Source: Pseudonocardiaceae bacterium (GTDB taxonomy: Bacteria; Actinomycetota; Actinomycetes; Mycobacteriales; Pseudonocardiaceae). From it: DNA of 64,000 nt. Where the stretch lies: assembly GCA_009379815.1 (NCBI GenBank), contig WHSY01000009.1, positions 1 to 64,000 of the forward strand, read 5' to 3'. Under the pieces are notes generated by a model. That model had not been told where the DNA came from. It worked only from the letters and a program-made list of their open reading frames with translations, and searched no databases. Shown here one piece after another: positions 1-64,000 of this stretch; the first letter of the stretch is position 1; each line of letters starts with the position of its first letter. The position numbers and the translations under genes were made by a program.

Positions 1-319
1 TCAGCGGCTCGGTTCGCTCGCCGCGGATCACGCCGATGGTGCGGAAGCCGCAGGCGCGCCCGGCGGCGGCCACGGCCCGGATGTGGTTGGAGTACGCGCC
101 GCCGAAGGTCAGCAACGTAATGTGCCCCTGCCGCTGCGCTGCGAGGAGATTGTGCTCGAGCTTGCGCCACTTGTTGCCGGGGATCTCTGGGTCGATCAGG
201 TCGTCGCGCTTGAGCAACAACCGCAATCGCCGCTCTTTGAGCCGGGGATCGTTGTGCTCCTGCACGGGAGTCGGTAGCCGCTCGGCGATCCGAGCGGACA
301 GCTCCCACGTTGCCGACAC
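1..319 (-). CDS. PLP-dependent D-cysteine desulfhydrase / ACC deaminase family protein (N-terminal part)
   Basis: Translating the minus strand gives a frame that stays open to the left edge, so only the N-terminal third is present. It reads LPTPVQEHNDPRLKERR, then LLLKRDDLIDPEIPGNKWRK and later LLTFGGAYSNHIRAVAA. These are hallmarks of the fold-type II PLP enzymes that include 1-aminocyclopropane-1-carboxylate deaminase and D-cysteine desulfhydrase. The lysine in GNKWRKLE is the expected Schiff-base lysine, and the SNH of AYSNH is the usual cofactor-phosphate and substrate region. The GTG at 319 is the start I chose, but no clear ribosome site precedes it and the frame is open slightly further upstream. 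Substrate cannot be decided from this fragment. Confidence 0.75.
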   Translation of the reverse strand, partial: MSATWELSARIAERLPTPVQEHNDPRLKERRLRLLLKRDDLIDPEIPGNKWRKLEHNLLAAQRQGHITLLTFGGAYSNHIRAVAAAGRACGFRTIGVIRGERTEPL

Positions 320-380
320 GTACCGACTGTAGGCCGCGCCTGCTACGCGACGGGCGGAGGCGCTTGTTGCCAGCGCCCGT

Positions 381-427
381 CGGTTGGTTGGCTGTCAGAT
401 CGACCAACCGAGCATCTCCGGCTCGGT
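381..427. promoter_or_regulatory. Pair of inverted repeats upstream of the IetAS-like pair
   Basis: Two adjacent hairpin-forming repeats lie in the gap before the AAA ATPase gene: CGGTTGG at 381-387 pairs with CCAACCG at 404-410, and ACCGAG at 408-413 pairs with CTCGGT at 422-427. They could be an operator or, less likely, a terminator. No T-run follows. The role is inferred from position only. Confidence 0.3.
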
Positions 428-490
428 GAAGTGTCAGACTGGTCCGTCAGAGTTCATGGCAAGGCTTGCCGGACGGCGCGGAGGTGAGCG

Positions 491-1495
491 ATGGCTCGTG
501 GTGACCAGCTCCGCCGCTTGTTCGCCAGCTACGGGAACTCCGACGACGCGGGCTTCCGCAAGGCGGCGAACGAGTTGATCGCCGACGAGCGCAACAAGAA
601 TCACCGCCTGCTCGCTGCCGAGCTCGAGCACGAGCTCAACTCGGCGCAGCGCCCCGGCGTGAGCCAGCCGCTGACCCTGCGTCCCCTTCCCAAGGGCCGC
701 GACGACCGGCCACTGATACGGCTGTCCAAGCCCCAGCGCGAACTCGCCGAGCTCGTACTGGCCCCGTCGGTGCGGACGGTGATCGACGAGGTCGTCGCAG
801 AGAACAGTTCGCGAGCAGCGCTCACGAGCCATGGCCTCCATCCGCGGCAGCGGCTGCTCATGACAGGGCCACCTGGCACCGGCAAGAGCGCGAGCGCGCA
901 CGCCATCGCCGCCGAGCTCAGTCTGCCCGTCGCGACCGCATCGCTGGCCGCGATGACGTCGTCCTTCCTCGGCGACACAGCGAAGAACATCGAAGCCGTC
1001 GTCCGATTGGCTGAACAGACCCCGTGCGTCGTGCTGTTCGACGAGTTCGACGTGCTGGGTCAGGAGCGGGGGCAGACCGGGGATCACGGCGAGATGCGGC
1101 GGGTCGCTGCCACCGTGTTGCAGCTGCTCGAAGAGATGCACGGCGAGTCGATTTTCATCGCTACCACCAACCGTCCGCAGCACCTCGACACCGCTGTGTG
1201 GCGGCGCTTCGACGAGCTCATCGGCTTCGATCGGCTCAATCAGACGCAGCGGGCTGAGCTGATCTCGCTGAAGCTCCGTGCGGTCCGTACCGGTTTGTCG
1301 GCTCGGCAGTGGGCGCGGACATTGAGCTGGCTGACGCCGGCGGAGGTCGAGTTGGTGTGCGTCGATGCGATGCGACGGATGGTGCTCGGGGGGCAGGATG
1401 CGGTCGATGACTCGATGATGAAGGCGGCCTTTCACCAGATGCGACGGCGTCGGGCGCTGCTCAGCGTCGCTGCTCCAAGCGGGCATGATGACTAG
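491..1495 (+). CDS. ietA: AAA+ ATPase of an IetAS-like anti-phage pair
   Basis: A 334-residue single-domain AAA+ ATPase. Walker A is GPPGTGKS at about residues 126-133, Walker B VVLFDEFD at about 180-187, and a sensor-1 IATTNRP with a following WRRFDELI arginine region is clear. A roughly 120-residue helical N-terminal region precedes the ATPase core. The ATG at 491 has a strong GGAGGTGA site five bases upstream. The next gene, in the same direction after 65 bp, is a subtilisin-like protease. An AAA ATPase followed by a subtilase is the arrangement of the IetAS defence system, in which the ATPase is thought to control the protease. Assignment to IetA rests on this pairing and domain order; I could not run a family search. 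Confidence 0.75.
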   Translation: MARGDQLRRLFASYGNSDDAGFRKAANELIADERNKNHRLLAAELEHELNSAQRPGVSQPLTLRPLPKGRDDRPLIRLSKPQRELAELVLAPSVRTVIDEVVAENSSRAALTSHGLHPRQRLLMTGPPGTGKSASAHAIAAELSLPVATASLAAMTSSFLGDTAKNIEAVVRLAEQTPCVVLFDEFDVLGQERGQTGDHGEMRRVAATVLQLLEEMHGESIFIATTNRPQHLDTAVWRRFDELIGFDRLNQTQRAELISLKLRAVRTGLSARQWARTLSWLTPAEVELVCVDAMRRMVLGGQDAVDDSMMKAAFHQMRRRRALLSVAAPSGHDD

Positions 1496-1560
1496 CCGAT
1501 TCGGCTGATCTTTCCCGGCCTTCGCACCCCTGCCGTCACTGTCCGGGTAGGCCGGGTCAC

Positions 1561-3942
1561 ATGACGCAACTGTCGTTGGACGGCGGCCGCGAGCACGCGC
1601 ACCTCCGGCTCGCGCGCGCTCTCGACCCGTTGCCGCGTCGGATGGTGTCAAGCGGCGGTGATCGCGGTCGTGCTTACCCGGACCACCGCTCCCATGCGAG
1701 GGACCTGGCGAACCAACTCGCCGGCATCCGCGATCGGCACCGCTCGAGAGCCCCGGTGCTCGGAATCAAGCCCGACCTCGTGATGGTCATCGAGTTCAAC
1801 CAGAAGGTCGTCCACCTCGTCGAGGCTGTCGAGCAAGCCGGGCTTCGCGTCCTCGACGCGACCGGGCTGCGCACCCTTGCCGCCTTCTCCAGTGACCCAG
1901 AGCTGGCCGGCTTCGAAAATCGACGTCGCGCCTACGAGACCGAGGTGACGGAGAAGGGCGTGCCGCGGCACAACGACCTGTTCGACGCGATCGAGTCCGT
2001 CCGGCCGCTGGAGGCTCGCGATGTACTCGACGAAGACGTCGCTCGCCGTCTCGATACGGCGGTGCTCGATGAACTGCTCCGCGTCGACATCGAGTGCTGG
2101 TGCACTGAGGACAAGGACGACACGGAGCGGCGGCACGACGACACGCTTGCCGCACTCGACGCGGCGGGGGCGACCGTGTTGGACCGCACCTGCCGATATG
2201 CGGCAGGGCTGTCGCTCGTCCGGGCAGACGTACCTGCCGGAAGACTGCGGGAGGTCGTGAGCACCGAGCGGATCAGCCGGGTGTCGCTGCTACCCCGGCC
2301 GCTGCTGAGCCACCCCGAAGTCGTCCGGTGGTCCGTGGACGAGTTGCCTGTGGTCCTCCCGCCTCAGGAACACGCCGCGGTGGTGGCGGTCATCGATTCC
2401 GGCATACAGGCCGGCAACCCGCTACTCGCACCGGCTGTCGCCGAGGCGCTGAGCGCCGTCCCGGAGATCCCCGACGGCTCCGACGAAACCGGCCACGGCA
2501 GTCTCGTGGCCAGCCTGGCGCTGTATGGATCTCTCGAGGGCAGGCTCGACCGGCGGGAAATGGTGCGTGCCGCGGGCACGCTGCTCGGCATCCGTGTGCT
2601 CGACGCCGGAGGCAACTTCGTCGACGACCGCCTATGGCAGCGCCAGGTAGAGGATGCGCTCGAACTGGCTGTCGCTCACGGTGCACGGGTCGTCAACCTG
2701 TCCATCGGAGATCCGAGACACCCGTACCGCCCACCTGCGCCGACGGCGATCGCGTCGGTACTGGATGGCATCGCTCGCGAGCACGACGTCGTACTGGTGG
2801 TGAGCGCGGGCAACGTCCACTGGGAGGATCCGCCCGGTTCCGACTACGCGCGCTGGTCGCTCGCGGCGGACGAGACCGGGCTCGCGCCCCCGGCGATGTC
2901 TGCCATCGCGCTGACCGTCGGCGCTCTCGTGGCGGACGGCGAGCAGGGCATGCGGCCGGCCAGGGAGAGCGTGGCGGTACGAGCCGTGGGGCGTCCGGGG
3001 ACGCCGAGTCCGGTGAGCCGCACCGGCCCCGGCATCGAGCACGCGATCAAGCCCGAACTCTGCGCTCCCGGTGGTACGTACGTCTACGATTCCGATCAGC
3101 GCCGGATCCGTGCTGATCACGCTGCCGGCAAGATCGTCGGAGCGGCCGGAGGACGACCGGATGCCTTGCTCGCTACGGACACCGGGACCAGCTTCGCCGC
3201 ACCGTTGGTGACGCACGCCGCTCTCCGAGTGTTCGGCCGCTACCCGCAGCTGTCGGCGCGTGCGGTGCGCGCGCTCGTCCTCGCGTCGGTGAGGGCGGTC
3301 CCCTGCATCGTCGAAGGGGAGAGCGAGAACCACGCGGTCAAGGCGCAGCGCCACCTCAGTGGCTTCGGCCGAGTCGACGCCGAGCGAGCGGAGCATTCCA
3401 CCGACCATCGGGTCGTGCTGCTCGCCGAGGAGCAGCTGTTGCCGGACCAGGTGCACTTCTACACGGTGCCGGTGCCCAGCGCGTTCTTCCGGCCAGGACG
3501 CAAGGACCTCAACGTGGCGCTCGCCTTCGATCCCGCAACACGGGCGACCCGCCTGACGTACCTGGCCAGCCGCATGTCGGCCTTCGTCTACCGCGGGGTC
3601 TCGGTAGACGACGTCAGCACCAAGTTCGCGGCGTCACAGGGCGAACCACCGGACACACTGGACAGCCGCAAAGTCGACCTGTCGCCCTCCGACACCGACC
3701 GGCTACTGGGGGCGAACCAGGCCGCAAGCAAGCATTGGACCCGGAGCTGGAATCCAGACGAGCATGACGAGCTGGTCATCGTCGTGCGCAGCACCAATCG
3801 GTGGGCCGCCCCCGACCAGCCGCAGCCGTACGCGCTCACCGTCGTTCTCGAGGCTGTAGAAGACATGCTCACGCTCTACAACGAGCTGCAGGTGCACTTC
3901 GAAGCACTAGCCGAGGTGGAGCCGGAGATCGAGATCCGCTGA
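1561..3942 (+). CDS. ietS: Subtilisin-like S8 serine protease, IetS-like
   Basis: A 793-residue protein with a long N-terminal region (about 270 residues) followed by a complete S8 peptidase domain. The catalytic triad is visible as D279 (VAVIDSGIQ), H312 (DETGHGSLVAS) and S544 (TGTSFAAPLV). About 230 residues follow the catalytic serine. There is no signal peptide or membrane segment, so it should act in the cytoplasm, as expected for a defence protease rather than a secreted subtilase. Large N-terminal and C-terminal extensions around the S8 core fit the IetS partner of AAA ATPases. The start at 1561 has only a weak ribosome site, but the reading frame begins there. With the preceding ATPase gene it forms a two-gene operon. 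The target of proteolysis is unknown. Confidence 0.75.
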   Translation: MTQLSLDGGREHAHLRLARALDPLPRRMVSSGGDRGRAYPDHRSHARDLANQLAGIRDRHRSRAPVLGIKPDLVMVIEFNQKVVHLVEAVEQAGLRVLDATGLRTLAAFSSDPELAGFENRRRAYETEVTEKGVPRHNDLFDAIESVRPLEARDVLDEDVARRLDTAVLDELLRVDIECWCTEDKDDTERRHDDTLAALDAAGATVLDRTCRYAAGLSLVRADVPAGRLREVVSTERISRVSLLPRPLLSHPEVVRWSVDELPVVLPPQEHAAVVAVIDSGIQAGNPLLAPAVAEALSAVPEIPDGSDETGHGSLVASLALYGSLEGRLDRREMVRAAGTLLGIRVLDAGGNFVDDRLWQRQVEDALELAVAHGARVVNLSIGDPRHPYRPPAPTAIASVLDGIAREHDVVLVVSAGNVHWEDPPGSDYARWSLAADETGLAPPAMSAIALTVGALVADGEQGMRPARESVAVRAVGRPGTPSPVSRTGPGIEHAIKPELCAPGGTYVYDSDQRRIRADHAAGKIVGAAGGRPDALLATDTGTSFAAPLVTHAALRVFGRYPQLSARAVRALVLASVRAVPCIVEGESENHAVKAQRHLSGFGRVDAERAEHSTDHRVVLLAEEQLLPDQVHFYTVPVPSAFFRPGRKDLNVALAFDPATRATRLTYLASRMSAFVYRGVSVDDVSTKFAASQGEPPDTLDSRKVDLSPSDTDRLLGANQAASKHWTRSWNPDEHDELVIVVRSTNRWAAPDQPQPYALTVVLEAVEDMLTLYNELQVHFEALAEVEPEIEIR

Positions 3943-3989
3943 TCGGTGCTCAACGGCCTGGCGCCGTGCAGCATCCGCCACCCGTGCCT

Positions 3990-4172
3990 TCACCACAGAT
4001 GCTCGGCACGCAGCGCGACCTCGCGATCGACGTCCGGCGCGCCTTCCTTAGCGCGGATTTCCGCGTAGCTCATCCGGGGCAAGCTCCCTGGCGCGAATAT
4101 TCCCGAGCCGCTCGCTGAGGCGTCGTTGACCTGGGAAGACGTAGACACAGTGGTCGCCTCTCGCCTGACCAT
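3990..4172 (-). CDS. Small hypothetical protein
   Basis: A 60-residue open frame starting MVRREATTVSTSS and ending EVALRAEHLW. The ATG at 4172 is preceded by CAGGAGA about ten bases upstream, a good ribosome site, and the C-terminal half (MSYAEIRAKEGAPDVDRE) is hydrophilic and helical-looking. It lies convergent to the protease gene in an otherwise empty 400-bp gap and its upstream region is richer in A and T than the surroundings. I do not recognise the family. It could be an antitoxin-sized regulator, or a chance frame. Confidence 0.4.
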   Translation of the reverse strand: MVRREATTVSTSSQVNDASASGSGIFAPGSLPRMSYAEIRAKEGAPDVDREVALRAEHLW

Positions 4173-4354
4173 ATTGCTGCGATTCTCCTGATAAATCACA
4201 CGCCTGCAAGTCGTTATCGTGTCGTGACCCTTGCCGTCAGCTCGCTGCAACCCACCTCTGACCAGGTCAGATGTGCCCGACGGGCGGCAGCGGCAGCGTC
4301 TGCGGCCTCAGGGGGTCCACCAGGAGGGCCCTACTGGCCTGGTAGAACTCCGGT

Positions 4355-5055
4355 GTGGCAAGCGGATCACCACAACGCGACCGGGCGGAATCCTTCACCG
4401 CGCCCGACCAGGTCAACCATCGCCGCTACGAGGCGCTGCGCGGGTTCTTCGTCGACGGGCTGACCCACGCCCAGGCCGGGGAACGCTTCGGCTACACCCG
4501 CTGGGCGATGGTCAACCTGGTGCGCGAGTACCGGGCCGGGCGCCTGGAGCTGTTCGCCCCGCCCCGGCGCCCCGGCCCACCGCCGGGGACAACCCCGGCC
4601 AAGGACCGCGCCCGCGCCCGGGTGATCGAACTACGCCGGGACGGCTTGTCGACCTATGAGATCTCCGCGCGGCTGGCCGCCGAAGGCACCCCGCTCAACC
4701 GCACCAGCGTGGGTGAGATCCTGGCCGAGGAAGGGTTCGGGCGCCTGCTGCGCCACCCGGCCGAGCAGGCCAGCACCGCGGTGTCCACCGCCGGCCGCGA
4801 CACCCGGCTCCCCAAGACCGCGGCACTGGACTTCGCCACCTGGCCGGCCCGGCTCGACACCGGCAAGGCCGGACTGCTGCTGCTGATACCCGACCTGCCC
4901 TCGACCTGCCCGCCCTCATCACTGCGGCCGGCTATCCCGGCACCCGCGTCGTGCCGGCCACCTCGTGGCTGCTGTCGCTGCTGGCGTTGAAACTGACCCG
5001 GACCCGGCGGGTCTCCCACGTCGATGACCTGCTGCTGACCGACCCCGCCGCGGAT
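4355..5055 (+). pseudogene. Transposase remnant with N-terminal helix-turn-helix (actinobacterial DDE type)
   Basis: The first 180 residues contain two helix-turn-helix stretches (FVDGLTHAQAGERFGYTR and LRRDGLSTYEISARLAAEG), then EEGFGRLLRHP and FATWPARLDTGKAGLLLLIP. This is the layout of the N-terminal part of a common actinobacterial transposase. At about 4896 the frame shifts by one base: the continuation (PALITAAGYPGTRVVPATSW, then LALKLTRTRRVSHVDDLLL) is in another frame. Homology stops near 5055, where an opposite-strand gene begins in mid-sequence. The catalytic DDE part is gone, so it cannot be active. No terminal inverted repeats or target duplication were found. Confidence 0.7.
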
Positions 5056-5364
5056 CCAGAGTTCGGATGGTGCTCTCCGCGCGAGCGTCGGGGCGCCGCG
5101 GGTGCCCGGTGCGGGCAGTTCGAGCAGCGCGGCGATGACGTCGGCGGTGGACCCGGCCTGGTGCCAGACCACCGCGGGATGGTCCTCGTCGCGGCAGCGG
5201 GCGGCCAGCGCATCGTGCTCGTCGCAGATCAGCACCGTCTCGATGTGACCGGCGCGGACGCGGGTGGCCTGCACGGCGACGATCTCGCCGTGCTCGTCGC
5301 AGTGCAGGGTGCCGGTGAACCCGGCGCGGACCAGGTCGCGCACGCGGTCGAGGGACTGGCTCAT
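4654..5364 (-). pseudogene. Small actinobacterial hypothetical protein, copy 1, with its C-terminus overrun by the transposase remnant
   Basis: From ATG 5364 the product begins MSQSLDRVRDLVRAGFTG and contains VRAGHIETVLICDEHDALAA and EDHPAVVWHQAGSTADVIAA. It is clearly paralogous to the complete 111-residue protein at 24514-24849. Similarity ends at SELW (near 5056), exactly where the opposite-strand transposase remnant ends. Beyond that the frame continues 130 residues antisense to the transposase, so the original end was probably lost. The start overlaps a TGA in ATGA, as in copy 2, suggesting coupling to an upstream frame. Function unknown; the family has no visible catalytic or metal motif. 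Confidence 0.55.
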
Positions 5365-5770
5365 GCCGGCCGTGCCCGGTGGCTGCGCGAGTGGCGGCGG
5401 GCGCCGGGGTGAGGAGCTGCGCCCGCCGCCACCCGCGCGCGGACGGGCTGCGGGGAGAGGTCGCGGCGCAGCCGGGTCAGGGCCGTGCCTGCGGGTGTTG
5501 CGGCCGGTCCACCGTCCGGTGTGGTCGGTGACCGCGCCGCAGGCGCAGTGATAGGTACCGGTCAGCACCCCGCGGTCGCGGAACAGCCTCACGGTCTGCG
5601 GCCGGCAGGAGTGCCACCGGCACGGGACGCGCGCCGTGTGCCACTGGATCCCGTGCCGGTGCCGGACGGTGGTGTCCCGCTGTCAGGGATCCAGGTTTGT
5701 GCGCGAACCGGCGCCGTGTGGTTCTTCCTGTCTCGACGTGGCATGTCGCCAGGCAAGCGACTCACCGCGC
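5365..5770. other. Scar region: decayed upstream partner and an open frame with a cysteine-pair motif
   Basis: No intact gene is visible here. On the minus strand, in frame with copy 1, an open frame reaches back to about 5681 and encodes PCRWHSCRPQ followed by YHCACGAVTDHTGRW, which looks like a small zinc-ribbon. It has only the GTG at 5592 as a start. In the frame ending in the ATGA of copy 1, only the last 25 residues or so (ending RSHRARPA) resemble the upstream partner of copy 2 (RSHRARS); a stop follows further upstream. This looks like the remains of a small operon. Confidence 0.35.
5391..5432 (-). repeat. Perfect 13-bp inverted repeat (hairpin) upstream of copy 1
   Basis: GTGGCGGCGGGCG at 5391-5403 is the exact reverse complement of CGCCCGCCGCCAC at 5420-5432, with a 16-base loop. 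An equivalent hairpin with the same loop length and a shared CGGGGTGA in the loop lies upstream of copy 2 at 24875-24912. The stems differ by one C:G to T:A exchange that keeps the pair. It sits 27 bases before the start codon at 5364. Confidence 0.55.
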
Positions 5771-6034
5771 GGGCTCGACATCGAGGTCACAGGACTCGTC
5801 GGCATCTACTCCGACCCACGCCACGTCATCGCCTACGACGACGGCGAGGTCCGCCAGGAGTTCTCGATCTGCATTCGCGCCCGCCCGGTTGCCGGTCGGG
5901 TCACGCCCAGCAGCGAGTCGAAGCAGGTCACCTGGTTCGAGCCCCACCGGCTCGACGTGCTGAGCATCCACCCAGCCGTGAGGCTGCGGATCGACCACGG
6001 CCCGCATCGCGGGAAGGAACCGTACCTCAGCTGA
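5771..6034 (+). pseudogene. C-terminal fragment of a NUDIX hydrolase
   Basis: The frame reads GLDIEVTGLVGIYSDPRHVI, then AYDDGEVRQEFSICIRARPV and WFEPHRLDVLSIHPAVRLRI. This is the typical second half of an actinobacterial NUDIX hydrolase. The N-terminal half with the NUDIX box (GX5EX7REUXEEXGU) is missing; the sequence before 5771 does not encode it in any frame. The fragment therefore cannot hydrolyse nucleoside diphosphates and is a leftover of rearrangement next to the transposase scar. Confidence 0.65.
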
Positions 6035-6271
6035 GGTTCGCCGCTCGCTCGATGGCCAGCCGGGACAGCTACATAACGACCCGGAGCAGCATGTCGAGAC
6101 CCTCGCTGAGATGAGCTCGGAGATCGAAAACCGCTGAGCGGCATACTCGATCGATGGTTGTGCCGCCCGTGACCTCGGACCGCCATCGCCTCGTGTCACG
6201 CCGACGCTCCGTAACGGAAGGTGACGCTGCGGCGATGGCTGGGTAGGAACAGCGACAGGGGCGGTACTCGC

Positions 6272-8551
6272 ATGGCCAAGTTGGGCACGATCCTGGATCA
6301 GATCGATGCGGGCTCGATGCTCCTGCCGGAGTTTCAGCGCGGCTACGTCTGGAACCGGGACCAGGTACGGGCGTTGATGCGGTCTATGTACCTCGAGCAC
6401 CCGGTGGGCGCGTTGCTGATCTGGGAGACCGACGGCGGGGGTCACGCGGTCCGCGGTACCGCCGAGGTGACGACCGGGCCCAAGCAGCTGCTCCTCGACG
6501 GGCAGCAGCGTGTGACGACGCTTTACGGCATCGTTCGCGGTCGGCCGCCCTCGTTCTTCGAGGGCGATGCATCGGCCTTCGCCGGCTTGCGGTTCAACGT
6601 CGAGACCGAGGCTTTCCAGTTCTACGCCCCGGTCAAGATGAAGGACGACCCGCTGTGGATCGACGTCACGGCGCTGTTCGTGGACGGGCCCGCATCCCAG
6701 TACGCCCAACTGCACCGGTACCGGCAGGGGCAGCAGAGGTTCGGCGTCTACGTCGAGCGGCTGACCCGGCTGCACAGCATCCTGCAGCGTGAGTTCCACG
6801 CCGAGCGGATCACCGGCGCGGACAAGTCGGTCGACGTGGTCGTCGACATCTTCAACCGCGTCAACTCCGGCGGCACGAAGTTGTCGAAGGGCGATCTGGC
6901 ACTGGCGAAGATCTGCGCCGAGTGGGGCGATGCACGACCGACGATGCGCCAGACCTTGCAGAGCTGGCAGGCCCGCGATTACCACTTCACGCTCGACTGG
7001 CTGTTGCGCAACGTCAACGCCGTCGCCACCGGCCGGGCCTCGTTCTCCGCGCTGGACGAGGTCGACGCCGCTGAGTTCGAGAAGGCGTTGCTGTCGACGA
7101 CGACGCAGGTCGAGTACCTGCTGGGCCTCGCGGGCGGCCGGCTTGGACTCGATCACGACCGCGTGCTCATGGGTCGTTACGCCTTCCCCGTGCTCACCCG
7201 GCTGCTGCACCTGCGTGGCGGCCAGTTCGCCGACGACGCGGAGGCCGATCGGGCCCTGTTCTGGTGCGTCCACGCCGCGCTGCGGGGACGGTTCGCCGGC
7301 TCGACGGAGACCGTTCTCACCAAGGATCTCGAAACGGTCGAGCGCTCAGGCGTGGACGGCCTCATCGCGGCGCTGCGCCGGGCGCGCGGCGGCAACCTGT
7401 CGATCGAGTCCCACGATTTCGAGAGTCTCGGCCGCGGATCCCGCTTCTACCCGTTGCTCTACCTGCTGACCCGGGTCCGAAGCGCGCGCGATCTCGCCTC
7501 GGGCGTGCCGCTCGGCGAGGGGACGGTGGCACTGCAGGTGCACGAGATCTTCCCCAAGGCCCAGCTGTACAAGCACGGCTACTCGCGCAGCGAGGTCAAC
7601 GCCATCGCGAACTTCGCGTTCGTGGTGCCGTCGACGGGCAGCGCGCTTGGTCGGCGGGAACCGGTCGAGTACCTCGGGGAATGCCACCCCGCCGCGCTGC
7701 GATCCCAGTGGATTCCGGACGATCCCGCGCTGTGGCGGCTGGAGAACTACCGGGAGTTCCTGGCCGCTCGCCGTGAATTGCTGGCCGCAGCGGCCAACGA
7801 GTTGCTCGACCAGCTGCAGGGTGGCCGGCTGCCGTGGGCCGGCAGGCTCGCGCCGGTCGCGGTCTCCCCGGGGGACGAGGGGCCGGACGCGAAGGCTGCC
7901 CAGGTGCGCTCGCTGCTCGACGAGCTCGCCGACCTCGGGTACGCCACGCCTGCGGTGGACGCCGAGATCGCCGATCCGGAGACCGGGCGCGTGCTGGCCG
8001 TCGCCGAGGGCTTCTGGCCGGACGGCCTGCAGGTGGGCCAGGGGCCGCCGGTCGTGCTCGAGCTCGATCCGGAGGAGGCCGATCTGGACCGGCTGTCCGA
8101 ACTGGGGTGCGAGGTCTTCACCTCCGTCGACGCGCTGCGCGGCTTCGTGCAGCGACGTAGCCGGGCGGAATCCGGCGAGGCGGGAGACGTCGACCCGCGC
8201 GGGGAGGCGGAGCGAGACGATGAGCCGACAACAGAGCCCGCGACTGCCGACCTGAGCTTCGATCGGGCAGTGCTGGAACTGGTCGACCGGTGCCGCGCCG
8301 AGCTGAGCTACAACCCGCGGTACTTCCGGGTCATGATCACGCAGCACGGCACGCTGGGCGCCGCTCGGCGCCTGCTGGCCGCACCGGCCGTGAGCGACGG
8401 CTTCGTGCGGCTGTGGGAGAAGCAGCGGCTGGATCTCAGCGTGGAGAGCCTGGCCACCGACGAGCGGTTCGCCCACCTGTTCACCGAGCAGGAACAGGCA
8501 ACCGCGCGGCAGCGGCTGGACGACTTCGGCTACGGGCCGGCCGCCGCGTGA
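6272..8551 (+). CDS. DUF262 (GmrSD-like) protein with HNH-like region and extra C-terminal domain
   Basis: A 759-residue protein from ATG 6272 (ACAGGGG upstream; an in-frame GTG at 6221 is less likely). The DUF262 domain is marked by LPEFQRGYVW at residues 18-27 and LLLDGQQRVTTL with DGQQR at 76-80. In GmrS-type proteins this is the ParB/Srx-like nucleotide-dependent part. In the middle the sequence VHEIFPKAQL with a downstream NAIANFAFV resembles the His-Me (DUF1524/HNH) nuclease motif of GmrD. The last 90 residues (YNPRYFRVM, GAARRLLAAP, ARQRLDDFGY) form a separate domain that I have seen described only as a tail on other defence proteins. It probably acts as a type IV-like restriction nuclease. 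Its 3' end overlaps the convergent helicase gene by 22 bp. Confidence 0.7.
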   Translation: MAKLGTILDQIDAGSMLLPEFQRGYVWNRDQVRALMRSMYLEHPVGALLIWETDGGGHAVRGTAEVTTGPKQLLLDGQQRVTTLYGIVRGRPPSFFEGDASAFAGLRFNVETEAFQFYAPVKMKDDPLWIDVTALFVDGPASQYAQLHRYRQGQQRFGVYVERLTRLHSILQREFHAERITGADKSVDVVVDIFNRVNSGGTKLSKGDLALAKICAEWGDARPTMRQTLQSWQARDYHFTLDWLLRNVNAVATGRASFSALDEVDAAEFEKALLSTTTQVEYLLGLAGGRLGLDHDRVLMGRYAFPVLTRLLHLRGGQFADDAEADRALFWCVHAALRGRFAGSTETVLTKDLETVERSGVDGLIAALRRARGGNLSIESHDFESLGRGSRFYPLLYLLTRVRSARDLASGVPLGEGTVALQVHEIFPKAQLYKHGYSRSEVNAIANFAFVVPSTGSALGRREPVEYLGECHPAALRSQWIPDDPALWRLENYREFLAARRELLAAAANELLDQLQGGRLPWAGRLAPVAVSPGDEGPDAKAAQVRSLLDELADLGYATPAVDAEIADPETGRVLAVAEGFWPDGLQVGQGPPVVLELDPEEADLDRLSELGCEVFTSVDALRGFVQRRSRAESGEAGDVDPRGEAERDDEPTTEPATADLSFDRAVLELVDRCRAELSYNPRYFRVMITQHGTLGAARRLLAAPAVSDGFVRLWEKQRLDLSVESLATDERFAHLFTEQEQATARQRLDDFGYGPAAA

Positions 8552-10635
8552 GAGTCCCGGGGGAGAAGCTCGCTGCGGGGACCGGACCAGGAGATCCGCA
8601 GCCGTTCGCGGGCGCGGGTGCAGGCGACGAACAGCAGGCAGCGCTCCTGCTGCACGTCCAGTGCGTGCCGGACCGGGTCCTCGGACTCCGGCGTGACGGC
8701 CTGGGGAAGCGGCAGCGAATCCCGTCCGACGTCGGCGACGGCGACGCAGCGGAACTCGAGGCCCTTCATGCCGTGCATCGTGCCCACCCGCAGCGCGGAC
8801 GCCGTGTTGTGCAGGTCGGTGGTGCTGATCGACGCATTCCCCAGCGCGGTGGCGATTCGCCTCGCCACCCGGTTGGTCCGCGCCACCACGGCCATGTCGC
8901 CCCACTCGACGCCGTCGTCGTGCCAGCCGCGCAACGCGGTGGCCAACTCTGCCACCTCGCCGGATCTCATGTCTGCTGGAGCGAGCACCGGCGGCTCCCC
9001 GTGCAAGGCGGAGCGGTAGCCCGTGAGCGTGTCGGTGCCTTCGTCGAGATCGCCGATCGGGAGGTCGCCGAGCACGCCGAGCGACCAATGCAGGATCTCG
9101 GCGGTGGTTCGGTAGTTGATCTGCAGCCGCGTCGACCGGCCGCTGACGGTGATCCCGACCCGGCGCAGGCTGACGTGGTTGCCGTAGATCCGCTGGTGCG
9201 GGTCCCCGGTGAGGAAGAGGTCGTCTGGGCCGAGCGGGGCCGCCGCCCGCAGCAGCCGCCAGTGGGCTGGGTGCAGGTCCTGAATCTCGTCGACCACGAC
9301 GTGCCGGAACGGCGGCCGTTCCCGCGCTCTGACCAGCCGCGCGGCCTCGTCGGCGATACCCAGCCAGGTCCACACTCGGTCGTCGCGCAGGCCCGCCTGG
9401 AACCGCTCGATCGCGGACCAGATGCGGCGCTTCTGTGCCTTGCCGAGGCCGCGCCCGCGCCCCCGGCGCGACGCGGCGAGGTACGCGTCCCCGTCGGTGA
9501 TCGCATGGGCAAGGACGACGTGCCGCCACTCGTCGAGCAGGAACGCCGGGCTGAACTCGGCCTCGGTGGCTGCCCGCCTCATCCGCTCGCGCAGGTGGTC
9601 GTCCGAGACGAGGTCGAGCGGGCCGTGCTCGGCCCGGACGACCCCGTTCGCCCACCGGTCGACGTTGACGACTTGCACGGCCTGGCGCTCGTCGGGGTCG
9701 AGCAGCTGCGGGAGGTCGCGGTCGAGCGCATCGGCCAGCCCGCGGTTGAAGGTGGTCAGCAGCACCGACTTCGACGGCAGCTCACGCCTGCTCACCAGGT
9801 GCCTCACCCGGTGCAGTGCGACGACGGTCTTGCCGGTGCCCGGGCCGCCGGTGACCTGGGCGCTGCCCCAGTAGGTCGGGCGGTAGGCGACCTGCTCCTG
9901 CGACGGGTGCAGGAACACCCGCCACAGCGCGAGCGGCTTGTCGAACAGCGCGAGCAGCTCCTCGGGTCTGTCGACGAGCGCGACCCTGCCCCGGCTGCGC
10001 TCGGCGGCAGCTCCGAGATCTCCGGTGTCGATATGCTCCGCAGGCACCCGCGGCGCCACGATGTCGGCCCAGACCTCCTCGACGGTCATCCCCGAGGCGA
10101 GCGCGTAGAGCACGTCGCTCTGGTTCTCGGGCAGCAGCGGGGCGATGGCGTCGAGCATCTGTTCGTCGGTGACGGTGTGGGCCGCGGTCAGCACCTGCTC
10201 GTCGATGCCGAGCCTGCGCAGGTCGGCGTCGCTGACCGTGCCGAACAGCCGCTCGGGCTCCGGGTCGGACTCGGCGGGAGACTCGGCGGCCAGCTGCTCC
10301 AAAGCCTCGACGTCGCGGACCTCCAGCACACCGGAGACCTCGTTCACCGTGAACCGGTGCGACTTCGCCCAGGCGCTGGCGTCGTCGTGCGGCATCACCC
10401 GCAGCAGGACGTAGCGATCACCCTGCTCGGGAGCCAGCACGACGCCCCGCCAGAACTGGTCGATGCGGATCGTGCGGGCGCGGTCGTCGCGTGCACCGCT
10501 GACCTTCTCCAGGTGCAGCCCGGCGTGGGTGTGCTCCCCGAACTTCGCCAGGGCTTCTTTCGTCCGTCGCTGGACCGGACCTTGCAGCCGCGCGAACTCG
10601 CTGAGGAAGTCGACACCTACGGCCAGCTGGGGCAT
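8530..10635 (-). CDS. UvrD/Rep-family helicase with N-terminal RelE-like domain
   Basis: A 701-residue superfamily 1A helicase. Motif I is GGPGTGKT (lysine about residue 269), motif II VVVDEIQDLHP, motif III DPHQRIYGN, motif IV INYRTT, motif V GTMHGMKGLEF and motif VI FVACTRARERLRISW. The first 90 residues (VDFLSEFARLQGPVQRR, FGEHTHAGLHLEKV, RTIRIDQFWRGVVLAP) resemble a RelE/ParE-type toxin fold, seen at the N-terminus of some UvrD-like helicases. ATG 10635 has GGGAGGTG eight bases upstream, so longer starts are unlikely. It is convergent with the DUF262 gene, overlapping 22 bp, and divergent from the RecD-like gene. A role in defence or DNA processing is inferred from context. Confidence 0.75.
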   Translation of the reverse strand: MPQLAVGVDFLSEFARLQGPVQRRTKEALAKFGEHTHAGLHLEKVSGARDDRARTIRIDQFWRGVVLAPEQGDRYVLLRVMPHDDASAWAKSHRFTVNEVSGVLEVRDVEALEQLAAESPAESDPEPERLFGTVSDADLRRLGIDEQVLTAAHTVTDEQMLDAIAPLLPENQSDVLYALASGMTVEEVWADIVAPRVPAEHIDTGDLGAAAERSRGRVALVDRPEELLALFDKPLALWRVFLHPSQEQVAYRPTYWGSAQVTGGPGTGKTVVALHRVRHLVSRRELPSKSVLLTTFNRGLADALDRDLPQLLDPDERQAVQVVNVDRWANGVVRAEHGPLDLVSDDHLRERMRRAATEAEFSPAFLLDEWRHVVLAHAITDGDAYLAASRRGRGRGLGKAQKRRIWSAIERFQAGLRDDRVWTWLGIADEAARLVRARERPPFRHVVVDEIQDLHPAHWRLLRAAAPLGPDDLFLTGDPHQRIYGNHVSLRRVGITVSGRSTRLQINYRTTAEILHWSLGVLGDLPIGDLDEGTDTLTGYRSALHGEPPVLAPADMRSGEVAELATALRGWHDDGVEWGDMAVVARTNRVARRIATALGNASISTTDLHNTASALRVGTMHGMKGLEFRCVAVADVGRDSLPLPQAVTPESEDPVRHALDVQQERCLLFVACTRARERLRISWSGPRSELLPRDSHAAAGP

Positions 10636-10742
10636 GCCCGCAACACCTCCCATGCCGTCACAAAGGTTTCCCGGCAGCCTGCCATTCGTCGCCGACGGTC
10701 TGCTCCTGGCTCGGAGTGCTGGTCGGAGGAAGGAACACCACA

Positions 10743-12734
10743 GTGCCATTCCACTTGAACGTCCGCGTTCCATGGCATGACGCCCGCTGGGACGGCACCG
10801 TCTGCCGCGCGCCTCGGCGCAACTCCTTCTGCCTCGATCTCGACAACATCCGCGACCGGAAAGACGACGCGGTGGAGGAGGAGCAGGCGGGCAGCCACTT
10901 CGGCGATATCGAACCGGCGCAGCTTCCGCCGTGTAGCAGCGAGTCCGGTGCCTTCATGTCACCACGCGAGTGGTGGCAGGTGCGGACCCACCCGTACGCG
11001 GGTCTGCGACAGGCACGGTCCACACACGGCCAGCTCCTGCCGACGCGGATCCGGATGCCCGCGTTCTCGACGCTGGCCGTGCCGTTCTGGTGGATGCTTC
11101 GGCAGAACCAGGGAGTGGTGGACGCCCGCGTGGCCGAGCCGTTGCCACCGGACGAGGACCCGCCGTTCGACAGCGCCTGGGTCTTCGGTCGCGCTCGGCA
11201 GGAGGCCATCGGCGACCTGTTCTTCAGCAGGCTGGCCGCCGGATCCTCGCTTGTCATCTTCTACACCAAGAGCGGGCACCCGCTGGACGAGGGCATCAAT
11301 CGCCTGGTGGTCGGCATGGGGCGGCTCGACAACCTCGGTCCGATGCTCCGGTACGACGTGGAATCCGGTCCGACCTACCCCCTCTGGGAACGCTCGGTCG
11401 AGCACTCGATCCGGCCGGACGGAACCGACGGCTTCCTCGTGCCTTACCACGACTACCTTCGGCCCACCGGCGATCCCGACGAGGACCAGCGGCGGCAGGA
11501 GCTGGTCAGGGAGATCATGGTCGTCCCGGAGCAGGCGAACATCGCCGCCTACAGCTACGCGGGCGAGCTCGCCAATGCGGACGTCACGCTGTCGACGTGC
11601 GTCCGGGCGCTGGAAGCCGTCCGCCTCGTCCGGGGCCACGGCATCGCCCCAGGACCGTGGTCGGAGCGGGAGGACTGGCTGAACGGGCAGATGTCCGCCC
11701 TCTGGCGGGACCGGGGCGCGTTTCCGGGTACCGGAGCGGCCTTGGAAGCCCTCGGCCTGCGGCTCGGGACGGCGATGGTCTACGACCTGATGGCTTCACG
11801 TCGGCTGGCCGCTACCGAGGACCCCTGGCCGCTGCTCGACGCCATCCTCCGCGGCGACGAGCCGGCACCCAGTGCGGCCTACGCGGCAGACGTCCGGGCG
11901 ACGGCACCGACCTGGGTGGGCTTGAGTGCGCAGCGGCGGTCATTGCTGCAGCTGCTTTCCCGCTTCGCCCTGACAGCAGAACAGGCGCGACGCTGGTTCG
12001 ATCCGGCCCGCAGGGCACGGGCCATGCGTGGCGAGGTGGACGATGCGGGGATCATCGCTAACCCGTACCGCATCACCGAGTGCGACCTCGGGGACGCGAA
12101 CGAGCACCCGATCACCGTCGGCACGCTCGACCGGGGACTTCTGCCCGATCCGACGGTGGCTGCGGCGCACCCGGTGCCCGAACCGTCGCACGTCGGCGCG
12201 ACGGGCGACTGGCGGCGTGTCCGCGCCGGTCTCGTCTCGGTGCTTCGGCGGGCCGCGACCGAGGGCGATTCGTTGCTGGCTCGTGACGAGGCGCTGCATC
12301 GGCTGTCGGCGCTGGACCTCGCGCAGCCGCTCGACCTCCCGCCGGACTGGATGAGCGGCCACGCACCCGAGCTCGCGGAGGAGATCGATCTGTTCGACGT
12401 GCACGGTGCGGGGCAGGACGGTCCGGGCATACCCTCGGTCCAACTCGTCGAGCACCGTTCGACGGAGGAGCGGCTGCGCAGCATCCTGTTGCTCGTCAAG
12501 CACCAGCTCAGTGACGGGCGACGGCGCGATCGACAGTGGGCGGTTCCGTGCAGCACCTCGTTGACGGCCTGCTCGTCCCGGGCGGCCCGCCGGCCTCTCG
12601 GTGCGGTGGTCTTCGCGCCGCCGATGGTGCGCTGGATGTCCGGTGCGATGATCTCGTTCGCCGACCCGAGGTCGATCTCGACGCGCGCGATCTTGACGGC
12701 GATCCGGTTCAGGAACTCGGTGTCGCCGGCGTAG
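10743..12734 (+). pseudogene. RecD2-like helicase, N-terminal half only (motor domain lost)
   Basis: From GTG 10743 (GGAGGAAGG upstream) the product begins VPFHLNVRVPWHDARWDGTV. Around residues 430-545 it contains IIANPYRITECDL, LLPDPTVAAAHPVP and WRRVRAGLVSVLRRAATEG, resembling the helical region that precedes the ATPase core of RecD2/TraA-type helicases. About residue 581 (12487) it enters a 57-bp sequence that also occurs in the DUF4011 gene. After that the frame runs antisense through the SNF2 gene to a stop at 12734. No Walker A or other helicase motif is present, so the motor is missing. The family assignment is moderate; the truncation is well supported by the opposing gene being cut at the same point. 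Confidence 0.55.
12488..12544 (-). repeat. 57-bp repeat, copy 1 (inverted relative to 30590-30646)
   Basis: These 57 bases are identical to the reverse complement of 30590-30646; identity stops abruptly at both ends. Here the repeat sits at the junction of two convergent truncated genes. In the other place it lies inside the linker between the nuclease-like and DUF3320 parts of the DUF4011 gene. It has no terminal inverted repeat of its own that I can see. Confidence 0.9.
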
Positions 12735-14671
12735 CTCGCGTCGTGCTCGTCTCCCCTGACGGGGAAGAAGTGGTGGATCTCGGGTTCGTTGCGTTGCCCG
12801 TAGCGGTCGATGCGCCCGATGCGCTGCTCGAGCCGGTTCGGGTTGAACGGGATGTCGAAGTTCACCAGCCGGTGGCAGTGGCGCTGCAGGTCGATGCCCT
12901 CACCGGCCGCGTCGGTGGCGACCAGCACCCGGATGGGGTCGCTCTCGGGCGGCTCGTTGAACCGCTCCCGGATGAGCTCGCGCTCCTCCCGGTCGGTGCT
13001 GCCGGTGATCACCGCCAGCTCGCGCTCGCCGTAACCGCGGGAGGTGAGGACCTCCTGTATCCAGTTGAGGGTGTCGACGTACTCGGTGAAGATCACTACC
13101 CGCTCGTTGCTCCAGTGACCGCCGGGGCGGACCACCGCGTCGAGCATGGTGATCAGTTCTTTCAGCCGCGAGTCGGGGCGGCCCTGGTAGCCGTGACCCC
13201 AGGACCTGAGGTACTCCAGGTCGGCGACATCCTCGTCGGTGAGCGGCGGCAGGACCCGGCCGGTGCTGCGCAGCGCGGCGTGCTCGGGCTGGTCGAAGAG
13301 GCCCTCCTCGACGTCGTCGGCCTCGGAACCCAGCACCTCGTCGTAGTCGGGGATGTCGCCGCGGCCGCCGGAGACGCGGTTCGCGATATAGGAGTCGACG
13401 GTGCGGGCGAATGCGACCGGAGAGGAGAAGAACCGCTTCTTCAACAGCAGCGTGGCCAGGTCCCTCGCCTGTTGGTTGTCCCCGGCGGCTGCCTGCTGGC
13501 GGCGGCGGGTGAAGGCGATGAGCCGGTCGTAGGCCTGCGACTCGTCGTCGGTGGGTTCGAAGGGCAGCGTGCGTACCTGGCGCTGCCGGAACCCCTTCTG
13601 CCCGGCGAGGTCGGACTTGAGCCGGCGAACCGCGACCTCGTGCAGCGTCGCAGCGTCGATCCCTGCGCCGCGGGCGAACCGCTGCGGATCGATCATCGCC
13701 AGCAGCGCGGCGAACGACTCGGTGTAGCCGTTGTGCGGGGTGGCGGAGAGGAACAGCCGGTGCTCGCACGCGTTCGCCAGGTCCCGGACGGCCAGCGTGC
13801 GCTTGCTGTCGACGGCGTAGCCGCGGCGGCCCTGCGCGGCGTGCGGCGCGGCCGGAGCGACGTGGTGCGCTTCGTCGACCACGAGGATGTCGAAGGCGAA
13901 CCGGCGGGCACCCTTGCGGTCGCTGCTCCGGGCCTGCACTTGCTGGAGCAGCCGCTGCGCGCGCTGCCCGGGGAGCCACGACATCGACACGATGACGCGG
14001 GGGAACAGGCCGAACGGGTTCGCGTGCAGCCCGTGGGAGCGTCTGATGTCCCGCATGGCGGCGGAGTCGATCACCTGGAACTCCAGGCCGAACTTCTCGC
14101 GCATCTCGTCCTGCCACTTCAATACGAGGCCCGCGGGGCAGACGATGATCACGCTGCGGGCGCGGTGGCGCAGCAGCAGCTCCTGGACGACCAGGCCGGC
14201 CTCGATGGTCTTGCCGAGTCCGACGTCGTCGGCCAGCAGCAGGTTGGTGCGCGGTGAGCGCAGCGCGCGTCGCAGCGGTTCGAGTTGGAAGGCCTCGACC
14301 GTGGCGCCGCTGCGAAACGGTGCCTGGACGGTGCGGGCGTCGGCCGAGGTGAGAGCGCCCCACCGCAGGGCGTCGACGAACGCGGCGAGGGTGCCTGGAT
14401 CGTCGAAGTGCTCCGCGTCGACCACCTCAGGAAGACCCTGCTCCGGGACGACCGTACGTCCGGGCTCGAGTTCCCAGACCACCCGCAGCTCCTCACCGAG
14501 GCGGTCCTCGGCAATGGACTGGAGGCTCACGGCGTGCTGGAGGCCGGCGGTCGGGTCGTCGGCTGAGCTCCGGGGAAGGCCCTGCGCCGTGACGTCTGTG
14601 ACGGCCCACCGTTCGCCGCGGACTTCGACGATCTGCCCCTCTTCGGGCAGGTCGATGATCGCTGCTGCCAT
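12545..14671 (-). CDS. drmD: SNF2-family helicase, DrmD-like, 3'-truncated
   Basis: About 709 residues remain from ATG 14671. The SNF2 N-terminal ATPase motifs are ADDVGLGKTIEAGL (GLGKT at 151-155), VVDEAHH (266-270) and FLSATPHNGYTES. The C-terminal motifs are VIFTEYVDTLNWI, VLVATDAAGEGIDLQ and LEQRIGRIDRYGQ, so the motor is complete. The family (long SNF2 helicases such as DISARM DrmD) normally continues several hundred residues further. Here coding sense ends at NEVLHG (12545) where the 57-bp repeat begins. The frame then stays open antisense to the RecD-like gene until 11879. It is the last gene of the minus-strand methyltransferase-vsr-helicase group, 58 bp after vsr. DISARM helicases act on incoming DNA; whether this shortened one works is unclear. 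Confidence 0.7.
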
Positions 14672-14729
14672 GCTTGGTTGCTTCCCCTCCGTGCCTGCCG
14701 TCCGAAGCTAGTTCGTCGTGCCGCCGGGG

Positions 14730-15167
14730 TCACCCCCTCCTGTGGGTATCTCGTCGTTCGATCAACTCGTTACGGATGGTCATCACCACGGCGTCGGGCT
14801 CCTCGTGTTCCCAGAAGCGAAGGACTCGCCAGTCACGGCTGGTCAACACGGCATCGGTCCGCCGGTCGCGTGCGATGTTCTCGTCGAGCTTCTGCCGCCA
14901 CCACGCGGCGTTCGCCTTCGGTGCGGTGGCATGGATCGGGCAGCCGTGCCAGTAGCAACCGTCGATGAACACGACGATCTTCAGTCCACCCCACACGATG
15001 TCCCCACGGACGCGCAGGTCCGGCTCCAGCTTCGCGTGCACCCGGTATCGCACGCCGGTCGCGTGCAGTCGTCGCCGAACTGCCACCTCCGGGACCGTGT
15101 CCCTCGACCGCTGCCGCACCATGCGCTCGCGGACGACATCTGACGAGGCCGGAGGCGTGTTGCTCAT
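14730..15167 (-). CDS. vsr: Very short patch repair endonuclease (Vsr)
   Basis: A 145-residue protein with the Vsr signature: RDTVPEVAVRRRLHATGVRY, then LRVRGDIVWGGLKIVVFIDG and CYWHGCPIHATAPK, followed by WWRQKLDENIARDRR and LRFWEHE. The aspartate of the RGDIV segment and the histidines of the CYWHGCP segment match the metal-dependent active site of Vsr, which nicks beside T:G mismatches arising from deaminated 5-methylcytosine. The ATG at 15167 overlaps the TGA of the methyltransferase gene by one base (TGATG), so the two are translationally coupled. Vsr next to a C5 methyltransferase is usual as a repair partner; in a defence island it may also act as the restriction nuclease. Confidence 0.9.
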   Translation of the reverse strand: MSNTPPASSDVVRERMVRQRSRDTVPEVAVRRRLHATGVRYRVHAKLEPDLRVRGDIVWGGLKIVVFIDGCYWHGCPIHATAPKANAAWWRQKLDENIARDRRTDAVLTSRDWRVLRFWEHEEPDAVVMTIRNELIERRDTHRRG

Positions 15168-16336
15168 CAGTTTGCGGCGAGTGCGACGTGCTCGTTGAGA
15201 TCACGCATGAAGTCCCCCGAGTATCGGAGCTTGCTCCCGGCGAGTCGATCGCGGAAGCCTTTCGTGGCGCGATACGACAGGGGCTCCGCTCCGTAGCGAC
15301 GTAGCAGGCTGCTCAGGTGGCGGTACTGGCCTCTCGGCTGCTTCGGCCACTCGGAGATCTCTACGCGCCAGGTCGTGGATCCCCGGCGGTGGGCCGCGAA
15401 CGGCCATGGCGACCCTGGTGGGAGCCGTCGGCGCTCCAGGTCCTCGACCAGGCGTGAGTCGGGCATCTCGATCAGACCCTCCCCGATCCATCGTGCGGCC
15501 GGGGCGCTGACGGCGTTGCCCACGAGCTTCCATCGATCACGGATCGGTGCCGGGCCGGTCCAGCCAGCCGGCAACCCCTGGAGACGCTCGGCCGCTTCGA
15601 TCGAAGGTCGGACCAAGCGCAAGCCCGGCTCCGTCGATCGCAACCAGGCTGCCGGCGAGCTGGGGATGCTGACGGAAGTGGAGCCCTTGAGAGCAGGTAG
15701 CGCGTCGACCGCCCATCCGATCCCGCGGTTTCCCTCGGTCCAATAGAAGCCGAAAGCGTCCGACCAGGCACCGGTTGCGCCGCCATCGGCGCGCAGGGAC
15801 GGTCGGTCCGACCGGAAGAGCACGGCCGCGGGATCGTGCACTCGTGAGGCGAGGAGATAGACGCGTCGCCGGCGCTGGGGAAGGCCGAAGGACCGGGAGT
15901 CCATCACCCGGTAAGCCCAGTCGTATCCAGCTGTCTCCAGGGCGGTGACAATCTCGGCCATTGCGCGCCCGGACCCCAGATGGAGCATGTTCGGCACGTT
16001 CTCGAGCAGGAGCCACTCGGGTCGACCCGACTGCAGCAGGGCGAGCACCTGCCTGATCAGGCCTGACGCAGTGCCGTCCAGACCCTGGGCCCGACCGGCT
16101 TGGGACAGGTCTGTGCACGGGAATCCGGCTGTCACGAGCGTCGCGCCGTGCAGGTTCTTCAGCGACACGATGTCGCCGTGGAGTGATACGTCGGGGAACC
16201 TGGTACTCAGGACGTCTTGTGCTGGGGCCCACGACTCGTAGAACGCGGTGGTGTTGGTGAGCCCGGCCTGGGCCAGGCCGAGTTCGATGCCGGCGATACC
16301 CGAGAAGAGGCTGAGGATGCCCTGGTCGGGCTTCAT
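15167..16336 (-). CDS. drmMII: C5-cytosine DNA methyltransferase (DrmMII-like)
   Basis: A 389-residue C5 DNA methyltransferase with motif I LSLFSGIAGIELGL, motif IV TAGFPCTDLSQAG (catalytic cysteine in the PC pair), motif VI LLLENVPNM, motif VIII GLPQRRRRVYLLAS and motif X near KLVGNAVSAPAARW. About 110 residues follow motif X. The methyltransferase of class 2 DISARM (DrmMII) is of this type, and drmA/drmB-like genes lie directly across a 279-bp divergent promoter region. Its product would mark host DNA as self. It begins a minus-strand operon with vsr and the SNF2 helicase. Recognition sequence cannot be read from the protein. Confidence 0.85.
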   Translation of the reverse strand: MKPDQGILSLFSGIAGIELGLAQAGLTNTTAFYESWAPAQDVLSTRFPDVSLHGDIVSLKNLHGATLVTAGFPCTDLSQAGRAQGLDGTASGLIRQVLALLQSGRPEWLLLENVPNMLHLGSGRAMAEIVTALETAGYDWAYRVMDSRSFGLPQRRRRVYLLASRVHDPAAVLFRSDRPSLRADGGATGAWSDAFGFYWTEGNRGIGWAVDALPALKGSTSVSIPSSPAAWLRSTEPGLRLVRPSIEAAERLQGLPAGWTGPAPIRDRWKLVGNAVSAPAARWIGEGLIEMPDSRLVEDLERRRLPPGSPWPFAAHRRGSTTWRVEISEWPKQPRGQYRHLSSLLRRYGAEPLSYRATKGFRDRLAGSKLRYSGDFMRDLNEHVALAAN

Positions 16337-16615
16337 GACGCCGAGCTCCGCACGGCCATGATCTTAACCCGAGCCTGCCTCCCGAGGCTCGGAGGTGCGG
16401 CCGCTGCGTGCACGCCGAGTTCGGTCTGCCGTACCTCGGGTTCGTAACGCAGTCGAAAGATCTCGCGATGCAGCTGGTAGCACACGGGTGCTCGCGAACT
16501 GTACCGATCTCGGCATCACACCCCAGCGGGCCGCCGTGACGGCATCGATCCTTGCGGCGGAGCCACGCAGGTTCGGGAGGGGCGAATTGCCGCAACCAGG
16601 ATTCACAGAGGAGCC

Positions 16616-17737
16616 ATGATGGGCGACGAGCCGGTCGAGCGGTGCGTGCGCGACGCCCAGGCCGACCACGCCCGCCAAGGCGGCCTGGGACCAGACGACC
16701 TGCACAGGCTGATCGCGGCGCACCGGCTGGGGCCGGACGAGGCAATACTTGCCCACCGGGCGTTGGTCGCGAGCGGTATTCAGGTCGATGACGCGGACGA
16801 CAGCGACTCGCGGGCGGTCATCGACGCCAATTCCACTACTCGGTTCATGGCTGATCGATGTCGCGCACGGCTGCTCACGGCCGAGGAGGAGGTCCAACTC
16901 GGGCGCCGCATCTCGTTGGGCCAGCAGGCCTCCACACTCCTCGCTGCGCAGGCCGACCCGACCGGCGACCTCGCAAAGGTGGTGGCCGACGGCGCCGAGG
17001 CACGGCAGCGACTGATCACGTCCAATGTGAGACTGGTTGCCTCGATCGCTCGACGACACCTCGGCCGCGGGCTCGATCTCGACGACCTCATCCAAGAGGG
17101 GATCTTGGGGCTGGCACGCGCAGTCGAGAAGTTCGACTACACACTGGGATACAAGTTCTCGACCTACGCGACATGGTGGATCCGGCAGGCCATCGACCGC
17201 GGTCTCGCGAACACCGGCCGACTCATCCGCCTACCGGTGCACTACGTCGAGCTGGTCAACAAGGTCACCCGCGCGCAGTGGCGCCTGAGCCAGCGGCTGG
17301 ACCGCACTCCGACCCTGCGGGAGCTGGCCGAAGCGGTCGAGCTCGATCAAGCCGTCGTACAGGCCGCACTGGAGCACGCTCGCGGACCGCTGAGCCTCGA
17401 CGCTACCGTCGCTCCTGGAGACGCCACACTCGGGCACCTCCTGCCATACAACCAGACCTCGCTCGAGGACGAGGTCGTAGACGCCCACGTGAGGCAGGAG
17501 ATTCACGATCGCCTGAGCCGATTCGAGAGCCAACAGTCCCGGAACCGGATCAGCCCAGTCGAGGTCTTGCGGCGACGGTTCGGCCTCACCGAGGACGGTC
17601 GAGTGTGGACGCTCGAGGAGATCGGCACGGAGTTCGGCGTCACGCGCGAGCGGATCCGGCAGATCCAGGAGAAGGCGCTCGCCGACCGCAACATCCGCGT
17701 CCTGTTTGCCGACCTGCACGAGAAGGAGATCGCGTGA
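16616..17737 (+). CDS. Sigma-70 family RNA polymerase sigma factor inside the DISARM-like locus
   Basis: A 373-residue sigma factor with region 1.2 ([13 protein letters not shown]), region 2 ([53 protein letters not shown]), region 3 ([10 protein letters not shown]-like [15 protein letters not shown]) and region 4.2 ([20 protein letters not shown]). It is of the SigA/group 2 type, not an ECF factor, and no anti-sigma gene is adjacent. ATG 16616 has AGAGGAG four bases upstream. Its 3' end carries the AAGGAG ribosome site of drmA, and its TGA overlaps the drmA GTG (GTGA), so the two proteins are made together. It is likely to direct transcription of this operon or of other island genes when activated; this is inference. 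Confidence 0.9.
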
Positions 17738-20700
17738 CCCAGACGCGCTACGAAGCGTCCATCGCCTTCCTCGACTGGCAGCACCGGCAGGTCGTCATGG
17801 CGGGTCGTGGTGACAGCCGGGATCGGCTGGAGGTGGAGCCCCGCGGTTCGTTCTGGCTCGGTCGACTCGCGTCGGAGCAGTCGGTGTTGCAGAACCAGCT
17901 CGGTGCGAGAGGCGAGCGGCTCGACCCCTGCGCGATCGAGATGCGGCTACGCCCGGCCAGACCGGACGGGGCGTGGGACTTCACCGTGGTGGCCCGGGCC
18001 TGTACCTGGAGCAGGCACGGGGAAGGGGACTGGCGGAAGGACCGGCCTGTCACACTGCGGATCCCGGTGCACGTCGACCTCGGCGACACCGAAGCCAGCT
18101 TCGGGGCTGCGGACTTCGCCTCCGAGCTGTCCGCGGCTGGTGGTGGCGGCCGCAGCGCCGAGATCCGAGTCGAGGTGGAGCGGTGGCATCGCCATACGGA
18201 GCTGGTGGTCTCCTTGGTGAATACCAGCCCACCTCACGGGCGCACGCATCCCGACACCCACTTGTACGAAACGTCGTTCGACGTCCTCGGACTCGACATG
18301 GTGCCGTTCACCCTGGAAGCGCTACCCGACTCCTTCCGTTATGATCGCGATCTGCCCGCCTTGGGCCGCAACTGTGGCGTGATCGAGATCCCGGACGGGC
18401 TACGTACCACCGACTTCGTCACGGCGGACAAGCCCAGGCCCCAGTACTGGGCTCACCAGGCACCCGAACCCGACCTGCGGTTCGCCACGCTCGCGACCGA
18501 CCCGCTCCCGCAGCTCGCCGGACTCGTAGCGGAGGTCCGACGGTGGGGCGAGGACAATTGGTCCGATGTCGTCCTCGATGAGCGCGCCAGCACCAAGGGC
18601 TGGAGCCAGGAAATGCGCCGGCAGGCCGCCGGCGCCGCCGAGCTGTGGAGCGCCGAACTCGCCCGCCTCGACCGCGGGCTCGAGCTACTGCGCAACGAGG
18701 ACACGCTTCGGCGCGCATTCCAGCTCGCCAACGAAGCGATCGAGCACGCCGCTCGTGATCGGTACGAACGCTGGCGGCCGTTCCAGGTCGGGTTCCTCCT
18801 GGGCGCCCTCAACGGGCTCGTCGAGCCCACCGATGCCGACACCGTCGACACGGTCTGGTTCGCCACCGGTGGCGGCAAGACCGAGACCTACCTCGGGCTG
18901 CTGGTCACCGCCGCGCTGTACGACAGGCTGACCGGCAAGGAGCAGGGCATCACGGCGTGGAGCAGGTTCCCGCTGCGGATGCTGTCACTGCAGCAAACCC
19001 AACGCTTCGCCGACGCGCTCGCCGGCGCCGAGCTCCTCCGCCGCCGCGAGCGGCTCGGCGGCGCCCCCATCCGCCTCGGGTTCTTCGTCGGCCAAGCCGG
19101 TACCCCCAACTCCATCCCCCTCGACGCACAGGACGGCCAGCCCGACCCGCACGACCCGAACATGCCCGGCCATTTCCAGGTCTTGCTGCGCTGCCCCTTC
19201 TGCCACCGCAGCGATCTGCGGATGGACTTCGACCGTGCGGCCTGGACGCTGCAACACATCTGCCCCCACGACGACTGCCCGTGGCCGGACCAGGCCCTCC
19301 CGTTCCACGTCGTCGACCAGGAGATTTACCGCTTCCTGCCTGCCGTCGTCGTCGGCACTCTGGACAAGGCAGCCCTCCTCGGGATGCAGGCCGCCGCCCG
19401 CGGCTTCGTCGGCCCGCCCCTCGGGGTCTGCAGCATGCCAGGGCACGGCTACTGCTACGCCCCCCGCAGCAAGACCCCCAACGGCTGCCTGGTGCCGGGC
19501 TGCCGCGGCGAGCGCACCGCCCTTCGGCAACCCCGCGATCGCTGGGCGCCGCGACTTCGGTTGCAGGACGAGCTGCACCTGCTGCGGGACAGCTTGGGCG
19601 CCGTCGACGCCCATTACGAGGCGGTGATGGACCACCTGCAGCGTGCGCTCGGTGGTCCGCAGGCCAAGATTGTGGCGTCCTCGGCGACGCTGACCGGGTT
19701 CGATCGCCAGGTCGACGTGCTGTACCAGCGCGCCGCCAGGGTCTTCCCCCAGCCGGGGCCGTCGTCGGCGCGCTCCTTCTGGTCCCAGGACAGCGACGAG
19801 CTCGCTCGCCGCTACGTCGCCGTCGCACCCCGCGGCGTCACCCTCGACTTCGTCTCCGACCGCACCCTCTCGGTGCTGCAGGAATCGGTCCGCCGCCTGC
19901 ACGACGACCCCACCGCCGTCTGCAACGAGGCCGGCATCGACCCGATGCACGTGCAGCATCTCATCGACAACTACGGCGTCGAAGTCGTCTACGGCAACAC
20001 CGTGCGCGACGTCGAGGCAGCGCGACGGTCCCTGGACACCCAGCTCGGCTTCGCTGTCAACGCCGAGACCCTCACCGGCGCCACCCCGTTCGACGACGTA
20101 CGCCGCACCCTGGACCGCCTCGACACACCCGAGCCCGAGCTCGAGAACCGGCTGCACGTCATAGCCGCCTCGTCGATGATGTCCCACGGCGTCGACATCG
20201 ACCGCCTCAACGTCATGGTCATGCTCGGGCTGCCGCTCACCACAGCCGAATTCATCCAGACCACGGCACGGGTGGGGCGCCGGCACCCTGGGCTCGTGTA
20301 CGTGCTGCACCGCATCGCCCGCGAACGGGAGGCTGCCACCTTCAGCCAATTCGACAAGTTCGTCCAACAGGGCGACCGGTTCGTCGAACCAATCCCCGTG
20401 ACGCGCCGCAGCCGCCGCGTCCTCGCACTCACGACGCCCGGGCTGGTCGAGGCACGACGCCTCCTGATCCACGAACCCGCCTCCGGTGGCGCACTTACGA
20501 CCATCAAGAAGCTTCGACAGTACGTCAGCGCCGCAGGGATCACCGAGCAGACCGAACTCGCCGACCTCGTCGAAGCGCTCGGCCTCGACGGCCCGCTCGA
20601 CGAGCTGCTACGGCACGACCTCCAACAGTGGCTGCGGGCATACTTCGCCGCCCTGCACGACCCCGCGACGGCCGCGAAGTGGCCCAACGAGCTCTCGCCC

Positions 20701-20766
20701 GGCGGCGTCGTCATGCGGTCGCTCCGCGACGTCGAGGAATCCGCCCCCGTCATCGAGACGATCTGA
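17734..20766 (+). CDS. drmA: DrmA-like helicase of a DISARM-like system
   Basis: A 1010-residue superfamily 2 helicase-type protein starting at GTG 17734, coupled to the sigma gene by GTGA. Motifs are [19 protein letters not shown] (GGGKT at about 379-383), [13 protein letters not shown] (about 611-623), VASSATLTG (about 648) and [15 protein letters not shown] with [12 protein letters not shown] (about 842). GGGKT and DELH in this spacing are typical of DrmA. A cysteine-rich stretch with [18 protein letters not shown] and CSMPGHGYC between motifs I and II suggests zinc binding. DrmA is a core DISARM protein that works with DrmB in blocking incoming DNA. The next gene is drmB-like after 13 bp. 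Longer frames upstream would overlap the sigma gene and are not real. Confidence 0.85.
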
Positions 20767-20779
20767 GGACGTGCCCACG

Positions 20780-22501
20780 ATGCTCAGGGAACGACGCAGC
20801 CCCTCCCAGATTTTGTTCAACCTGCTGCCCGGGCAGACCGTCGACCTGTCGGGGCGGATCTGGCGGGTCGACTCGTGGCGAGACCCCCTCCGTCTCCCCG
20901 TCGACGACCACGCCATCCGCCGTCGCCTCATCGCCGCCCTCGACCCTTGGAGGCAGGCCGGAAAGGACGGGTTCGCAGCGCAGCAGCTCCACGAGAGACA
21001 CTCCCTCGAGGTCGTCGAACTCAACCGGGATCGCGGCGTGGTCGTCGACCCGTTTCCGCAGGTGTGGGTCTGTCAACACTGCCGCCGGATCGCCCGCGAC
21101 ACCACCCGCGCCTGCCGCTGTGGCCAGCGACGCTGGGGCCAGCTGCACTTCGTCGGCTACCACGACTGCGGAGCGCTGTTCGAACCCTGGATCCCGCCTT
21201 GCCCCCAGCACGGGGAGGTGGTCGTCAACTCGCCCCGCACGGCTCAGGCGAAGGACCTCGTATTCAGCTGCCCGACGTGCGGCGCGGAGACCTTGCGAGG
21301 ACTCGGCGTCGGGCGGCCCTGTCGCGAATGCAACCAGCCGCACAGCAAGTACACGGTGCACCGCGCGGCAGCCGTGTACACCAGCCACAGCCTCACCATG
21401 GTCAACCCCGCCCGTCCCGATCAGCTCCGCGAACTGCAGGCGGCCGGAGGGTCGGCTCGTTGCCTCGACTGGGTCCTCGACGGGATGCCCGGGGAACGTC
21501 CGGACTCTGCACCCGTCAGCCGCACCACGCTGTTGGAGAGCTTGCTGGACAAGGGCTTGCCCCGAGCAGCCGCCGAAGCTGCAGTGGCCGCGGCTGCTGG
21601 TGCCGGCCACGATTTCACCAGCGACGCCTCCCTCGACGAGGCCCTGCCCGAGCCTGCGCTCACTCACGCGCGCGAGGACGCCCTCGACATCGCCGTCGCC
21701 GTGCACAACGGCCGCCGCAGCGCCCGGAGTCTCGGCGGCGAGCCAGTAAGAGATGCCCTGGGTGACCGGTACCGCAACGACTACCCTCCAGCTCTCGACC
21801 GCTCGGGGCTGTGCGACGTCGATCTTGTCGACCGCTTCCCGGTCCTGCGAGGTGTCTTCGGGTACACCCGCGACGGCGGCACGGCCGGCGGCACCCGGCT
21901 CGTCATGTTCCGTGGCCGCAACGGCTCTTACCGTGTCTACGCCGACAGCAACGAGACCGAAGCGTTGTTCGTCCGCCTCGACCCCGTCCGCGTCGCGCGC
22001 TGGCTCCATGATCGCGGTCACCTGCCGGTTGTGCCCGATGACCCGCGACAAGCCCGGCTGGAAATCCTCCGTCATGCCCCCACGCCGCACCGCGGCGCCG
22101 AACTGCCGACCGAAACTCCCGGCAGCGCCCTGCTGACCCTGCTGCACAGTTACACCCACCGGCTCATCCGCACCGTTGCGGTCCTCGCCGGCATCGACCG
22201 TGAGGCACTCGCCGAATACCTGGTCCCCGACCACCTCGGCGCGTTCGTCTACGCCGGGTCTCGTGGAGACTTCGTCCTCGGCGGTCTGCAGGCTGTGTTC
22301 GAGGCAGACCTTCACCAGCTCCTCGACAGCCAGGTCGACAACGAGAGCCGCTGCCCCCTCGACCCCGGGTGCGGCCGCGGCGCCGGCGCTTGCCTGGCTT
22401 GCCTGCACCTCGGTGAACCGTCTTGCACGTATTACAACCGGTTCCTGGGTCGCCGAGCACTTTTCGGTCACGGCGGTTACCTGAGCACGCCCACACGCTG
22501 A
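20780..22501 (+). CDS. drmB: DrmB-like DUF1998 protein
   Basis: A 573-residue protein from ATG 20780, which has GAGGA ten bases upstream (the GTG at 20771 is too close to it). It has zinc-ribbon pairs CQHCRRIARDTTRACRCG and CPTCGAETLRGLGVGRPCRE, and a C-terminal DUF1998 region: LLHSYTHRLIRTVAVLAG, AFVYAGSRGDFVLGGLQAV, then CPLDPGC and CLACLHLGEPSC. DUF1998 proteins of this size following a DrmA-type helicase are DrmB, the second core component of DISARM. The expected third component, the phospholipase D-like DrmC, does not follow; instead an XRE-peptidase gene starts 119 bp downstream with its own operator. Confidence 0.85.
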   Translation: MLRERRSPSQILFNLLPGQTVDLSGRIWRVDSWRDPLRLPVDDHAIRRRLIAALDPWRQAGKDGFAAQQLHERHSLEVVELNRDRGVVVDPFPQVWVCQHCRRIARDTTRACRCGQRRWGQLHFVGYHDCGALFEPWIPPCPQHGEVVVNSPRTAQAKDLVFSCPTCGAETLRGLGVGRPCRECNQPHSKYTVHRAAAVYTSHSLTMVNPARPDQLRELQAAGGSARCLDWVLDGMPGERPDSAPVSRTTLLESLLDKGLPRAAAEAAVAAAAGAGHDFTSDASLDEALPEPALTHAREDALDIAVAVHNGRRSARSLGGEPVRDALGDRYRNDYPPALDRSGLCDVDLVDRFPVLRGVFGYTRDGGTAGGTRLVMFRGRNGSYRVYADSNETEALFVRLDPVRVARWLHDRGHLPVVPDDPRQARLEILRHAPTPHRGAELPTETPGSALLTLLHSYTHRLIRTVAVLAGIDREALAEYLVPDHLGAFVYAGSRGDFVLGGLQAVFEADLHQLLDSQVDNESRCPLDPGCGRGAGACLACLHLGEPSCTYYNRFLGRRALFGHGGYLSTPTR

Positions 22502-22579
22502 ATACGATCTGATCAGCTGGAGCCGGGTGACGATCGGTTGCCGGTGGCTGTTCCGGTCTGCGAACCTCGAGCGCCACTC

Positions 22580-22606
22580 ACTACGTTGCGAAAATCGCAA
22601 CATAGT
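22580..22606. promoter_or_regulatory. Operator palindrome before the XRE-ImmA gene
   Basis: ACTACGTTGCGA at 22580-22591 and TCGCAACATAGT at 22595-22606 form an inverted repeat around AAA, with 11 of 12 positions pairing (the core GTTGCGA-AAA-TCGCAAC is perfect). It lies just upstream of the GGGAG ribosome site of the XRE protein, the position expected for an autoregulatory operator. Confidence 0.7.
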
Positions 22607-22620
22607 GGGAGCATGGAGCA

Positions 22621-23763
22621 ATGAGCAGTGAAGATGCTATCCGGGCACGCGTGCGGCGGGTGATCGAGCGATCTGGGCGGTCACAGGCCGCGTTCGCTCG
22701 TGTCATCGAGCTGGAGCCCACCAAGCTCTCCAAGGCCCTGGCCGGTACCCGGCGCTTCACGCCGCTGGAGCTCGCACTGATCGCCGAGCAGGGGCAGACG
22801 TCGACCGACTGGTTGCTGCACGGGTCGCAGGAACGACCGAGCCTGGCAGCGCGCGCGCACGACCTAGACACGATCGAGGCGACACCGCGGGCCTACCGGA
22901 GAGCCGAGGAACTCGACGAGGTCTACGACACGCTGGCGGCTGCCGGTTTCGCCCGCGAGGCACCTCGCCTGCCGTACGTCCGATCAAGCGGACGAATGGT
23001 CGACCAGGGGGCGGCCCTGGCGACGCGGGCGCTGGACTTCGTCGCTGCGTCCGGTGCCCGCAGCGACGTCGTCGAGGACCTGCCAGACACCGTCGAGCGG
23101 GTATTCGGAACGGATGTCGGGATCGAGGACCTGCCGGGCTTCGACGGCCTCGCGTGGTGCCGAAACGGCTTCCGGCTGCTCCTGATCAGCAACGGGACAT
23201 CCTGGACGAGGCAGCGATACACCATCGCCCATGAGCTCGGACACGTCCTGGCCGGTGATGCGCAGGACCTTCGGGTCGATCTCGACGTGATGACTCCGTC
23301 GGCGGAGCATGCACAGACCGAGATGCGCGCCAACGCCTTCGCTGCAGCCTTCTTGATGCCGGCGGGCATGATCACCTCGAGATGGCATGGTGTTGACGAG
23401 AGCCATTTCGCGCGACTGGTCGGTGAGCTTCGGGTCTCGCCGTCCGCGCTGGCCTGGCGCCTCCTGAACCTCGGCCTGGTCACTACTGTCCAACGAGCGC
23501 ACCTCGGCTCGATCGCCCTCTGGGAGTGTGCCGAGCGCGGAAGTTGGCTCGACTCCTACCGTGCGCTGACCCGGAACCAGTCGGAGATCCGCCGTCCGGG
23601 TCTGCTGAGCCGCGAAGCTCTCCGGGCCTTCGAGGATGGTTCGGTCAGCGCACGGGTTGCCGCGCGTGTGCTCGACATCCTGCCGGAAACGCTCCTCCCG
23701 ACGTCCCCGCCGCATGACGAGGCGGACGGCAGCGTCGAGAACGACCTGACCTTCGCTCCCTGA
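22621..23763 (+). CDS. XRE-family regulator fused to ImmA/IrrE metallopeptidase
   Basis: A 380-residue fusion. Residues 5-65 form a helix-turn-helix of XRE type (GRSQAAFARVIELEPTKLSK, LELALIAEQGQTSTDWLLHG). The C-terminal part is an ImmA/IrrE (DUF955) metallopeptidase with TIAHELGHVLAGD (H204, E205, H208) and the downstream glutamate E234 in TEMRANAFAAAFLMP. Such fusions bind their own promoter and cleave a repressor or antitoxin when triggered by DNA damage or phage. The ATG at 22621 has GGGAG nine bases upstream and a palindromic operator sits just before. The PIN-like nuclease gene follows three bases after the stop, so they form one operon. It may control the sigma-drmAB operon; no direct evidence. 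Confidence 0.85.
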   Translation: MSSEDAIRARVRRVIERSGRSQAAFARVIELEPTKLSKALAGTRRFTPLELALIAEQGQTSTDWLLHGSQERPSLAARAHDLDTIEATPRAYRRAEELDEVYDTLAAAGFAREAPRLPYVRSSGRMVDQGAALATRALDFVAASGARSDVVEDLPDTVERVFGTDVGIEDLPGFDGLAWCRNGFRLLLISNGTSWTRQRYTIAHELGHVLAGDAQDLRVDLDVMTPSAEHAQTEMRANAFAAAFLMPAGMITSRWHGVDESHFARLVGELRVSPSALAWRLLNLGLVTTVQRAHLGSIALWECAERGSWLDSYRALTRNQSEIRRPGLLSREALRAFEDGSVSARVAARVLDILPETLLPTSPPHDEADGSVENDLTFAP

Positions 23764-23766
23764 CCC

Positions 23767-24303
23767 ATGTCGAGGCCGGTCCTGGTCGACACCTGCACGA
23801 TCGTCAACTTCGCGGCCATCGGCCGGCTCGACCTCCTCGAAGAGGCCCTCAGTGGCTGCGGCCATTGGACCGAGGCCGCCGCCCGCGAGGTGCACTGCGC
23901 AGCCGACCATCACCCCGCGTTGTGGTCAGTCGCAGTTGCCGGATGGCTCGGCGAGCCACTGGAGCCCAGTGGGGCTGGGGACGCTGACGAAAACTTTCAG
24001 CTGCAGCGTCAGCTCGGTGGGATGCGGAGGGAGCCACGCCAGCATCTTGCCGAGGCCGAGTCCATTCACATGATCCTCCGGTCTCCGCAGTACGCAGGCG
24101 CGGTCCTGCTCACCGACGACCGTCCCGCCGGGGATCTCGCGGTCAAGCGAGGTGTCGAGGTGTGGTTGAGCACGGACCTCCTCGCGCAGGCATTCAGCGA
24201 CGGTCACATCGGCTGCCCGGCGGCGTACGAGCTGCTCCTGGACATGGACCAGGCGGGCCGAGGCGTCCACGTGCCTCCCGATCACCAGCGGGTGTGTCCG
24301 TAG
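23767..24303 (+). CDS. PIN-like nuclease domain protein
   Basis: A 178-residue protein beginning SRPVLVDTCTIVNFAAIGRL, with the first acidic residue (D8) of a PIN fold. Conserved-type acidic positions recur in AEAESIHMIL and LLTDDRPAGDLAVKRGVEVW, as expected of PIN-domain ribonucleases. It lies three bases after the XRE-ImmA gene. XRE-ImmA plus PIN pairs are common in islands and behave as toxin-antitoxin-like or regulatory units. It could be the RNase effector of this locus, perhaps standing in for the missing DrmC, but that is speculation. The RNA target is unknown. Confidence 0.65.
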   Translation: MSRPVLVDTCTIVNFAAIGRLDLLEEALSGCGHWTEAAAREVHCAADHHPALWSVAVAGWLGEPLEPSGAGDADENFQLQRQLGGMRREPRQHLAEAESIHMILRSPQYAGAVLLTDDRPAGDLAVKRGVEVWLSTDLLAQAFSDGHIGCPAAYELLLDMDQAGRGVHVPPDHQRVCP

Positions 24304-24513
24304 GGCAACAGTCACGTGCGCGAGCGATCCGGCCCGTCCGGTCGCAGGCTCAAGTCAGGGCAGTCGCTTCCCCGGCCGTCACTCCGTTCCGCCGCAGCTC
24401 CAGCATGTCCTCCTGGCGCGGTTGACCGAAAATGAGTCAGTAAAGACGAGGTCGGGTTGCTACGCGACAGGTTCAACCCGACCACAGCGAGCTCGGCCTG
24501 CGGGGGCCCCAGT

Positions 24514-24849
24514 TCATCGCCAACGGTGGGGCGGCGGGAGCCATAGCTCCGACGGCGGACGGCGGTCGAGGCCGGGCGCGCCGCGCTCGTAGGGCGCAGG
24601 GAGGTCGAGCAGCTCGGCGATGACGTCGGCGGTGGAGCCGGCCTGGTACCAGACCACGGCGGGGTGGTCCTCGTCGCGGCAGCGTGCGGCCAGCGCGTCA
24701 TGCTCGTCGTGGATGAGCACCGTCTCGATGTGCCCGGCGCGTACTCGGGTTGCCTGGAGAGTGGCGATCTCGCCGTGGGCGTCGCGGTGTGCCAGGAACC
24801 CAAAGCCGGCGCGCTTGAGGTCGCGGACCCGGTCGAGAGCATCGGTCAT
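24514..24849 (-). CDS. Small actinobacterial hypothetical protein, copy 2
   Basis: A 111-residue protein starting MTDALDRVRDLKRAGFGFLA with VRAGHIETVLIHDEHDALAA and EDHPAVVWYQAGSTADVIAE. It is the intact paralog of the overrun gene at 4654-5364, about three-quarters identical in DNA over the shared part. The start ATG overlaps the TGA of the upstream gene (ATGA), so translation is coupled. No catalytic motif or membrane segment is visible. I do not recognise a function; such small genes are frequent near integrative elements of actinomycetes, which is an impression rather than a search result. Confidence 0.65.
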   Translation of the reverse strand: MTDALDRVRDLKRAGFGFLAHRDAHGEIATLQATRVRAGHIETVLIHDEHDALAARCRDEDHPAVVWYQAGSTADVIAELLDLPAPYERGAPGLDRRPPSELWLPPPHRWR

Positions 24850-25127
24850 GACCGCGCTCGGTGGGATCGCGGGCGGTGGCGGGCGTCGGGGTGACGGGTA
24901 CCGCCCGCCACCACCCGCGAACGGACGGCCCGCGGCGTGGGGCGACCGCAGCGCGGACCGGCCGGGTCGTGGAGTCGTGCACACCGGCAGCAGAGGTGCT
25001 CCTGGGGCAGGAGCAGTGACGCCGGAAGCACCCGATGCCCGCACAGCGCGGCACAGCCGGTGAGTCGATGGGCTATGAACTCCCGGTCTGGTACGAGATG
25101 GGCGATGCCGTCGCGGGCACAGCGCAT
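24846..25127 (-). CDS. Small cysteine-containing hypothetical protein upstream of copy 2
   Basis: From ATG 25127 a 93-residue product starts MRCARDGIAHLVPDREFIAH and has CAALCGHRVLPASLL and HLCCRCARLHDP, a possible zinc-binding arrangement (C-X3-C then CCRC). The arginine-rich C-terminus (RHRPRSHRARS) matches a short remnant upstream of copy 1. The stop overlaps the start of the next gene (ATGA). The start is uncertain: no good ribosome site precedes ATG 25127 and the frame is open further upstream. The hairpin at 24875-24912 lies inside its 3' end. Confidence 0.45.
   Translation of the reverse strand: MRCARDGIAHLVPDREFIAHRLTGCAALCGHRVLPASLLLPQEHLCCRCARLHDPAGPRCGRPTPRAVRSRVVAGGTRHPDARHRPRSHRARS
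24875..24912 (-). repeat. Inverted repeat (hairpin) matching the one at 5391-5432
   Basis: GGTGGCGGGCG at 24875-24885 is the reverse complement of CGCCCGCCACC at 24902-24912, with a 16-base loop that shares CGGGGTGA with the loop upstream of copy 1. One stem position differs between the copies as a compensated pair, while the encoded residues change, which favours selection for the structure. Confidence 0.55.
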
Positions 25128-25260
25128 CCAGATGGCGTCAGTCGGCTGGCGGGATCTCACGCCGAGAGCGTGGACCGGTGTGGCGGAAGCAGGCGAGGTT
25201 GTTGCGATGAGGAGTTCGCATACGCCGGTTCCCTGTATGCGGTCGGGGCATAACCGCAGC

Positions 25261-26171
25261 TCAGACGGCGTTCCAGGCGTCCGCGACGATCGTGGCAATG
25301 TCGGAGCGCGGGGAGGCCCAGCCGAGCTCGGCGCGAACCCGCGAGCTGTCGGCGACCAGCTCGGGCGGTTCCGGGGCCGCCGGCCCGTAGGAGACTGGGA
25401 CGGTGTGGCCGGTTACCTCGGGCACCGTGTCCAGCAGCTCCAGGATGCTGGCTCCTCGGCCGCTGCCGACGTTGTAGGGGATCCACTGCCCGGGCCTGCA
25501 TGCGCTCAGTGCGAGGCACACGGCGTCGGCCATGTCCTCGACGTGCAGGTAGTCACGGACAGCGGAGCCGTCGCCGTTGACGCGCAGCTCGGGCGCCTGC
25601 CCCTGTAGTGCGGCGACGATCTTGGGAATCAGCCTGGTGGTGTCCCGATCGGCTTCCCAGCGGCGGAGCCGGCAAGGTTCAGCGCGCGGAGGCTGATGGC
25701 ACCGATTGCCCCGGTCGCGGCGAGTCCGGCTGCCATGTGGTCGGCGGCGAGTTTGCTCGCGCCGTAGGGGTTGGCTGGGCAGGTCGGTACATCTTCAGTG
25801 ATCAGCTGGCGCTCTGGGGTGCCGTAGACGGCGCAGGTGGATGCCAGCACGATTACTGGAGGTCGCGGTTGTCTATTCAGTGCTTCGAGCAACGCGAGCG
25901 TTCCGCCGGCATTGACGCGCCAGTACCGCAACGGGTCGGCCGGCGAGTCCCGTGCGCGGGCTACGGCGGCGAGGTGGCATACGCCGTCCACATCGGGCAA
26001 CGAGACGAGACCGGTGCCATCACCGAGGCCACCCAGCACAGTGGAGTGCGCGTCGCGGACAGTGGCGGCTGGGTCGCGGATCAGCGCGACAACCTCATGC
26101 CCGGTTCTGGCCAGCGCGGGAACCACGGCGCGGCCGAGGAAACCGGTGGCGCCGGTGACCAGGACGCGCAT
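25261..26171 (-). pseudogene. NAD-dependent sugar-nucleotide epimerase/dehydratase, frameshifted
   Basis: From ATG 26171 the product begins MRVLVTGATGFLGRAVVPAL, an extended SDR with the TGATGFLG Rossmann motif, then VCHLAAVARARDSPADPLRY, STCAVYG and the catalytic-type YGASKLAAD (YXXXK). At about 25655 the frame shifts by one base: DRDTTRLIPKIVAALQGQAP and LRVNGDGSAVRDYLHVEDMA continue in a second frame to the stop at 25261 (ending ADAWNAV). Corrected length is near 300 residues, normal for the family. The break is next to a short G/A run and could be an artefact; otherwise the gene is dead. It follows another decayed reading frame on the same strand by a few bases. Confidence 0.75.
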
Positions 26172-26175
26172 GCGC

Positions 26176-26450
26176 TCAGCCTGCCAGTAGCAGCCGGCGG
26201 TGCTGCCACGCGAGATCGATCAGTGCGCGGGCGACCGGGGACAGCGGCTCGGCTGCCAGCCGCACGAGCGTGTCGGCGCAGAACGGGACACCGGCGAGCG
26301 GGTTGCTTGCAGCCGGAACCCTTCGAGCAGGCCAGCCGCCCGCCGTACGAACGGCACCTCACCGGTGACCTCGCCGAGGTGCTCGGCATCACGGACGTCC
26401 ATCAGGCACGGTGCGACCGGATCCTTCCGCTGCCGGCGCGCAGCCGTGAC
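26176..26450 (-). pseudogene. Unrecognised C-terminal gene fragment upstream of the epimerase
   Basis: The minus strand encodes PCLMDVRDAEHLGEVTGEVP and FVRRAAGLLEGFRLQA, then after a one-base shift near 26306 NPLAGVPFCADTLVRLAAEP and ending ALIDLAWQHRRLLLAG. The stop (26178-26176) lies four bases before the epimerase start, so the two were probably one operon. Codon usage looks coding, but the upstream part is lost where the DUF4011 gene begins on the other strand. I do not recognise the family. Confidence 0.45.
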
Positions 26451-26575
26451 GCCGCGGGCACGGAGCTCGTGAGCGTGTACACGCCGTCGCCGCCGTCGCC
26501 GCCGCCGCCGCCACGATCACCGGCGCGGGGCCGACCGCCGCGGGGTCACGGCGGGAGTCGGACGAACCCGCCCGC

Positions 26576-29500
26576 GTGGCGCGGTGGAAGAACGCCCTGC
26601 TCGACCTCAGCCTGCGCAACCGATTGATCAACTTCACGGAGCGTTCCAGGCTCTCGCTTACCGTGCCGCACGGCAGGCTGGGACGGCTCGAGGACATCCT
26701 CCACGACGACAAGGCGGTATCGCTGCGCGCCTCGGACGAGCTCAGCGAGATCGACCGCCAGCGCGGTGTCCGCACCGGCCGCGACCTGTCCGACGACCGG
26801 CGCGCCGAGCTGCTCGACACCCAGCGCAGCGTGTTCGCCGACATCACCGACGCGGCGTACACGACCCGGTTGCGGGGGCTGGCCTACAAGGCGCGGACGA
26901 TCACCGAGGAGACCGGTGCGAACAACCTCTACCTCGCGCTCGGCTCGCTCGTCTGGGAGCTCGACGGTCGCCCGCTGCGGTCTCCGCTGATCCTGGTGCC
27001 GGTGGTGCTCAAGGCGGCCTCGCGCGGCGGCCGCTACCGGATCACCCTCGACGACGCCGGCATGTCGACACCGAACTACTGCCTGCTGGAGAAGCTCCGG
27101 CAGGTGCACGGCCTGACGATTCCGGGACTCGCCGAACCGCCGCAGGACGGTGCGGGCATCGACCTCGACGCTGCCTTCCACGCCACTCGTGACGCGCTGG
27201 CCGCCCGCAGCCTCTCCTACCGGGTCGAGGAGACCGCCGACCTCGCCATCCTGCAGTTCGCCAAGTTCCGGCTGTGGAAGGACCTCGACGAGAACTGGCG
27301 CACCTTCACCGCCAACCCACTCGTCGCCCACCTCGTCCGCAGCCCCACCGAGGTGTTCACCGACCCGGTCGATGAACCGGCGGGTGCGAACCTCGACGAG
27401 CTGGCCGAGCGGTGTCCCGTGCCCGCGGACTCGTCGCAGCTGCGGGCGGTGGCCGAGGCAACCGCCGGGCGCACGTTCGTGCTCGAGGGGCCGCCCGGCA
27501 CCGGGAAGTCCCAGACCATCACCAACCTGCTCAGCCGCGCCGTCGCCGACGGCAAGCGGGTGCTGTTCGTCGCCGAGAAGCGGGCCGCGCTCGACGTGGT
27601 CCAGCGGCGCCTCGACGAGGTGGGCATGGGACCGCTCTCCCTGGACCTGCACGACAAGGGCAGCCGGCCCGCAGCCGTCCGGGACCAGATCAAGCAGGCC
27701 CTGGAGTACGAGGTCCCGGTCGATCACCCGGGTCTCGCCGCGCGGCTCGACGACCTCCAGTCCGCCCGGCGCCGCCTCACCCGGTACGCCTACAAGCTGC
27801 ACGAGCCGAACGCGGCTCGGCTGTCGCTGTACTCCGCGCGGGACTCGGAGCTCGCGATCGACGGCGATGTCACGGAGATGCCCGTCCCCGAGAGCTTCGT
27901 CGGTGCCAGCAGCCGAGACGACGTCGAGGCGTTCCGGCAGCTGTTCCGGACCCTGCCGGACGTTGCCGACCCGGCGAGGGCTCGGCCGGACCACCCCTGG
28001 GCGTTCGTCGACGCTGCAGGGGCGGATGCCCCGTCCGTCGAGCACGTGCTGGCCGCTGCACGGCAGCTCGACGCCGCGATCACCGCGCTTCCCCACGGGA
28101 CCGTGCTCGACGGCCCGCTGCGCACGGCGCGGACCCCGGCGGACCTGCGGGTGCTGGCCGAGGTGATGCGGGACGGCTGGCCGCCCGCGTTGCTCGACGA
28201 GGTCCGGACCGAGGGCTGGATCGACGCCGCGAACCGGGCGGTCCAGCAGGTGTCCGAGTTCGCCGCGACCGCGCACCCGGGCATGGAGACGGTCACCCCG
28301 GACGTCCTCGATCTCCCGCTGGCGGAGATCGACGAGGCCGCCCGAGCAGCCGCGGGTTCGGGCTTCCTCGGTCGGAAGAAGCGGCTGGTCGCGGAGCGCG
28401 ACCGGCTCGCCCCGGTGCTGCGTCAGGGTGTGCAGGTCCGGCCCAAGAAGCTGCCCGAGTTGACCGCGGCGCTCGCCGCCGTCGCGAACGGCGTGCAGGA
28501 GCTTGCCCGGCAGGTCGGCAGCGTTACGGGCTCACCCCGCCACCCGGGTGGAACCCGTTCACCGACGACGGTCAGCGGCTGCTCGTCGACCGCATCGCGC
28601 GGCTGCGGTGGTCGGCGTCGGTCGTCGATCCCGATCCGGCTGATCACGACCGCGCCGGCTTCGTCCACGCGCTGCGTGACCTGCTCGCGGGGGGCGGTGA
28701 TGCCGATCCGCAACCGGTGGCCGACGTGGCGGCGGCGGGCGACGCGTTTGTCCGCGCCTGCCGGATCGCCCCGCAGGCGCTGGCCGATTGGGCGGGCAAG
28801 GCCGGGCTGGTCACGGCCTGGGAGCGCAGCCGCAGCAGCCGCGACCTCGACGACGATGAGCTCGGCTCGCTGCGGCACTGGCTGCGGCTGGTCGCCCATC
28901 TCGAACCGTTGCGCGGCGCCCACCTCACCGAGGCCCGGCACCGCATACTGCGCGGCGAGCTCGACGTCGACGAATCCCTGCGGGCATTCGAGCTCGGGCT
29001 CGCGCGGGCATCGGTGCGCGAGCGAGGCCGCTCCACCGGCCTCGACGCCTTCGACCCGTCGGTGGACGAGAAGGGTGTGCAGCGGTTCGTCTCCGCCACC
29101 TCCACGGTGCGCGAGCACCTTCGAACCGCGGTGGCCCAGGAGGGGCTGCGGACGCGTCCCTTCGACCCGACCGCCACGGGTGGACAGGTCGGGCAGCTGC
29201 GCCGGCAGCTCACCCGCCAGCGGGGCGGGATGAAGATCCGCGAACTGATGAGCACCTACGGCGACGTGATCACCCGAGCCATGCCCTGCGTCCTGGTCAG
29301 CCCGGACTCGCTGGCCCGATTCTTCCCCGCGACCGCTGGTCTGTTCGACATCGTCGTGTTCGACGAGGCGTCACAGGTGCGGGTCGCCGATGCCATCGGC
29401 GCGATGGGCCGTGCCCGGTCGGTGGTCGTCGTCGGGGACAGCGAGCAGATGCCGCCCACGTCCTTCGCCGAGAGCACGGCGGCGACCGGGGACGACGACT

Positions 29501-31305
29501 CGGAGGACGGCCCGGAGGCGGTCGAGGACGAGGAGTCCATCCTCACCGAGTGCGTGCAGGCCCGCGTCGGTCGCCACCGGCTGTCCTGGCACTACCGCAG
29601 CCAGGACGAGTCACTCATCGCCTTCAGCAACCACCACCACTACGACGGTGGGCTGTCCACGTTCCCCGCACCTGGCGGCGGGCTGGAGGCCGGCATCGGC
29701 GTCTCGCTCGTCCGTGTCGACGGCCACTTCCACCGCTCGGGCAAGCGGGGCGTGCTGCAAACCAATCCTGCGGAGGCCGAGGCGATCGTCGCCGAGATCC
29801 GCCGGCGGTTCGACGCATCACCGGATGTGCTGCCGTCGATCGGCGTCGTGACGTTCAACCAGCCGCAACGCGCACACATCGAGGGGCTGCTGCGCGACAG
29901 CGACGATCCGCGGATCGTCGAGGCGCTCGACGAGGCCTCCGACGGCCTGTTCGTGAAGAATCTGGAGAACGTGCAGGGCGACGAGCGGGACACCGTGCAG
30001 TTCTCCACGGCATTCAGCGTGAACGATCGTGGGATTCTGCCGCTGAACTTCGGTCCGCTCAACCGCGCCGGGGGCCAGCGGCGGCTCAACGTCGCCGTCA
30101 CCCGGGCGCGCCGCCAGGTGATCGTCTTCTCCAGCTTCGCTCCCGAGCAGCTGCGAGCCGAGGAGACATCCTCGGTCGGCATCAGGAACCTGCGCAGTTA
30201 CCTCGACCTGGCCGCCCGCGGGCCGTCCGTGCTTCCCTCCGACCTCCGCCGGCGCACCGAGCCGGACCGCCATCGCGACGAGATCGCCGAGGCATTGCGT
30301 GCCCGCGGGCTGACGGTTCGCACGGATGTCGGGCTGTCCGGTTTCAAGGTCGACCTCACCGTGGCGACGGCTGACCAGCCGGACCGGCCGGTGGCGGCCG
30401 TGCTGCTCGACGGGAAGGCGTGGTGGGCGAGGGCGACAGCCGGAGACCGCGACGGGCTGCCCATCCAGGTCCTCTCCGGGCTGATGGGCTGGCCGGCGGT
30501 CGAGCGTGTCTGGCTTCCGGAGTGGCTCGCTGACCGCGAGTCGGTCGTCGAGCGGCTCGTCGGCGTGACGGAGGAGGCTGCGCTTGGTGACCGCCCACTG
30601 TCGATCGCGCCGTCGCCCGTCACTGAGCTGGTGCTTGACGAGCAACCGCGTGAGCGGCCGGAACCGGTCGCCACTGTGTCACGAGGCATTGCCGCGCGGG
30701 TGGGAGATGGCCCAGCGGCCAACCGGTCTCCTGCAGCCGGGCCCCGCGGCATGGGCCCTGTGCCGTTCGTCCCCTGGGCTGGGGGGTTGTTCGGTGGCGT
30801 CGACGTGCTGGACGAGCTGCCGGGTCGTGGTGCGACGCAGATTGTTGCTGGCGCACTTGCCAAGGTCGTGGCGACCGAGGGTCCAGTCCATCCGGACCGG
30901 CTCGCCAAGCTCGTCGGAGGGTTATTCGGATTGGAGCGTGTCTCCGGCGGTCGCCGGGCGGCGATCCTGCAGGCGTTGCCCGCGGACCTGCGGATCGACG
31001 ACGAGTCCGTGGTGTGGCCGGCTCATCGCACACCTGGAGAATGGACCGGGTTTCGTACATCCCCCGAGGTGGCCGAGCGGCCGCTCGAACACGTGCCGCT
31101 GCGCGAGATCGTCAACGCGATGGCGGAGCACGCCCGGAGTGCGGCCGGCATGCCCGTGCGGGAACTGCACCGCGAAGTGCTCGCTGTTTTTGGCTTCCGG
31201 CGACTGACGGCCGGGGTCGAGGAGCGTCTCGACTCGGCCGTGGACCTCGGGATCACGCTCGGGCGCCTGCGCATCGACCAGGACGGCATCGTGCACCCGG
31301 CCTGA
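26576..31305 (+). pseudogene. Giant DUF4011 / superfamily 1 helicase / MTES_1575 nuclease / DUF3320 protein, frameshifted
   Basis: The product opens with ARVARWKNALLDLSLRNRLI (DUF4011), has Walker A EGPPGTGKSQTITNLLSRAV near residue 305, DEASQVRVADAIGAMG as Walker B, and AAA_12-type RLNVAVTRARRQVIVFSSF. It then has a nuclease-like segment (TDVGLSGFKVDLTVA, VAAVLLDGKAWWARATAGDR) of the REase_MTES_1575 type, and a C-terminal DUF3320 region (FVPWAGGLFGGVDVLDELPG). These giant helicase-nucleases occur in defence islands. At about 28520 the frame shifts by one base between LARQVGSV and YGLTPPPGWNPFTDDGQRLL, so the motor is split. The 57-bp repeat lies in the linker at 30590-30646. The N-terminal start is unclear: GTG 26576 is the only start in frame, yet the coding frame opens from 26450. 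Confidence 0.75.
30590..30646 (+). repeat. 57-bp repeat, copy 2 (inverted relative to 12488-12544)
   Basis: Exact reverse complement of 12488-12544, lying in frame inside the variable linker of the DUF4011 gene (encoding DRPLSIAPSPVTELVLDEQ). Flanking sequences of the two copies are unrelated. Confidence 0.9.
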
Positions 31306-31379
31306 TTCCACAGAGGCGGGTCGTCAAGTTCGAGCGATGGCGTCCGGCTGCTATCCAGCCAGCGCTGCCGCCAGGAGTC

Positions 31380-32681
31380 TCACGGTTTCGGAAGCGCGGG
31401 CACCGGCCGCGACGGTGGTGACTGTCGCGTGTCCCATCGGGTGCTGGCGAGCCGCCGCTCGGCGAAGGTGAGCAGCTCGAAAACGTCTCGCGCGAAGTAG
31501 CCCGTGGTCGCTCGCTCCACGCGCTTACGGACCACGATCCCGGCGTCGGCCAGCTCCTCCAACGCGGCGCGCGCGGCGGGGTGCGACACGGCGAGCAGCC
31601 GCTGGACGGTCCGTGCGGTGACGAGTGGCGTCTCCGGGAGAAGCTCGATGAGGCGCGCGACCGCCGAATCCGCCCGCGGAACCCGGCGTACTCCCTGAGC
31701 ATTGCGGCGGGCGGCAAGCTGTTCTCGCCAGCGTGCCCGCAGCTCGGCCAGCTCGGAGGTGAACCGGACGACCTGCTCGGCAGCCAGATCCGCAGCCTCG
31801 AGAAACGTGCGCAGCCAGGTCTCGACACCGGACTGGGCGGCATCCGAGGACGCCGCTGCCTCGTACCGGTAGGCGGTGAGCCCGTCGAGGTAGGCGTCCG
31901 ACCGGGTGAGCAGCACCAGGCTGAGCGGGAGCACGGCGAACGGCGTCAGGCCGCGCCGGGTCAGCACGGTGTGGATGAGCGCGCGACCCACCCGCCCGTT
32001 GCCATCGGTGTAGGGGTGGATGGTCTCGAACTGAGCGTGGACGAGTGCAGCTTGAATGAGCGGGGCGTGCGTGCCGCCTACCGCGTACTGGACGAGGTCC
32101 TCCATCAGCGCCCCGACACGCTCCGGTGGTGGCGGGACGAACTGCGCATCCAAGGGGTGCCAGTCGCTTCCGCCGATCCAGTTCTGCACGATGCGCTGAC
32201 CGTGGTGCCTCTCATCTGGCAGCAGGGCCTGGTGCAGGTCGTCGATAGCCGCCGCAGTGATCGTCGGTGCCGTGGCGAGCTCGCTCGCTGCTTTCCGCAG
32301 TGTCGTGATGTTGTTGGCGACGAGCCCGGCCGTGCGGGTGAAGCTCGTCGTTGCGAGCTGCTCGGACTGGGCCAGCTCCGCCAGCGCGAGCTGTTGCGGG
32401 GACACCTGCATCCCCTCGATGCGCGACGAGGCGATCGCCTCGGAACGGAGCAAGAAGCGCGCCAGACCTTCGAGGCTGCTGGCCTCGGGCGCGGCGCTGA
32501 GCCGCCGTACGTCGGCTTCCACATCGGCTGCTCGTGCCGCGAGCTCGCCACTCAGTACGACGGGACGGTGGACCAGATCGTCCGGCAGATAGGCGCGGTA
32601 GCTCCCACCGCGCTGGCCGCTGCGGCTCGGCGCCTCGAACGACGGCACCCACCGCTGCTCAACCCAGGAGCCCACTCGCAT
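31380..32681 (-). CDS. Fic family protein 1 (AMP-transferase type)
   Basis: A 433-residue Fic protein. The core motif IHPYTDGNGRVGRALIH has its catalytic histidine at 222. The N-terminal inhibitory helix motif SSRIEG is at residues 85-90, so the protein carries its own auto-inhibition (class II). The C-terminal quarter (RTVQRLLAVSHPAARAALEE, LADAGIVVRKRVERATTGYF) is a winged helix-turn-helix, so it may bind its own promoter. Fic proteins of this shape transfer AMP from ATP to target proteins or undo that change. It is transcribed away from the qat remnant and converges on the DUF4011 gene. The target is unknown. Confidence 0.85.
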   Translation of the reverse strand: MRVGSWVEQRWVPSFEAPSRSGQRGGSYRAYLPDDLVHRPVVLSGELAARAADVEADVRRLSAAPEASSLEGLARFLLRSEAIASSRIEGMQVSPQQLALAELAQSEQLATTSFTRTAGLVANNITTLRKAASELATAPTITAAAIDDLHQALLPDERHHGQRIVQNWIGGSDWHPLDAQFVPPPPERVGALMEDLVQYAVGGTHAPLIQAALVHAQFETIHPYTDGNGRVGRALIHTVLTRRGLTPFAVLPLSLVLLTRSDAYLDGLTAYRYEAAASSDAAQSGVETWLRTFLEAADLAAEQVVRFTSELAELRARWREQLAARRNAQGVRRVPRADSAVARLIELLPETPLVTARTVQRLLAVSHPAARAALEELADAGIVVRKRVERATTGYFARDVFELLTFAERRLASTRWDTRQSPPSRPVPALPKP

Positions 32682-32935
32682 CTCCCCGCCCGACGAGGCC
32701 AGCTTGCCACATGATGCAACCTTGATTCTTTAAACTTACATCCGCGAGGTTGTGATGCAAGGAAAGGCGCGAGTGTGTTGGTGCGGGTGTCGCGCGGGCG
32801 CCGGAGCACCTTCGTGACGAACGAGGCTACCTTTGGTCAACGCCTGCGACATCCGAGTGCTTTCCTCGCCAGCCCGTTGACCGGTCACCCACGGTACCTA
32901 CTGTGGATCGCAGGGTAGCGACCGAGGGGGCGTGG

Positions 32936-33742
32936 ATGGGCACATCTACGAGGTGGCGCGGTCCTCGCGGCGCTGGGTGGGAGACGGTGCGCGGGCGCGC
33001 CCGGCGACTCCAGCCGGTGCCCTCAGGTGGCTCTGGCGGCGTGCCCGCAGGGGGTTCGCCGGCAAGCGGTCACGCGGCACCGGCGGCCACTTCAGCGATA
33101 GCCGAGGATCGTGACGCGTGCCTTGCCGGGCTGCGACGGGCCCTGCAGCTGGATCCGGAGGCTCTCGGGCTCCGGCGGACGATGACAGCGGCCGGAGTTC
33201 GGCTCGTCGACGTGGCCGAAAAGCTCGCCGAAACCGGCATCGACGAGTTCATCGGCAGCGAACGCGTGGACATGTCCCGCGAGGATCGCTTCGTCGCAGC
33301 GTTTGTCCGCCGTGTCGCAGGGGCCGGTGGCCTCGTCACGGATGCAGTGCTCCGGCGCAGCACGACACGGGCCGCCGCGACCCTGGTACGGGACCATGCG
33401 CCGCTGCGCGAGGCGCTACGGGGCGGTGCTGCCGGCCGCCGGCTGGACGCGGACTGGCTCTGTGTCATCTGGAAGCTGTTCTTCTCCGATCTCGTGGAGA
33501 CCGCTGTTGCCGCGGTGATCGCCGAGCAGGTGCAGATGGCGGTGCCTGTCCTGGCGGTTGTGGATCCTGCGCAGGCCGTTCCCGAGTGGATCGCGGAGGA
33601 ACTGATCAGAACGTTGCCCAGCCCGTGCGACGAGCGACGGCAGGACTCGGCGAAGCCGCTGACCGCGGTGGCCCGGGACTCGCTCGAGGACACAATTGAA
33701 GGGGCGTTGGGAAGCGAGTCGCTGGACCCAGGTGTGTCATGA
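32936..33742 (+). CDS. qatB: QatB-like protein of an incomplete Qat system
   Basis: A 268-residue protein from ATG 32936 (GAGGGGG upstream). It starts MGTSTRWRGPRGAGWE, the glycine- and tryptophan-rich opening typical of QatB, then a low-complexity linker and a helical domain (LREALRGGAAGRRLDADWLC, VIWKLFFSDLVETAVAAVIA). The next gene overlaps it by four bases and is a QueC-like qatC. In the Qat anti-phage system QatA (ATPase), QatB, QatC (QueC-like) and QatD (TatD-like nuclease) act together. Here no qatA precedes it (a Fic gene is divergent upstream) and qatD is absent, so the protein is probably an orphan. The identification relies on the N-terminus and on the neighbour. Confidence 0.65.
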   Translation: MGTSTRWRGPRGAGWETVRGRARRLQPVPSGGSGGVPAGGSPASGHAAPAATSAIAEDRDACLAGLRRALQLDPEALGLRRTMTAAGVRLVDVAEKLAETGIDEFIGSERVDMSREDRFVAAFVRRVAGAGGLVTDAVLRRSTTRAAATLVRDHAPLREALRGGAAGRRLDADWLCVIWKLFFSDLVETAVAAVIAEQVQMAVPVLAVVDPAQAVPEWIAEELIRTLPSPCDERRQDSAKPLTAVARDSLEDTIEGALGSESLDPGVS

Positions 33743-35043
33743 GCGGTGAGCCGTGGCGGTTCCGCTTCGTCTCCGGTCCCGGTGACGGCAGCGCATCCGA
33801 CCCGGTGATCACCTTGTCCAGTTGGGACTACCGCGACCGACCGGTTCACCTGGAAGTGCTTGCTCATGCCGGGCCGCCGCCGGACTGGGCGTACGACCTG
33901 GTGACGGTCGCCCGTGCCGTGTACCTCGCCGACCGGCGAGTGCCGCGCAAGCAGGCGCCGGACCGGTGGACCCGCACGATCGAGCTGACCGTTCAGTTGT
34001 TGGAGCCCGAGCCGTGGACCGCGGCGGTTCGGGCCGAACTTGGCTCGATGCTGTCGACGCTGACCGGCGACGTTTGGCAGGTCACAGTAGAGGGCGGGGC
34101 GGCCCGGCGAGGCACTGGTGAAGATCCGCGACGCGATCGAGGTTGCGCTGTTCTCCGGCGGCCTCGACTCCACGTCCTACGCGGCGCGACACGCCACTGC
34201 ATCAGCGGGCCCACTGTTCCTCGTGACCTGCGGGTAGGCGCAACTCACCAGCCAGGTCGCGGCCGTCCACACTGCCGTGCAGAGGCGGAAGGGTCGGTGC
34301 ATGCCGTTACAGCCGATGCCGCTCTTGCCGCTGTCGGGCGGGGGCGAGATGGACCCGAGCAACCGGTCGCGGGGCTTGGTGTTCGTCGCCTGCGCGGTCC
34401 TCCACGCGGCCGCTCAACGTGTCTCCACGGTGTGGATCCCGGAGAACGGCCAAGTCGCCATCAACCCGCCGCTGACGTTGAGCCGGCTTGCCGCTTGCTC
34501 GACCCGGTCGGTGCATCCCTGGGTGCTGGACCGCATGAACAAACTGATCGAGGAGATCGGCGGAGCCGTGACTGTGTCCAACCCGCTCGCCGGTTACACC
34601 AAGGGTGAGGTCTGCACGGCGGGCGAGCGCGCGGGCCTGTCGGGTGCCGATCTCGCGCACACGGTGAGCTGTGCGCATCCGCTCTCGGCGCGCCGGGGCA
34701 GCACGTCTTATCACTGCGGGTTCTGTTTCCTTGCCTGATCCGCCGTTCCCGGATGCACCACGCTCTGGGCAACGACCCGACGCATTACCGGCGAACGCTG
34801 CCCGAGATCGCGCTCGATGAGGAGAAGGGAGGCGATCTCCGAGCGATCGCCCGCTGGCTATCGCAGCCGTTCACCGTTCTCGACGTGGTCGCCGACATGC
34901 CGCTGCCCGACGACATCAACCCTCACGACCTTGTAACCGTGCCGCGCCGGGGGCGCCGTGAGCTGGCAGCCCTGATCGAGCACTCGCTCCCGGCTGCGAG
35001 TCTGCGCGCGCTCGGTTGGGTCCGCAGCCGTAGAACGCACTGA
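33739..35043 (+). pseudogene. qatC: QatC-like (QueC-type) protein, broken by two frameshifts and one stop
   Basis: The first frame from ATG 33739 reads PWRFRFVSGPGDGSASDP and YDLVTVARAVYLADRRVPRK, the N-terminal region of QatC. At about 34100 the frame shifts, and the ATP-pyrophosphatase motif LFSGGLDSTSYAARHA appears in the second frame. A TAG at about 34234 (after FLVTCG, where a tyrosine is expected) interrupts it. Coding resumes to TSYHCGFCF, then a third frame from about 34718 gives PCLIRRSRMHHALGND and on to 35043. The cysteine cluster matches the QueC-type zinc site. With three lesions this is a real pseudogene more likely than an artefact. It overlaps qatB by ATGA-type coupling. Confidence 0.75.
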
Positions 35044-35159
35044 CTGGCTGGGCATGTGCTAGTTCACGCCGACGTCTCCGGCGCTGTGGCACGTCACATT
35101 CCGACTCGAGCGAGCGATGAGGACCGTGAGTTGTTCGCGCGACGATGCGGAGGTTCGGA

Positions 35160-35738
35160 GTGGCGAGGGGACATGGGACGGCGGTAGCGCTCGCGATTGC
35201 GATCATCGCGGCGCTGGCCACGCTCGGCGCCGCGATGATCACCACCTACGGTGGTGACAGCGGCAGTGTCGGTCCCGGGCAGCCGCCTCCCGAGACCGGA
35301 AACTCAACGACAACCCAGCGTCCTCCGTCTGGCCAGCCGCTGGTTGATCTCGACCCGGTCGATGGTAAAGCACTGATCGACACATCACCACGCACCGTGA
35401 ACGGCGTCGAGCGCAGCAGACCCGTTGCGTTCGAACTCGGGTGTTACGAGAGCCCGCAGGCAGTCACCTACCAGCTCGGCCGCCAGTACTCTCGATTCGA
35501 GGCCGTCGTCGGCCAGAGCGACGGTTCGACGGAGGAAGACCCGGTGCTGTTCGAGGTGTTCGCGGACGACGTCGCCCTGTTCTCGTCCGAGGTCGGGATC
35601 GGGGAGGAGCTTCCCGTGGGCATCGATCTCGCGGCTGCGCCTCAGCAGGGCTTTCGAATGACGATCCAAGTATCGGGCCACAAGAACTGCGACGAGGAGC
35701 AAGTGGCGGTTTGGAGCGAAGCCGTCCTGCTCCCCTGA
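35160..35738 (+). CDS. Membrane-anchored NPCBM/NEW2-like surface protein, paralog 1
   Basis: A 192-residue protein from GTG 35160 (GCGGAGG six bases upstream; ATG 35145 lacks one). One N-terminal membrane helix (AVALAIAIIAALATLGAAMI) is followed by a proline/threonine-rich linker and a compact domain: LVDLDPVDGKALIDTSPRTV, ELGCYESPQAVTYQLG, FEAVVGQSDGSTEEDPVLFE, IQVSGHKNCDEEQVAVW. This resembles the carbohydrate-binding NPCBM/NEW2 fold. A close paralog lies at 55100-55732. It should be displayed outside the cell, with the single helix as anchor. Not related to the defence genes next to it. Confidence 0.7.
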   Translation: MARGHGTAVALAIAIIAALATLGAAMITTYGGDSGSVGPGQPPPETGNSTTTQRPPSGQPLVDLDPVDGKALIDTSPRTVNGVERSRPVAFELGCYESPQAVTYQLGRQYSRFEAVVGQSDGSTEEDPVLFEVFADDVALFSSEVGIGEELPVGIDLAAAPQQGFRMTIQVSGHKNCDEEQVAVWSEAVLLP

Positions 35739-35838
35739 TCAGCTACTGCTCGGCGTGCAGGTCTCAGGCGGTGGCGGAGTGGCGGCTCGGCATCTCGCTG
35801 CACGTGCTCGGCGTTGCGATGGTCACCGCCGTGACCGC

Positions 35839-37044
35839 TCACGAAGTGGTGGTTCCGGGTGCATGCAGCGTCGGGTGTGCCACGCGCTTCGGTGAGCCCG
35901 CCTCACCGTTGACCACCCTGACGACCCCGTCGGCGAGGAAGCGGCGTTGCCTGCCGGTGGGTGCCACCTCCACCAGCAGTCCGATCTCGACGAGCTTCTC
36001 GATATTGAGCGTGGCCGCGCGGTGCGTGACACTGAGGACGTCGCGCGCCGAGTTGATCGTGAGCGCCGGCGTCTCGAACAGGGCATCCACCAGCCGGGGT
36101 AGCAGGCTCGACGACCGAACGCCCGTCACCCGGGACCGGTAGTCGTCGCGCAGCTCCCGCAACGCCCGCGCTCGGCGCAGCACGTCCCGTGCCTGGGTTC
36201 CGACGGCCTCGAGGAAGAAGGTGAGCCACCCGGCCCAGTCGCCGGTGGTGGAGACAGCGAGCAGCCGGTCGTAGTACTCCTGGCGGTGGCGCTCGATGTA
36301 CTCGGAGAAGTCGAGGATGGGACCGGGGAGCAGGCCCCACTCGACGAGCAGCAGTGCGACGAGGAGGCGGCCGACCCGCCCGTTGCCGTCGTGGAAGGGG
36401 TGGATGGCTTCGAACTGGTAGTGCAGGCAGGCGATCTCGAGGAGCGGCGGCAGGTCGTGTCGTCGCTGCAGTGAGTGCTCGAAGGCGTCCAGGCAGTCGC
36501 GCACCAGCTCGGGAGGCGGCGGGACGTAGGAGGCTTCCTCGATGTCCCCGGCGGTGGATCCCAGCCAGTTCTGCGAGGTCCGGAACTGTACCGGCCTCAC
36601 GGTCTCGCCCCGTACGCCGGTGAGCAGGATGTGGTGCGCCTCGCGCAGTAGCCACAGCCCGGTCGGCGCGTCCCGTCCCGGCCCGAGCAGGTACTCCATC
36701 GCGGTGACGTAGTTGGCGACTTCCTGAACGTCGCCCGAGTGCGCGCCCGGTCGCTCGATCTCGAACAGCACGAGCTCGGACAGCGTCGCCTGGGTACCTT
36801 CGATCCGGCTGGACAGCACGGCCTCGCGACGGACGAGCGCACGGGTGAACAGGTGAGGGCTCGGCAGCGCGTCCCCGACTCCGGCCAGCTCCCCGAGGGC
36901 CCGCTCGGCCGCCGACAGGAGCCGGACGAGGGCACCGGCGTAGCTGATCCCAGGCGGGAGCGGAGGCGGCAGGAACGCAACGCCGCCGCCCACCGTGCGC
37001 ACCAGGTGGGCGCACTGAGGTGCTGCGAAATCGGCGCGGCGCAT
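35839..37044 (-). CDS. Fic family protein 2
   Basis: A 401-residue Fic protein with catalytic motif IHPFHDGNGRVGRLLVALLL (H215, DGNGR 219-223) and the inhibitory motif SSRIEG at 78-83. The C-terminus (LTINSARDVLSVTHRAATLN, EIGLLVEVAPTGRQRRF) is a winged helix-turn-helix. It belongs to the same architecture as Fic protein 1, but the two are divergent. The upstream 30 bases contain a 9-bp inverted repeat and a third half-site, probably its own operator. It is transcribed away from the EcsC gene. Confidence 0.85.
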   Translation of the reverse strand: MRRADFAAPQCAHLVRTVGGGVAFLPPPLPPGISYAGALVRLLSAAERALGELAGVGDALPSPHLFTRALVRREAVLSSRIEGTQATLSELVLFEIERPGAHSGDVQEVANYVTAMEYLLGPGRDAPTGLWLLREAHHILLTGVRGETVRPVQFRTSQNWLGSTAGDIEEASYVPPPPELVRDCLDAFEHSLQRRHDLPPLLEIACLHYQFEAIHPFHDGNGRVGRLLVALLLVEWGLLPGPILDFSEYIERHRQEYYDRLLAVSTTGDWAGWLTFFLEAVGTQARDVLRRARALRELRDDYRSRVTGVRSSSLLPRLVDALFETPALTINSARDVLSVTHRAATLNIEKLVEIGLLVEVAPTGRQRRFLADGVVRVVNGEAGSPKRVAHPTLHAPGTTTS

Positions 37045-37073
37045 CGCTGGCCACCTCCACCGTCCAGCAGCAG

Positions 37074-37131
37074 TGTGATACTGAGAAAGCGGAAAGTATC
37101 ACACAGCGCGGTGGGCCCGACTCAAGTATCA
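37074..37131. promoter_or_regulatory. Operator with three AGTATCA half-sites between Fic 2 and EcsC
   Basis: TGTGATACT at 37074-37082 and AGTATCACA at 37095-37103 form a perfect 9-bp inverted repeat with a 12-base spacer; a further AGTATCA lies at 37125-37131. The array is about 30 bases upstream of the Fic start and just before the EcsC ribosome site, so one regulator, perhaps the winged-helix end of the Fic protein, could govern both genes. Confidence 0.6.
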
Positions 37132-37159
37132 GTGGCACTGTGAGTCAGGAGGAGGGCGC

Positions 37160-37858
37160 ATGGCAGAGCCGGAAGCGTCGACCGGCGGGAAGGCCGTCCC
37201 CGAACGTGCGGAGTGGTTGGTCACGGAGCTGCTCGAACGCGCGATTGCCGGCGTGGGTCCGTTCGCCGGAGCCGAACAGATCGCCGAGGAGCTCGTCGGC
37301 GACGCCGAGGATGTGGAGCAGGCGATCGAGCGGTTGATCCGGACACACGTGCGGCTGGCGGCGGGGTCCGGGTTCGTCACGAGCCTCGGCGGTTTCCTCA
37401 CACTGCCGGTCAGCGTGCCCGCCGGTGTCGGTGGGCTGTACCTCATCGCGACCCGGATGTGCGCGGCGATCGCTCACCTGCGCGGCTATGACGTGCACTC
37501 GGAGGAAGTCCGCAGCGCGATCATGTTGTGCCTGCTCGGCAGCGCCGGCACGGAGGTGCTGAAGAACGCCGGGGTTCAGATCGGTACCAAGTCGACCATG
37601 GCGGCGCTGCGGAGACTGCCCGGCAGGGTTCTGGTCGAGATCAACAAGAAGGTCGGGTTCCGGCTGGTCACGAAGTTCGGTCAACGAGGCGTGATCAACC
37701 TGGCGAAGCTCGTCCCAGCCGTCGGTGGGGTCATCGGCGCCACCGTGGACGGCGTGGGCTGCCGAAGCATCGCGGTCTACGCCAAGTCGACCTTCCCCGC
37801 GGTCGATCGCGGTCGACCCGCGCCGATCGTCGTCGAGTCGAGGCGGGTCGAACGTTGA
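37160..37858 (+). CDS. EcsC family protein
   Basis: A 232-residue protein with features of the EcsC family: LTLPVSVPAGVGGLYLIATR, LRGYDVHSEEVRSAIMLCLL, LVEINKKVGFRLVTKFGQRG and LAKLVPAVGGVIGATVDGVG. The family is associated with membranes and of unclear function. ATG 37160 has an AGGAGGAGG site. It is divergent from Fic 2 with which it shares an operator-rich 115-bp region. Confidence 0.8.
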   Translation: MAEPEASTGGKAVPERAEWLVTELLERAIAGVGPFAGAEQIAEELVGDAEDVEQAIERLIRTHVRLAAGSGFVTSLGGFLTLPVSVPAGVGGLYLIATRMCAAIAHLRGYDVHSEEVRSAIMLCLLGSAGTEVLKNAGVQIGTKSTMAALRRLPGRVLVEINKKVGFRLVTKFGQRGVINLAKLVPAVGGVIGATVDGVGCRSIAVYAKSTFPAVDRGRPAPIVVESRRVER

Positions 37859-38015
37859 CCTACCTTCGACTGCCGGTCGATGGCGCCACCGCGCTGCGAC
37901 TACAGCCACAGTCGGCCAGGATGTGCGCTGCATCGAGCAGCCCGGCGCGGGACAGCCGGTACATGACCGGCACCCAGCTCGAAGCGCTCCGGTGCGGGAC
38001 GGTTCAATCCTGCCC

Positions 38016-39684
38016 GTGGCGTGGTTCGACAGGAATGATCTGCGGCGGACGGCGGGCGAGGTGTCGTTCCGACGTGGCGAGGGGTACGTGCCGTCGGTGG
38101 AAGGTGTCGAGGACCTTACGGACGGTGTTGTCGCCACGGTGCACGGCACCGAGCCGTACACGGTCCGGCTGAGCCGCTCGCGGGGAAGGCTCACCGGACA
38201 GTGCACCTGCCCGTACGGTGTCGACGGTGCGTTCTGCAAGCACTGCGTCGCGGTCAGCCTCGTGCTCCTCGAACGCGGTGACGAGCCGGACGACGCGGCG
38301 CCCGACCTGCGCGGCTACCTGCGCTCGCTCGACGTCGACACGCTGGCCGAGCTGCTGTACCGGCATGCCGAACGCGACCCCACGCTGTACCGCGAGCTGG
38401 TGCTCCACTGTGCACGGGAGGGCGCCGAGATGCCCGATGTCGCCAGGATTCGCCGTCAGCTCGACAGCAGCCTGCGTACCGGCGACTTCGTCGGCTACCA
38501 CGGCAGCTTCGACTACGCCCACAAGGCGGACTCGATCCTGGACACACTGTCCGAGCTCGCCACGACGGGCCACGCCCGCGAAGCCGGACCGCTGGCCCGC
38601 CGGGCCGTCGAGCGGATCACGAGCGCGTTGGAACACATGGACGACTCCTCCGGTGTGGTCGGCGACGCCTGCCACCGTGCGATGGATGTGTACGCGCAGG
38701 CTTGTGTCGAGGCTCCGCCGGACCCGGAGGAGCTCGCGGGCTGGCTGCTGGACCTGGACCTCAATGGCCCGGGTTGGCCGGAAGTGGATCTGCGGTGCTT
38801 CGCATACGCTCTCGGCGTCACCGGTGTCGAAGCCGTGCGCGCGCACGTCGAGCGGCTCTGGGCGCAGGCGCCGCAGCGGGCCGACCCCACCGAGATACCC
38901 ACCGAGCAGTGGATGCGCCAGATCGGCCTGCGCCGGCTGCGCGAGCAGCTCGCCGAGATCGACGGCGACGTCGACGCCCGGGTCGCGATCCTGGCCGAGC
39001 AGCTGCCCCGCGGCGACGTCAGCCACCGCATCGCCACGGTGCTGTGGGAGGCCGACCGCCCCGAGGACGCCACCGCCCGTGCGCGGGAGGGCCTGGAGGC
39101 CGACGGGCTCGCGTGGCGCAGCGCCCCGCTGGCCGACTTCCTGGTCGGGGCATATCGAGCTGGCACGTGATGCCGAGGCACTGTCGCTGCGCCGTACCTG
39201 GTTCGAGGCCGCACCGACGCGGGAGAGCTACGGCAAGCTGCGTGACGTGGCGACCCGTTTGGGACAGTGGGACGAGCTGCACGCCGGGGCGCTGCAGACG
39301 TTCCGGGAGGCTGCGTCCGCCCGACCCGGCGCGGCGGATCAGCTGGTCCACGCCCTGCTCGACGAGGACGACGTCGACGGTGCGTGGCAGGCGCTGCACG
39401 ACCACGACTGCGCCTCGTCGACCTGGCTCACCGCCGCGCCGCGCCGGGCTGCGACCCACCCCGGCGACACCATCCCGGTCTACCGCCACGCCGTCGAGGA
39501 GCAGATCGACCACAAGAAGGCCAACGCCTACCGCGCCGCGGCCGACAGCGTCCGCGTGCTGCGCGACCTGCACTCCCGGTGCGGCACGCCGCAGGAGTTC
39601 CGGGACTACCTCGATCAGCTGCGCGAACGGCACCGCCGCAAGACGCGGCTGCTCGCCGAGCTCGACAAGGCCGGCCTGCGCTGA
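38016..39684 (+). pseudogene. SWIM zinc-finger protein, one frameshift
   Basis: From GTG 38016 the product begins VAWFDRNDLRRTAGEVSFRR and carries a SWIM zinc finger CTCPYGVDGAFCKHCVAVSL near residue 65, then a long helical repeat region. At about 39150, in a GGGG run (gtcggggcat), the frame shifts: the first frame ends VGAYRAGT while coding sense continues as HIELARDAEALSLRRTWFEA and on to LLAELDKAGLR at 39684. Removing one G restores a protein of about 555 residues. The break is therefore likely to be a homopolymer indel. SWIM domains bind DNA or protein; function unknown. Confidence 0.75.
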
Positions 39685-39817
39685 GGGGGACAGATCCCGG
39701 CGTCGGTCAGTTCCCGAGCCACGAGGCCAGCGTGCCGGCCGTCGCCGTGCGTGTCGTGGGCGAGCGTGTGGCCTGTGCGAAGAGGGCCTGGACGCTATCG
39801 CGGTTGTGTCGCCGGAG

Positions 39818-40546
39818 TCATGACATCGCGGTCGGTGCCGCGAGTTCTCGGCTCCGACCACTCGTCGCCCTGCGCAAGGTGAGAGCGCGGCGTGTCAGGA
39901 CCCAGATCAGGACGACGAGTTCGACGAGCGGGAACGGGAATCCGGCCAGCTGACTGAGAACCAGGTCGACAGCGACGGCCGCGACGGAGGAGACGAACAC
40001 CACCGTCGTGGCGGTGGGCAGCTTCTTCGGTCCGCGCGTCGCCGCCCACTGGGTCTTGCCCCACGGCTTCGCCAGCGACAGCCAGCCCTGGAACGCGATG
40101 GCGGATGCCATGAGAGCTCCACCGGCGACGCTCGGCCACCAGCCGATGGGTTGGCCGGCGGCCGCGACCTGCTGGGCACGGTGCAGTCCGGACGACAGCA
40201 CGAAGATGCCGACGTTGAGCTGGACGACCGTGATGACGAACTTGGTCAGTACCCACCGGTGCCGGAAGAACCCCCAGGGGGTCGCCGCCGCGAGCACGAA
40301 TCCGGTGAACGCCGAGGCGTTTCCGAACGGGGCCAGCAGGTGGTTGTCGAGCAACACCGCGACGTCCATAGCGGCGACCCGGAAATCGGCGTCGGCCGTG
40401 ACGACCGCGGCCCCGACCACCGTCGACAGGGCCAACGCCTGCGACATCCACACGAACGACGTCAGGACGTGCAGCCAGACCAGCACCGTGCGCCAGCGCT
40501 TCGTCGACGCCGCCGTCCCCGGCCGCGTCGCCGTTGCCGCTGTCAC
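39818..40546 (-). CDS. Integral membrane protein
   Basis: A 242-residue protein with about four or five membrane helices (for example TVLVWLHVLTSFVWMSQALA, KFVITVVQLNVGIFVLSSGL, VSSVAAVAVDLVLSQLAGFP and PLVELVVLIWVLTRRAL). The opening with a conserved-type HVLTSFVWM helix resembles DUF2269-like membrane proteins, but I cannot place it firmly. It starts at a GTG. It is divergent from the hydrolase gene at 40804 across 257 bp. Confidence 0.65.
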   Translation of the reverse strand: MTAATATRPGTAASTKRWRTVLVWLHVLTSFVWMSQALALSTVVGAAVVTADADFRVAAMDVAVLLDNHLLAPFGNASAFTGFVLAAATPWGFFRHRWVLTKFVITVVQLNVGIFVLSSGLHRAQQVAAAGQPIGWWPSVAGGALMASAIAFQGWLSLAKPWGKTQWAATRGPKKLPTATTVVFVSSVAAVAVDLVLSQLAGFPFPLVELVVLIWVLTRRALTLRRATSGRSRELAAPTAMS

Positions 40547-40803
40547 GGACCGAGCATGCGGTGCACGCTCGTGGTGGAGCGTCAGGGATCACCCCGGAAA
40601 CGCCCCTGACGATCGCTCGGTGGCCCTGACCGTCGGGTCCGGCAGCGTCACCGCCCGGCGGCTCGACCGCCGGTCTCCGAGGTGCGTGCGGGTCTCGCGA
40701 GGTCGTGGCCGATGAGTTCTCGCGGCACCATCGGTCTGAACTCGTGTCTACCCGAACCTGGGGCAGCCGTACCCTCCGTGCCCGCCGAGCGAAAGGACCC
40801 ACC

Positions 40804-41676
40804 ATGACAGAGTCGATCACGGCGCAGACCCACACGATGGGCAGCGGCACCGCCGCAGTGACCTACGACGTGCGCGGGGACCTCGGCGACGCCACGGCGC
40901 AGCGGCCCGCGCTGCTGATGATCGGGTCGCCCATGGACGCGGTCGGGTTCGGGACCCTGGCGAGCCACTTCACCGACCGTCCCGTCGTGACCTACGACCC
41001 CCGCGGTGCGGGCCGCAACCCGACCGACACCACCGACCTCGTGCCCGAGCAGCACGCCGAGGATCTCCACCGGCTGATCCGGGAGCTCGACTGCGGACCC
41101 GTGGACCTGTTCGCCTCCAGCGGCGGCGCCGTCAACGCCCTCGCGCTGGCGGCGGTGTGGCCCGGTGATCTGCGCCGGGTGGTGGCGCACGAGCCGCCGA
41201 CGGCCGTCCTGCTGCCCGACCGGGAGGTGGTCCTGGCGGCCGTCCGCGACATGCGGGCGACGTATGCGAGCTCCGGTCTCGGCCCGGCGATGGCGAAGTT
41301 CATCACGCTGATCATGGTCGACGGCCCGCTGCCCGAGGACTACCTCGACCAGCCCGCGCCGGACCCGGCCGCGTTCGGCCTGCCGACCGGAGACGACGGC
41401 TCCCGCACGGACCCGCTGATGCGCAACATGCCCGCGTGCAACGCCTACCGCCCCGACTTCGGCGCCCTGACCGCCCTCGGGCCCCGCCTGGTGCTGGCAG
41501 CGGGCGTGGAGTCGGGCCAGCAGCTCGCCGCCCGCGGCGCCAGGTCCGTGGCTGGGCAGCTCGGGCTGCCGGTCACCGAGTACCCCAGCGACCACGGCGG
41601 CTTCCTCGGCGGGGAGTACGGCCAGCACGGCGACCCGGAAGCCTTCGCGACGGCGCTGCGCGCGACGCTCGACTGA
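40804..41676 (+). CDS. Alpha/beta-fold hydrolase
   Basis: A 290-residue alpha/beta hydrolase from ATG 40804 with AAAGGA upstream. VVTYDPRGAGRNPTD follows the oxyanion strand, and the nucleophile elbow is DLFASSGGAVNALALAAVWP (SSGG). The catalytic histidine is likely in YPSDHGGFLGGEYGQHGDPE. The closest relatives by pattern are small hydrolases of unknown substrate. It stands alone between a membrane protein gene and DUF1707. Confidence 0.8.
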   Translation: MTESITAQTHTMGSGTAAVTYDVRGDLGDATAQRPALLMIGSPMDAVGFGTLASHFTDRPVVTYDPRGAGRNPTDTTDLVPEQHAEDLHRLIRELDCGPVDLFASSGGAVNALALAAVWPGDLRRVVAHEPPTAVLLPDREVVLAAVRDMRATYASSGLGPAMAKFITLIMVDGPLPEDYLDQPAPDPAAFGLPTGDDGSRTDPLMRNMPACNAYRPDFGALTALGPRLVLAAGVESGQQLAARGARSVAGQLGLPVTEYPSDHGGFLGGEYGQHGDPEAFATALRATLD

Positions 41677-41746
41677 CCGGGGCCGGGCCACCGCGATCCC
41701 GGACCATGGCGGAGCGCTGGCCACTACCCTCGCAGCGGGAGGGCCG

Positions 41747-41932
41747 ATGCAGCGTGAGCACCGTGCGTCCGACGCCGATCGGGAGCGGATCGCCGACCGG
41801 CTGCGGCGGGCACTCGACGAGGGGCGCCTGACACTGACGGAGTTCGACGAGCGCACCCGGGCTGCGTACGCCGCGCGGACCTACGGCGAGCTCGACAACC
41901 TGACCACCGATCTTCCCGAGGACCTCTGGTAG
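41747..41932 (+). CDS. DUF1707 (SHOCT-like) domain protein
   Basis: A 61-residue protein consisting of the DUF1707 domain alone: DADRERIADRLRRALDEGRL, TLTEFDERTRAAYAARTYGE, LDNLTTDLPEDLW. It is usually joined to membrane segments in actinobacteria; here it is free. ATG 41747 has GGGAGG upstream. Function unknown. Confidence 0.85.
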   Translation: MQREHRASDADRERIADRLRRALDEGRLTLTEFDERTRAAYAARTYGELDNLTTDLPEDLW

Positions 41933-41941
41933 CCGGGGGTG

Positions 41942-42838
41942 TCAGTCCTCGCGCTCGCCCTCGGACCGCACCTCCGGTTCGCGCTCTGCCGCGGGGGCCG
42001 CGGGTAGTGCCTCCGGATCGGGCCGCTCCTCCGGCTGCTCCGCTTGCTCCGAGCGCGCGGCAGGCGGCCCGGCGACGCCGGAGCCGGCGGCGCTGTCGGC
42101 GAAGCGGAGCAGCTCGACCGGGAACGGCATCACGAGCGTGTTGTTCCGTTCCGCCGCCACGCTGGACAGTGTCTGCAGCAGCCGCAGCTGCAGCGCGCCC
42201 GGCGTCTCGCCCATCATCCGGGCGGCGTCGGCCAGCCGGGCGGACGCCTGGTACTCGCCGTCGGCGTTGATGATCCGGGCGCGCCGGTCCCGCTCGGCCT
42301 CCGCCTGCCGGGACATCGAGCGGCGCATCGCCTCGGGCAGCGAGACGTCCTTAACCTCGACCCGGTCGACGGCGACGCCCCAGTCCTCCGTCGGGTTGTC
42401 GATGACGGCGCGCAACTCGGCGTTGACCTTCTCCCGGTCGGACAGGACCGTGTCGAGGTCGGCGCGTCCGATCACCGACCGCAGTGACGTCTGCGCGACC
42501 TGGGAGACGGCGTGCACGTAGTCCTGCACGTTCACGACGGCCTTGACGGGGTCCTTGACCCGGAAGTAGACGACCGCGTCGACGCTGATCGTGACGTTGT
42601 CCCGGGTGATCGCCCCCTGGGACGGCACGTCCAGGACGACCGTCTGCACCAACACCTTGGTCATCTGGTCGACGAGCGGGATGATCAGCTGCAGACCCGG
42701 GTCCCGGACCTTCGGCAGCAACCGCCCGAAGCGCAGCACCACGCCTCGCTGGTACTGCAGCACGAATCGAACTCCGGCCGCTGCCACCAGGGCGACCACG
42801 GCCAGGACGGCGACGACGACGGTGAGCACCACGTCCAC
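41942..42838 (-). CDS. SPFH/Band 7 family membrane protein
   Basis: A 298-residue slipin-like protein. One N-terminal membrane helix (VLTVVVAVLAVVALVAAAG) is followed by the SPFH domain: RFVLQYQRGVVLRFGRLLPK, LDVPSQGAITRDNVTISVDA and VVYFRVKDPVKAVVNVQDYV. A coiled-coil-type tail (AEAERDRRARIINADGEYQA) ends in an acidic, alanine- and proline-rich stretch. SPFH proteins organise membrane microdomains and protease complexes. GTG 42838 has GGAGGG five bases upstream. No NfeD-type partner gene is adjacent. Confidence 0.85.
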   Translation of the reverse strand: MDVVLTVVVAVLAVVALVAAAGVRFVLQYQRGVVLRFGRLLPKVRDPGLQLIIPLVDQMTKVLVQTVVLDVPSQGAITRDNVTISVDAVVYFRVKDPVKAVVNVQDYVHAVSQVAQTSLRSVIGRADLDTVLSDREKVNAELRAVIDNPTEDWGVAVDRVEVKDVSLPEAMRRSMSRQAEAERDRRARIINADGEYQASARLADAARMMGETPGALQLRLLQTLSSVAAERNNTLVMPFPVELLRFADSAAGSGVAGPPAARSEQAEQPEERPDPEALPAAPAAEREPEVRSEGERED

Positions 42839-42935
42839 GGCTGCCCTCCAACGCTCGGGACGTCACCCACGCTACGCGCGCGTCGGCGTCACCACGCCGA
42901 GCTTGCCCGGTCCGTGCACAATCGATGACGCGGCT

Positions 42936-43283
42936 GTGATCACCACCCGGCAGTCCGCAGCCGAGATCGCTGCGCTGCAGCGGCGGCTGTCGGAGACCGA
43001 GCACGACCCGGCAGCGCACGTCGAGGCGCTGCGCGCGGCTCTCGCGCTCCCGTGCTCGCAGCACGGGGTTTCCCGCTACCCCGAGCTGTGGGCGAGGCTC
43101 TCCCGAGCACTCGGCGCGCTGAGCGACTACGACGACGCCATCGATGCCATCGAGGCCGGCAACGAGCACGGCACGTGGGCATCACCGCACCCCGAGCCGA
43201 CGTCGCACCCCGAAACGCGCGCGAGTTGTGGCTTCGCGCGCGTCGCGACGCACGCGACGTCGACAAACCCCGCGCGCCGCTGA
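42936..43283 (+). pseudogene. Truncated paralog of the TPR-like protein at 53538
   Basis: From GTG 42936 the product begins VITTRQSAAEIAALQRRLSE and follows the paralog at 53538 for about 85 residues (CSQHGVS, DDAIDAIEAGNEHGTWASPH). After the CACCCC of ASPHP the frame departs; with one more base the next frame gives PRADVA as in the paralog but then degenerates. The remaining two thirds of the protein are missing before the DNA polymerase IV gene. It has kept the same promoter sequence (GTGCACAATCG) before the start. Confidence 0.6.
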
Positions 43284-43326
43284 CCCCTGCCTCGTCATGC
43301 TCCGGCAACGACGCCGCCACAGACCG

Positions 43327-44376
43327 TCACCCGTCGGCGAACTCGCCGCGGACGCCGAGCAGCCGGATGGACCGGTCGTGCTCGAAGCGCTCCAGCACCT
43401 CCAGCGCGGCGGCTTCCAGAGCGGCCTCATCGGTCGTCGGCGCGTCCAGCGTGCGGCTGCGGGTGTGCGTCCAGAACGGCGCGAACCGCACCTTGACTGC
43501 TACCCGCGCCACCGGTCGACCGTCGTCGCGCACATCGGCGGCCACCCGCCGTGCCAGCACAGCGACCTCGGCACGCACCTGCGCCCAGTCGGTGAGATCG
43601 GCCTGGAACGTGATCTCGCGGCTGCGCGACCGCGGCACGTAGGGTGTGCCGACGACCGGTGAGCGGTCCAGGCCGCGCGCGAGCTGCACGTACCACGGGC
43701 CCATCGCCGGACCGAGCCGTTGCCCGAGTTCGGCCGGGTCCGCGGTGGCCAGCTCGCGCACCGTGTGCAGCCCCAGCTCGGCCAGCTTGCGGGCCGTCTT
43801 GCGGCCGATGCCCCACAGCGCGTCGGTCGGCCGCTCGCCCATCACCGCGAACCAGTTGGCCACGGTGAGCCGGAAGACGCCGGCAGGCTTGGCGAAGCCG
43901 GTGGCCAGCTTGGCGCGCAGCTTGTTGTCCCCGATGCCCACGGAACACGACAGCCGCGTCGCCGCCAGCACGGCGGCCTGCACCCGGCGCGCCAGCGCCT
44001 CGGGGTCGTCGAGTCCGGGGCGATCGGGGTCGTCGGACTCGACGCCGAGGAACGCCTCGTCCCAGCCGAGCACCTCGACCACCACGTCGAGCCCGCGCAG
44101 CGCGGCCATCACCTGCGCCGAGACCTCCTCGTAGGCGGTGTGGTCACTGGGCAGGAACACCGCATCCGGGCAGCGCTTGGCCGCGGTGCGCATCGGCATC
44201 CCGGACGCCACGCCGTACTCCCGGGCCTCGTATGACGCGGTGGCCACGACCGCGCGCTGGGTCGGGTCACCGGCACCGCCGACGATCACCGCCCGACCGG
44301 CCAGCTCCGGGCGGCGCAGCACCTCGACCGCCGCGATGAACTGGTCGAGGTCGACGTGCAACACCCAACGGGTCAC
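43327..44376 (-). CDS. dinB: DNA polymerase IV (Y-family, DinB)
   Basis: A 349-residue Y-family polymerase starting at GTG 44376. VLHVDLDQFIAAVEVLRRPE has the first catalytic aspartate, SYEAREYGVASGMPMRTAAK is the YGVxSGMP signature and VLGWDEAFLGVES the second acidic pair. SVGIGDNKLRAKLATGFAKP is the K(X)LAK region. LWGIGRKTARKLAELGLHTV is the helix-hairpin-helix. In motif WDEAFL the usual SIDE is replaced by GWDEAF, as in a subset of actinobacterial DinB proteins. No beta-clamp motif is evident at the end. It overlaps the end of the pRiA4b-like gene region upstream only slightly. Confidence 0.9.
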   Translation of the reverse strand: MTRWVLHVDLDQFIAAVEVLRRPELAGRAVIVGGAGDPTQRAVVATASYEAREYGVASGMPMRTAAKRCPDAVFLPSDHTAYEEVSAQVMAALRGLDVVVEVLGWDEAFLGVESDDPDRPGLDDPEALARRVQAAVLAATRLSCSVGIGDNKLRAKLATGFAKPAGVFRLTVANWFAVMGERPTDALWGIGRKTARKLAELGLHTVRELATADPAELGQRLGPAMGPWYVQLARGLDRSPVVGTPYVPRSRSREITFQADLTDWAQVRAEVAVLARRVAADVRDDGRPVARVAVKVRFAPFWTHTRSRTLDAPTTDEAALEAAALEVLERFEHDRSIRLLGVRGEFADG

Positions 44377-44404
44377 ATCCCGAAGTGTGCACCGCCGGTG
44401 CGCC

Positions 44405-45653
44405 TCACCGGCCGATCCGGCGCACCGCCCCGTCGGTGGCGGTGAGATCGAAGCCGGCGGGGTCGAGCTCCGCCGGGCCGTCGATCCCCGAGCCAGTCCA
44501 ACATGTGTTCGTGTTCGGAATCGCGTGGATCGGCGAGGATCTCGCGCAGCCGCTCGTAGCCACCCGTCCCGCCGCAGTCCTCCGGCGGGCAGGCGCCCGC
44601 CCCAGCGAGGCAGGTCGGGTACCGGTCTCCGTCGCCCGCCGTCAGAGTCCGTTCGACGAGGATCTCGTGGTCCCAGCTGTCGCCGAAGTCGTAGGTGTAC
44701 TCGATCTTCGTGCCCTCGCCGGTCACCAGATCGGCGAGCCTGCACTGCCGCTCGTCCGAGAACTCCAGCTCCGGATCGGCGACGCCGAATCGCTGTCCGC
44801 CCGCCTCGAACACGTGCAGGTGGTAGTCCTCCCAGCCCATCGCGGCCTGAATGATCGAGTGCAGCCGGTTCAGCGTGATCCCCGCGGACACCGCGAGCCG
44901 GCGCCACACCGGCGGGCTCGCGACGTCGAGCAGCGTGACCGTGATCTGGTAGACAGCGTCGCCGGGTCTCGCCTCACCGAGCCGGGTGCGCACGCCTCGC
45001 ACTCCCAGCTCGGTCAGCCGGGCGACGCTGTCCGGCTCGGTCCCGGTCAGCTCCACCGCCCCGAGCAGCGCCAGCGCGCGCAGCGCGTGCACCGTGTCCG
45101 CGTCGTTGCTCCGTTCCCAAGCGTCCTAATGCGCAACGGGCGCCCGCTCGATCGCGTACGGCAGGGTGGCGGCCTCCCAGGTCACGGCGCAGGCCTCGTC
45201 GATGCGCAGCGGGCCGCCGTAGAGTGACGACAGCAGCGCGTCCATCGCGGGCTCGAACTCCACGCTGAGCGGCGTGTCGCCGTAGCAGATCGTCTCGCCG
45301 AGGGATCCGAACACCTCGAATGCGCGGTCCCACAGCTCGAGTGGTCGCCGCAGCAGCGCCCGGTTCTTCTGCACCGCCGCGATGCGTCCCTTCACCACCC
45401 GCACCAGCCGGATGGCCCGCGCCCAGTCGACGATCAAGTTCAGTCCCGGCAACTCCTGCGTGCTCTGGGTCTTGAACCTCCGGTCGCCGATCACCGGGTC
45501 GATCGTGTCCCCGGTGTCGAGCAGCGGGACCAGCGTTCGGGCATCGGTGAGCCTGATCCGGCCGGTCTGGGTCAGTTTGCGCCCGTCACCCGCCCACTCG
45601 GTGAACGCGCGCAACCGCCGCAGGGCGTCGGACTGCTCGGCCGGCTCGTCCAC
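44405..45653 (-). pseudogene. Plasmid pRiA4b ORF-3-like protein, split by an in-frame TAG and a frameshift
   Basis: From GTG 45653 the product starts VDEPAEQSDALRRLRAFTEW with a helical N-terminal domain to ERAPVAH at 45129. There is an in-frame TAG (45128-45126), and the same frame continues DAWERSNDADTVHALRALAL into the ORF-3 domain: YQITVTLLDVASPPVWRRLA, HLHVFEAGGQRFG, TYDFGDSWDHEILVERTL. At about 44498 a GGGG run (tcggggatc) shifts the frame; without one G it would read WLGIDGPAELDPAGFDLTAT and stop at 44405. Family members of this long form are known. Either a genuine pseudogene or a run of sequencing errors; the TAG is not in a homopolymer. Confidence 0.75.
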
Positions 45654-45944
45654 CCGGGTGAGCGTAGGGCACGGCCAACGGAGCTTGGCTCCGCCCGACA
45701 CGGCACGCCGTGAACCCAAGGGCTGCCGCGTGCGCCGGCTGTCGCCGCTCGCCTGCATCGCGGCCGGTGACGCCCCTCGCGACCTCGCGCGTGTTGTCGT
45801 GCTCGCGCGCGTGATGTAACGGGCGCGTGACCATGGATGGCGCGCGTGGGCGGGCGTCGGCCCGACCGCTGCTAGCAAGCTAGCCTGCAGCCGTCGTCCC
45901 CACCTTTCGGTGTGACAGCTTGATGTCGGGAGGGGAGCAGGTAG

Positions 45945-46523
45945 ATGGACCTGGCGACATTGCAGCACCACAGCCGGTTCCAGGTGACCCAGCGGATCAC
46001 CTTGATGATCAACCGGTACGAGGTGCGCGCCGGCGACGGCGACGAGCTCGTCGCGTTCGTGGAGCAGAAGCGCGCCGCGTTCAAAGAGCAGGTGACGCTC
46101 TACGCCGATCAGGACAGGCAGCAGGTGCTCGCCGGCTTCCGGGCCCGGCAGATCCTCGACGTCGGGGCGACCTACGACGTCACCGCGTCCGACGGCACCC
46201 CGATCGGACTGTTCCGCAAGGACTTCGCCAAGTCCCTGGCCAGGTCGACCTGGCACCTGGAGCAGCCCGACCTGGGCACCGCGACCGGGTCCGAGCGCAG
46301 CCTGGGGATCGCCCTTGCCCGCCGCGCCTGGGAGCTCGTCGCCGACTTCCCATTCCCGATCCCGTACCACTTCGACTTCAACCTCGACGGTCAGCGGGTG
46401 GTCACGGTAGAGAAGAAGATCGGGATCAAGGACCGGTACGTGGTCACCGCCGAGCACCCCGGCATCGACCGACGGCTGGTGCTCGCGCAGGCCATCGCGC
46501 TCGACGCGCTGCAGTCCCGCTGA
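45945..46523 (+). CDS. LURP-one-related (tubby-like) protein
   Basis: A 192-residue protein from ATG 45945 (GGGAGG about ten bases upstream) with the layout of LURP-one-related/DUF567 proteins: QRITLMINRYEVRAGDGDEL, VGATYDVTASDGTPIGLFRK, FRKDFAKSLARSTWHLEQ and DGQRVVTVEKKIGIKDRYVV. These have a beta-barrel of the tubby type. Function in bacteria is unknown. It precedes the SNF2-SWIM pair by 95 bp in the same direction. Confidence 0.75.
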   Translation: MDLATLQHHSRFQVTQRITLMINRYEVRAGDGDELVAFVEQKRAAFKEQVTLYADQDRQQVLAGFRARQILDVGATYDVTASDGTPIGLFRKDFAKSLARSTWHLEQPDLGTATGSERSLGIALARRAWELVADFPFPIPYHFDFNLDGQRVVTVEKKIGIKDRYVVTAEHPGIDRRLVLAQAIALDALQSR

Positions 46524-46561
46524 GGACCGGATCGACGGCCACGGTAGGTTGCCGCCTGACC

Positions 46562-46588
46562 CAGCCCGACCAGCCCGACCAGCCCGAC
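46562..46588 (+). repeat. Three tandem copies of a 9-base unit
   Basis: CAGCCCGAC is repeated three times without interruption between the LURP-one gene and the SNF2 gene. It is short and probably of replication-slippage origin. Confidence 0.8.
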
Positions 46589-46618
46589 CCCGCCGATCGC
46601 GATCCGGAGGGCCTGCCC

Positions 46619-49566
<2,948 letters not shown>

Positions 49567-49567
<1 letters not shown>

Positions 49568-50526
49568 TGGCGACGAAGTTCGGGCTCACCTGGTGGGGGC
49601 AGCGCTGGATCGCCGCCCTCGAGGCGCTCGGCGCGGCGTACGCGAACCGGCTGCCGCGCGGCCGCACCTACGCCCGTCGCGGCTCGGTGCACGACCTGAC
49701 CGTCGCGCCCGGCAAGGTCACCGCCCGGGTGGACGGCAGCAGACCCCGGCCCTACCGGGTCAGTCTCGGCCTTCCGGTGTTCACCGAAGCCGACTGGCAG
49801 CGGGCCACCGCTGCGCTGGCCAGGCAGCTGCGCCACGCCGCCGCGCTGCTCGACGGCCAGATGCCCACCGACGTCGACGAGGTACTCGGCGGCGTGGGCC
49901 TGTCGCTGTTCCCGCACCCCGGGGAGCTGTCCACCCGTTGCTCCTGCCCCGATGCCGCCAACCCGTGCAAGCACGTCGCCGCCGTGCACTACGTGCTGGC
50001 GCAGACCTTCGACGCCGACCCGTTCCTGCTCCCGACGCTGCGTGGACGTGACCGCACGACATTGCTCGCGGCGCTGCGCACGGCCCGGACCGGGGCCGAG
50101 CCGTCGGACGCCGATGCCGGCGACGACGCCACCGGGGACGTCGCGCTGTCAGCGCTGAACGCCGCGGCGCTGTTCGACGCCCGCTCCGATCTCGCGGCGA
50201 TCGCCCTGCACCCGCACCCCTCGCCGGACCCCACCGCGGTGCTGCGCCGCCTCGGCCCGCCGCCCTCGTGCGACCCGGTCGGTGAGGAGGCGCTGGCCGA
50301 CGCGGTGCGGTGGGCTGCGGAGCGCGCCTGGCAGCTCGCCACCGCCTCGGACGACGACGATCCGCTACTCGACGCGCTGCGCACCGCGGGGACGGCCAGC
50401 ACCCAGCAGCTCAGCGACACGCTCGGCCGTCCGGTCCCGGACGTGCGCGCGGGGCTGCGCGAGCTCGTCGCCGCCGGCCTCGCCCAGCGCACCGGCCACG
50501 CACGCGGCACCCGCTACCACGCCTGA
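49567..50526 (+). CDS. SWIM zinc-finger protein coupled to the SNF2 helicase
   Basis: A 319-residue protein from ATG 49567, overlapping the SNF2 TGA by one base (TGATG). It starts MATKFGLTWWGQRWIAALEA and has the SWIM zinc finger STRCSCPDAANPCKHVAAVH at about residue 126. The rest is helical and alanine-rich with a winged-helix-like end (QQLSDTLGRPVPDVRAGLRE). The SNF2 plus SWIM gene pair is conserved in many actinobacteria, so the two products probably form one complex, with the SWIM finger binding DNA or the helicase. Confidence 0.85.
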
Positions 50527-50823
50527 TCGGTGCCTCCTGTGCATCGACTCGTACGCGCCGGCAGCCTCGCACGCCGAATGCGGCTTTCGTCAGGCTCGGG
50601 GGCAGCGCACTTTCGGGCTGCGTCGGGTCGCGCACGCGGTGTGAGGCTCTAAGCTGGTCGGGTGGCCACCGACCGAATCACCGAGCTGCGCCCGACGTCG
50701 TTCGGCTCCTACACCGGCGTCGAGCTCTCCCCCGCACCGCTGACGCATCCGGGTTCCGGGTACCCGCCAGCGCCCGCTCGAGGGGAGCATCGGGCTGCAG
50801 CGGCACCGTGAGGAGGGCAGAGG
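50527..50823. other. Gap with one weak small open frame
   Basis: Nothing firm is visible here. A GTG at 50662 begins a 49-residue frame (VATDRITELRPTSFGSYTGV) to a TGA at 50809-50811, shortly before the CBS gene. Its proline-rich end and lack of a ribosome site make it doubtful. A GAGGAGG site for the CBS gene lies at the right edge. Confidence 0.3.
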
Positions 50824-51264
50824 ATGAAGGTCGAGGCAATCCTGAAGTCGAAGGGCCGGTCAGTCGAGACCATCGAGCCGTGGGCGACTGTCGCCGAGGC
50901 GGTGCGCAGGCTGGCGGGACCCCCGCAGCTCGGGGCGCTGGTCGTCTGCGCCGACAGCGAGCGACGGGTCGCAGGGGTGATCAGCGAGCGCTACATCGTC
51001 ACCGCGCTCGCGAAACACGGCGCGCAGCTGCCGGACCTGCAGGTCGAAGATGTGATGTCGAAGGACTTTCCGGTCTGTTCCCTGCAGGACAGCGTCGTGC
51101 ACGTGATGCAGGAGATGACGAGGTCACGTCACCGTCACCTGCCCGTTGTCGAGCACGGCACGCTGTGCGGCCTGGTCAGCATCGGCGACCTCGTCAAGAA
51201 CCGGCTGGAGGAGATGGAGGTCGAAAGGGGTGTGCTCCGCGATCTCTACGCGGTGCGCCGATGA
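50824..51264 (+). CDS. CBS domain protein
   Basis: A 146-residue protein made of two CBS domains. The first has VAEAVRRLAGPPQLGALVVC and VAGVISERYIVTALAKHG. The second has VEDVMSKDFPVCSLQDSVVH, HRHLPVVEHGTLCGLVSIGD and ends LVKNRLEEMEVERGVLRDL. CBS pairs bind adenosine nucleotides and usually regulate a partner. It has no fused enzyme. ATG 50824 has GAGGAGGGCAGAGG upstream, a strong site. Confidence 0.9.
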   Translation: MKVEAILKSKGRSVETIEPWATVAEAVRRLAGPPQLGALVVCADSERRVAGVISERYIVTALAKHGAQLPDLQVEDVMSKDFPVCSLQDSVVHVMQEMTRSRHRHLPVVEHGTLCGLVSIGDLVKNRLEEMEVERGVLRDLYAVRR

Positions 51265-51308
51265 GCCGGCGGTGGGTCGGCTCGGCGCGCCCGTAACGTA
51301 CCGACTCG

Positions 51309-52262
51309 TCACGGTGTGGCGCGCCGGTACCGGTCGGCCAGGGTGCGGACCTGCTCGACGAGCTCGGGAGGCTCCGTCACGTCGAAGTCGACGCTGAGCA
51401 TTCCCAGATAGCCGGCGAGCATCTCGAGTGAGTCGGCACCGGTATCGAGCAGGCAGCTGTTCTCGTCGAGAGCTTCCAGCAGCCCGGCCGCGGGTGGCAA
51501 CCGCTCCGCGATCACCTCCACCGGAGCGTGTAGCCGGATCCGGGCGCGGTGGCGCCAGACGGTGACGGTGACGCCGCGCGTGACGTAGGCCGCGACGTCG
51601 CCCTCGGGCGGGTCGCGGGGCACGAACCGCGGGCCGGTGGGCGTGCGGGGCTCGACGCGGTCCACCCGGAAGGTGCGCCAGTCCGCCCGCCCGGTGTCCC
51701 ACCCGACGAGGTACCAGCGGCGGCCCCACGAGACCAGCCGGTGTGGCTCGACGTCGCGCAGGCTTGCCGTCCCGTCGTGGTCGCGGTAGTCGAACCGCAG
51801 CCGCTCGCCGTCGCGGCAGGCCCCGGCGAGGGTGGTGAGCACGTCCGCGGCCACGGTCGGGCCGGGGCCGGGGATCGGGACGGTGTAGGTGGCCACGGCG
51901 TCGACCCGGTGGCGCAGCCGCGAGGGCAGTACCTGCTCGAGCTTGGCCAGCGCGCGCACCGACGTCTCCGCCATCCCGGTCACGCTGCCGCCGGCCGCGG
52001 TGCGCAGCCCGACGGCCACCGCGACGGCCTCGTCGTCGTCGAGCAGCAGCGGCGGCAGCGCCGCGCCCGCGCCGAGCCGGTAGCCACCCGCGACACCGGG
52101 TGTCGCGTGCACGGGGTAGCCGAGGCTGCGCAGCCGCTCCACGTCGTGCCGGACGGTCCTGGTGCTGACGTCGAGCCTGCCGGCGAGCTCGCGGCCGGAC
52201 CAGTCCCGATGCATCTGCAGCAGCGACAGCAGGCGCAGCAACCGCGCCGAGGTCTCCAGCAT
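51309..52262 (-). CDS. HTH/WYL-domain transcriptional regulator
   Basis: A 317-residue regulator from ATG 52262. The N-terminal helix-turn-helix (SGRELAGRLDVSTRTVRHDV) is of the DeoR type, and the WYL domain follows (RFDYRDHDGTASLRDVEPHR, WYLVGWDTGRADWRTFRVD). The C-terminal part is the WCX extension. WYL domains are proposed ligand or nucleic-acid sensors and are frequent in actinobacteria. It is divergent from the AlkZ-like gene with only 62 bp between, so it probably regulates that gene. Confidence 0.85.
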   Translation of the reverse strand: MLETSARLLRLLSLLQMHRDWSGRELAGRLDVSTRTVRHDVERLRSLGYPVHATPGVAGGYRLGAGAALPPLLLDDDEAVAVAVGLRTAAGGSVTGMAETSVRALAKLEQVLPSRLRHRVDAVATYTVPIPGPGPTVAADVLTTLAGACRDGERLRFDYRDHDGTASLRDVEPHRLVSWGRRWYLVGWDTGRADWRTFRVDRVEPRTPTGPRFVPRDPPEGDVAAYVTRGVTVTVWRHRARIRLHAPVEVIAERLPPAAGLLEALDENSCLLDTGADSLEMLAGYLGMLSVDFDVTEPPELVEQVRTLADRYRRATP

Positions 52263-52324
52263 CCCGCAAGCGTGCCAGTAATCGCGGAACGAATCATTCC
52301 GCAACAGGTATTAGCCTGACGACC

Positions 52325-53446
52325 ATGGCGGCCTCACGACACGGCGATGTACTCAGCCGGCGCGCGCTGAACCGTGCGATGCTCGAGCGCCAGCTGCTGC
52401 TGCGCCGCGGCTCGTGGACCGTTCCCGAGGTGATCGAGCACCTGGTCGGGATGCAGGCTCAGGCGCCCACGCCGCCCTACTTCGGCCTCTGGACGCGGTT
52501 GACCGGCTTCCGCCCCGACGACCTCGCCGGGCTGATCACGGGTCGGCAGGTTGCGCGTATCGCCCTGATGCGGGGGACCGTCCACCTGGTCACGGCCGAC
52601 GACTGCCTGGCGCTGCGGCCGGTGGTGCAGCCCGTACTGCAGCGCAGCCTGGCTCACAGCACCCACGGCAAGCAGCTGACCGGTATCGACACCGCCGAGC
52701 TGGTGGCCACCGGACGGGACCTGGTCGAGCAACGCCCACGCGCCGGTGTCGAGCTCGGTGAGCTCCTGGCCCGGCGATGGCCCGACCGCGACCCGACCGC
52801 CTTGTCGATGGCGGTCCGCTGCCTGGTGCCGCTGGTGCAGCTGCCACCGCGCGGCGTCTGGGGCGCCGGCGGGCAGCTCACCGTCACGACGGCCGAGGCG
52901 TGGCTGGGCCGCCCGCTGGACGATGACCCCTCGCCGGACGCGGTGATGCTGCGTTACCTGGCCGCGTTCGGCCCCGCCTCGGTCATGGACGTGCAGGCCT
53001 GGTCGGGCCTGACCCGGCTGCGCGAGGTGGCCGAGCGGCTCCGGCCGCAGCTGCGCGGCTTCCGCGACGAGCAGGGCCGTGAGCTGCTCGACCTGCCCGA
53101 CGCCCCCCGTCCCGACCCCGCTACCCCTGCCCCTGTGCGCTTCCTGCCCGAGTTCGACAACGTGCTGCTGTCGCACGCCGATCGCAGCCGCGTCATCAGC
53201 GACGAGCACCGCAAGCGTGTCGCCACCCGTAACGGCATGGTGCCGGGCAGCCTGCTCGTCGGCGGCTTCTTCCGCGGCACCTGGAAGATCACGCGGCAGC
53301 GTGGCACCGCCACGCTGGTCGTCGACCCCTACACCCGGCTGTCCAAGAAGGACACCGCCGCCGTGCTGCGGGAGGGCGCCAGGCTGCTGTCTTTCGCCGC
53401 CGCAGACGCCGACGGCCACGACCTCCGGTTCACGCCCTCCGAGTGA
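52325..53446 (+). CDS. Winged-helix AlkZ-like DNA glycosylase
   Basis: A 373-residue protein of the HTH_42/AlkZ family. VGMQAQAPTPPYFGLWTRL has the QXQ motif (Q44 and Q46) that is catalytic in AlkZ glycosylases. RIALMRGTVHLVTADDCLAL and later VRFLPEFDNVLLSHADRSRV and NGMVPGSLLVGGFFRGTWKI are typical. AlkZ members remove azinomycin and other bulky or crosslinked adducts. The gene is divergent from the WYL regulator. Confidence 0.8.
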   Translation: MAASRHGDVLSRRALNRAMLERQLLLRRGSWTVPEVIEHLVGMQAQAPTPPYFGLWTRLTGFRPDDLAGLITGRQVARIALMRGTVHLVTADDCLALRPVVQPVLQRSLAHSTHGKQLTGIDTAELVATGRDLVEQRPRAGVELGELLARRWPDRDPTALSMAVRCLVPLVQLPPRGVWGAGGQLTVTTAEAWLGRPLDDDPSPDAVMLRYLAAFGPASVMDVQAWSGLTRLREVAERLRPQLRGFRDEQGRELLDLPDAPRPDPATPAPVRFLPEFDNVLLSHADRSRVISDEHRKRVATRNGMVPGSLLVGGFFRGTWKITRQRGTATLVVDPYTRLSKKDTAAVLREGARLLSFAAADADGHDLRFTPSE

Positions 53447-53521
53447 CCAGACTCCTACGCCTCGGCCTGCCGGTGCTCACGTGGCACCCACCACCACAGC
53501 TGAGCAGGGCGAACGCTGTGG

Positions 53522-53537
53522 GTGCACAATCGTCGGC
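53522..53537 (+). promoter_or_regulatory. Conserved leaderless-type promoter of the TPR paralogs
   Basis: GTGCACAATCG before the start at 53538 is identical to the sequence before the truncated paralog at 42936 (there GTGCACAATCG at 42914-42924). CACAAT would serve as a -10 element with the start of translation close behind, as in leaderless actinobacterial genes. The distal sequences are not conserved. Confidence 0.5.
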
Positions 53538-54221
53538 GTGGCTGTGATCACCGCACGGCAGTCCGCCGACGAGATGGCCGCGCTCGAGCGGCAGCTGTCC
53601 GAGACCGAGCGGGACCCGACGGCGCACGTCGGCGCGCTGCGCGCGGCGCTCGCGCACCCGTGTTCGCAGCACGGGTTCTCGCAACCCGAGCTGTGGTCGG
53701 AGCTGGCCCGCGCACTCGGCGGGCTGGGCGACTACGACGGCGCGGTCGAGGCCATCGAAGCCGGTGTCGAGCACGGCGCGTGGGCACAGCCGCACCCCCG
53801 CGCCGACGTCGCCGAATGGCACCTGCTCGCCGGGCGGCGCGATCAGGCCGAGGCGACCTACGCGACGCTGCGCGAGCAGTCGCCGAGAAACGTATGGCTG
53901 TACAACCATGCCGGGCTGGCGTACGCGGACGTCGGAGATCACACCACAGCCGTCCGGTGGCTGACCGAAGGGCTGCAGGTCGCCCTGGCCGACGGCGCCT
54001 CGGAACGGCTGGTCTCCCAGCTGGCCACGCTGCGGTCGCAGTCGATGACCGAGCTGGGCGCCGATCCCGACGACGAGCTGACCCGCGCCGCGATGGCCGG
54101 CCCAACGGTGCCAGCGGCCCCCAGGTCCACGCCCCCGCAGCCGGCGCTCTCCGCACCCTGCGGGCATTGCGGATACGACCCTGGTGCCGGCTTCACGTCT
54201 ACCTCCCTGCCGGTTCGGTGA
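53538..54221 (+). CDS. TPR-like repeat protein
   Basis: A protein of 227 residues from GTG 53538 (or 53544). It begins VITARQSADEMAALERQLSE and has helical pairs (SQPELWSELARALGGLGDYD, GAVEAIEAGVEHGAW, AEWHLLAGRRDQAEATYATL, NVWLYNHAGLAYADVGDHTT) of the tetratricopeptide kind. A proline-rich end with CGHCGYDPG follows. A truncated paralog is at 42936. TPR proteins mediate protein contacts; the partner is unknown. Confidence 0.7.
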   Translation: MAVITARQSADEMAALERQLSETERDPTAHVGALRAALAHPCSQHGFSQPELWSELARALGGLGDYDGAVEAIEAGVEHGAWAQPHPRADVAEWHLLAGRRDQAEATYATLREQSPRNVWLYNHAGLAYADVGDHTTAVRWLTEGLQVALADGASERLVSQLATLRSQSMTELGADPDDELTRAAMAGPTVPAAPRSTPPQPALSAPCGHCGYDPGAGFTSTSLPVR

Positions 54222-54332
54222 TCGCGTCAGGATGTCCTCGGGGCGAGTGGGTGATCAACTGATGCCGTCCCTACGGGCACCGTGGTCGCGGCCGTCGCAG
54301 CTTCCTCGGGGACCTGTTCGGCTGACACCTCG

Positions 54333-54967
54333 ATGAACGTGCTGATCTGCGCCGGCTGCGGATCGACGGTGGACCCACCGGGTGCGGTTGACGCAGCGCT
54401 GATCTGTGGCGAGTGTGGCCGGCGGCAGGACTTCGCCCGCCGGCCGTTGTTCTGTCTCGCGGGAGCCAGTGGCACCGGGAAGTCGACCGTGGCCCGGGTG
54501 CTGCTTCCGCGGTTGTCCGAGCGCGTGGTCGTGCTCGAGCAGGACGTGTTGTGGCTGTCACCGCTGCGCGATCCGACCGACGAGCACCGGCTGTTCCGCT
54601 CGACGTGGCTGCGGCTGGCCGCGATGATCGGGCAGGGTGGGCGACCGGTGCTGCTGTGCGGCACCGTGGTCCCGCCCGAGCTCGAACCGCTGCCCGAGCG
54701 CGCGCTGTTCAGCGACGTGCACTACCTGGCGCTGACGTGCCGTCCCGACGTGCTCGCCCGGCGACTGCGGGCCCGTCCCGCCTGGCGGGAGTGGGACGAA
54801 GCGCGCATCGCCGAGATGCTGGACTACGCCGAGTGGCTCGGCGCGAACGCCGCGACCCTGCACCTCCGGTGTCGCTGTTGGACACCACGGACGGCGACGT
54901 CGAGGCCACCGCGCAGGACGTCTGCGGCTGGCTCTCGCGCTTCGCAGCCCCGGGCTCGGCGGGCTGA
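54333..54967 (+). pseudogene. P-loop nucleotide kinase with N-terminal zinc ribbon, one frameshift
   Basis: From ATG 54333 the product begins MNVLICAGCGSTVDPPGA with ICGECGRR, a zinc ribbon, then CLAGASGTGKSTVARVLLPR (Walker A) and VVLEQDVLWLSPLRDPTDEH. At about 54868 a C is missing from CACCT: with an added C the sequence reads LHPPVSLLDTTDGDVEATAQ and stops at 54967. The corrected protein is about 211 residues. It resembles small P-loop kinases of the AAA_33 type. The single C-run break may be a sequencing artefact. Confidence 0.6.
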
Positions 54968-55099
54968 AGGTCGACCCGGTCCGGGTGATCTGGTTCCGGC
55001 CTGGAACTGATCGCTCGACGCAGCACGGGCGTGTCACGTTCGCGCAGCCGCCGACGATGTAGGAGCAGACCGCTCGTCGAGCGGGCGGCTGGGAGCCCC

Positions 55100-55732
55100 A
55101 TGAGCAGCAGCAAGCACACGTCCACCGTTGCGGTCGTCGCTGCGCTGATCGCCACCCTCGGCGGTGTCGTCGCTGCGGTCGTGATCGCCGCGGTCGTGAT
55201 CACGGGGTCGGACGAGCCGGACGGTGGCGGTGCCGCGGTAGTGGCATCGGCGCTGCAGGCGGCGTCGCAGGCGGGTCCGACACCGCCTGGACGGGTGCTG
55301 CCCGGCGCGGCCGGCGGGCAGCCCACGGTGATGCTCGCCGACCTCGAGCCCATCGACGGCGAGAAACTGATCAGCACCGCACCGGTGTCGATGAACGGTG
55401 TGACGCGGCATCGCCCCGTCTCGCTCGTGCTGGGGTGCCACGAGAGTTCGTTCGACGTGACCTACCTGCTCGACCGGCAGTTCGAGCGCTTCGACGCGAT
55501 GGTGGGCCAGGGCGACACGTCGACCGACGAGGATCCCGTGGTCTTCGAGGTCGTCGTCGACGGCGAGACCCGGTACTCGTCCGAGGTGGGCCTCGCAGCG
55601 CAAGAACCTGTCAGCGTCGATCTGTCCACCGCCGGGCAGCGAGGATCGCGCATGACCATCCGGGTGTCCGGTGCCACCGACTGCGACGAGCGCCAGGTCG
55701 CGGTCTGGTGTGACGCCATGCTCAGCAAGTAG
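55100..55732 (+). CDS. Membrane-anchored NPCBM/NEW2-like surface protein, paralog 2
   Basis: A 210-residue protein from ATG 55100 (GGGAG upstream). One N-terminal membrane helix (VAVVAALIATLGGVVAAVVI) is followed by a proline/glycine linker and the domain LADLEPIDGEKLISTAPVSM, VLGCHESSFDVTYLLDRQFE, FDAMVGQGDTSTDEDPVVFE and IRVSGATDCDERQVAVWCDA. It is paralogous to the protein at 35160-35738 in every segment, with a longer linker. An extracellular carbohydrate-related role is possible. Confidence 0.7.
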   Translation: MSSSKHTSTVAVVAALIATLGGVVAAVVIAAVVITGSDEPDGGGAAVVASALQAASQAGPTPPGRVLPGAAGGQPTVMLADLEPIDGEKLISTAPVSMNGVTRHRPVSLVLGCHESSFDVTYLLDRQFERFDAMVGQGDTSTDEDPVVFEVVVDGETRYSSEVGLAAQEPVSVDLSTAGQRGSRMTIRVSGATDCDERQVAVWCDAMLSK

Positions 55733-55754
55733 CCGCGCAGCCCCGCATGGGAGC

Positions 55755-56738
55755 TCAGGGCACCAGCACCGTCTTGCCCACGGTGGCGCGGGTCTCGATC
55801 GCGGTGTGCGCGGCGGCGGCCTGCGCGAGCGGGAAGCGCTGTCCGACCAGCGGGATGAGCCGGCCGGCGGCGGCAGCAGCCAGTGCTGCTTCCTCGAGGT
55901 CGCGGAAGCCTCCGGGCCGGCGCAGCAGGGTGGGGCCGATCGCGGCCGAGGCGGTGATGCCGTGCGCGAAGAGGTCGGTCGCGGACAGCGGCGTCGGCTC
56001 CCCCGAAGACCAGCCGAAGAGGATCAGGCGACCGCCGGCTCCGAGCAGCTCCAGCGCGCCGCGGCCGAGCCTGCCGCCCACCCCGTCCAGCGTCACCGTG
56101 ACGTCTCGGCCGTCGAGCGCATCGCGGGCCGTCGCGGTCCAGTCCGGTGCGGTGTAGTCGACGGCGACCGTGGCGCCGAGTCGCCGGACACGGTCGACCT
56201 TGGCGGTGCCGCCCGCGACGCCCACGACGAGGGCGCCTGCGTTGCGGGCCGCCTGCACGAGCAGGCTGCCGATGCCACCCGCCGCCGCGGTCACCAGCAC
56301 CACGTCCGCGCTCGTGAGCTGCGCGATCTCGAGGATCGCCATGGTGGTGCGCCCGGTGCCGATCATCGCAACCGCAGCGTCGGCGGCGAGGCTGTCCGGA
56401 AGCGCGTGCAGGGCGCTCGCGTCGCACACCGCCAGCTCAGCGTAACCGCTGCCGGCCGCACCGAGGTGGGCCACCACCCGCTGCCCCAGCCAGCTCTCCT
56501 CGACCGCTGCGCCGAGCACATCCACGACGCCGGCGACCTCGCGGCCGGGGATCGCCGGCAGTTCCGGCAGCGGGAAGGGTCCGTGCGACACTCCGGAGCG
56601 GATGACCGTGTCGATGAGGTGCACACCTGCGGCGGCAACCGAGATGCGCACCTGCCCGGTGGCCGGCTTCGGGTCGTCGAGCTCCTCGTGGCGCAGCTGG
56701 TCAGCGGGCCCGAAGGAGTGCAGCCGGATCGCGTGCAT
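55755..56738 (-). CDS. Zinc-free quinone oxidoreductase-like dehydrogenase (MDR family)
   Basis: A 327-residue medium-chain dehydrogenase/reductase from ATG 56738 (GGAGA eight bases upstream). It starts MHAIRLHSFGPADQLRHEEL and has GVHLIDTVIRSGVSHGPFPL, IPGREVAGVVDVLG, ADVVLVTAAAGGIGSLLVQA (NADP-binding AAGGIG) and VTLDGVGGRLGRGALELLGA. No zinc ligands are evident, as in NADPH:quinone reductases. It stands alone. Confidence 0.85.
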   Translation of the reverse strand: MHAIRLHSFGPADQLRHEELDDPKPATGQVRISVAAAGVHLIDTVIRSGVSHGPFPLPELPAIPGREVAGVVDVLGAAVEESWLGQRVVAHLGAAGSGYAELAVCDASALHALPDSLAADAAVAMIGTGRTTMAILEIAQLTSADVVLVTAAAGGIGSLLVQAARNAGALVVGVAGGTAKVDRVRRLGATVAVDYTAPDWTATARDALDGRDVTVTLDGVGGRLGRGALELLGAGGRLILFGWSSGEPTPLSATDLFAHGITASAAIGPTLLRRPGGFRDLEEAALAAAAAGRLIPLVGQRFPLAQAAAAHTAIETRATVGKTVLVP

Positions 56739-56910
56739 GGTGTGATCTCCGATCTCGAAGGACGGGCACCGTCCGGTCCCGTGCACTGCGCCAGACCGTA
56801 GAACCTCAACTAAGCTTGATGTCAAGCGCGCCCGGGCCCGGAAACGGGCCGGAACAGCCCGGCCCGTCGGTCACGGCTGGTGTCCGGCCGGACGGCTAGC
56901 GTGGCGCGGT

Positions 56911-57687
56911 ATGCGTGTACTGCTGCGCCTCCCGACCCGGGTGGCGATCACCGTGGCGGTCGTCGCGGCGGTCAGCGCGTGGTTGTGCGCCCCGATGGCC
57001 CAGTCGGCGCAGGGCAGCGCGCAGGCCGCGTGGCTGGCGGCCGGGGCGGTGCTGACCGCGGTGGCGGTGGGGCTGCCGCTGCTAGAGCAATACAAGGCCC
57101 GTCGGCAACGCGACCGGTTGGCCGATCAGGCGGTGCGCACCGAGCAGCAGGTGCTGGTGGCGGTGCAGGACACGCTCGACCCGTTCGTGAACCTCCTGGG
57201 GCGCATCACCACAGCCAGCACGCCCGAAGTGCGGGAGCCACTGCGGGCCGCTGCGGTGATCGGGCTGCTCGAGGCGGGCGCCCAGCTGATGGGCCCCCGG
57301 TTGACCGGCCTGGAGCGGGTCCGGGTCTCGTTCTACGAGCTCGACCCCGGACCGCCACGTTGCCTGCGGCCGAGCCCGTTCAGCGTGGGTCGAGCGATGC
57401 CGCCGACCCAGGTGTTCACCGAGGGCACGGTGCTGGGGGACGGTGCACTGGGACTCGTCGAGCGCGGCGGGCACCGCTTCGTGGCCGACGTGGAGGCCCA
57501 GCCGCCACCGGGTTGGACCAGCACCGAACACGACTACCGCACCTTCATCGCCGCGTCGGTGGGCACGGAGGCCGCCCGGTACGGCATGCTCACCGTTGAT
57601 GCCCAGACCCCTGGCGACCTCGGCGTCAGTGACATCCCGTTCGTCCGGTTCCTGGCCGGGCTGCTGGCCGCGGCACTGGGCGCGTGA
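56911..57687 (+). CDS. Membrane protein with GAF-like domain
   Basis: A 258-residue protein with two N-terminal membrane helices (VAITVAVVAAVSAWLCAPMA, AAWLAAGAVLTAVAVGLPLL), a coiled linker (KARRQRDRLADQAVRTEQQV) and a domain ending RYGMLTVDAQTPGDLGVSDI, PFVRFLAGLLAAALG. The end is typical of GAF domains. The ATG at 56911 is preceded by a TAGCGT-like sequence and no ribosome site, so it may be leaderless. A sensing role is plausible but no output domain is present. Confidence 0.55.
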   Translation: MRVLLRLPTRVAITVAVVAAVSAWLCAPMAQSAQGSAQAAWLAAGAVLTAVAVGLPLLEQYKARRQRDRLADQAVRTEQQVLVAVQDTLDPFVNLLGRITTASTPEVREPLRAAAVIGLLEAGAQLMGPRLTGLERVRVSFYELDPGPPRCLRPSPFSVGRAMPPTQVFTEGTVLGDGALGLVERGGHRFVADVEAQPPPGWTSTEHDYRTFIAASVGTEAARYGMLTVDAQTPGDLGVSDIPFVRFLAGLLAAALGA

Positions 57688-57726
57688 CGTCGTACCCGCT
57701 ACGCTGGAGGCGAGGAGGACACGCCC

Positions 57727-57945
57727 ATGGACGGCAGCACGCTGCCCTACCGCGACCCCCGAGTCGACGAGATCATCGAAGATCCGGCCGGCTACTTCGC
57801 GGCCGCGAGCGACCGGGCCTACAAGCAGGCCCGCCAGGTCATCGAGGCCGACCTGCACCGGCTGCACCGCAACGGCTACCGCCCCGCGGAGGACACCAAG
57901 AACGACGCGGACCGCGACGCCCGCGACGCCGACGACGCCGAGTAG
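57727..57945 (+). CDS. Small charged hypothetical protein
   Basis: A 72-residue protein starting MDGSTLPYRDPRVDEIIEDP with YFAAASDRAYKQARQVIEAD and an acidic end (DADRDARDADDAE). Upstream GGAGG at about 57714 supports the start. I do not recognise it; small alpha-helical proteins of this type are frequent in the group. Confidence 0.55.
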   Translation: MDGSTLPYRDPRVDEIIEDPAGYFAAASDRAYKQARQVIEADLHRLHRNGYRPAEDTKNDADRDARDADDAE

Positions 57946-58047
57946 CGTCGCAGGGCGCCGGGTCGGGCGGCGCGAGCTCGCCGGCTGGACTGGTTGTCGT
58001 GTCCGACCGCGATTCCGGAACCGCGCTCGCCGGTTACGCTGCGGAGG

Positions 58048-58788
58048 GTGACCCTGCTCCTGGCGGAGCGCCAGTTCACCGCGTACGGCCCGTCGCACTG
58101 GGCCGCGATCATCGTGCTCGCCGTCGGGGCCGGGCTGCTCGTCGTCCTGGGACGGCGGCAACGTGACGCCGGCACCGGCCGCACCTCCAGCCGGGCGCTC
58201 GCGGTCGCGCTGCTGGCGTTCCTGGTGCCGCTGCAGCTGTACTGGATGTTGCCGGGGCAGTGGCACATCGGGTCGTCGTTGCCGTTGCAGCTCTGCGACC
58301 TCGGCGGTCTCGCGGCCGCCTACGCGCTGTGGACGCACCGCGCGTGGGCGTTCGCCCTGACCTACTACTGGGGGCTGACGCTGACGTCGCAGGCGTTCCT
58401 CACCCCTGCCCTGGACGGCTTCGACTTTCCTCACCTGCACTACATCATGTTCTGGGGGCTGCACTGTCTGGTGGTGTGGGCGGCGATCTACCTGACCTGG
58501 GGGCTGGGGCTGCGACCCGACTGGCGCGGCTACGGCATCGCGGTGGGCGCCACCGTAGGCTGGGGGCTGCTGATGCTCGGGTTCAACACCCTCGCCGGCA
58601 CCAACTACGGCTACGTCAACCACAAGCCCGCGACCGGGTCGGTGCTCGACCTGATGGGACCGTGGCCGTGGTACCTGCTGGTCGAACTCGTGGTGGGCAC
58701 CGTGGCGTGGGCGCTGATGACGTGGCCGTGGGTGCGCCGCAACCGCGACGCCGGGACGTCGCCCGCGGTCGGGAGGGCAGCCGGCTGA
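58048..58788 (+). CDS. TIGR02206 family (YwaF-like) membrane protein
   Basis: A 246-residue membrane protein starting at GTG 58048. The sequence FTAYGPSHWAAIIVLAVGAG, LQLYWMLPGQWHIGSSLPLQ, LCDLGGLAAAYALW, FWGLHCLVVWAAIYLTW and GTNYGYVNHKPATGSVLDLM match the TIGR02206/YwaF pattern with six to seven helices. TTACGCT about ten bases upstream could be a -10 element of a leaderless start. Function unknown. Confidence 0.85.
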   Translation: MTLLLAERQFTAYGPSHWAAIIVLAVGAGLLVVLGRRQRDAGTGRTSSRALAVALLAFLVPLQLYWMLPGQWHIGSSLPLQLCDLGGLAAAYALWTHRAWAFALTYYWGLTLTSQAFLTPALDGFDFPHLHYIMFWGLHCLVVWAAIYLTWGLGLRPDWRGYGIAVGATVGWGLLMLGFNTLAGTNYGYVNHKPATGSVLDLMGPWPWYLLVELVVGTVAWALMTWPWVRRNRDAGTSPAVGRAAG

Positions 58789-58855
58789 TCGACGCTGCAG
58801 CGCGCCGGGCGGTTGCCCCGTCATGTCGGCGGCAGGGGACGGGAGGACGGCCCGG

Positions 58856-59233
58856 ATGGAGCAACCACCGCTGGAGCGGCTGCGTGCGATCTGCCTCGCG
58901 CTGCCCGAGACCACCGAGCGGCTGTCGCACGGCGAGCCGACATTCTTCGTGCGCGACCGCAAGGTCTTCGTCAGCTACGCAGATCATCACCACGACGACC
59001 GGTTGGGCTTCTGGTGCCACGCGCCCGCCGGCGCGCAGCAGGCGCTGGTCGCGGCCGACCCGGACCGGTTCTTCGTGCCGCCCTACGTCGGGCACCGCGG
59101 CTGGCTCGGGGTCCGGCTCGACGTCGAGGGCGTGGACTGGCAGGAGATCGCCGAGCTCGTCGAGGACGCCTACCGGATGGTCGCGCCGAAGAAGCTGATC
59201 GCCGAGCTCGATGACGACGCCGCCCGGCAGTAG
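58856..59233 (+). CDS. MmcQ/YjbR family DNA-binding-fold protein
   Basis: A 125-residue protein from ATG 58856 with GGGAGG upstream. ALPETTERLSHGEPTFFVRD, FVSYADHHHDDRLGFWCHAP, FVPPYVGHRGWLGVRLDVEG and VEDAYRMVAPKKLIAEL match the MmcQ/YjbR fold (CyaY-like). Members bind DNA or act in unknown ways. Confidence 0.85.
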   Translation: MEQPPLERLRAICLALPETTERLSHGEPTFFVRDRKVFVSYADHHHDDRLGFWCHAPAGAQQALVAADPDRFFVPPYVGHRGWLGVRLDVEGVDWQEIAELVEDAYRMVAPKKLIAELDDDAARQ

Positions 59234-59407
59234 CGCCGCCACGACCTGCGGCGCGTCCGTGAACTCGACAACACGCGGGATCTCGGGCGTTTCGAGCCCG
59301 CTGCCGTCGAGCTCACGGACGTGACGTCGAGGAGGCGGGGCCGGTCCGGTGCGCGTCCGGACACGGAGAGTCCTTGACGCGCCTTCCGGCAGGTCCTAAC
59401 TTGCTGA

Positions 59408-59419
59408 GTAATCGTTTAC
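59408..59419. promoter_or_regulatory. Candidate LacI-type operator before the sugar importer
   Basis: GTAATCGTTTAC is an imperfect palindrome (GTAA-TCGT-TTAC) of the type bound by LacI/GalR repressors, about 45 bases upstream of the ABC ATPase start. No lacI gene is in the window. It would make the operon sugar-inducible. Confidence 0.4.
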
Positions 59420-59462
59420 CACTGGCGGCGGCTGCCACGCGATCCGCGAGCGGAGGTGAGCC

Positions 59463-61010
59463 GTGACCGAGGGGGCACCGCTCGTCGCCATGGCGGGGAT
59501 CGTCAAGCGATACGGCGGGGTGCAGGCGTGCCGCGACATCGACCTGACCGTACAGCCGGGCGAGGTGCATGCACTGCTCGGTGAGAACGGGGCGGGCAAG
59601 TCGACGCTGATGCGCATCCTGTCGGGTGACATCACCGACCACGACGGTCGGGTCGAGGTCGACGGCGAGCAGCAGCGCTTCTCCGGCCCGGCCGACGCCA
59701 GGGCCGCCGGCATCGCGATGATCCACCAGGAGCTGGACCTGGTGCCGGCGCTGTCGGTCACCGAGAACGTCTTCCTCGGCCGCGAGCTGCGCCGGGGTGG
59801 CCGGCTCGACCGGCGTGCCATGGCGCAGCGCACCGCCGCGGTGCTCGCACGAATCGGCGTGGCGCTCGACCCCGCTCGCCCGGTCGAGCGACTGCGCACC
59901 GGGGAGCAGCAGCTCGTCGTCATCGCGAAGGCCCTGTCGGTCGACGCCCGCATCCTGATCATGGACGAGCCGACGTCGGCACTGTCGACCTCCGAGGTCG
60001 ACCGGCTCTTCGGGGTGACCCGCGAGCTGCGCCGCGACGGCGTGGGCATCGTCTACATCTCGCACCGGATGGACGAGATCGCGCGCATCGCCGATCGCGC
60101 GACCGTGCTGCGCAACGCCGAGGTGGTCGCCACCTTCGACCCGCGAACCATGACCACCGCGCAGGTCGTCGAGGCCATGATCGGACGCCCGGTGCAGCAG
60201 GTGTTCAGCACCCCCGACACCAGCAGCGGCGAGGAGCTGCTGCGGGTCGAGGACCTGGCCATGCGCTCACGACGGCTGCAACCGGGTCGCCGGGACCCCG
60301 ACGGCATCTCGGTGACGGTGCGCGCGGGCGAGATCGTCGGGCTGGCCGGGCTGCTGGGATCCGGGCGTACCGAGCTGCTCGAGACGCTCTACGGCGTGGG
60401 CTCGCCTGGTGGCACAACCGGCCGCGTCGTGCTCGGCGGCACCGCCGCCACCCCGCACGGTGCGCGGCAGGCGCTGCGGCGCGGGATCGCCTTCGTCCCC
60501 GAGGACCGCAGGCTCGCCGGGCTGGTGCTGTTCCACTCGGTGCTGGCCAACACGGTCATCGCCAGCCTGGGCGCGCTCGGGCGGCTCGGCTTCGTCTCGG
60601 CCCGCCGGGAGTGGCGCGCCGCGCAGGACTCCGCGGCCCGGCTGGGCATCAAGGCGGCAGCGATCTCCGACGCGGTGGGCACGCTGTCGGGCGGCAACCA
60701 GCAGAAGGTGGTGCTCGGCAGGGTGCTGCGGACGCAACCGCGGGTGCTGCTGCTCGACGAGCCGACCCGGGGCGTGGACGTCGGCGCCAAGGCCGAGATC
60801 TACCAGCTGCTCGGCGAGCTCGCCGGCCAGGGCCTCGGCGTGCTGCTGACCTCCTCCGAGCTGCCCGAGCTGATCGGGGTCTGCGACCGCGTGGTGGTGC
60901 TGCGCGACGGGCGGTCGGTGGCCGAGTTCGACACCGAGCAGGCGGGCGAGGCCGACGTGCTCGCGGCCGCGATGGGCGAGAAACTGGCAGCGGCGGGAGG
61001 CCCGCAGTGA
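59463..61010 (+). CDS. Sugar ABC transporter ATP-binding protein (RbsA/MglA type)
   Basis: A 515-residue protein with two ABC domains. The first has Walker A GENGAGKST at 40-48 and ILIMDEPTSALS, with LRTGEQQLVVIAKAL in the place of the signature. The second has EIVGLAGLLGSGRTELLE, LSGGNQQKVVLGRVLRTQ and VLLLDEPTRGVDVGAKAEIY. This two-domain arrangement is the rule for class II monosaccharide importers. The GTG start at 59463 has GGAGGTGA-like sequence upstream. The TGA overlaps the permease GTG (GTGA). Confidence 0.95.
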   Translation: MTEGAPLVAMAGIVKRYGGVQACRDIDLTVQPGEVHALLGENGAGKSTLMRILSGDITDHDGRVEVDGEQQRFSGPADARAAGIAMIHQELDLVPALSVTENVFLGRELRRGGRLDRRAMAQRTAAVLARIGVALDPARPVERLRTGEQQLVVIAKALSVDARILIMDEPTSALSTSEVDRLFGVTRELRRDGVGIVYISHRMDEIARIADRATVLRNAEVVATFDPRTMTTAQVVEAMIGRPVQQVFSTPDTSSGEELLRVEDLAMRSRRLQPGRRDPDGISVTVRAGEIVGLAGLLGSGRTELLETLYGVGSPGGTTGRVVLGGTAATPHGARQALRRGIAFVPEDRRLAGLVLFHSVLANTVIASLGALGRLGFVSARREWRAAQDSAARLGIKAAAISDAVGTLSGGNQQKVVLGRVLRTQPRVLLLDEPTRGVDVGAKAEIYQLLGELAGQGLGVLLTSSELPELIGVCDRVVVLRDGRSVAEFDTEQAGEADVLAAAMGEKLAAAGGPQ

Positions 61011-62032
61011 CCGCCACGCTGACCCCGGCGCCCGAGCGCGAGTCCGACTCGCGGCGCTCCCCGCTGGCCTGGCTGGTGCGGTTCCAGAGCGTGCTGGGCC
61101 TCGTCGTCGTCTTCGTCGGGGCGATCCTGTTCTCCCCGACCCGCGACGGGGAGATCATCTTCCTGTCCGGTGAGAACCTCACCAACATCGTCCGTGCGGT
61201 CTCCGAGATCGGGATCATCGCGGTGGGCATGACGCTCGTGATCCTGGTCGGCGGCATCGACCTGTCCGTCGGATCGGTGCTGTCGCTGGCCGCGGTCGGC
61301 TCGGCGGTGCTGCTGGTCGAGGACCAGGTGCCACTGGTGCTCGCTGTGGTGCTGGTGCTCGCGATCGGCCTGGGCTTCGGCGCGTTGCAGGGCATGGCGA
61401 GCACGCTGCTGGGCATCCAGGCCTTCATCGTCACGCTGGCCGGGTTGTCGATCGCGCGCGGTCTGGCACGGCTCTGGGCGGGCGGGCAGGCCGTCCCGAT
61501 CGCCTACGGCAGCGGTCGCGGCGAGGCCCCGGTGGCGTTCTCGCTGCTCGGCGAGCGCACCTTCAACGGCATCGTGCCGATACCCGCGTTGATCTTCGTG
61601 GCGGTCGCGGCAGGCGCGATGGTGTTCCTGCGGGTCAGCGCCTTCTCCCGGCACGTCTACGCGATCGGCGGCAACGAGAAGGCCGCCCGGCTCTCCGGTG
61701 TCCCGGTGACCCGGGTGAAGATCACCGTCTTCGCGGTGTGCGGCCTGCTGGCCGCGCTGGCGGGCATCGTGCACGCCGGCCAGCTCAACCAGGGCAGCCC
61801 CAACGACGGCATCGGCGACGAGCTCGACGTGATCGCCGCGGTGGTCATCGGCGGCACGGCGCTGTCGGGGGGCCGCGGGACGGTGCTCGGCACCGTCGCG
61901 GGCGCGCTGCTACTCGGCGTGCTCAACAACATCCTCGGGCTCAACAGCGTCGACTCGAACGTGCAACTCGTGATCAAGGGCCTGGTCATCGTCGCGGCGG
62001 CTGCGGTGCAGCGGTTCGCGCCCAGGACGTAG
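61007..62032 (+). CDS. Sugar ABC transporter permease (RbsC type)
   Basis: A 341-residue permease from GTG 61007, overlapping the ATPase stop (GTGA), with GGGAGG upstream. It has nine or ten membrane helices; EIGIIAVGMTLVILVGGIDL, SVGSVLSLAAVGSAVLLVED and GGNEKAARLSGVPVTRVKIT, VIGGTALSGGRGTVLGTVAG are the hallmarks of the RbsC/BPD_transp_2 family. It forms the pore with the ATPase and the binding protein. The sugar is not identified by the sequence. Confidence 0.95.
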   Translation: MTATLTPAPERESDSRRSPLAWLVRFQSVLGLVVVFVGAILFSPTRDGEIIFLSGENLTNIVRAVSEIGIIAVGMTLVILVGGIDLSVGSVLSLAAVGSAVLLVEDQVPLVLAVVLVLAIGLGFGALQGMASTLLGIQAFIVTLAGLSIARGLARLWAGGQAVPIAYGSGRGEAPVAFSLLGERTFNGIVPIPALIFVAVAAGAMVFLRVSAFSRHVYAIGGNEKAARLSGVPVTRVKITVFAVCGLLAALAGIVHAGQLNQGSPNDGIGDELDVIAAVVIGGTALSGGRGTVLGTVAGALLLGVLNNILGLNSVDSNVQLVIKGLVIVAAAAVQRFAPRT

Positions 62033-62049
62033 ACCCGGACAGGACCCCA

Positions 62050-62107
62050 GGCAGCACCCCGGCAGCACCCAGACAGCACCCCGGACAGCACCCCGGACAG
62101 CAAAGGA
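62050..62107 (+). repeat. Short tandem repeat (11-12 base units)
   Basis: Five imperfect units of the form GACAGCACCCCG lie between the permease gene and the binding-protein gene and end in the AAAGGAAA ribosome site of the latter. They may affect the messenger structure between the genes or be slippage products. Confidence 0.75.
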
Positions 62108-62117
62108 AACCCCCACC

Positions 62118-63128
62118 ATGCGCCGATCCACCCGCGTGATCGCCGGCCTGCTGACCGCCGGCGTGCTGACGCTCCCCGCCTGCGGCACCACCAGCGAGAA
62201 CCGCGGGAGTGCCGGCGGCGGGCAGGCCCGCGCCGACGCCTGCACGGGCCCGGACGAGGACTACCTGATCGGGATGAGCCAGGCGAACCTCGCCGAGCCC
62301 TATCGGGTGCGGATGAACGAGGACATCCGCCGGGCGGCGGCGAAGGTGCCGCAGTTCCGCGTCGAGTTCGCCGACGCCGGCCAGGACAACTCGCAGCAGG
62401 TAACCGACGTGCAGAACTTCCTGACCAAGCAGGTCGACCTGCTCATCGTCAGCCCGAACGAAGCCGCGCCGCTGACCTCCGTGGTGGCCAAGGCCTACAA
62501 CCAGGGCACCCCGGTGATCCTGCTGGACCGCAAGGTCAACGGTGACGCCTACAGCACCTTCATCGGCGCCGACAACGTCGAGATCGGCCGCAAGGCGGGC
62601 GAGTACATCGCGCAGACCCTGCTGCCGCAGGGTGGCAACGTCGTCGAGATCCGCGGGCTGCCCGGCTCCACCCCGGCGCAGGAGCGCGGCGAGGGGTTCC
62701 GGCAGGGCATCGAGGGCTCGCAGGTGCAGATCGTCGACAGCCAGGCGGCCGACTGGCTGCGGGAGAAGGGCCGCGAGACCATGGATGCGATCCTGAAGTC
62801 GCAGCCGAAGATCGACGTGCTCTTCTCGCACAACGATCCGATGGCCGAGGGCGCCTACCTCGCGGCCGAGGCGGCCGGCCGCGCCGGTGGCATGGAGTTC
62901 GTCGGCATCGACGCGCTGCCGATCCCGTCCGGCGGCATCAAGGCGGTCGAGCAGGGCAGGCTCTCGGCGACGTTCGTCTATCCCACCGGTGGCCCGGAGG
63001 CCATCGAGGCCGCGAAGAAGCTGCTGATCACCTGCCAGGACGTGCCGAAGACGCAGATCCTGCAGACCGAGCTGATCACCGAGCGAAACGCGACCGAGGT
63101 CTACAACCGCGAGAACTCCCAGGGCTGA
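62118..63128 (+). CDS. Sugar ABC transporter substrate-binding lipoprotein
   Basis: A 336-residue lipoprotein with signal sequence and lipobox [20 protein letters not shown] followed by CGTT. The mature part is a type I periplasmic-binding fold of the sugar family (Peripla_BP_4): [59 protein letters not shown] and [20 protein letters not shown]. It would capture a sugar outside the cell for the permease. AAGGAAA precedes ATG 62118. Confidence 0.95.
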
Positions 63129-63160
63129 CCGCGGGTTCACTTTTCTCAGGGGGATCATCC

Positions 63161-64000
63161 ATGCCCAGTTCGCTGCGTGCCATACCGCTCGCCGCTCTGC
63201 TGCTCGCCGTGCTGCTGACGTACTCGGTCGCAGCCAGTGCACAGCCCACCGGGCCGGAGGAGCCCCGTGAGCCCTCCAGCGGCAACCCGGGGGCCTCGGC
63301 GGACAACAGCGGGTTGCCGCCGACACTGTTCCGGCCGCCGCTGCTGCAGCGACCCGGGCCCACCGCGCCTACCGTCCCGCCGCCCCCTGCCCCGAGCCTG
63401 GCGCCGGTCTCCGGCAAGGGCCCGGTGGGCTACGAGCACTACCGCAGGCTCGACGCGCTGGCCGCGTTGCCGACCGGTGTCCAGACGCGGCAGTTCTCCA
63501 GCTTCGACCGTACCGGCGGCAACGACGACGGATTCACCGGCGCCTTCTCCTGCCTGCGGATCGACCTGGACGGCTGCGTCATCGCCGAGCACCAGGGCGC
63601 GGGCGAGGTCGGCTCGATCTGGTTCACCCGGGACGGCGGTGACGTCCGGCGCACCGGCAACATCAAGATCGAGCTGGACGGCCGGACGGTTCTCGACGCG
63701 CCGCTGCAGGACGTCGTCGACGGGCGGCTCGGCGCGCCCTTCGTCTACCCGCTGGTGGCCAATGCCGACCTGTCCTCGGGCGGTGTCTACATCAAGGTGC
63801 CGATGCCCTTCCGCGAGTCGATGCGAATAACCACCCAGTACAACCCGTTCTTCTACCACGTCACATACCGCGCATTCGGCGACGCCGCCGGGGTCGACAC
63901 GTTCGACCCCGCCCAGCCCGCCCACGACGTGATCGACACGTTGCGTGACGCGGGGTTCCGCGACCCCAAGCCCGCCCAGCCCGACGCCGAGCGGATCGGC
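63161..64000 (+). CDS. GH172/DUF2961 family protein (N-terminal part)
   Basis: From ATG 63161 (CAGGGGG upstream) 280 residues without stop run off the right edge. A signal peptide ([20 protein letters not shown]) and a proline-rich linker come first. Then [40 protein letters not shown] and [40 protein letters not shown] match DUF2961, now GH172. Characterised members cut D-arabinan or fructans. It follows the sugar importer in the same direction after 32 bp, suggesting that it makes the sugar that is imported. Confidence 0.8.

What the first reader, a model, noticed from the sequence alone, without database searches (positions are those of the whole stretch)
491..3942. IetAS-like ATPase-protease defence pair at the left end of the island
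Seen: AAA+ ATPase and cytoplasmic subtilase with complete catalytic residues, same direction, 65 bp apart. Known: IetAS is a reported anti-phage system of this composition. The large extensions of the protease could carry target specificity.
Basis: partly seen in the sequence, partly recalled or inferred. Interest (0 to 1): 0.5.

Follow-up and report, generated by a model that had tools for sequence, protein, structure and literature searches.

The report
Divergent IetAS protease and ATPase pair
Two neighbouring bacterial genes encode an ATP-driven ring protein and a protein-cutting enzyme; they are an intact but divergent copy of a known anti-phage (and toxin-antitoxin) pair, sitting among other defence genes.

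Summary
In detail: 491-1495 encodes a 334-aa AAA+ ATPase, 1561-3942 a 793-aa subtilase, same strand, 65 bp apart, with D279/H312/S544 in place. Both stay far under NCBIfam's IteA/IteS equivalog cut-offs (196 of 510, 95 of 900 bits): a family member, not an equivalog of the prototypes. Nearest proteases found are 54-58% identical. In tested relatives the protease is a toxin and the ATPase its antitoxin (PMC5006074, PMC8562856; passages). And the protease's N-terminal extension looks less like a recognition module: in the AlphaFold model residues 171-250 lie where pro-subtilisins carry their prodomain, with a similarly ordered unit before it and a beta domain behind. Most likely a restrained protease toxin held by an FtsH/PAN-type AAA ring and released in infection; trigger and target unknown. 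New member of a known kind; modest interest.

The parts
491..1495 (+). ietA-like AAA+ ATPase, 334 aa: N-terminal helices (2-50), AAA module (about 75-325) with Walker A 126-133, F159-L160-G161 at the pore-loop-1 position (assignment recalled), Walker B D184-E185, N227, R238-R239
1561..3942 (+). ietS-like S8 protease, 793 aa; D279, H312, N418, S544
1768..2010 (+). IetS residues 70-150: first unit with ferredoxin-like strand-helix order, predicted only
   Evidence: secondary structure of the model; no Pfam match
2071..2310 (+). IetS residues 171-250: second such unit, in the position of a subtilisin prodomain in the model
   Evidence: pro-forms 3whi, 3wiv and EpiP 3t41 align from model residue 169-171; no Pfam I9 match
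2371..3405 (+). IetS residues 271-615: subtilase catalytic domain
   Evidence: Pfam PF00082 272-589
3406..3858 (+). IetS residues 616-766: C-terminal beta domain (alignments with KP-43 and Tk-SP run to residue 763 and 773)
1496..1560 (.). 65-bp spacer; longer than in most of 77 pairs (median 2 bp, each ORF taken from its first possible start)

Best explanation
An intact, divergent IetAS pair. Shown: an AAA ATPase gene of the FtsH/PAN kind directly followed by a subtilase gene with all catalytic residues, both matching IetA and IetS profiles. Inferred from tested relatives: IetS is a protease toxin, IetA the antitoxin that neutralises it. Inferred from the model: IetS is built like an intracellular pro-subtilase (extra ferredoxin-like unit, prodomain-like unit, catalytic domain, C-terminal beta domain), so it is probably made in a restrained state; the IetA ring, using ATP and its pore, keeps IetS off or correctly processed. 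Infection disturbs IetA or its hold, and freed IetS cleaves host (perhaps also phage) proteins, stopping phage production at the cell's expense. Trigger, target and direction of IetA's action are guesses.
For: PADLOC IetA/IetS matches over 1-321 of 334 aa and 40-785 of 793 aa. 84 of 129 loci examined (80 after removing 4 duplicates; window included) have an IetA-like ORF upstream of the IetS-like ORF on the same strand; in the 77 of those 80 with full-length genes, IetS D279, H312, N418, S544 and IetA K132, D184, E185, N227, R238, R239 are invariant. IetA's model superposes on PAN (3h4m, Z 26.2, 250 residues) and, tied within 1, FtsH (2ce7, Z 25.6) and proteasome Rpt subunits, with Y or F at the pore-loop-1 position in 63 of 77 and G161 in 77 of 77. 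IetS model: mean pLDDT 86.9; residues 171-612 align with pro-subtilisin E (3whi_B, Z 30.4, 330 residues) against about 245 for mature subtilisins. Toxicity and neutralisation shown for SGI1 S025/S026 and mycoplasma T133/A132 (PMC5006074, PMC8562856; passages). A broken pair in the 58%-identity relative G106 and, in G831, a second ietA kept whole beside an ietS cut to 378 aa fit toxin-antitoxin logic. Defence neighbours: DISARM parts in the window, Pgl/BREX genes in G106.
Against: No experiment on this pair. NCBIfam equivalog cut-offs not reached, so transfer of function from the prototypes is loose. Three intact IetS-like ORFs lack an upstream IetA (L080, with a convergent IetA downstream; L092 and L147, no Walker A motif found in the fetched DNA). 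A Pfam I9 match in 0 of 28 members at E up to 1; the prodomain claim rests on one predicted model whose coordinates I could not inspect, and 4 of 50 listed rows span that part. The 54% relative G163 (L035) has neighbours that do not look like defence genes by eye (not profiled). Neighbours DrmD and PDC-S68 look truncated, so the island may be decaying.
Confidence: 0.55

Rival explanations
1. Two-component ATP-dependent protease: IetA recognises and unfolds a phage protein and hands it to IetS for degradation, as FtsH or PAN do for their peptidases; toxicity of IetS alone is a side effect of missing control.
For: IetA's fold and pore-loop pattern are those of translocating unfoldases; catalytic motifs kept in both partners in 77 of 77 pairs; A and S distances correlate strongly (r 0.89, 0 of 1000 label shuffles as high), though shared descent alone gives that.
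Against: Relatives behave as toxin and antitoxin when expressed without phage. The rows listed for the IetS model are subtilases, not ring-chamber peptidases. IetA has only a small helical N-domain.
Confidence: 0.25
2. A selfish stability module (addiction) of a mobile element or island; phage defence here is incidental.
For: The pTiC58 and SGI1 relatives were described as maintenance systems (PMC5006074 passages); IetS-like matches occur in 322 PLSDB plasmid records, 26 of them over at least 80% of the query, and 23 of 24 IMG/VR loci carry the pair.
Against: The window neighbourhood is DISARM and other defence genes; the SGI1 operon gave no post-segregational killing from its own promoter.
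Confidence: 0.13
3. A formally intact but idle remnant in a decaying island.
For: DrmD (profile to 712 of 1040) and PDC-S68 (to 567 of 1221) are cut off where they meet; a fragment with HTH matches under cut-off, transposase-like from recall, follows ietS (4355-4990); the sister copy in G106 is broken.
Against: Both genes are open over full length with all catalytic residues and coding-type third-position GC.
Confidence: 0.07

Closest known systems
IetAS anti-phage system (PADLOC IetA/IetS; NCBIfam IteA NF042959 / IteS NF042956)
   Same: AAA ATPase followed by S8 protease, same strand; profile matches over nearly full length
   Different: 196.1 of 510 and 94.6 of 900 bits against the equivalog cut-offs; lies in an actinobacterial set of 7 in a tree of 77; 65-bp spacer against a median of 2 bp
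ietAS of pTiC58 and sgiAT of SGI1 (toxin-antitoxin); mycoplasma A132/T133
   Same: Same two-gene composition, ATPase gene first; described as related in PMC5006074 and PMC8562856 (passages)
   Different: From proteobacterial mobile elements or mycoplasmas; toxicity and neutralisation tested there, not here; their sequences were not fetched or aligned
Pro-subtilisins and Tk-SP / KP-43 subtilases
   Same: Prodomain-like unit, catalytic domain and C-terminal beta domain align in order (3whi Z 30.4; 3afg Z 29.8, 461 aligned; 1wmd Z 30.0, 382 aligned)
   Different: Those are secreted (recalled); IetS has an extra N-terminal unit, no visible export signal and an AAA partner; the prodomain is not recognised by Pfam
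PAN / FtsH AAA unfoldases
   Same: AAA fold and pore-loop pattern
   Different: No fused protease, no proteasome partner gene; small helical N-domain

Membership tests
IetAS (PADLOC) | AAA ATPase matching IetA model | tested here: met
   PDLC04232 E 9.9e-72, 240.1 bits, 1-321 of 334 aa
IetAS (PADLOC) | S8 protease matching IetS model | tested here: met
   PDLC02198 E 1.3e-90, 302.5 bits, 40-785 of 793 aa
IetAS (PADLOC) | the two genes adjacent, ATPase first, same strand | tested here: met
   65 bp apart
IetAS (PADLOC) | catalytic triad and AAA motifs kept | tested here: met
   the genome-contig loci were picked by a GTSxAAP-type pattern, so the serine's conservation there is partly by construction
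IetAS | protects against phage | not testable with these tools
   needs a phage challenge
NCBIfam IteA/IteS equivalogs | score above the curated equivalog cut-off | tested here: not met
   196.1 of 510 bits and 94.6 of 900 bits
IetAS-type toxin-antitoxin | protease toxic alone, neutralised by the ATPase | not testable with these tools
   reported only for relatives
Subtilisin-type zymogen | I9-like prodomain before the catalytic domain | tested here: inconclusive
   aligns with pro-forms in the model; Pfam I9 match in 0 of 28 members

The most novel reading that the evidence does not exclude
IetS proteases are AAA-gated zymogens: a double ferredoxin-like N-terminal module holds the subtilase shut inside the cell, and the IetA ring pulls on or guards this module, so that infection turns ATP-driven remodelling into protease release. 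This would be an immune protease controlled by threading of its own prodomain.
Probability: 0.15. Interest if true: 0.6.

Novelty: new member of a known kind. Interest (0 to 1): 0.3.

Why it matters
IetAS is detected widely, but two papers whose passages I saw still call its mechanism unknown or undescribed (PMC11878078, PMC9958689). This actinobacterial copy adds a divergent branch, and the predicted domain plan (double N-terminal unit, prodomain position, AAA partner) turns the question 'how is an intracellular subtilisin kept safe?' into point tests.

Tried and rejected
Unrelated secreted subtilase with a chance AAA neighbour: rejected. T7SS mycosin (NCBIfam 76.6 bits, cut-off 278.75) and CBASS TRIP13 (51.9 bits): weaker than the IetS/IetA models.

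Recognition domain in the N-terminus: over 28 members Pfam gave Peptidase_S8 in 28 and six other families in one member each at E 0.17-0.3; this does not exclude one. A PxP after the prodomain-like unit, invariant in the 11-sequence alignment, was considered as an uncleavable plug and dropped: P245 in 46 and P247 in 25 of 77.

'IetS never without IetA': rejected, three exceptions. The S-profile score alone does not separate paired from unpaired loci: nine paired loci score under 97 bits. Foldseek on BFVD gave mostly viral subtilases at the top, none named IetS in the 50 rows; PHROGs best hits are families of unknown function; the 'phages' collection gave 3 hits under 25% identity. The first genome-contig scan, with the single protein, found none. 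None of the 60 PDB sequences shown for each query (126 and 272 matched) is named as IetA or IetS. Ten paper searches listed no mechanistic study of IetAS beyond the toxin-antitoxin papers; the library lacks most subscription papers and preprints. Two of the 20 IetA places (G903, G759, at contig ends) were not followed further.

Full report
WHAT IS THERE. The two ORFs are as described: 491-1495 (+), 334 aa, and 1561-3942 (+), 793 aa, 65 bp apart. Motifs at the stated residues were confirmed by script. No ATG, GTG or TTG lies further upstream in frame of the protease. The window is bases 1-64000 of contig C733 (86,774 bases) of a 5.44-Mb, 733-contig genome. The family is probably Pseudonocardiaceae: genome G039, 'same family', holds its pair on a 17,132-base contig with the same protein as Haloechinothrix alba DSM 45207, contig also 17,132 bases, and that species is in Pseudonocardiaceae.

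WHAT IT IS. PADLOC: IetA PDLC04232 E 9.9e-72, IetS PDLC02198 E 1.3e-90, both nearly full length, with other IetA/IetS models behind them. Pfam above cut-off: AAA for the first protein, Peptidase_S8 for the second. NCBIfam: best hits are IteA and IteS but at 196.1 of 510 and 94.6 of 900 bits. So: same family, not an equivalog. The genome holds one such protease; two further hits are weak (E 3.3e-5 and 2.9e-4).

RELATIVES. With E up to 1e-20, IetS relatives are in 7 of 200 genomes of the family (own included) and 4 of 394 of the class (own included); IetA at E up to 1e-40 in 18 of 396 of the phylum (own included). Nearest proteases: G106 58% and G163 54%, Pseudonocardia autotrophica 42%. Plasmids: 322 PLSDB records, all under 60% identity, 26 over at least 80% of the query. 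IMG/VR: 24 loci at E up to 1e-3. A tree of 77 IetS puts the window with G163 (support 100), then P. autotrophica (99), inside a 7-row set of actinobacterial sequences (99) (quick method, long branches elsewhere).

PAIRING. Of the 43, 38 score 97 bits or less and 33 of those are 390-672 aa long, which I take for other subtilases; L055 is in fragments, L074 starts at a contig edge, and L080, L092 and L147 are intact IetS-like ORFs without an upstream IetA. Nine paired loci also score under 97 bits, so score alone does not separate the two groups. Three rows with short ORFs (L034, L152, L156) were dropped before the residue counts (80 to 77). In 77 of 77: IetS D279, H312, N418, S544; IetA K132, D184, E185, N227, R238, R239. 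Caveat: the loci were found with a GTSxAAP-type pattern, so the serine is partly by construction there; those were not found by that pattern. Gap: 36 of 77 overlap or touch, 38 of 77 have 1-65 bp, 3 more, median 2; ORFs were taken from the first possible start, which overstates overlaps. Distances of A and S correlate (r 0.895, 0 of 1000 shuffles as high), which shared descent alone would also give.

ANATOMY. IetA model (pLDDT 88.8): three N-terminal helices, then an AAA module closest to PAN (3h4m, Z 26.2, rmsd 2.4, 250 aligned), with FtsH (2ce7, Z 25.6; 4ww0, Z 25.5) and a proteasome Rpt chain (9pf1, Z 25.6) tied. At the pore-loop-1 position (assignment recalled) residue 159 is Y or F in 63 of 77 and G161 in 77 of 77. 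IetS model (pLDDT 86.9, pTM 0.90): strand-helix order of residues 74-149 and again 172-243 is beta-alpha-beta-beta-alpha-beta, with one short extra helix (138-141) in the first; then the subtilase; then a beta domain 617-765. In the second look at PDB matches the top row is Vpr (8jmw, Z 31.1, 276 aligned, from residue 268). Pro-forms are 4 of the 50 rows: 3whi_B pro-subtilisin E (from 171; Z 30.4, rmsd 3.5, 330 aligned), 3wiv_C (from 169; Z 28.7, 330), 3t41_A EpiP (from 171; Z 29.3, 345) and ProN-Tk-SP 3afg_B (from 84; Z 29.8, rmsd 5.9, 461), whereas mature subtilisins align from about 261 with about 245 residues. KP-43 aligns 5..763 (Z 30.0, 382); Tk-SP is Foldseek's best (E 3.9e-26). Hence 171-250 lies where a prodomain lies. 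The tool warns that parts outside 255-621 are barely tested by these rows. Sequence does not show the prodomain: Pfam I9 in 0 of 28 members. Among the seven closest sequences the two N-terminal units vary more (0.36, 0.36) than the catalytic and C-terminal domains (0.43, 0.43), which fits a prodomain or a recognition part.

NEIGHBOURHOOD. In the window: a GmrSD_N/HEC-05-like protein (6221-8551), a UvrD-like helicase (8530-10773, -), PDC-S68 (10716 on, +) and DrmD (14671 down, -), a 5-methylcytosine methyltransferase (15167-16336, -), a sigma-70-like/MzaA-like gene (16616-17737), DrmA (within 16858-20766), a partial DrmB match (within 20486-22501) and an IrrE/capP-like protein (22621-23763). 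Of six relatives whose neighbours were listed, I profiled six proteins from two: in G106 the broken pair lies between PglW on one side and PglX and BrxC/PglY on the other; in G831 a type I restriction-like protein and a PADLOC helicase lie nearby. L035, L036, L048 and L059 were not profiled; those of L035 look like ordinary metabolic genes by eye.

HOW IT MOST LIKELY WORKS. PMC5006074 (passages): SGI1 S025 (subtilisin-like) is toxic in E. coli, S026 (AAA-ATPase) counteracts it; S026 and S025 are 50% and 36% identical to IetA and IetS of pTiC58. PMC8562856 (passages): mycoplasma T133/A132 likewise; it reports from earlier work that loss of the ATPase gene alone is lethal in a minimised cell. 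PMC10286901 (one table passage) lists ietAS among systems overcome by changes in functional phage proteins. The best reading is therefore a protease toxin held by its AAA partner and released in infection. The model suggests how such a protease can be kept safe inside a cell: a prodomain in place. Evidence from broken copies agrees but is thin: in G106 ietA is in three pieces, one break being an insertion with a transposase-like ORF, and ietS has a stop; in G831 a second ietA is whole while its ietS is cut to 378 aa. Whether IetA restrains IetS, matures it, or feeds it substrates is open.

VERDICT. The finding is real and correctly named at family level; it is a divergent, actinobacterial member. 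The added value is the domain plan and the toxin-antitoxin frame. Interest 0.3.

Noticed in passing
10716-12734 (+) and 11879-14671 (-): PDC-S68 (matches 12-591 aa, profile to 567 of 1221) and DrmD (matches to 714 aa, profile to 712 of 1040) converge and both lose their C-terminal parts near 12.5 kb: a deletion or rearrangement joint inside the DISARM neighbourhood.
   Followed up: partly
16616-17737 (+): Sigma-70-type factor (regions 1.2, 2, 3, 4 by Pfam; MzaA in PADLOC, profile 416-653 of 683) upstream of the DrmA match; a possible defence-linked sigma factor.
   Followed up: no
20486-22501 (+): DrmB match only from residue 432 (profile 397-635 of 649); the N-terminal half may lie in another frame or be lost.
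   Followed up: no
4355-4990 (+): Fragment just after ietS with HTH_32/HTH_23 matches under Pfam's cut-offs; transposase-like from recall.
   Followed up: no
1-340 (-): Partial reverse-strand frame at the contig end that looks, from recall, like a PLP-dependent ACC deaminase / D-cysteine desulfhydrase; may mark the border of the island.
   Followed up: no
L034 (G106:C13) 8536-13099: Sister ietAS broken by an insertion with a transposase-like ORF in ietA and a stop in ietS, between PglW and PglX/BrxC genes.
   Followed up: partly
L147 4236-6425; L092 4020-6272; L080 4200-6647: Intact IetS-like proteases without an upstream IetA; in L080 an IetA-like gene lies convergent downstream. Possible IetS with another partner.
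   Followed up: partly
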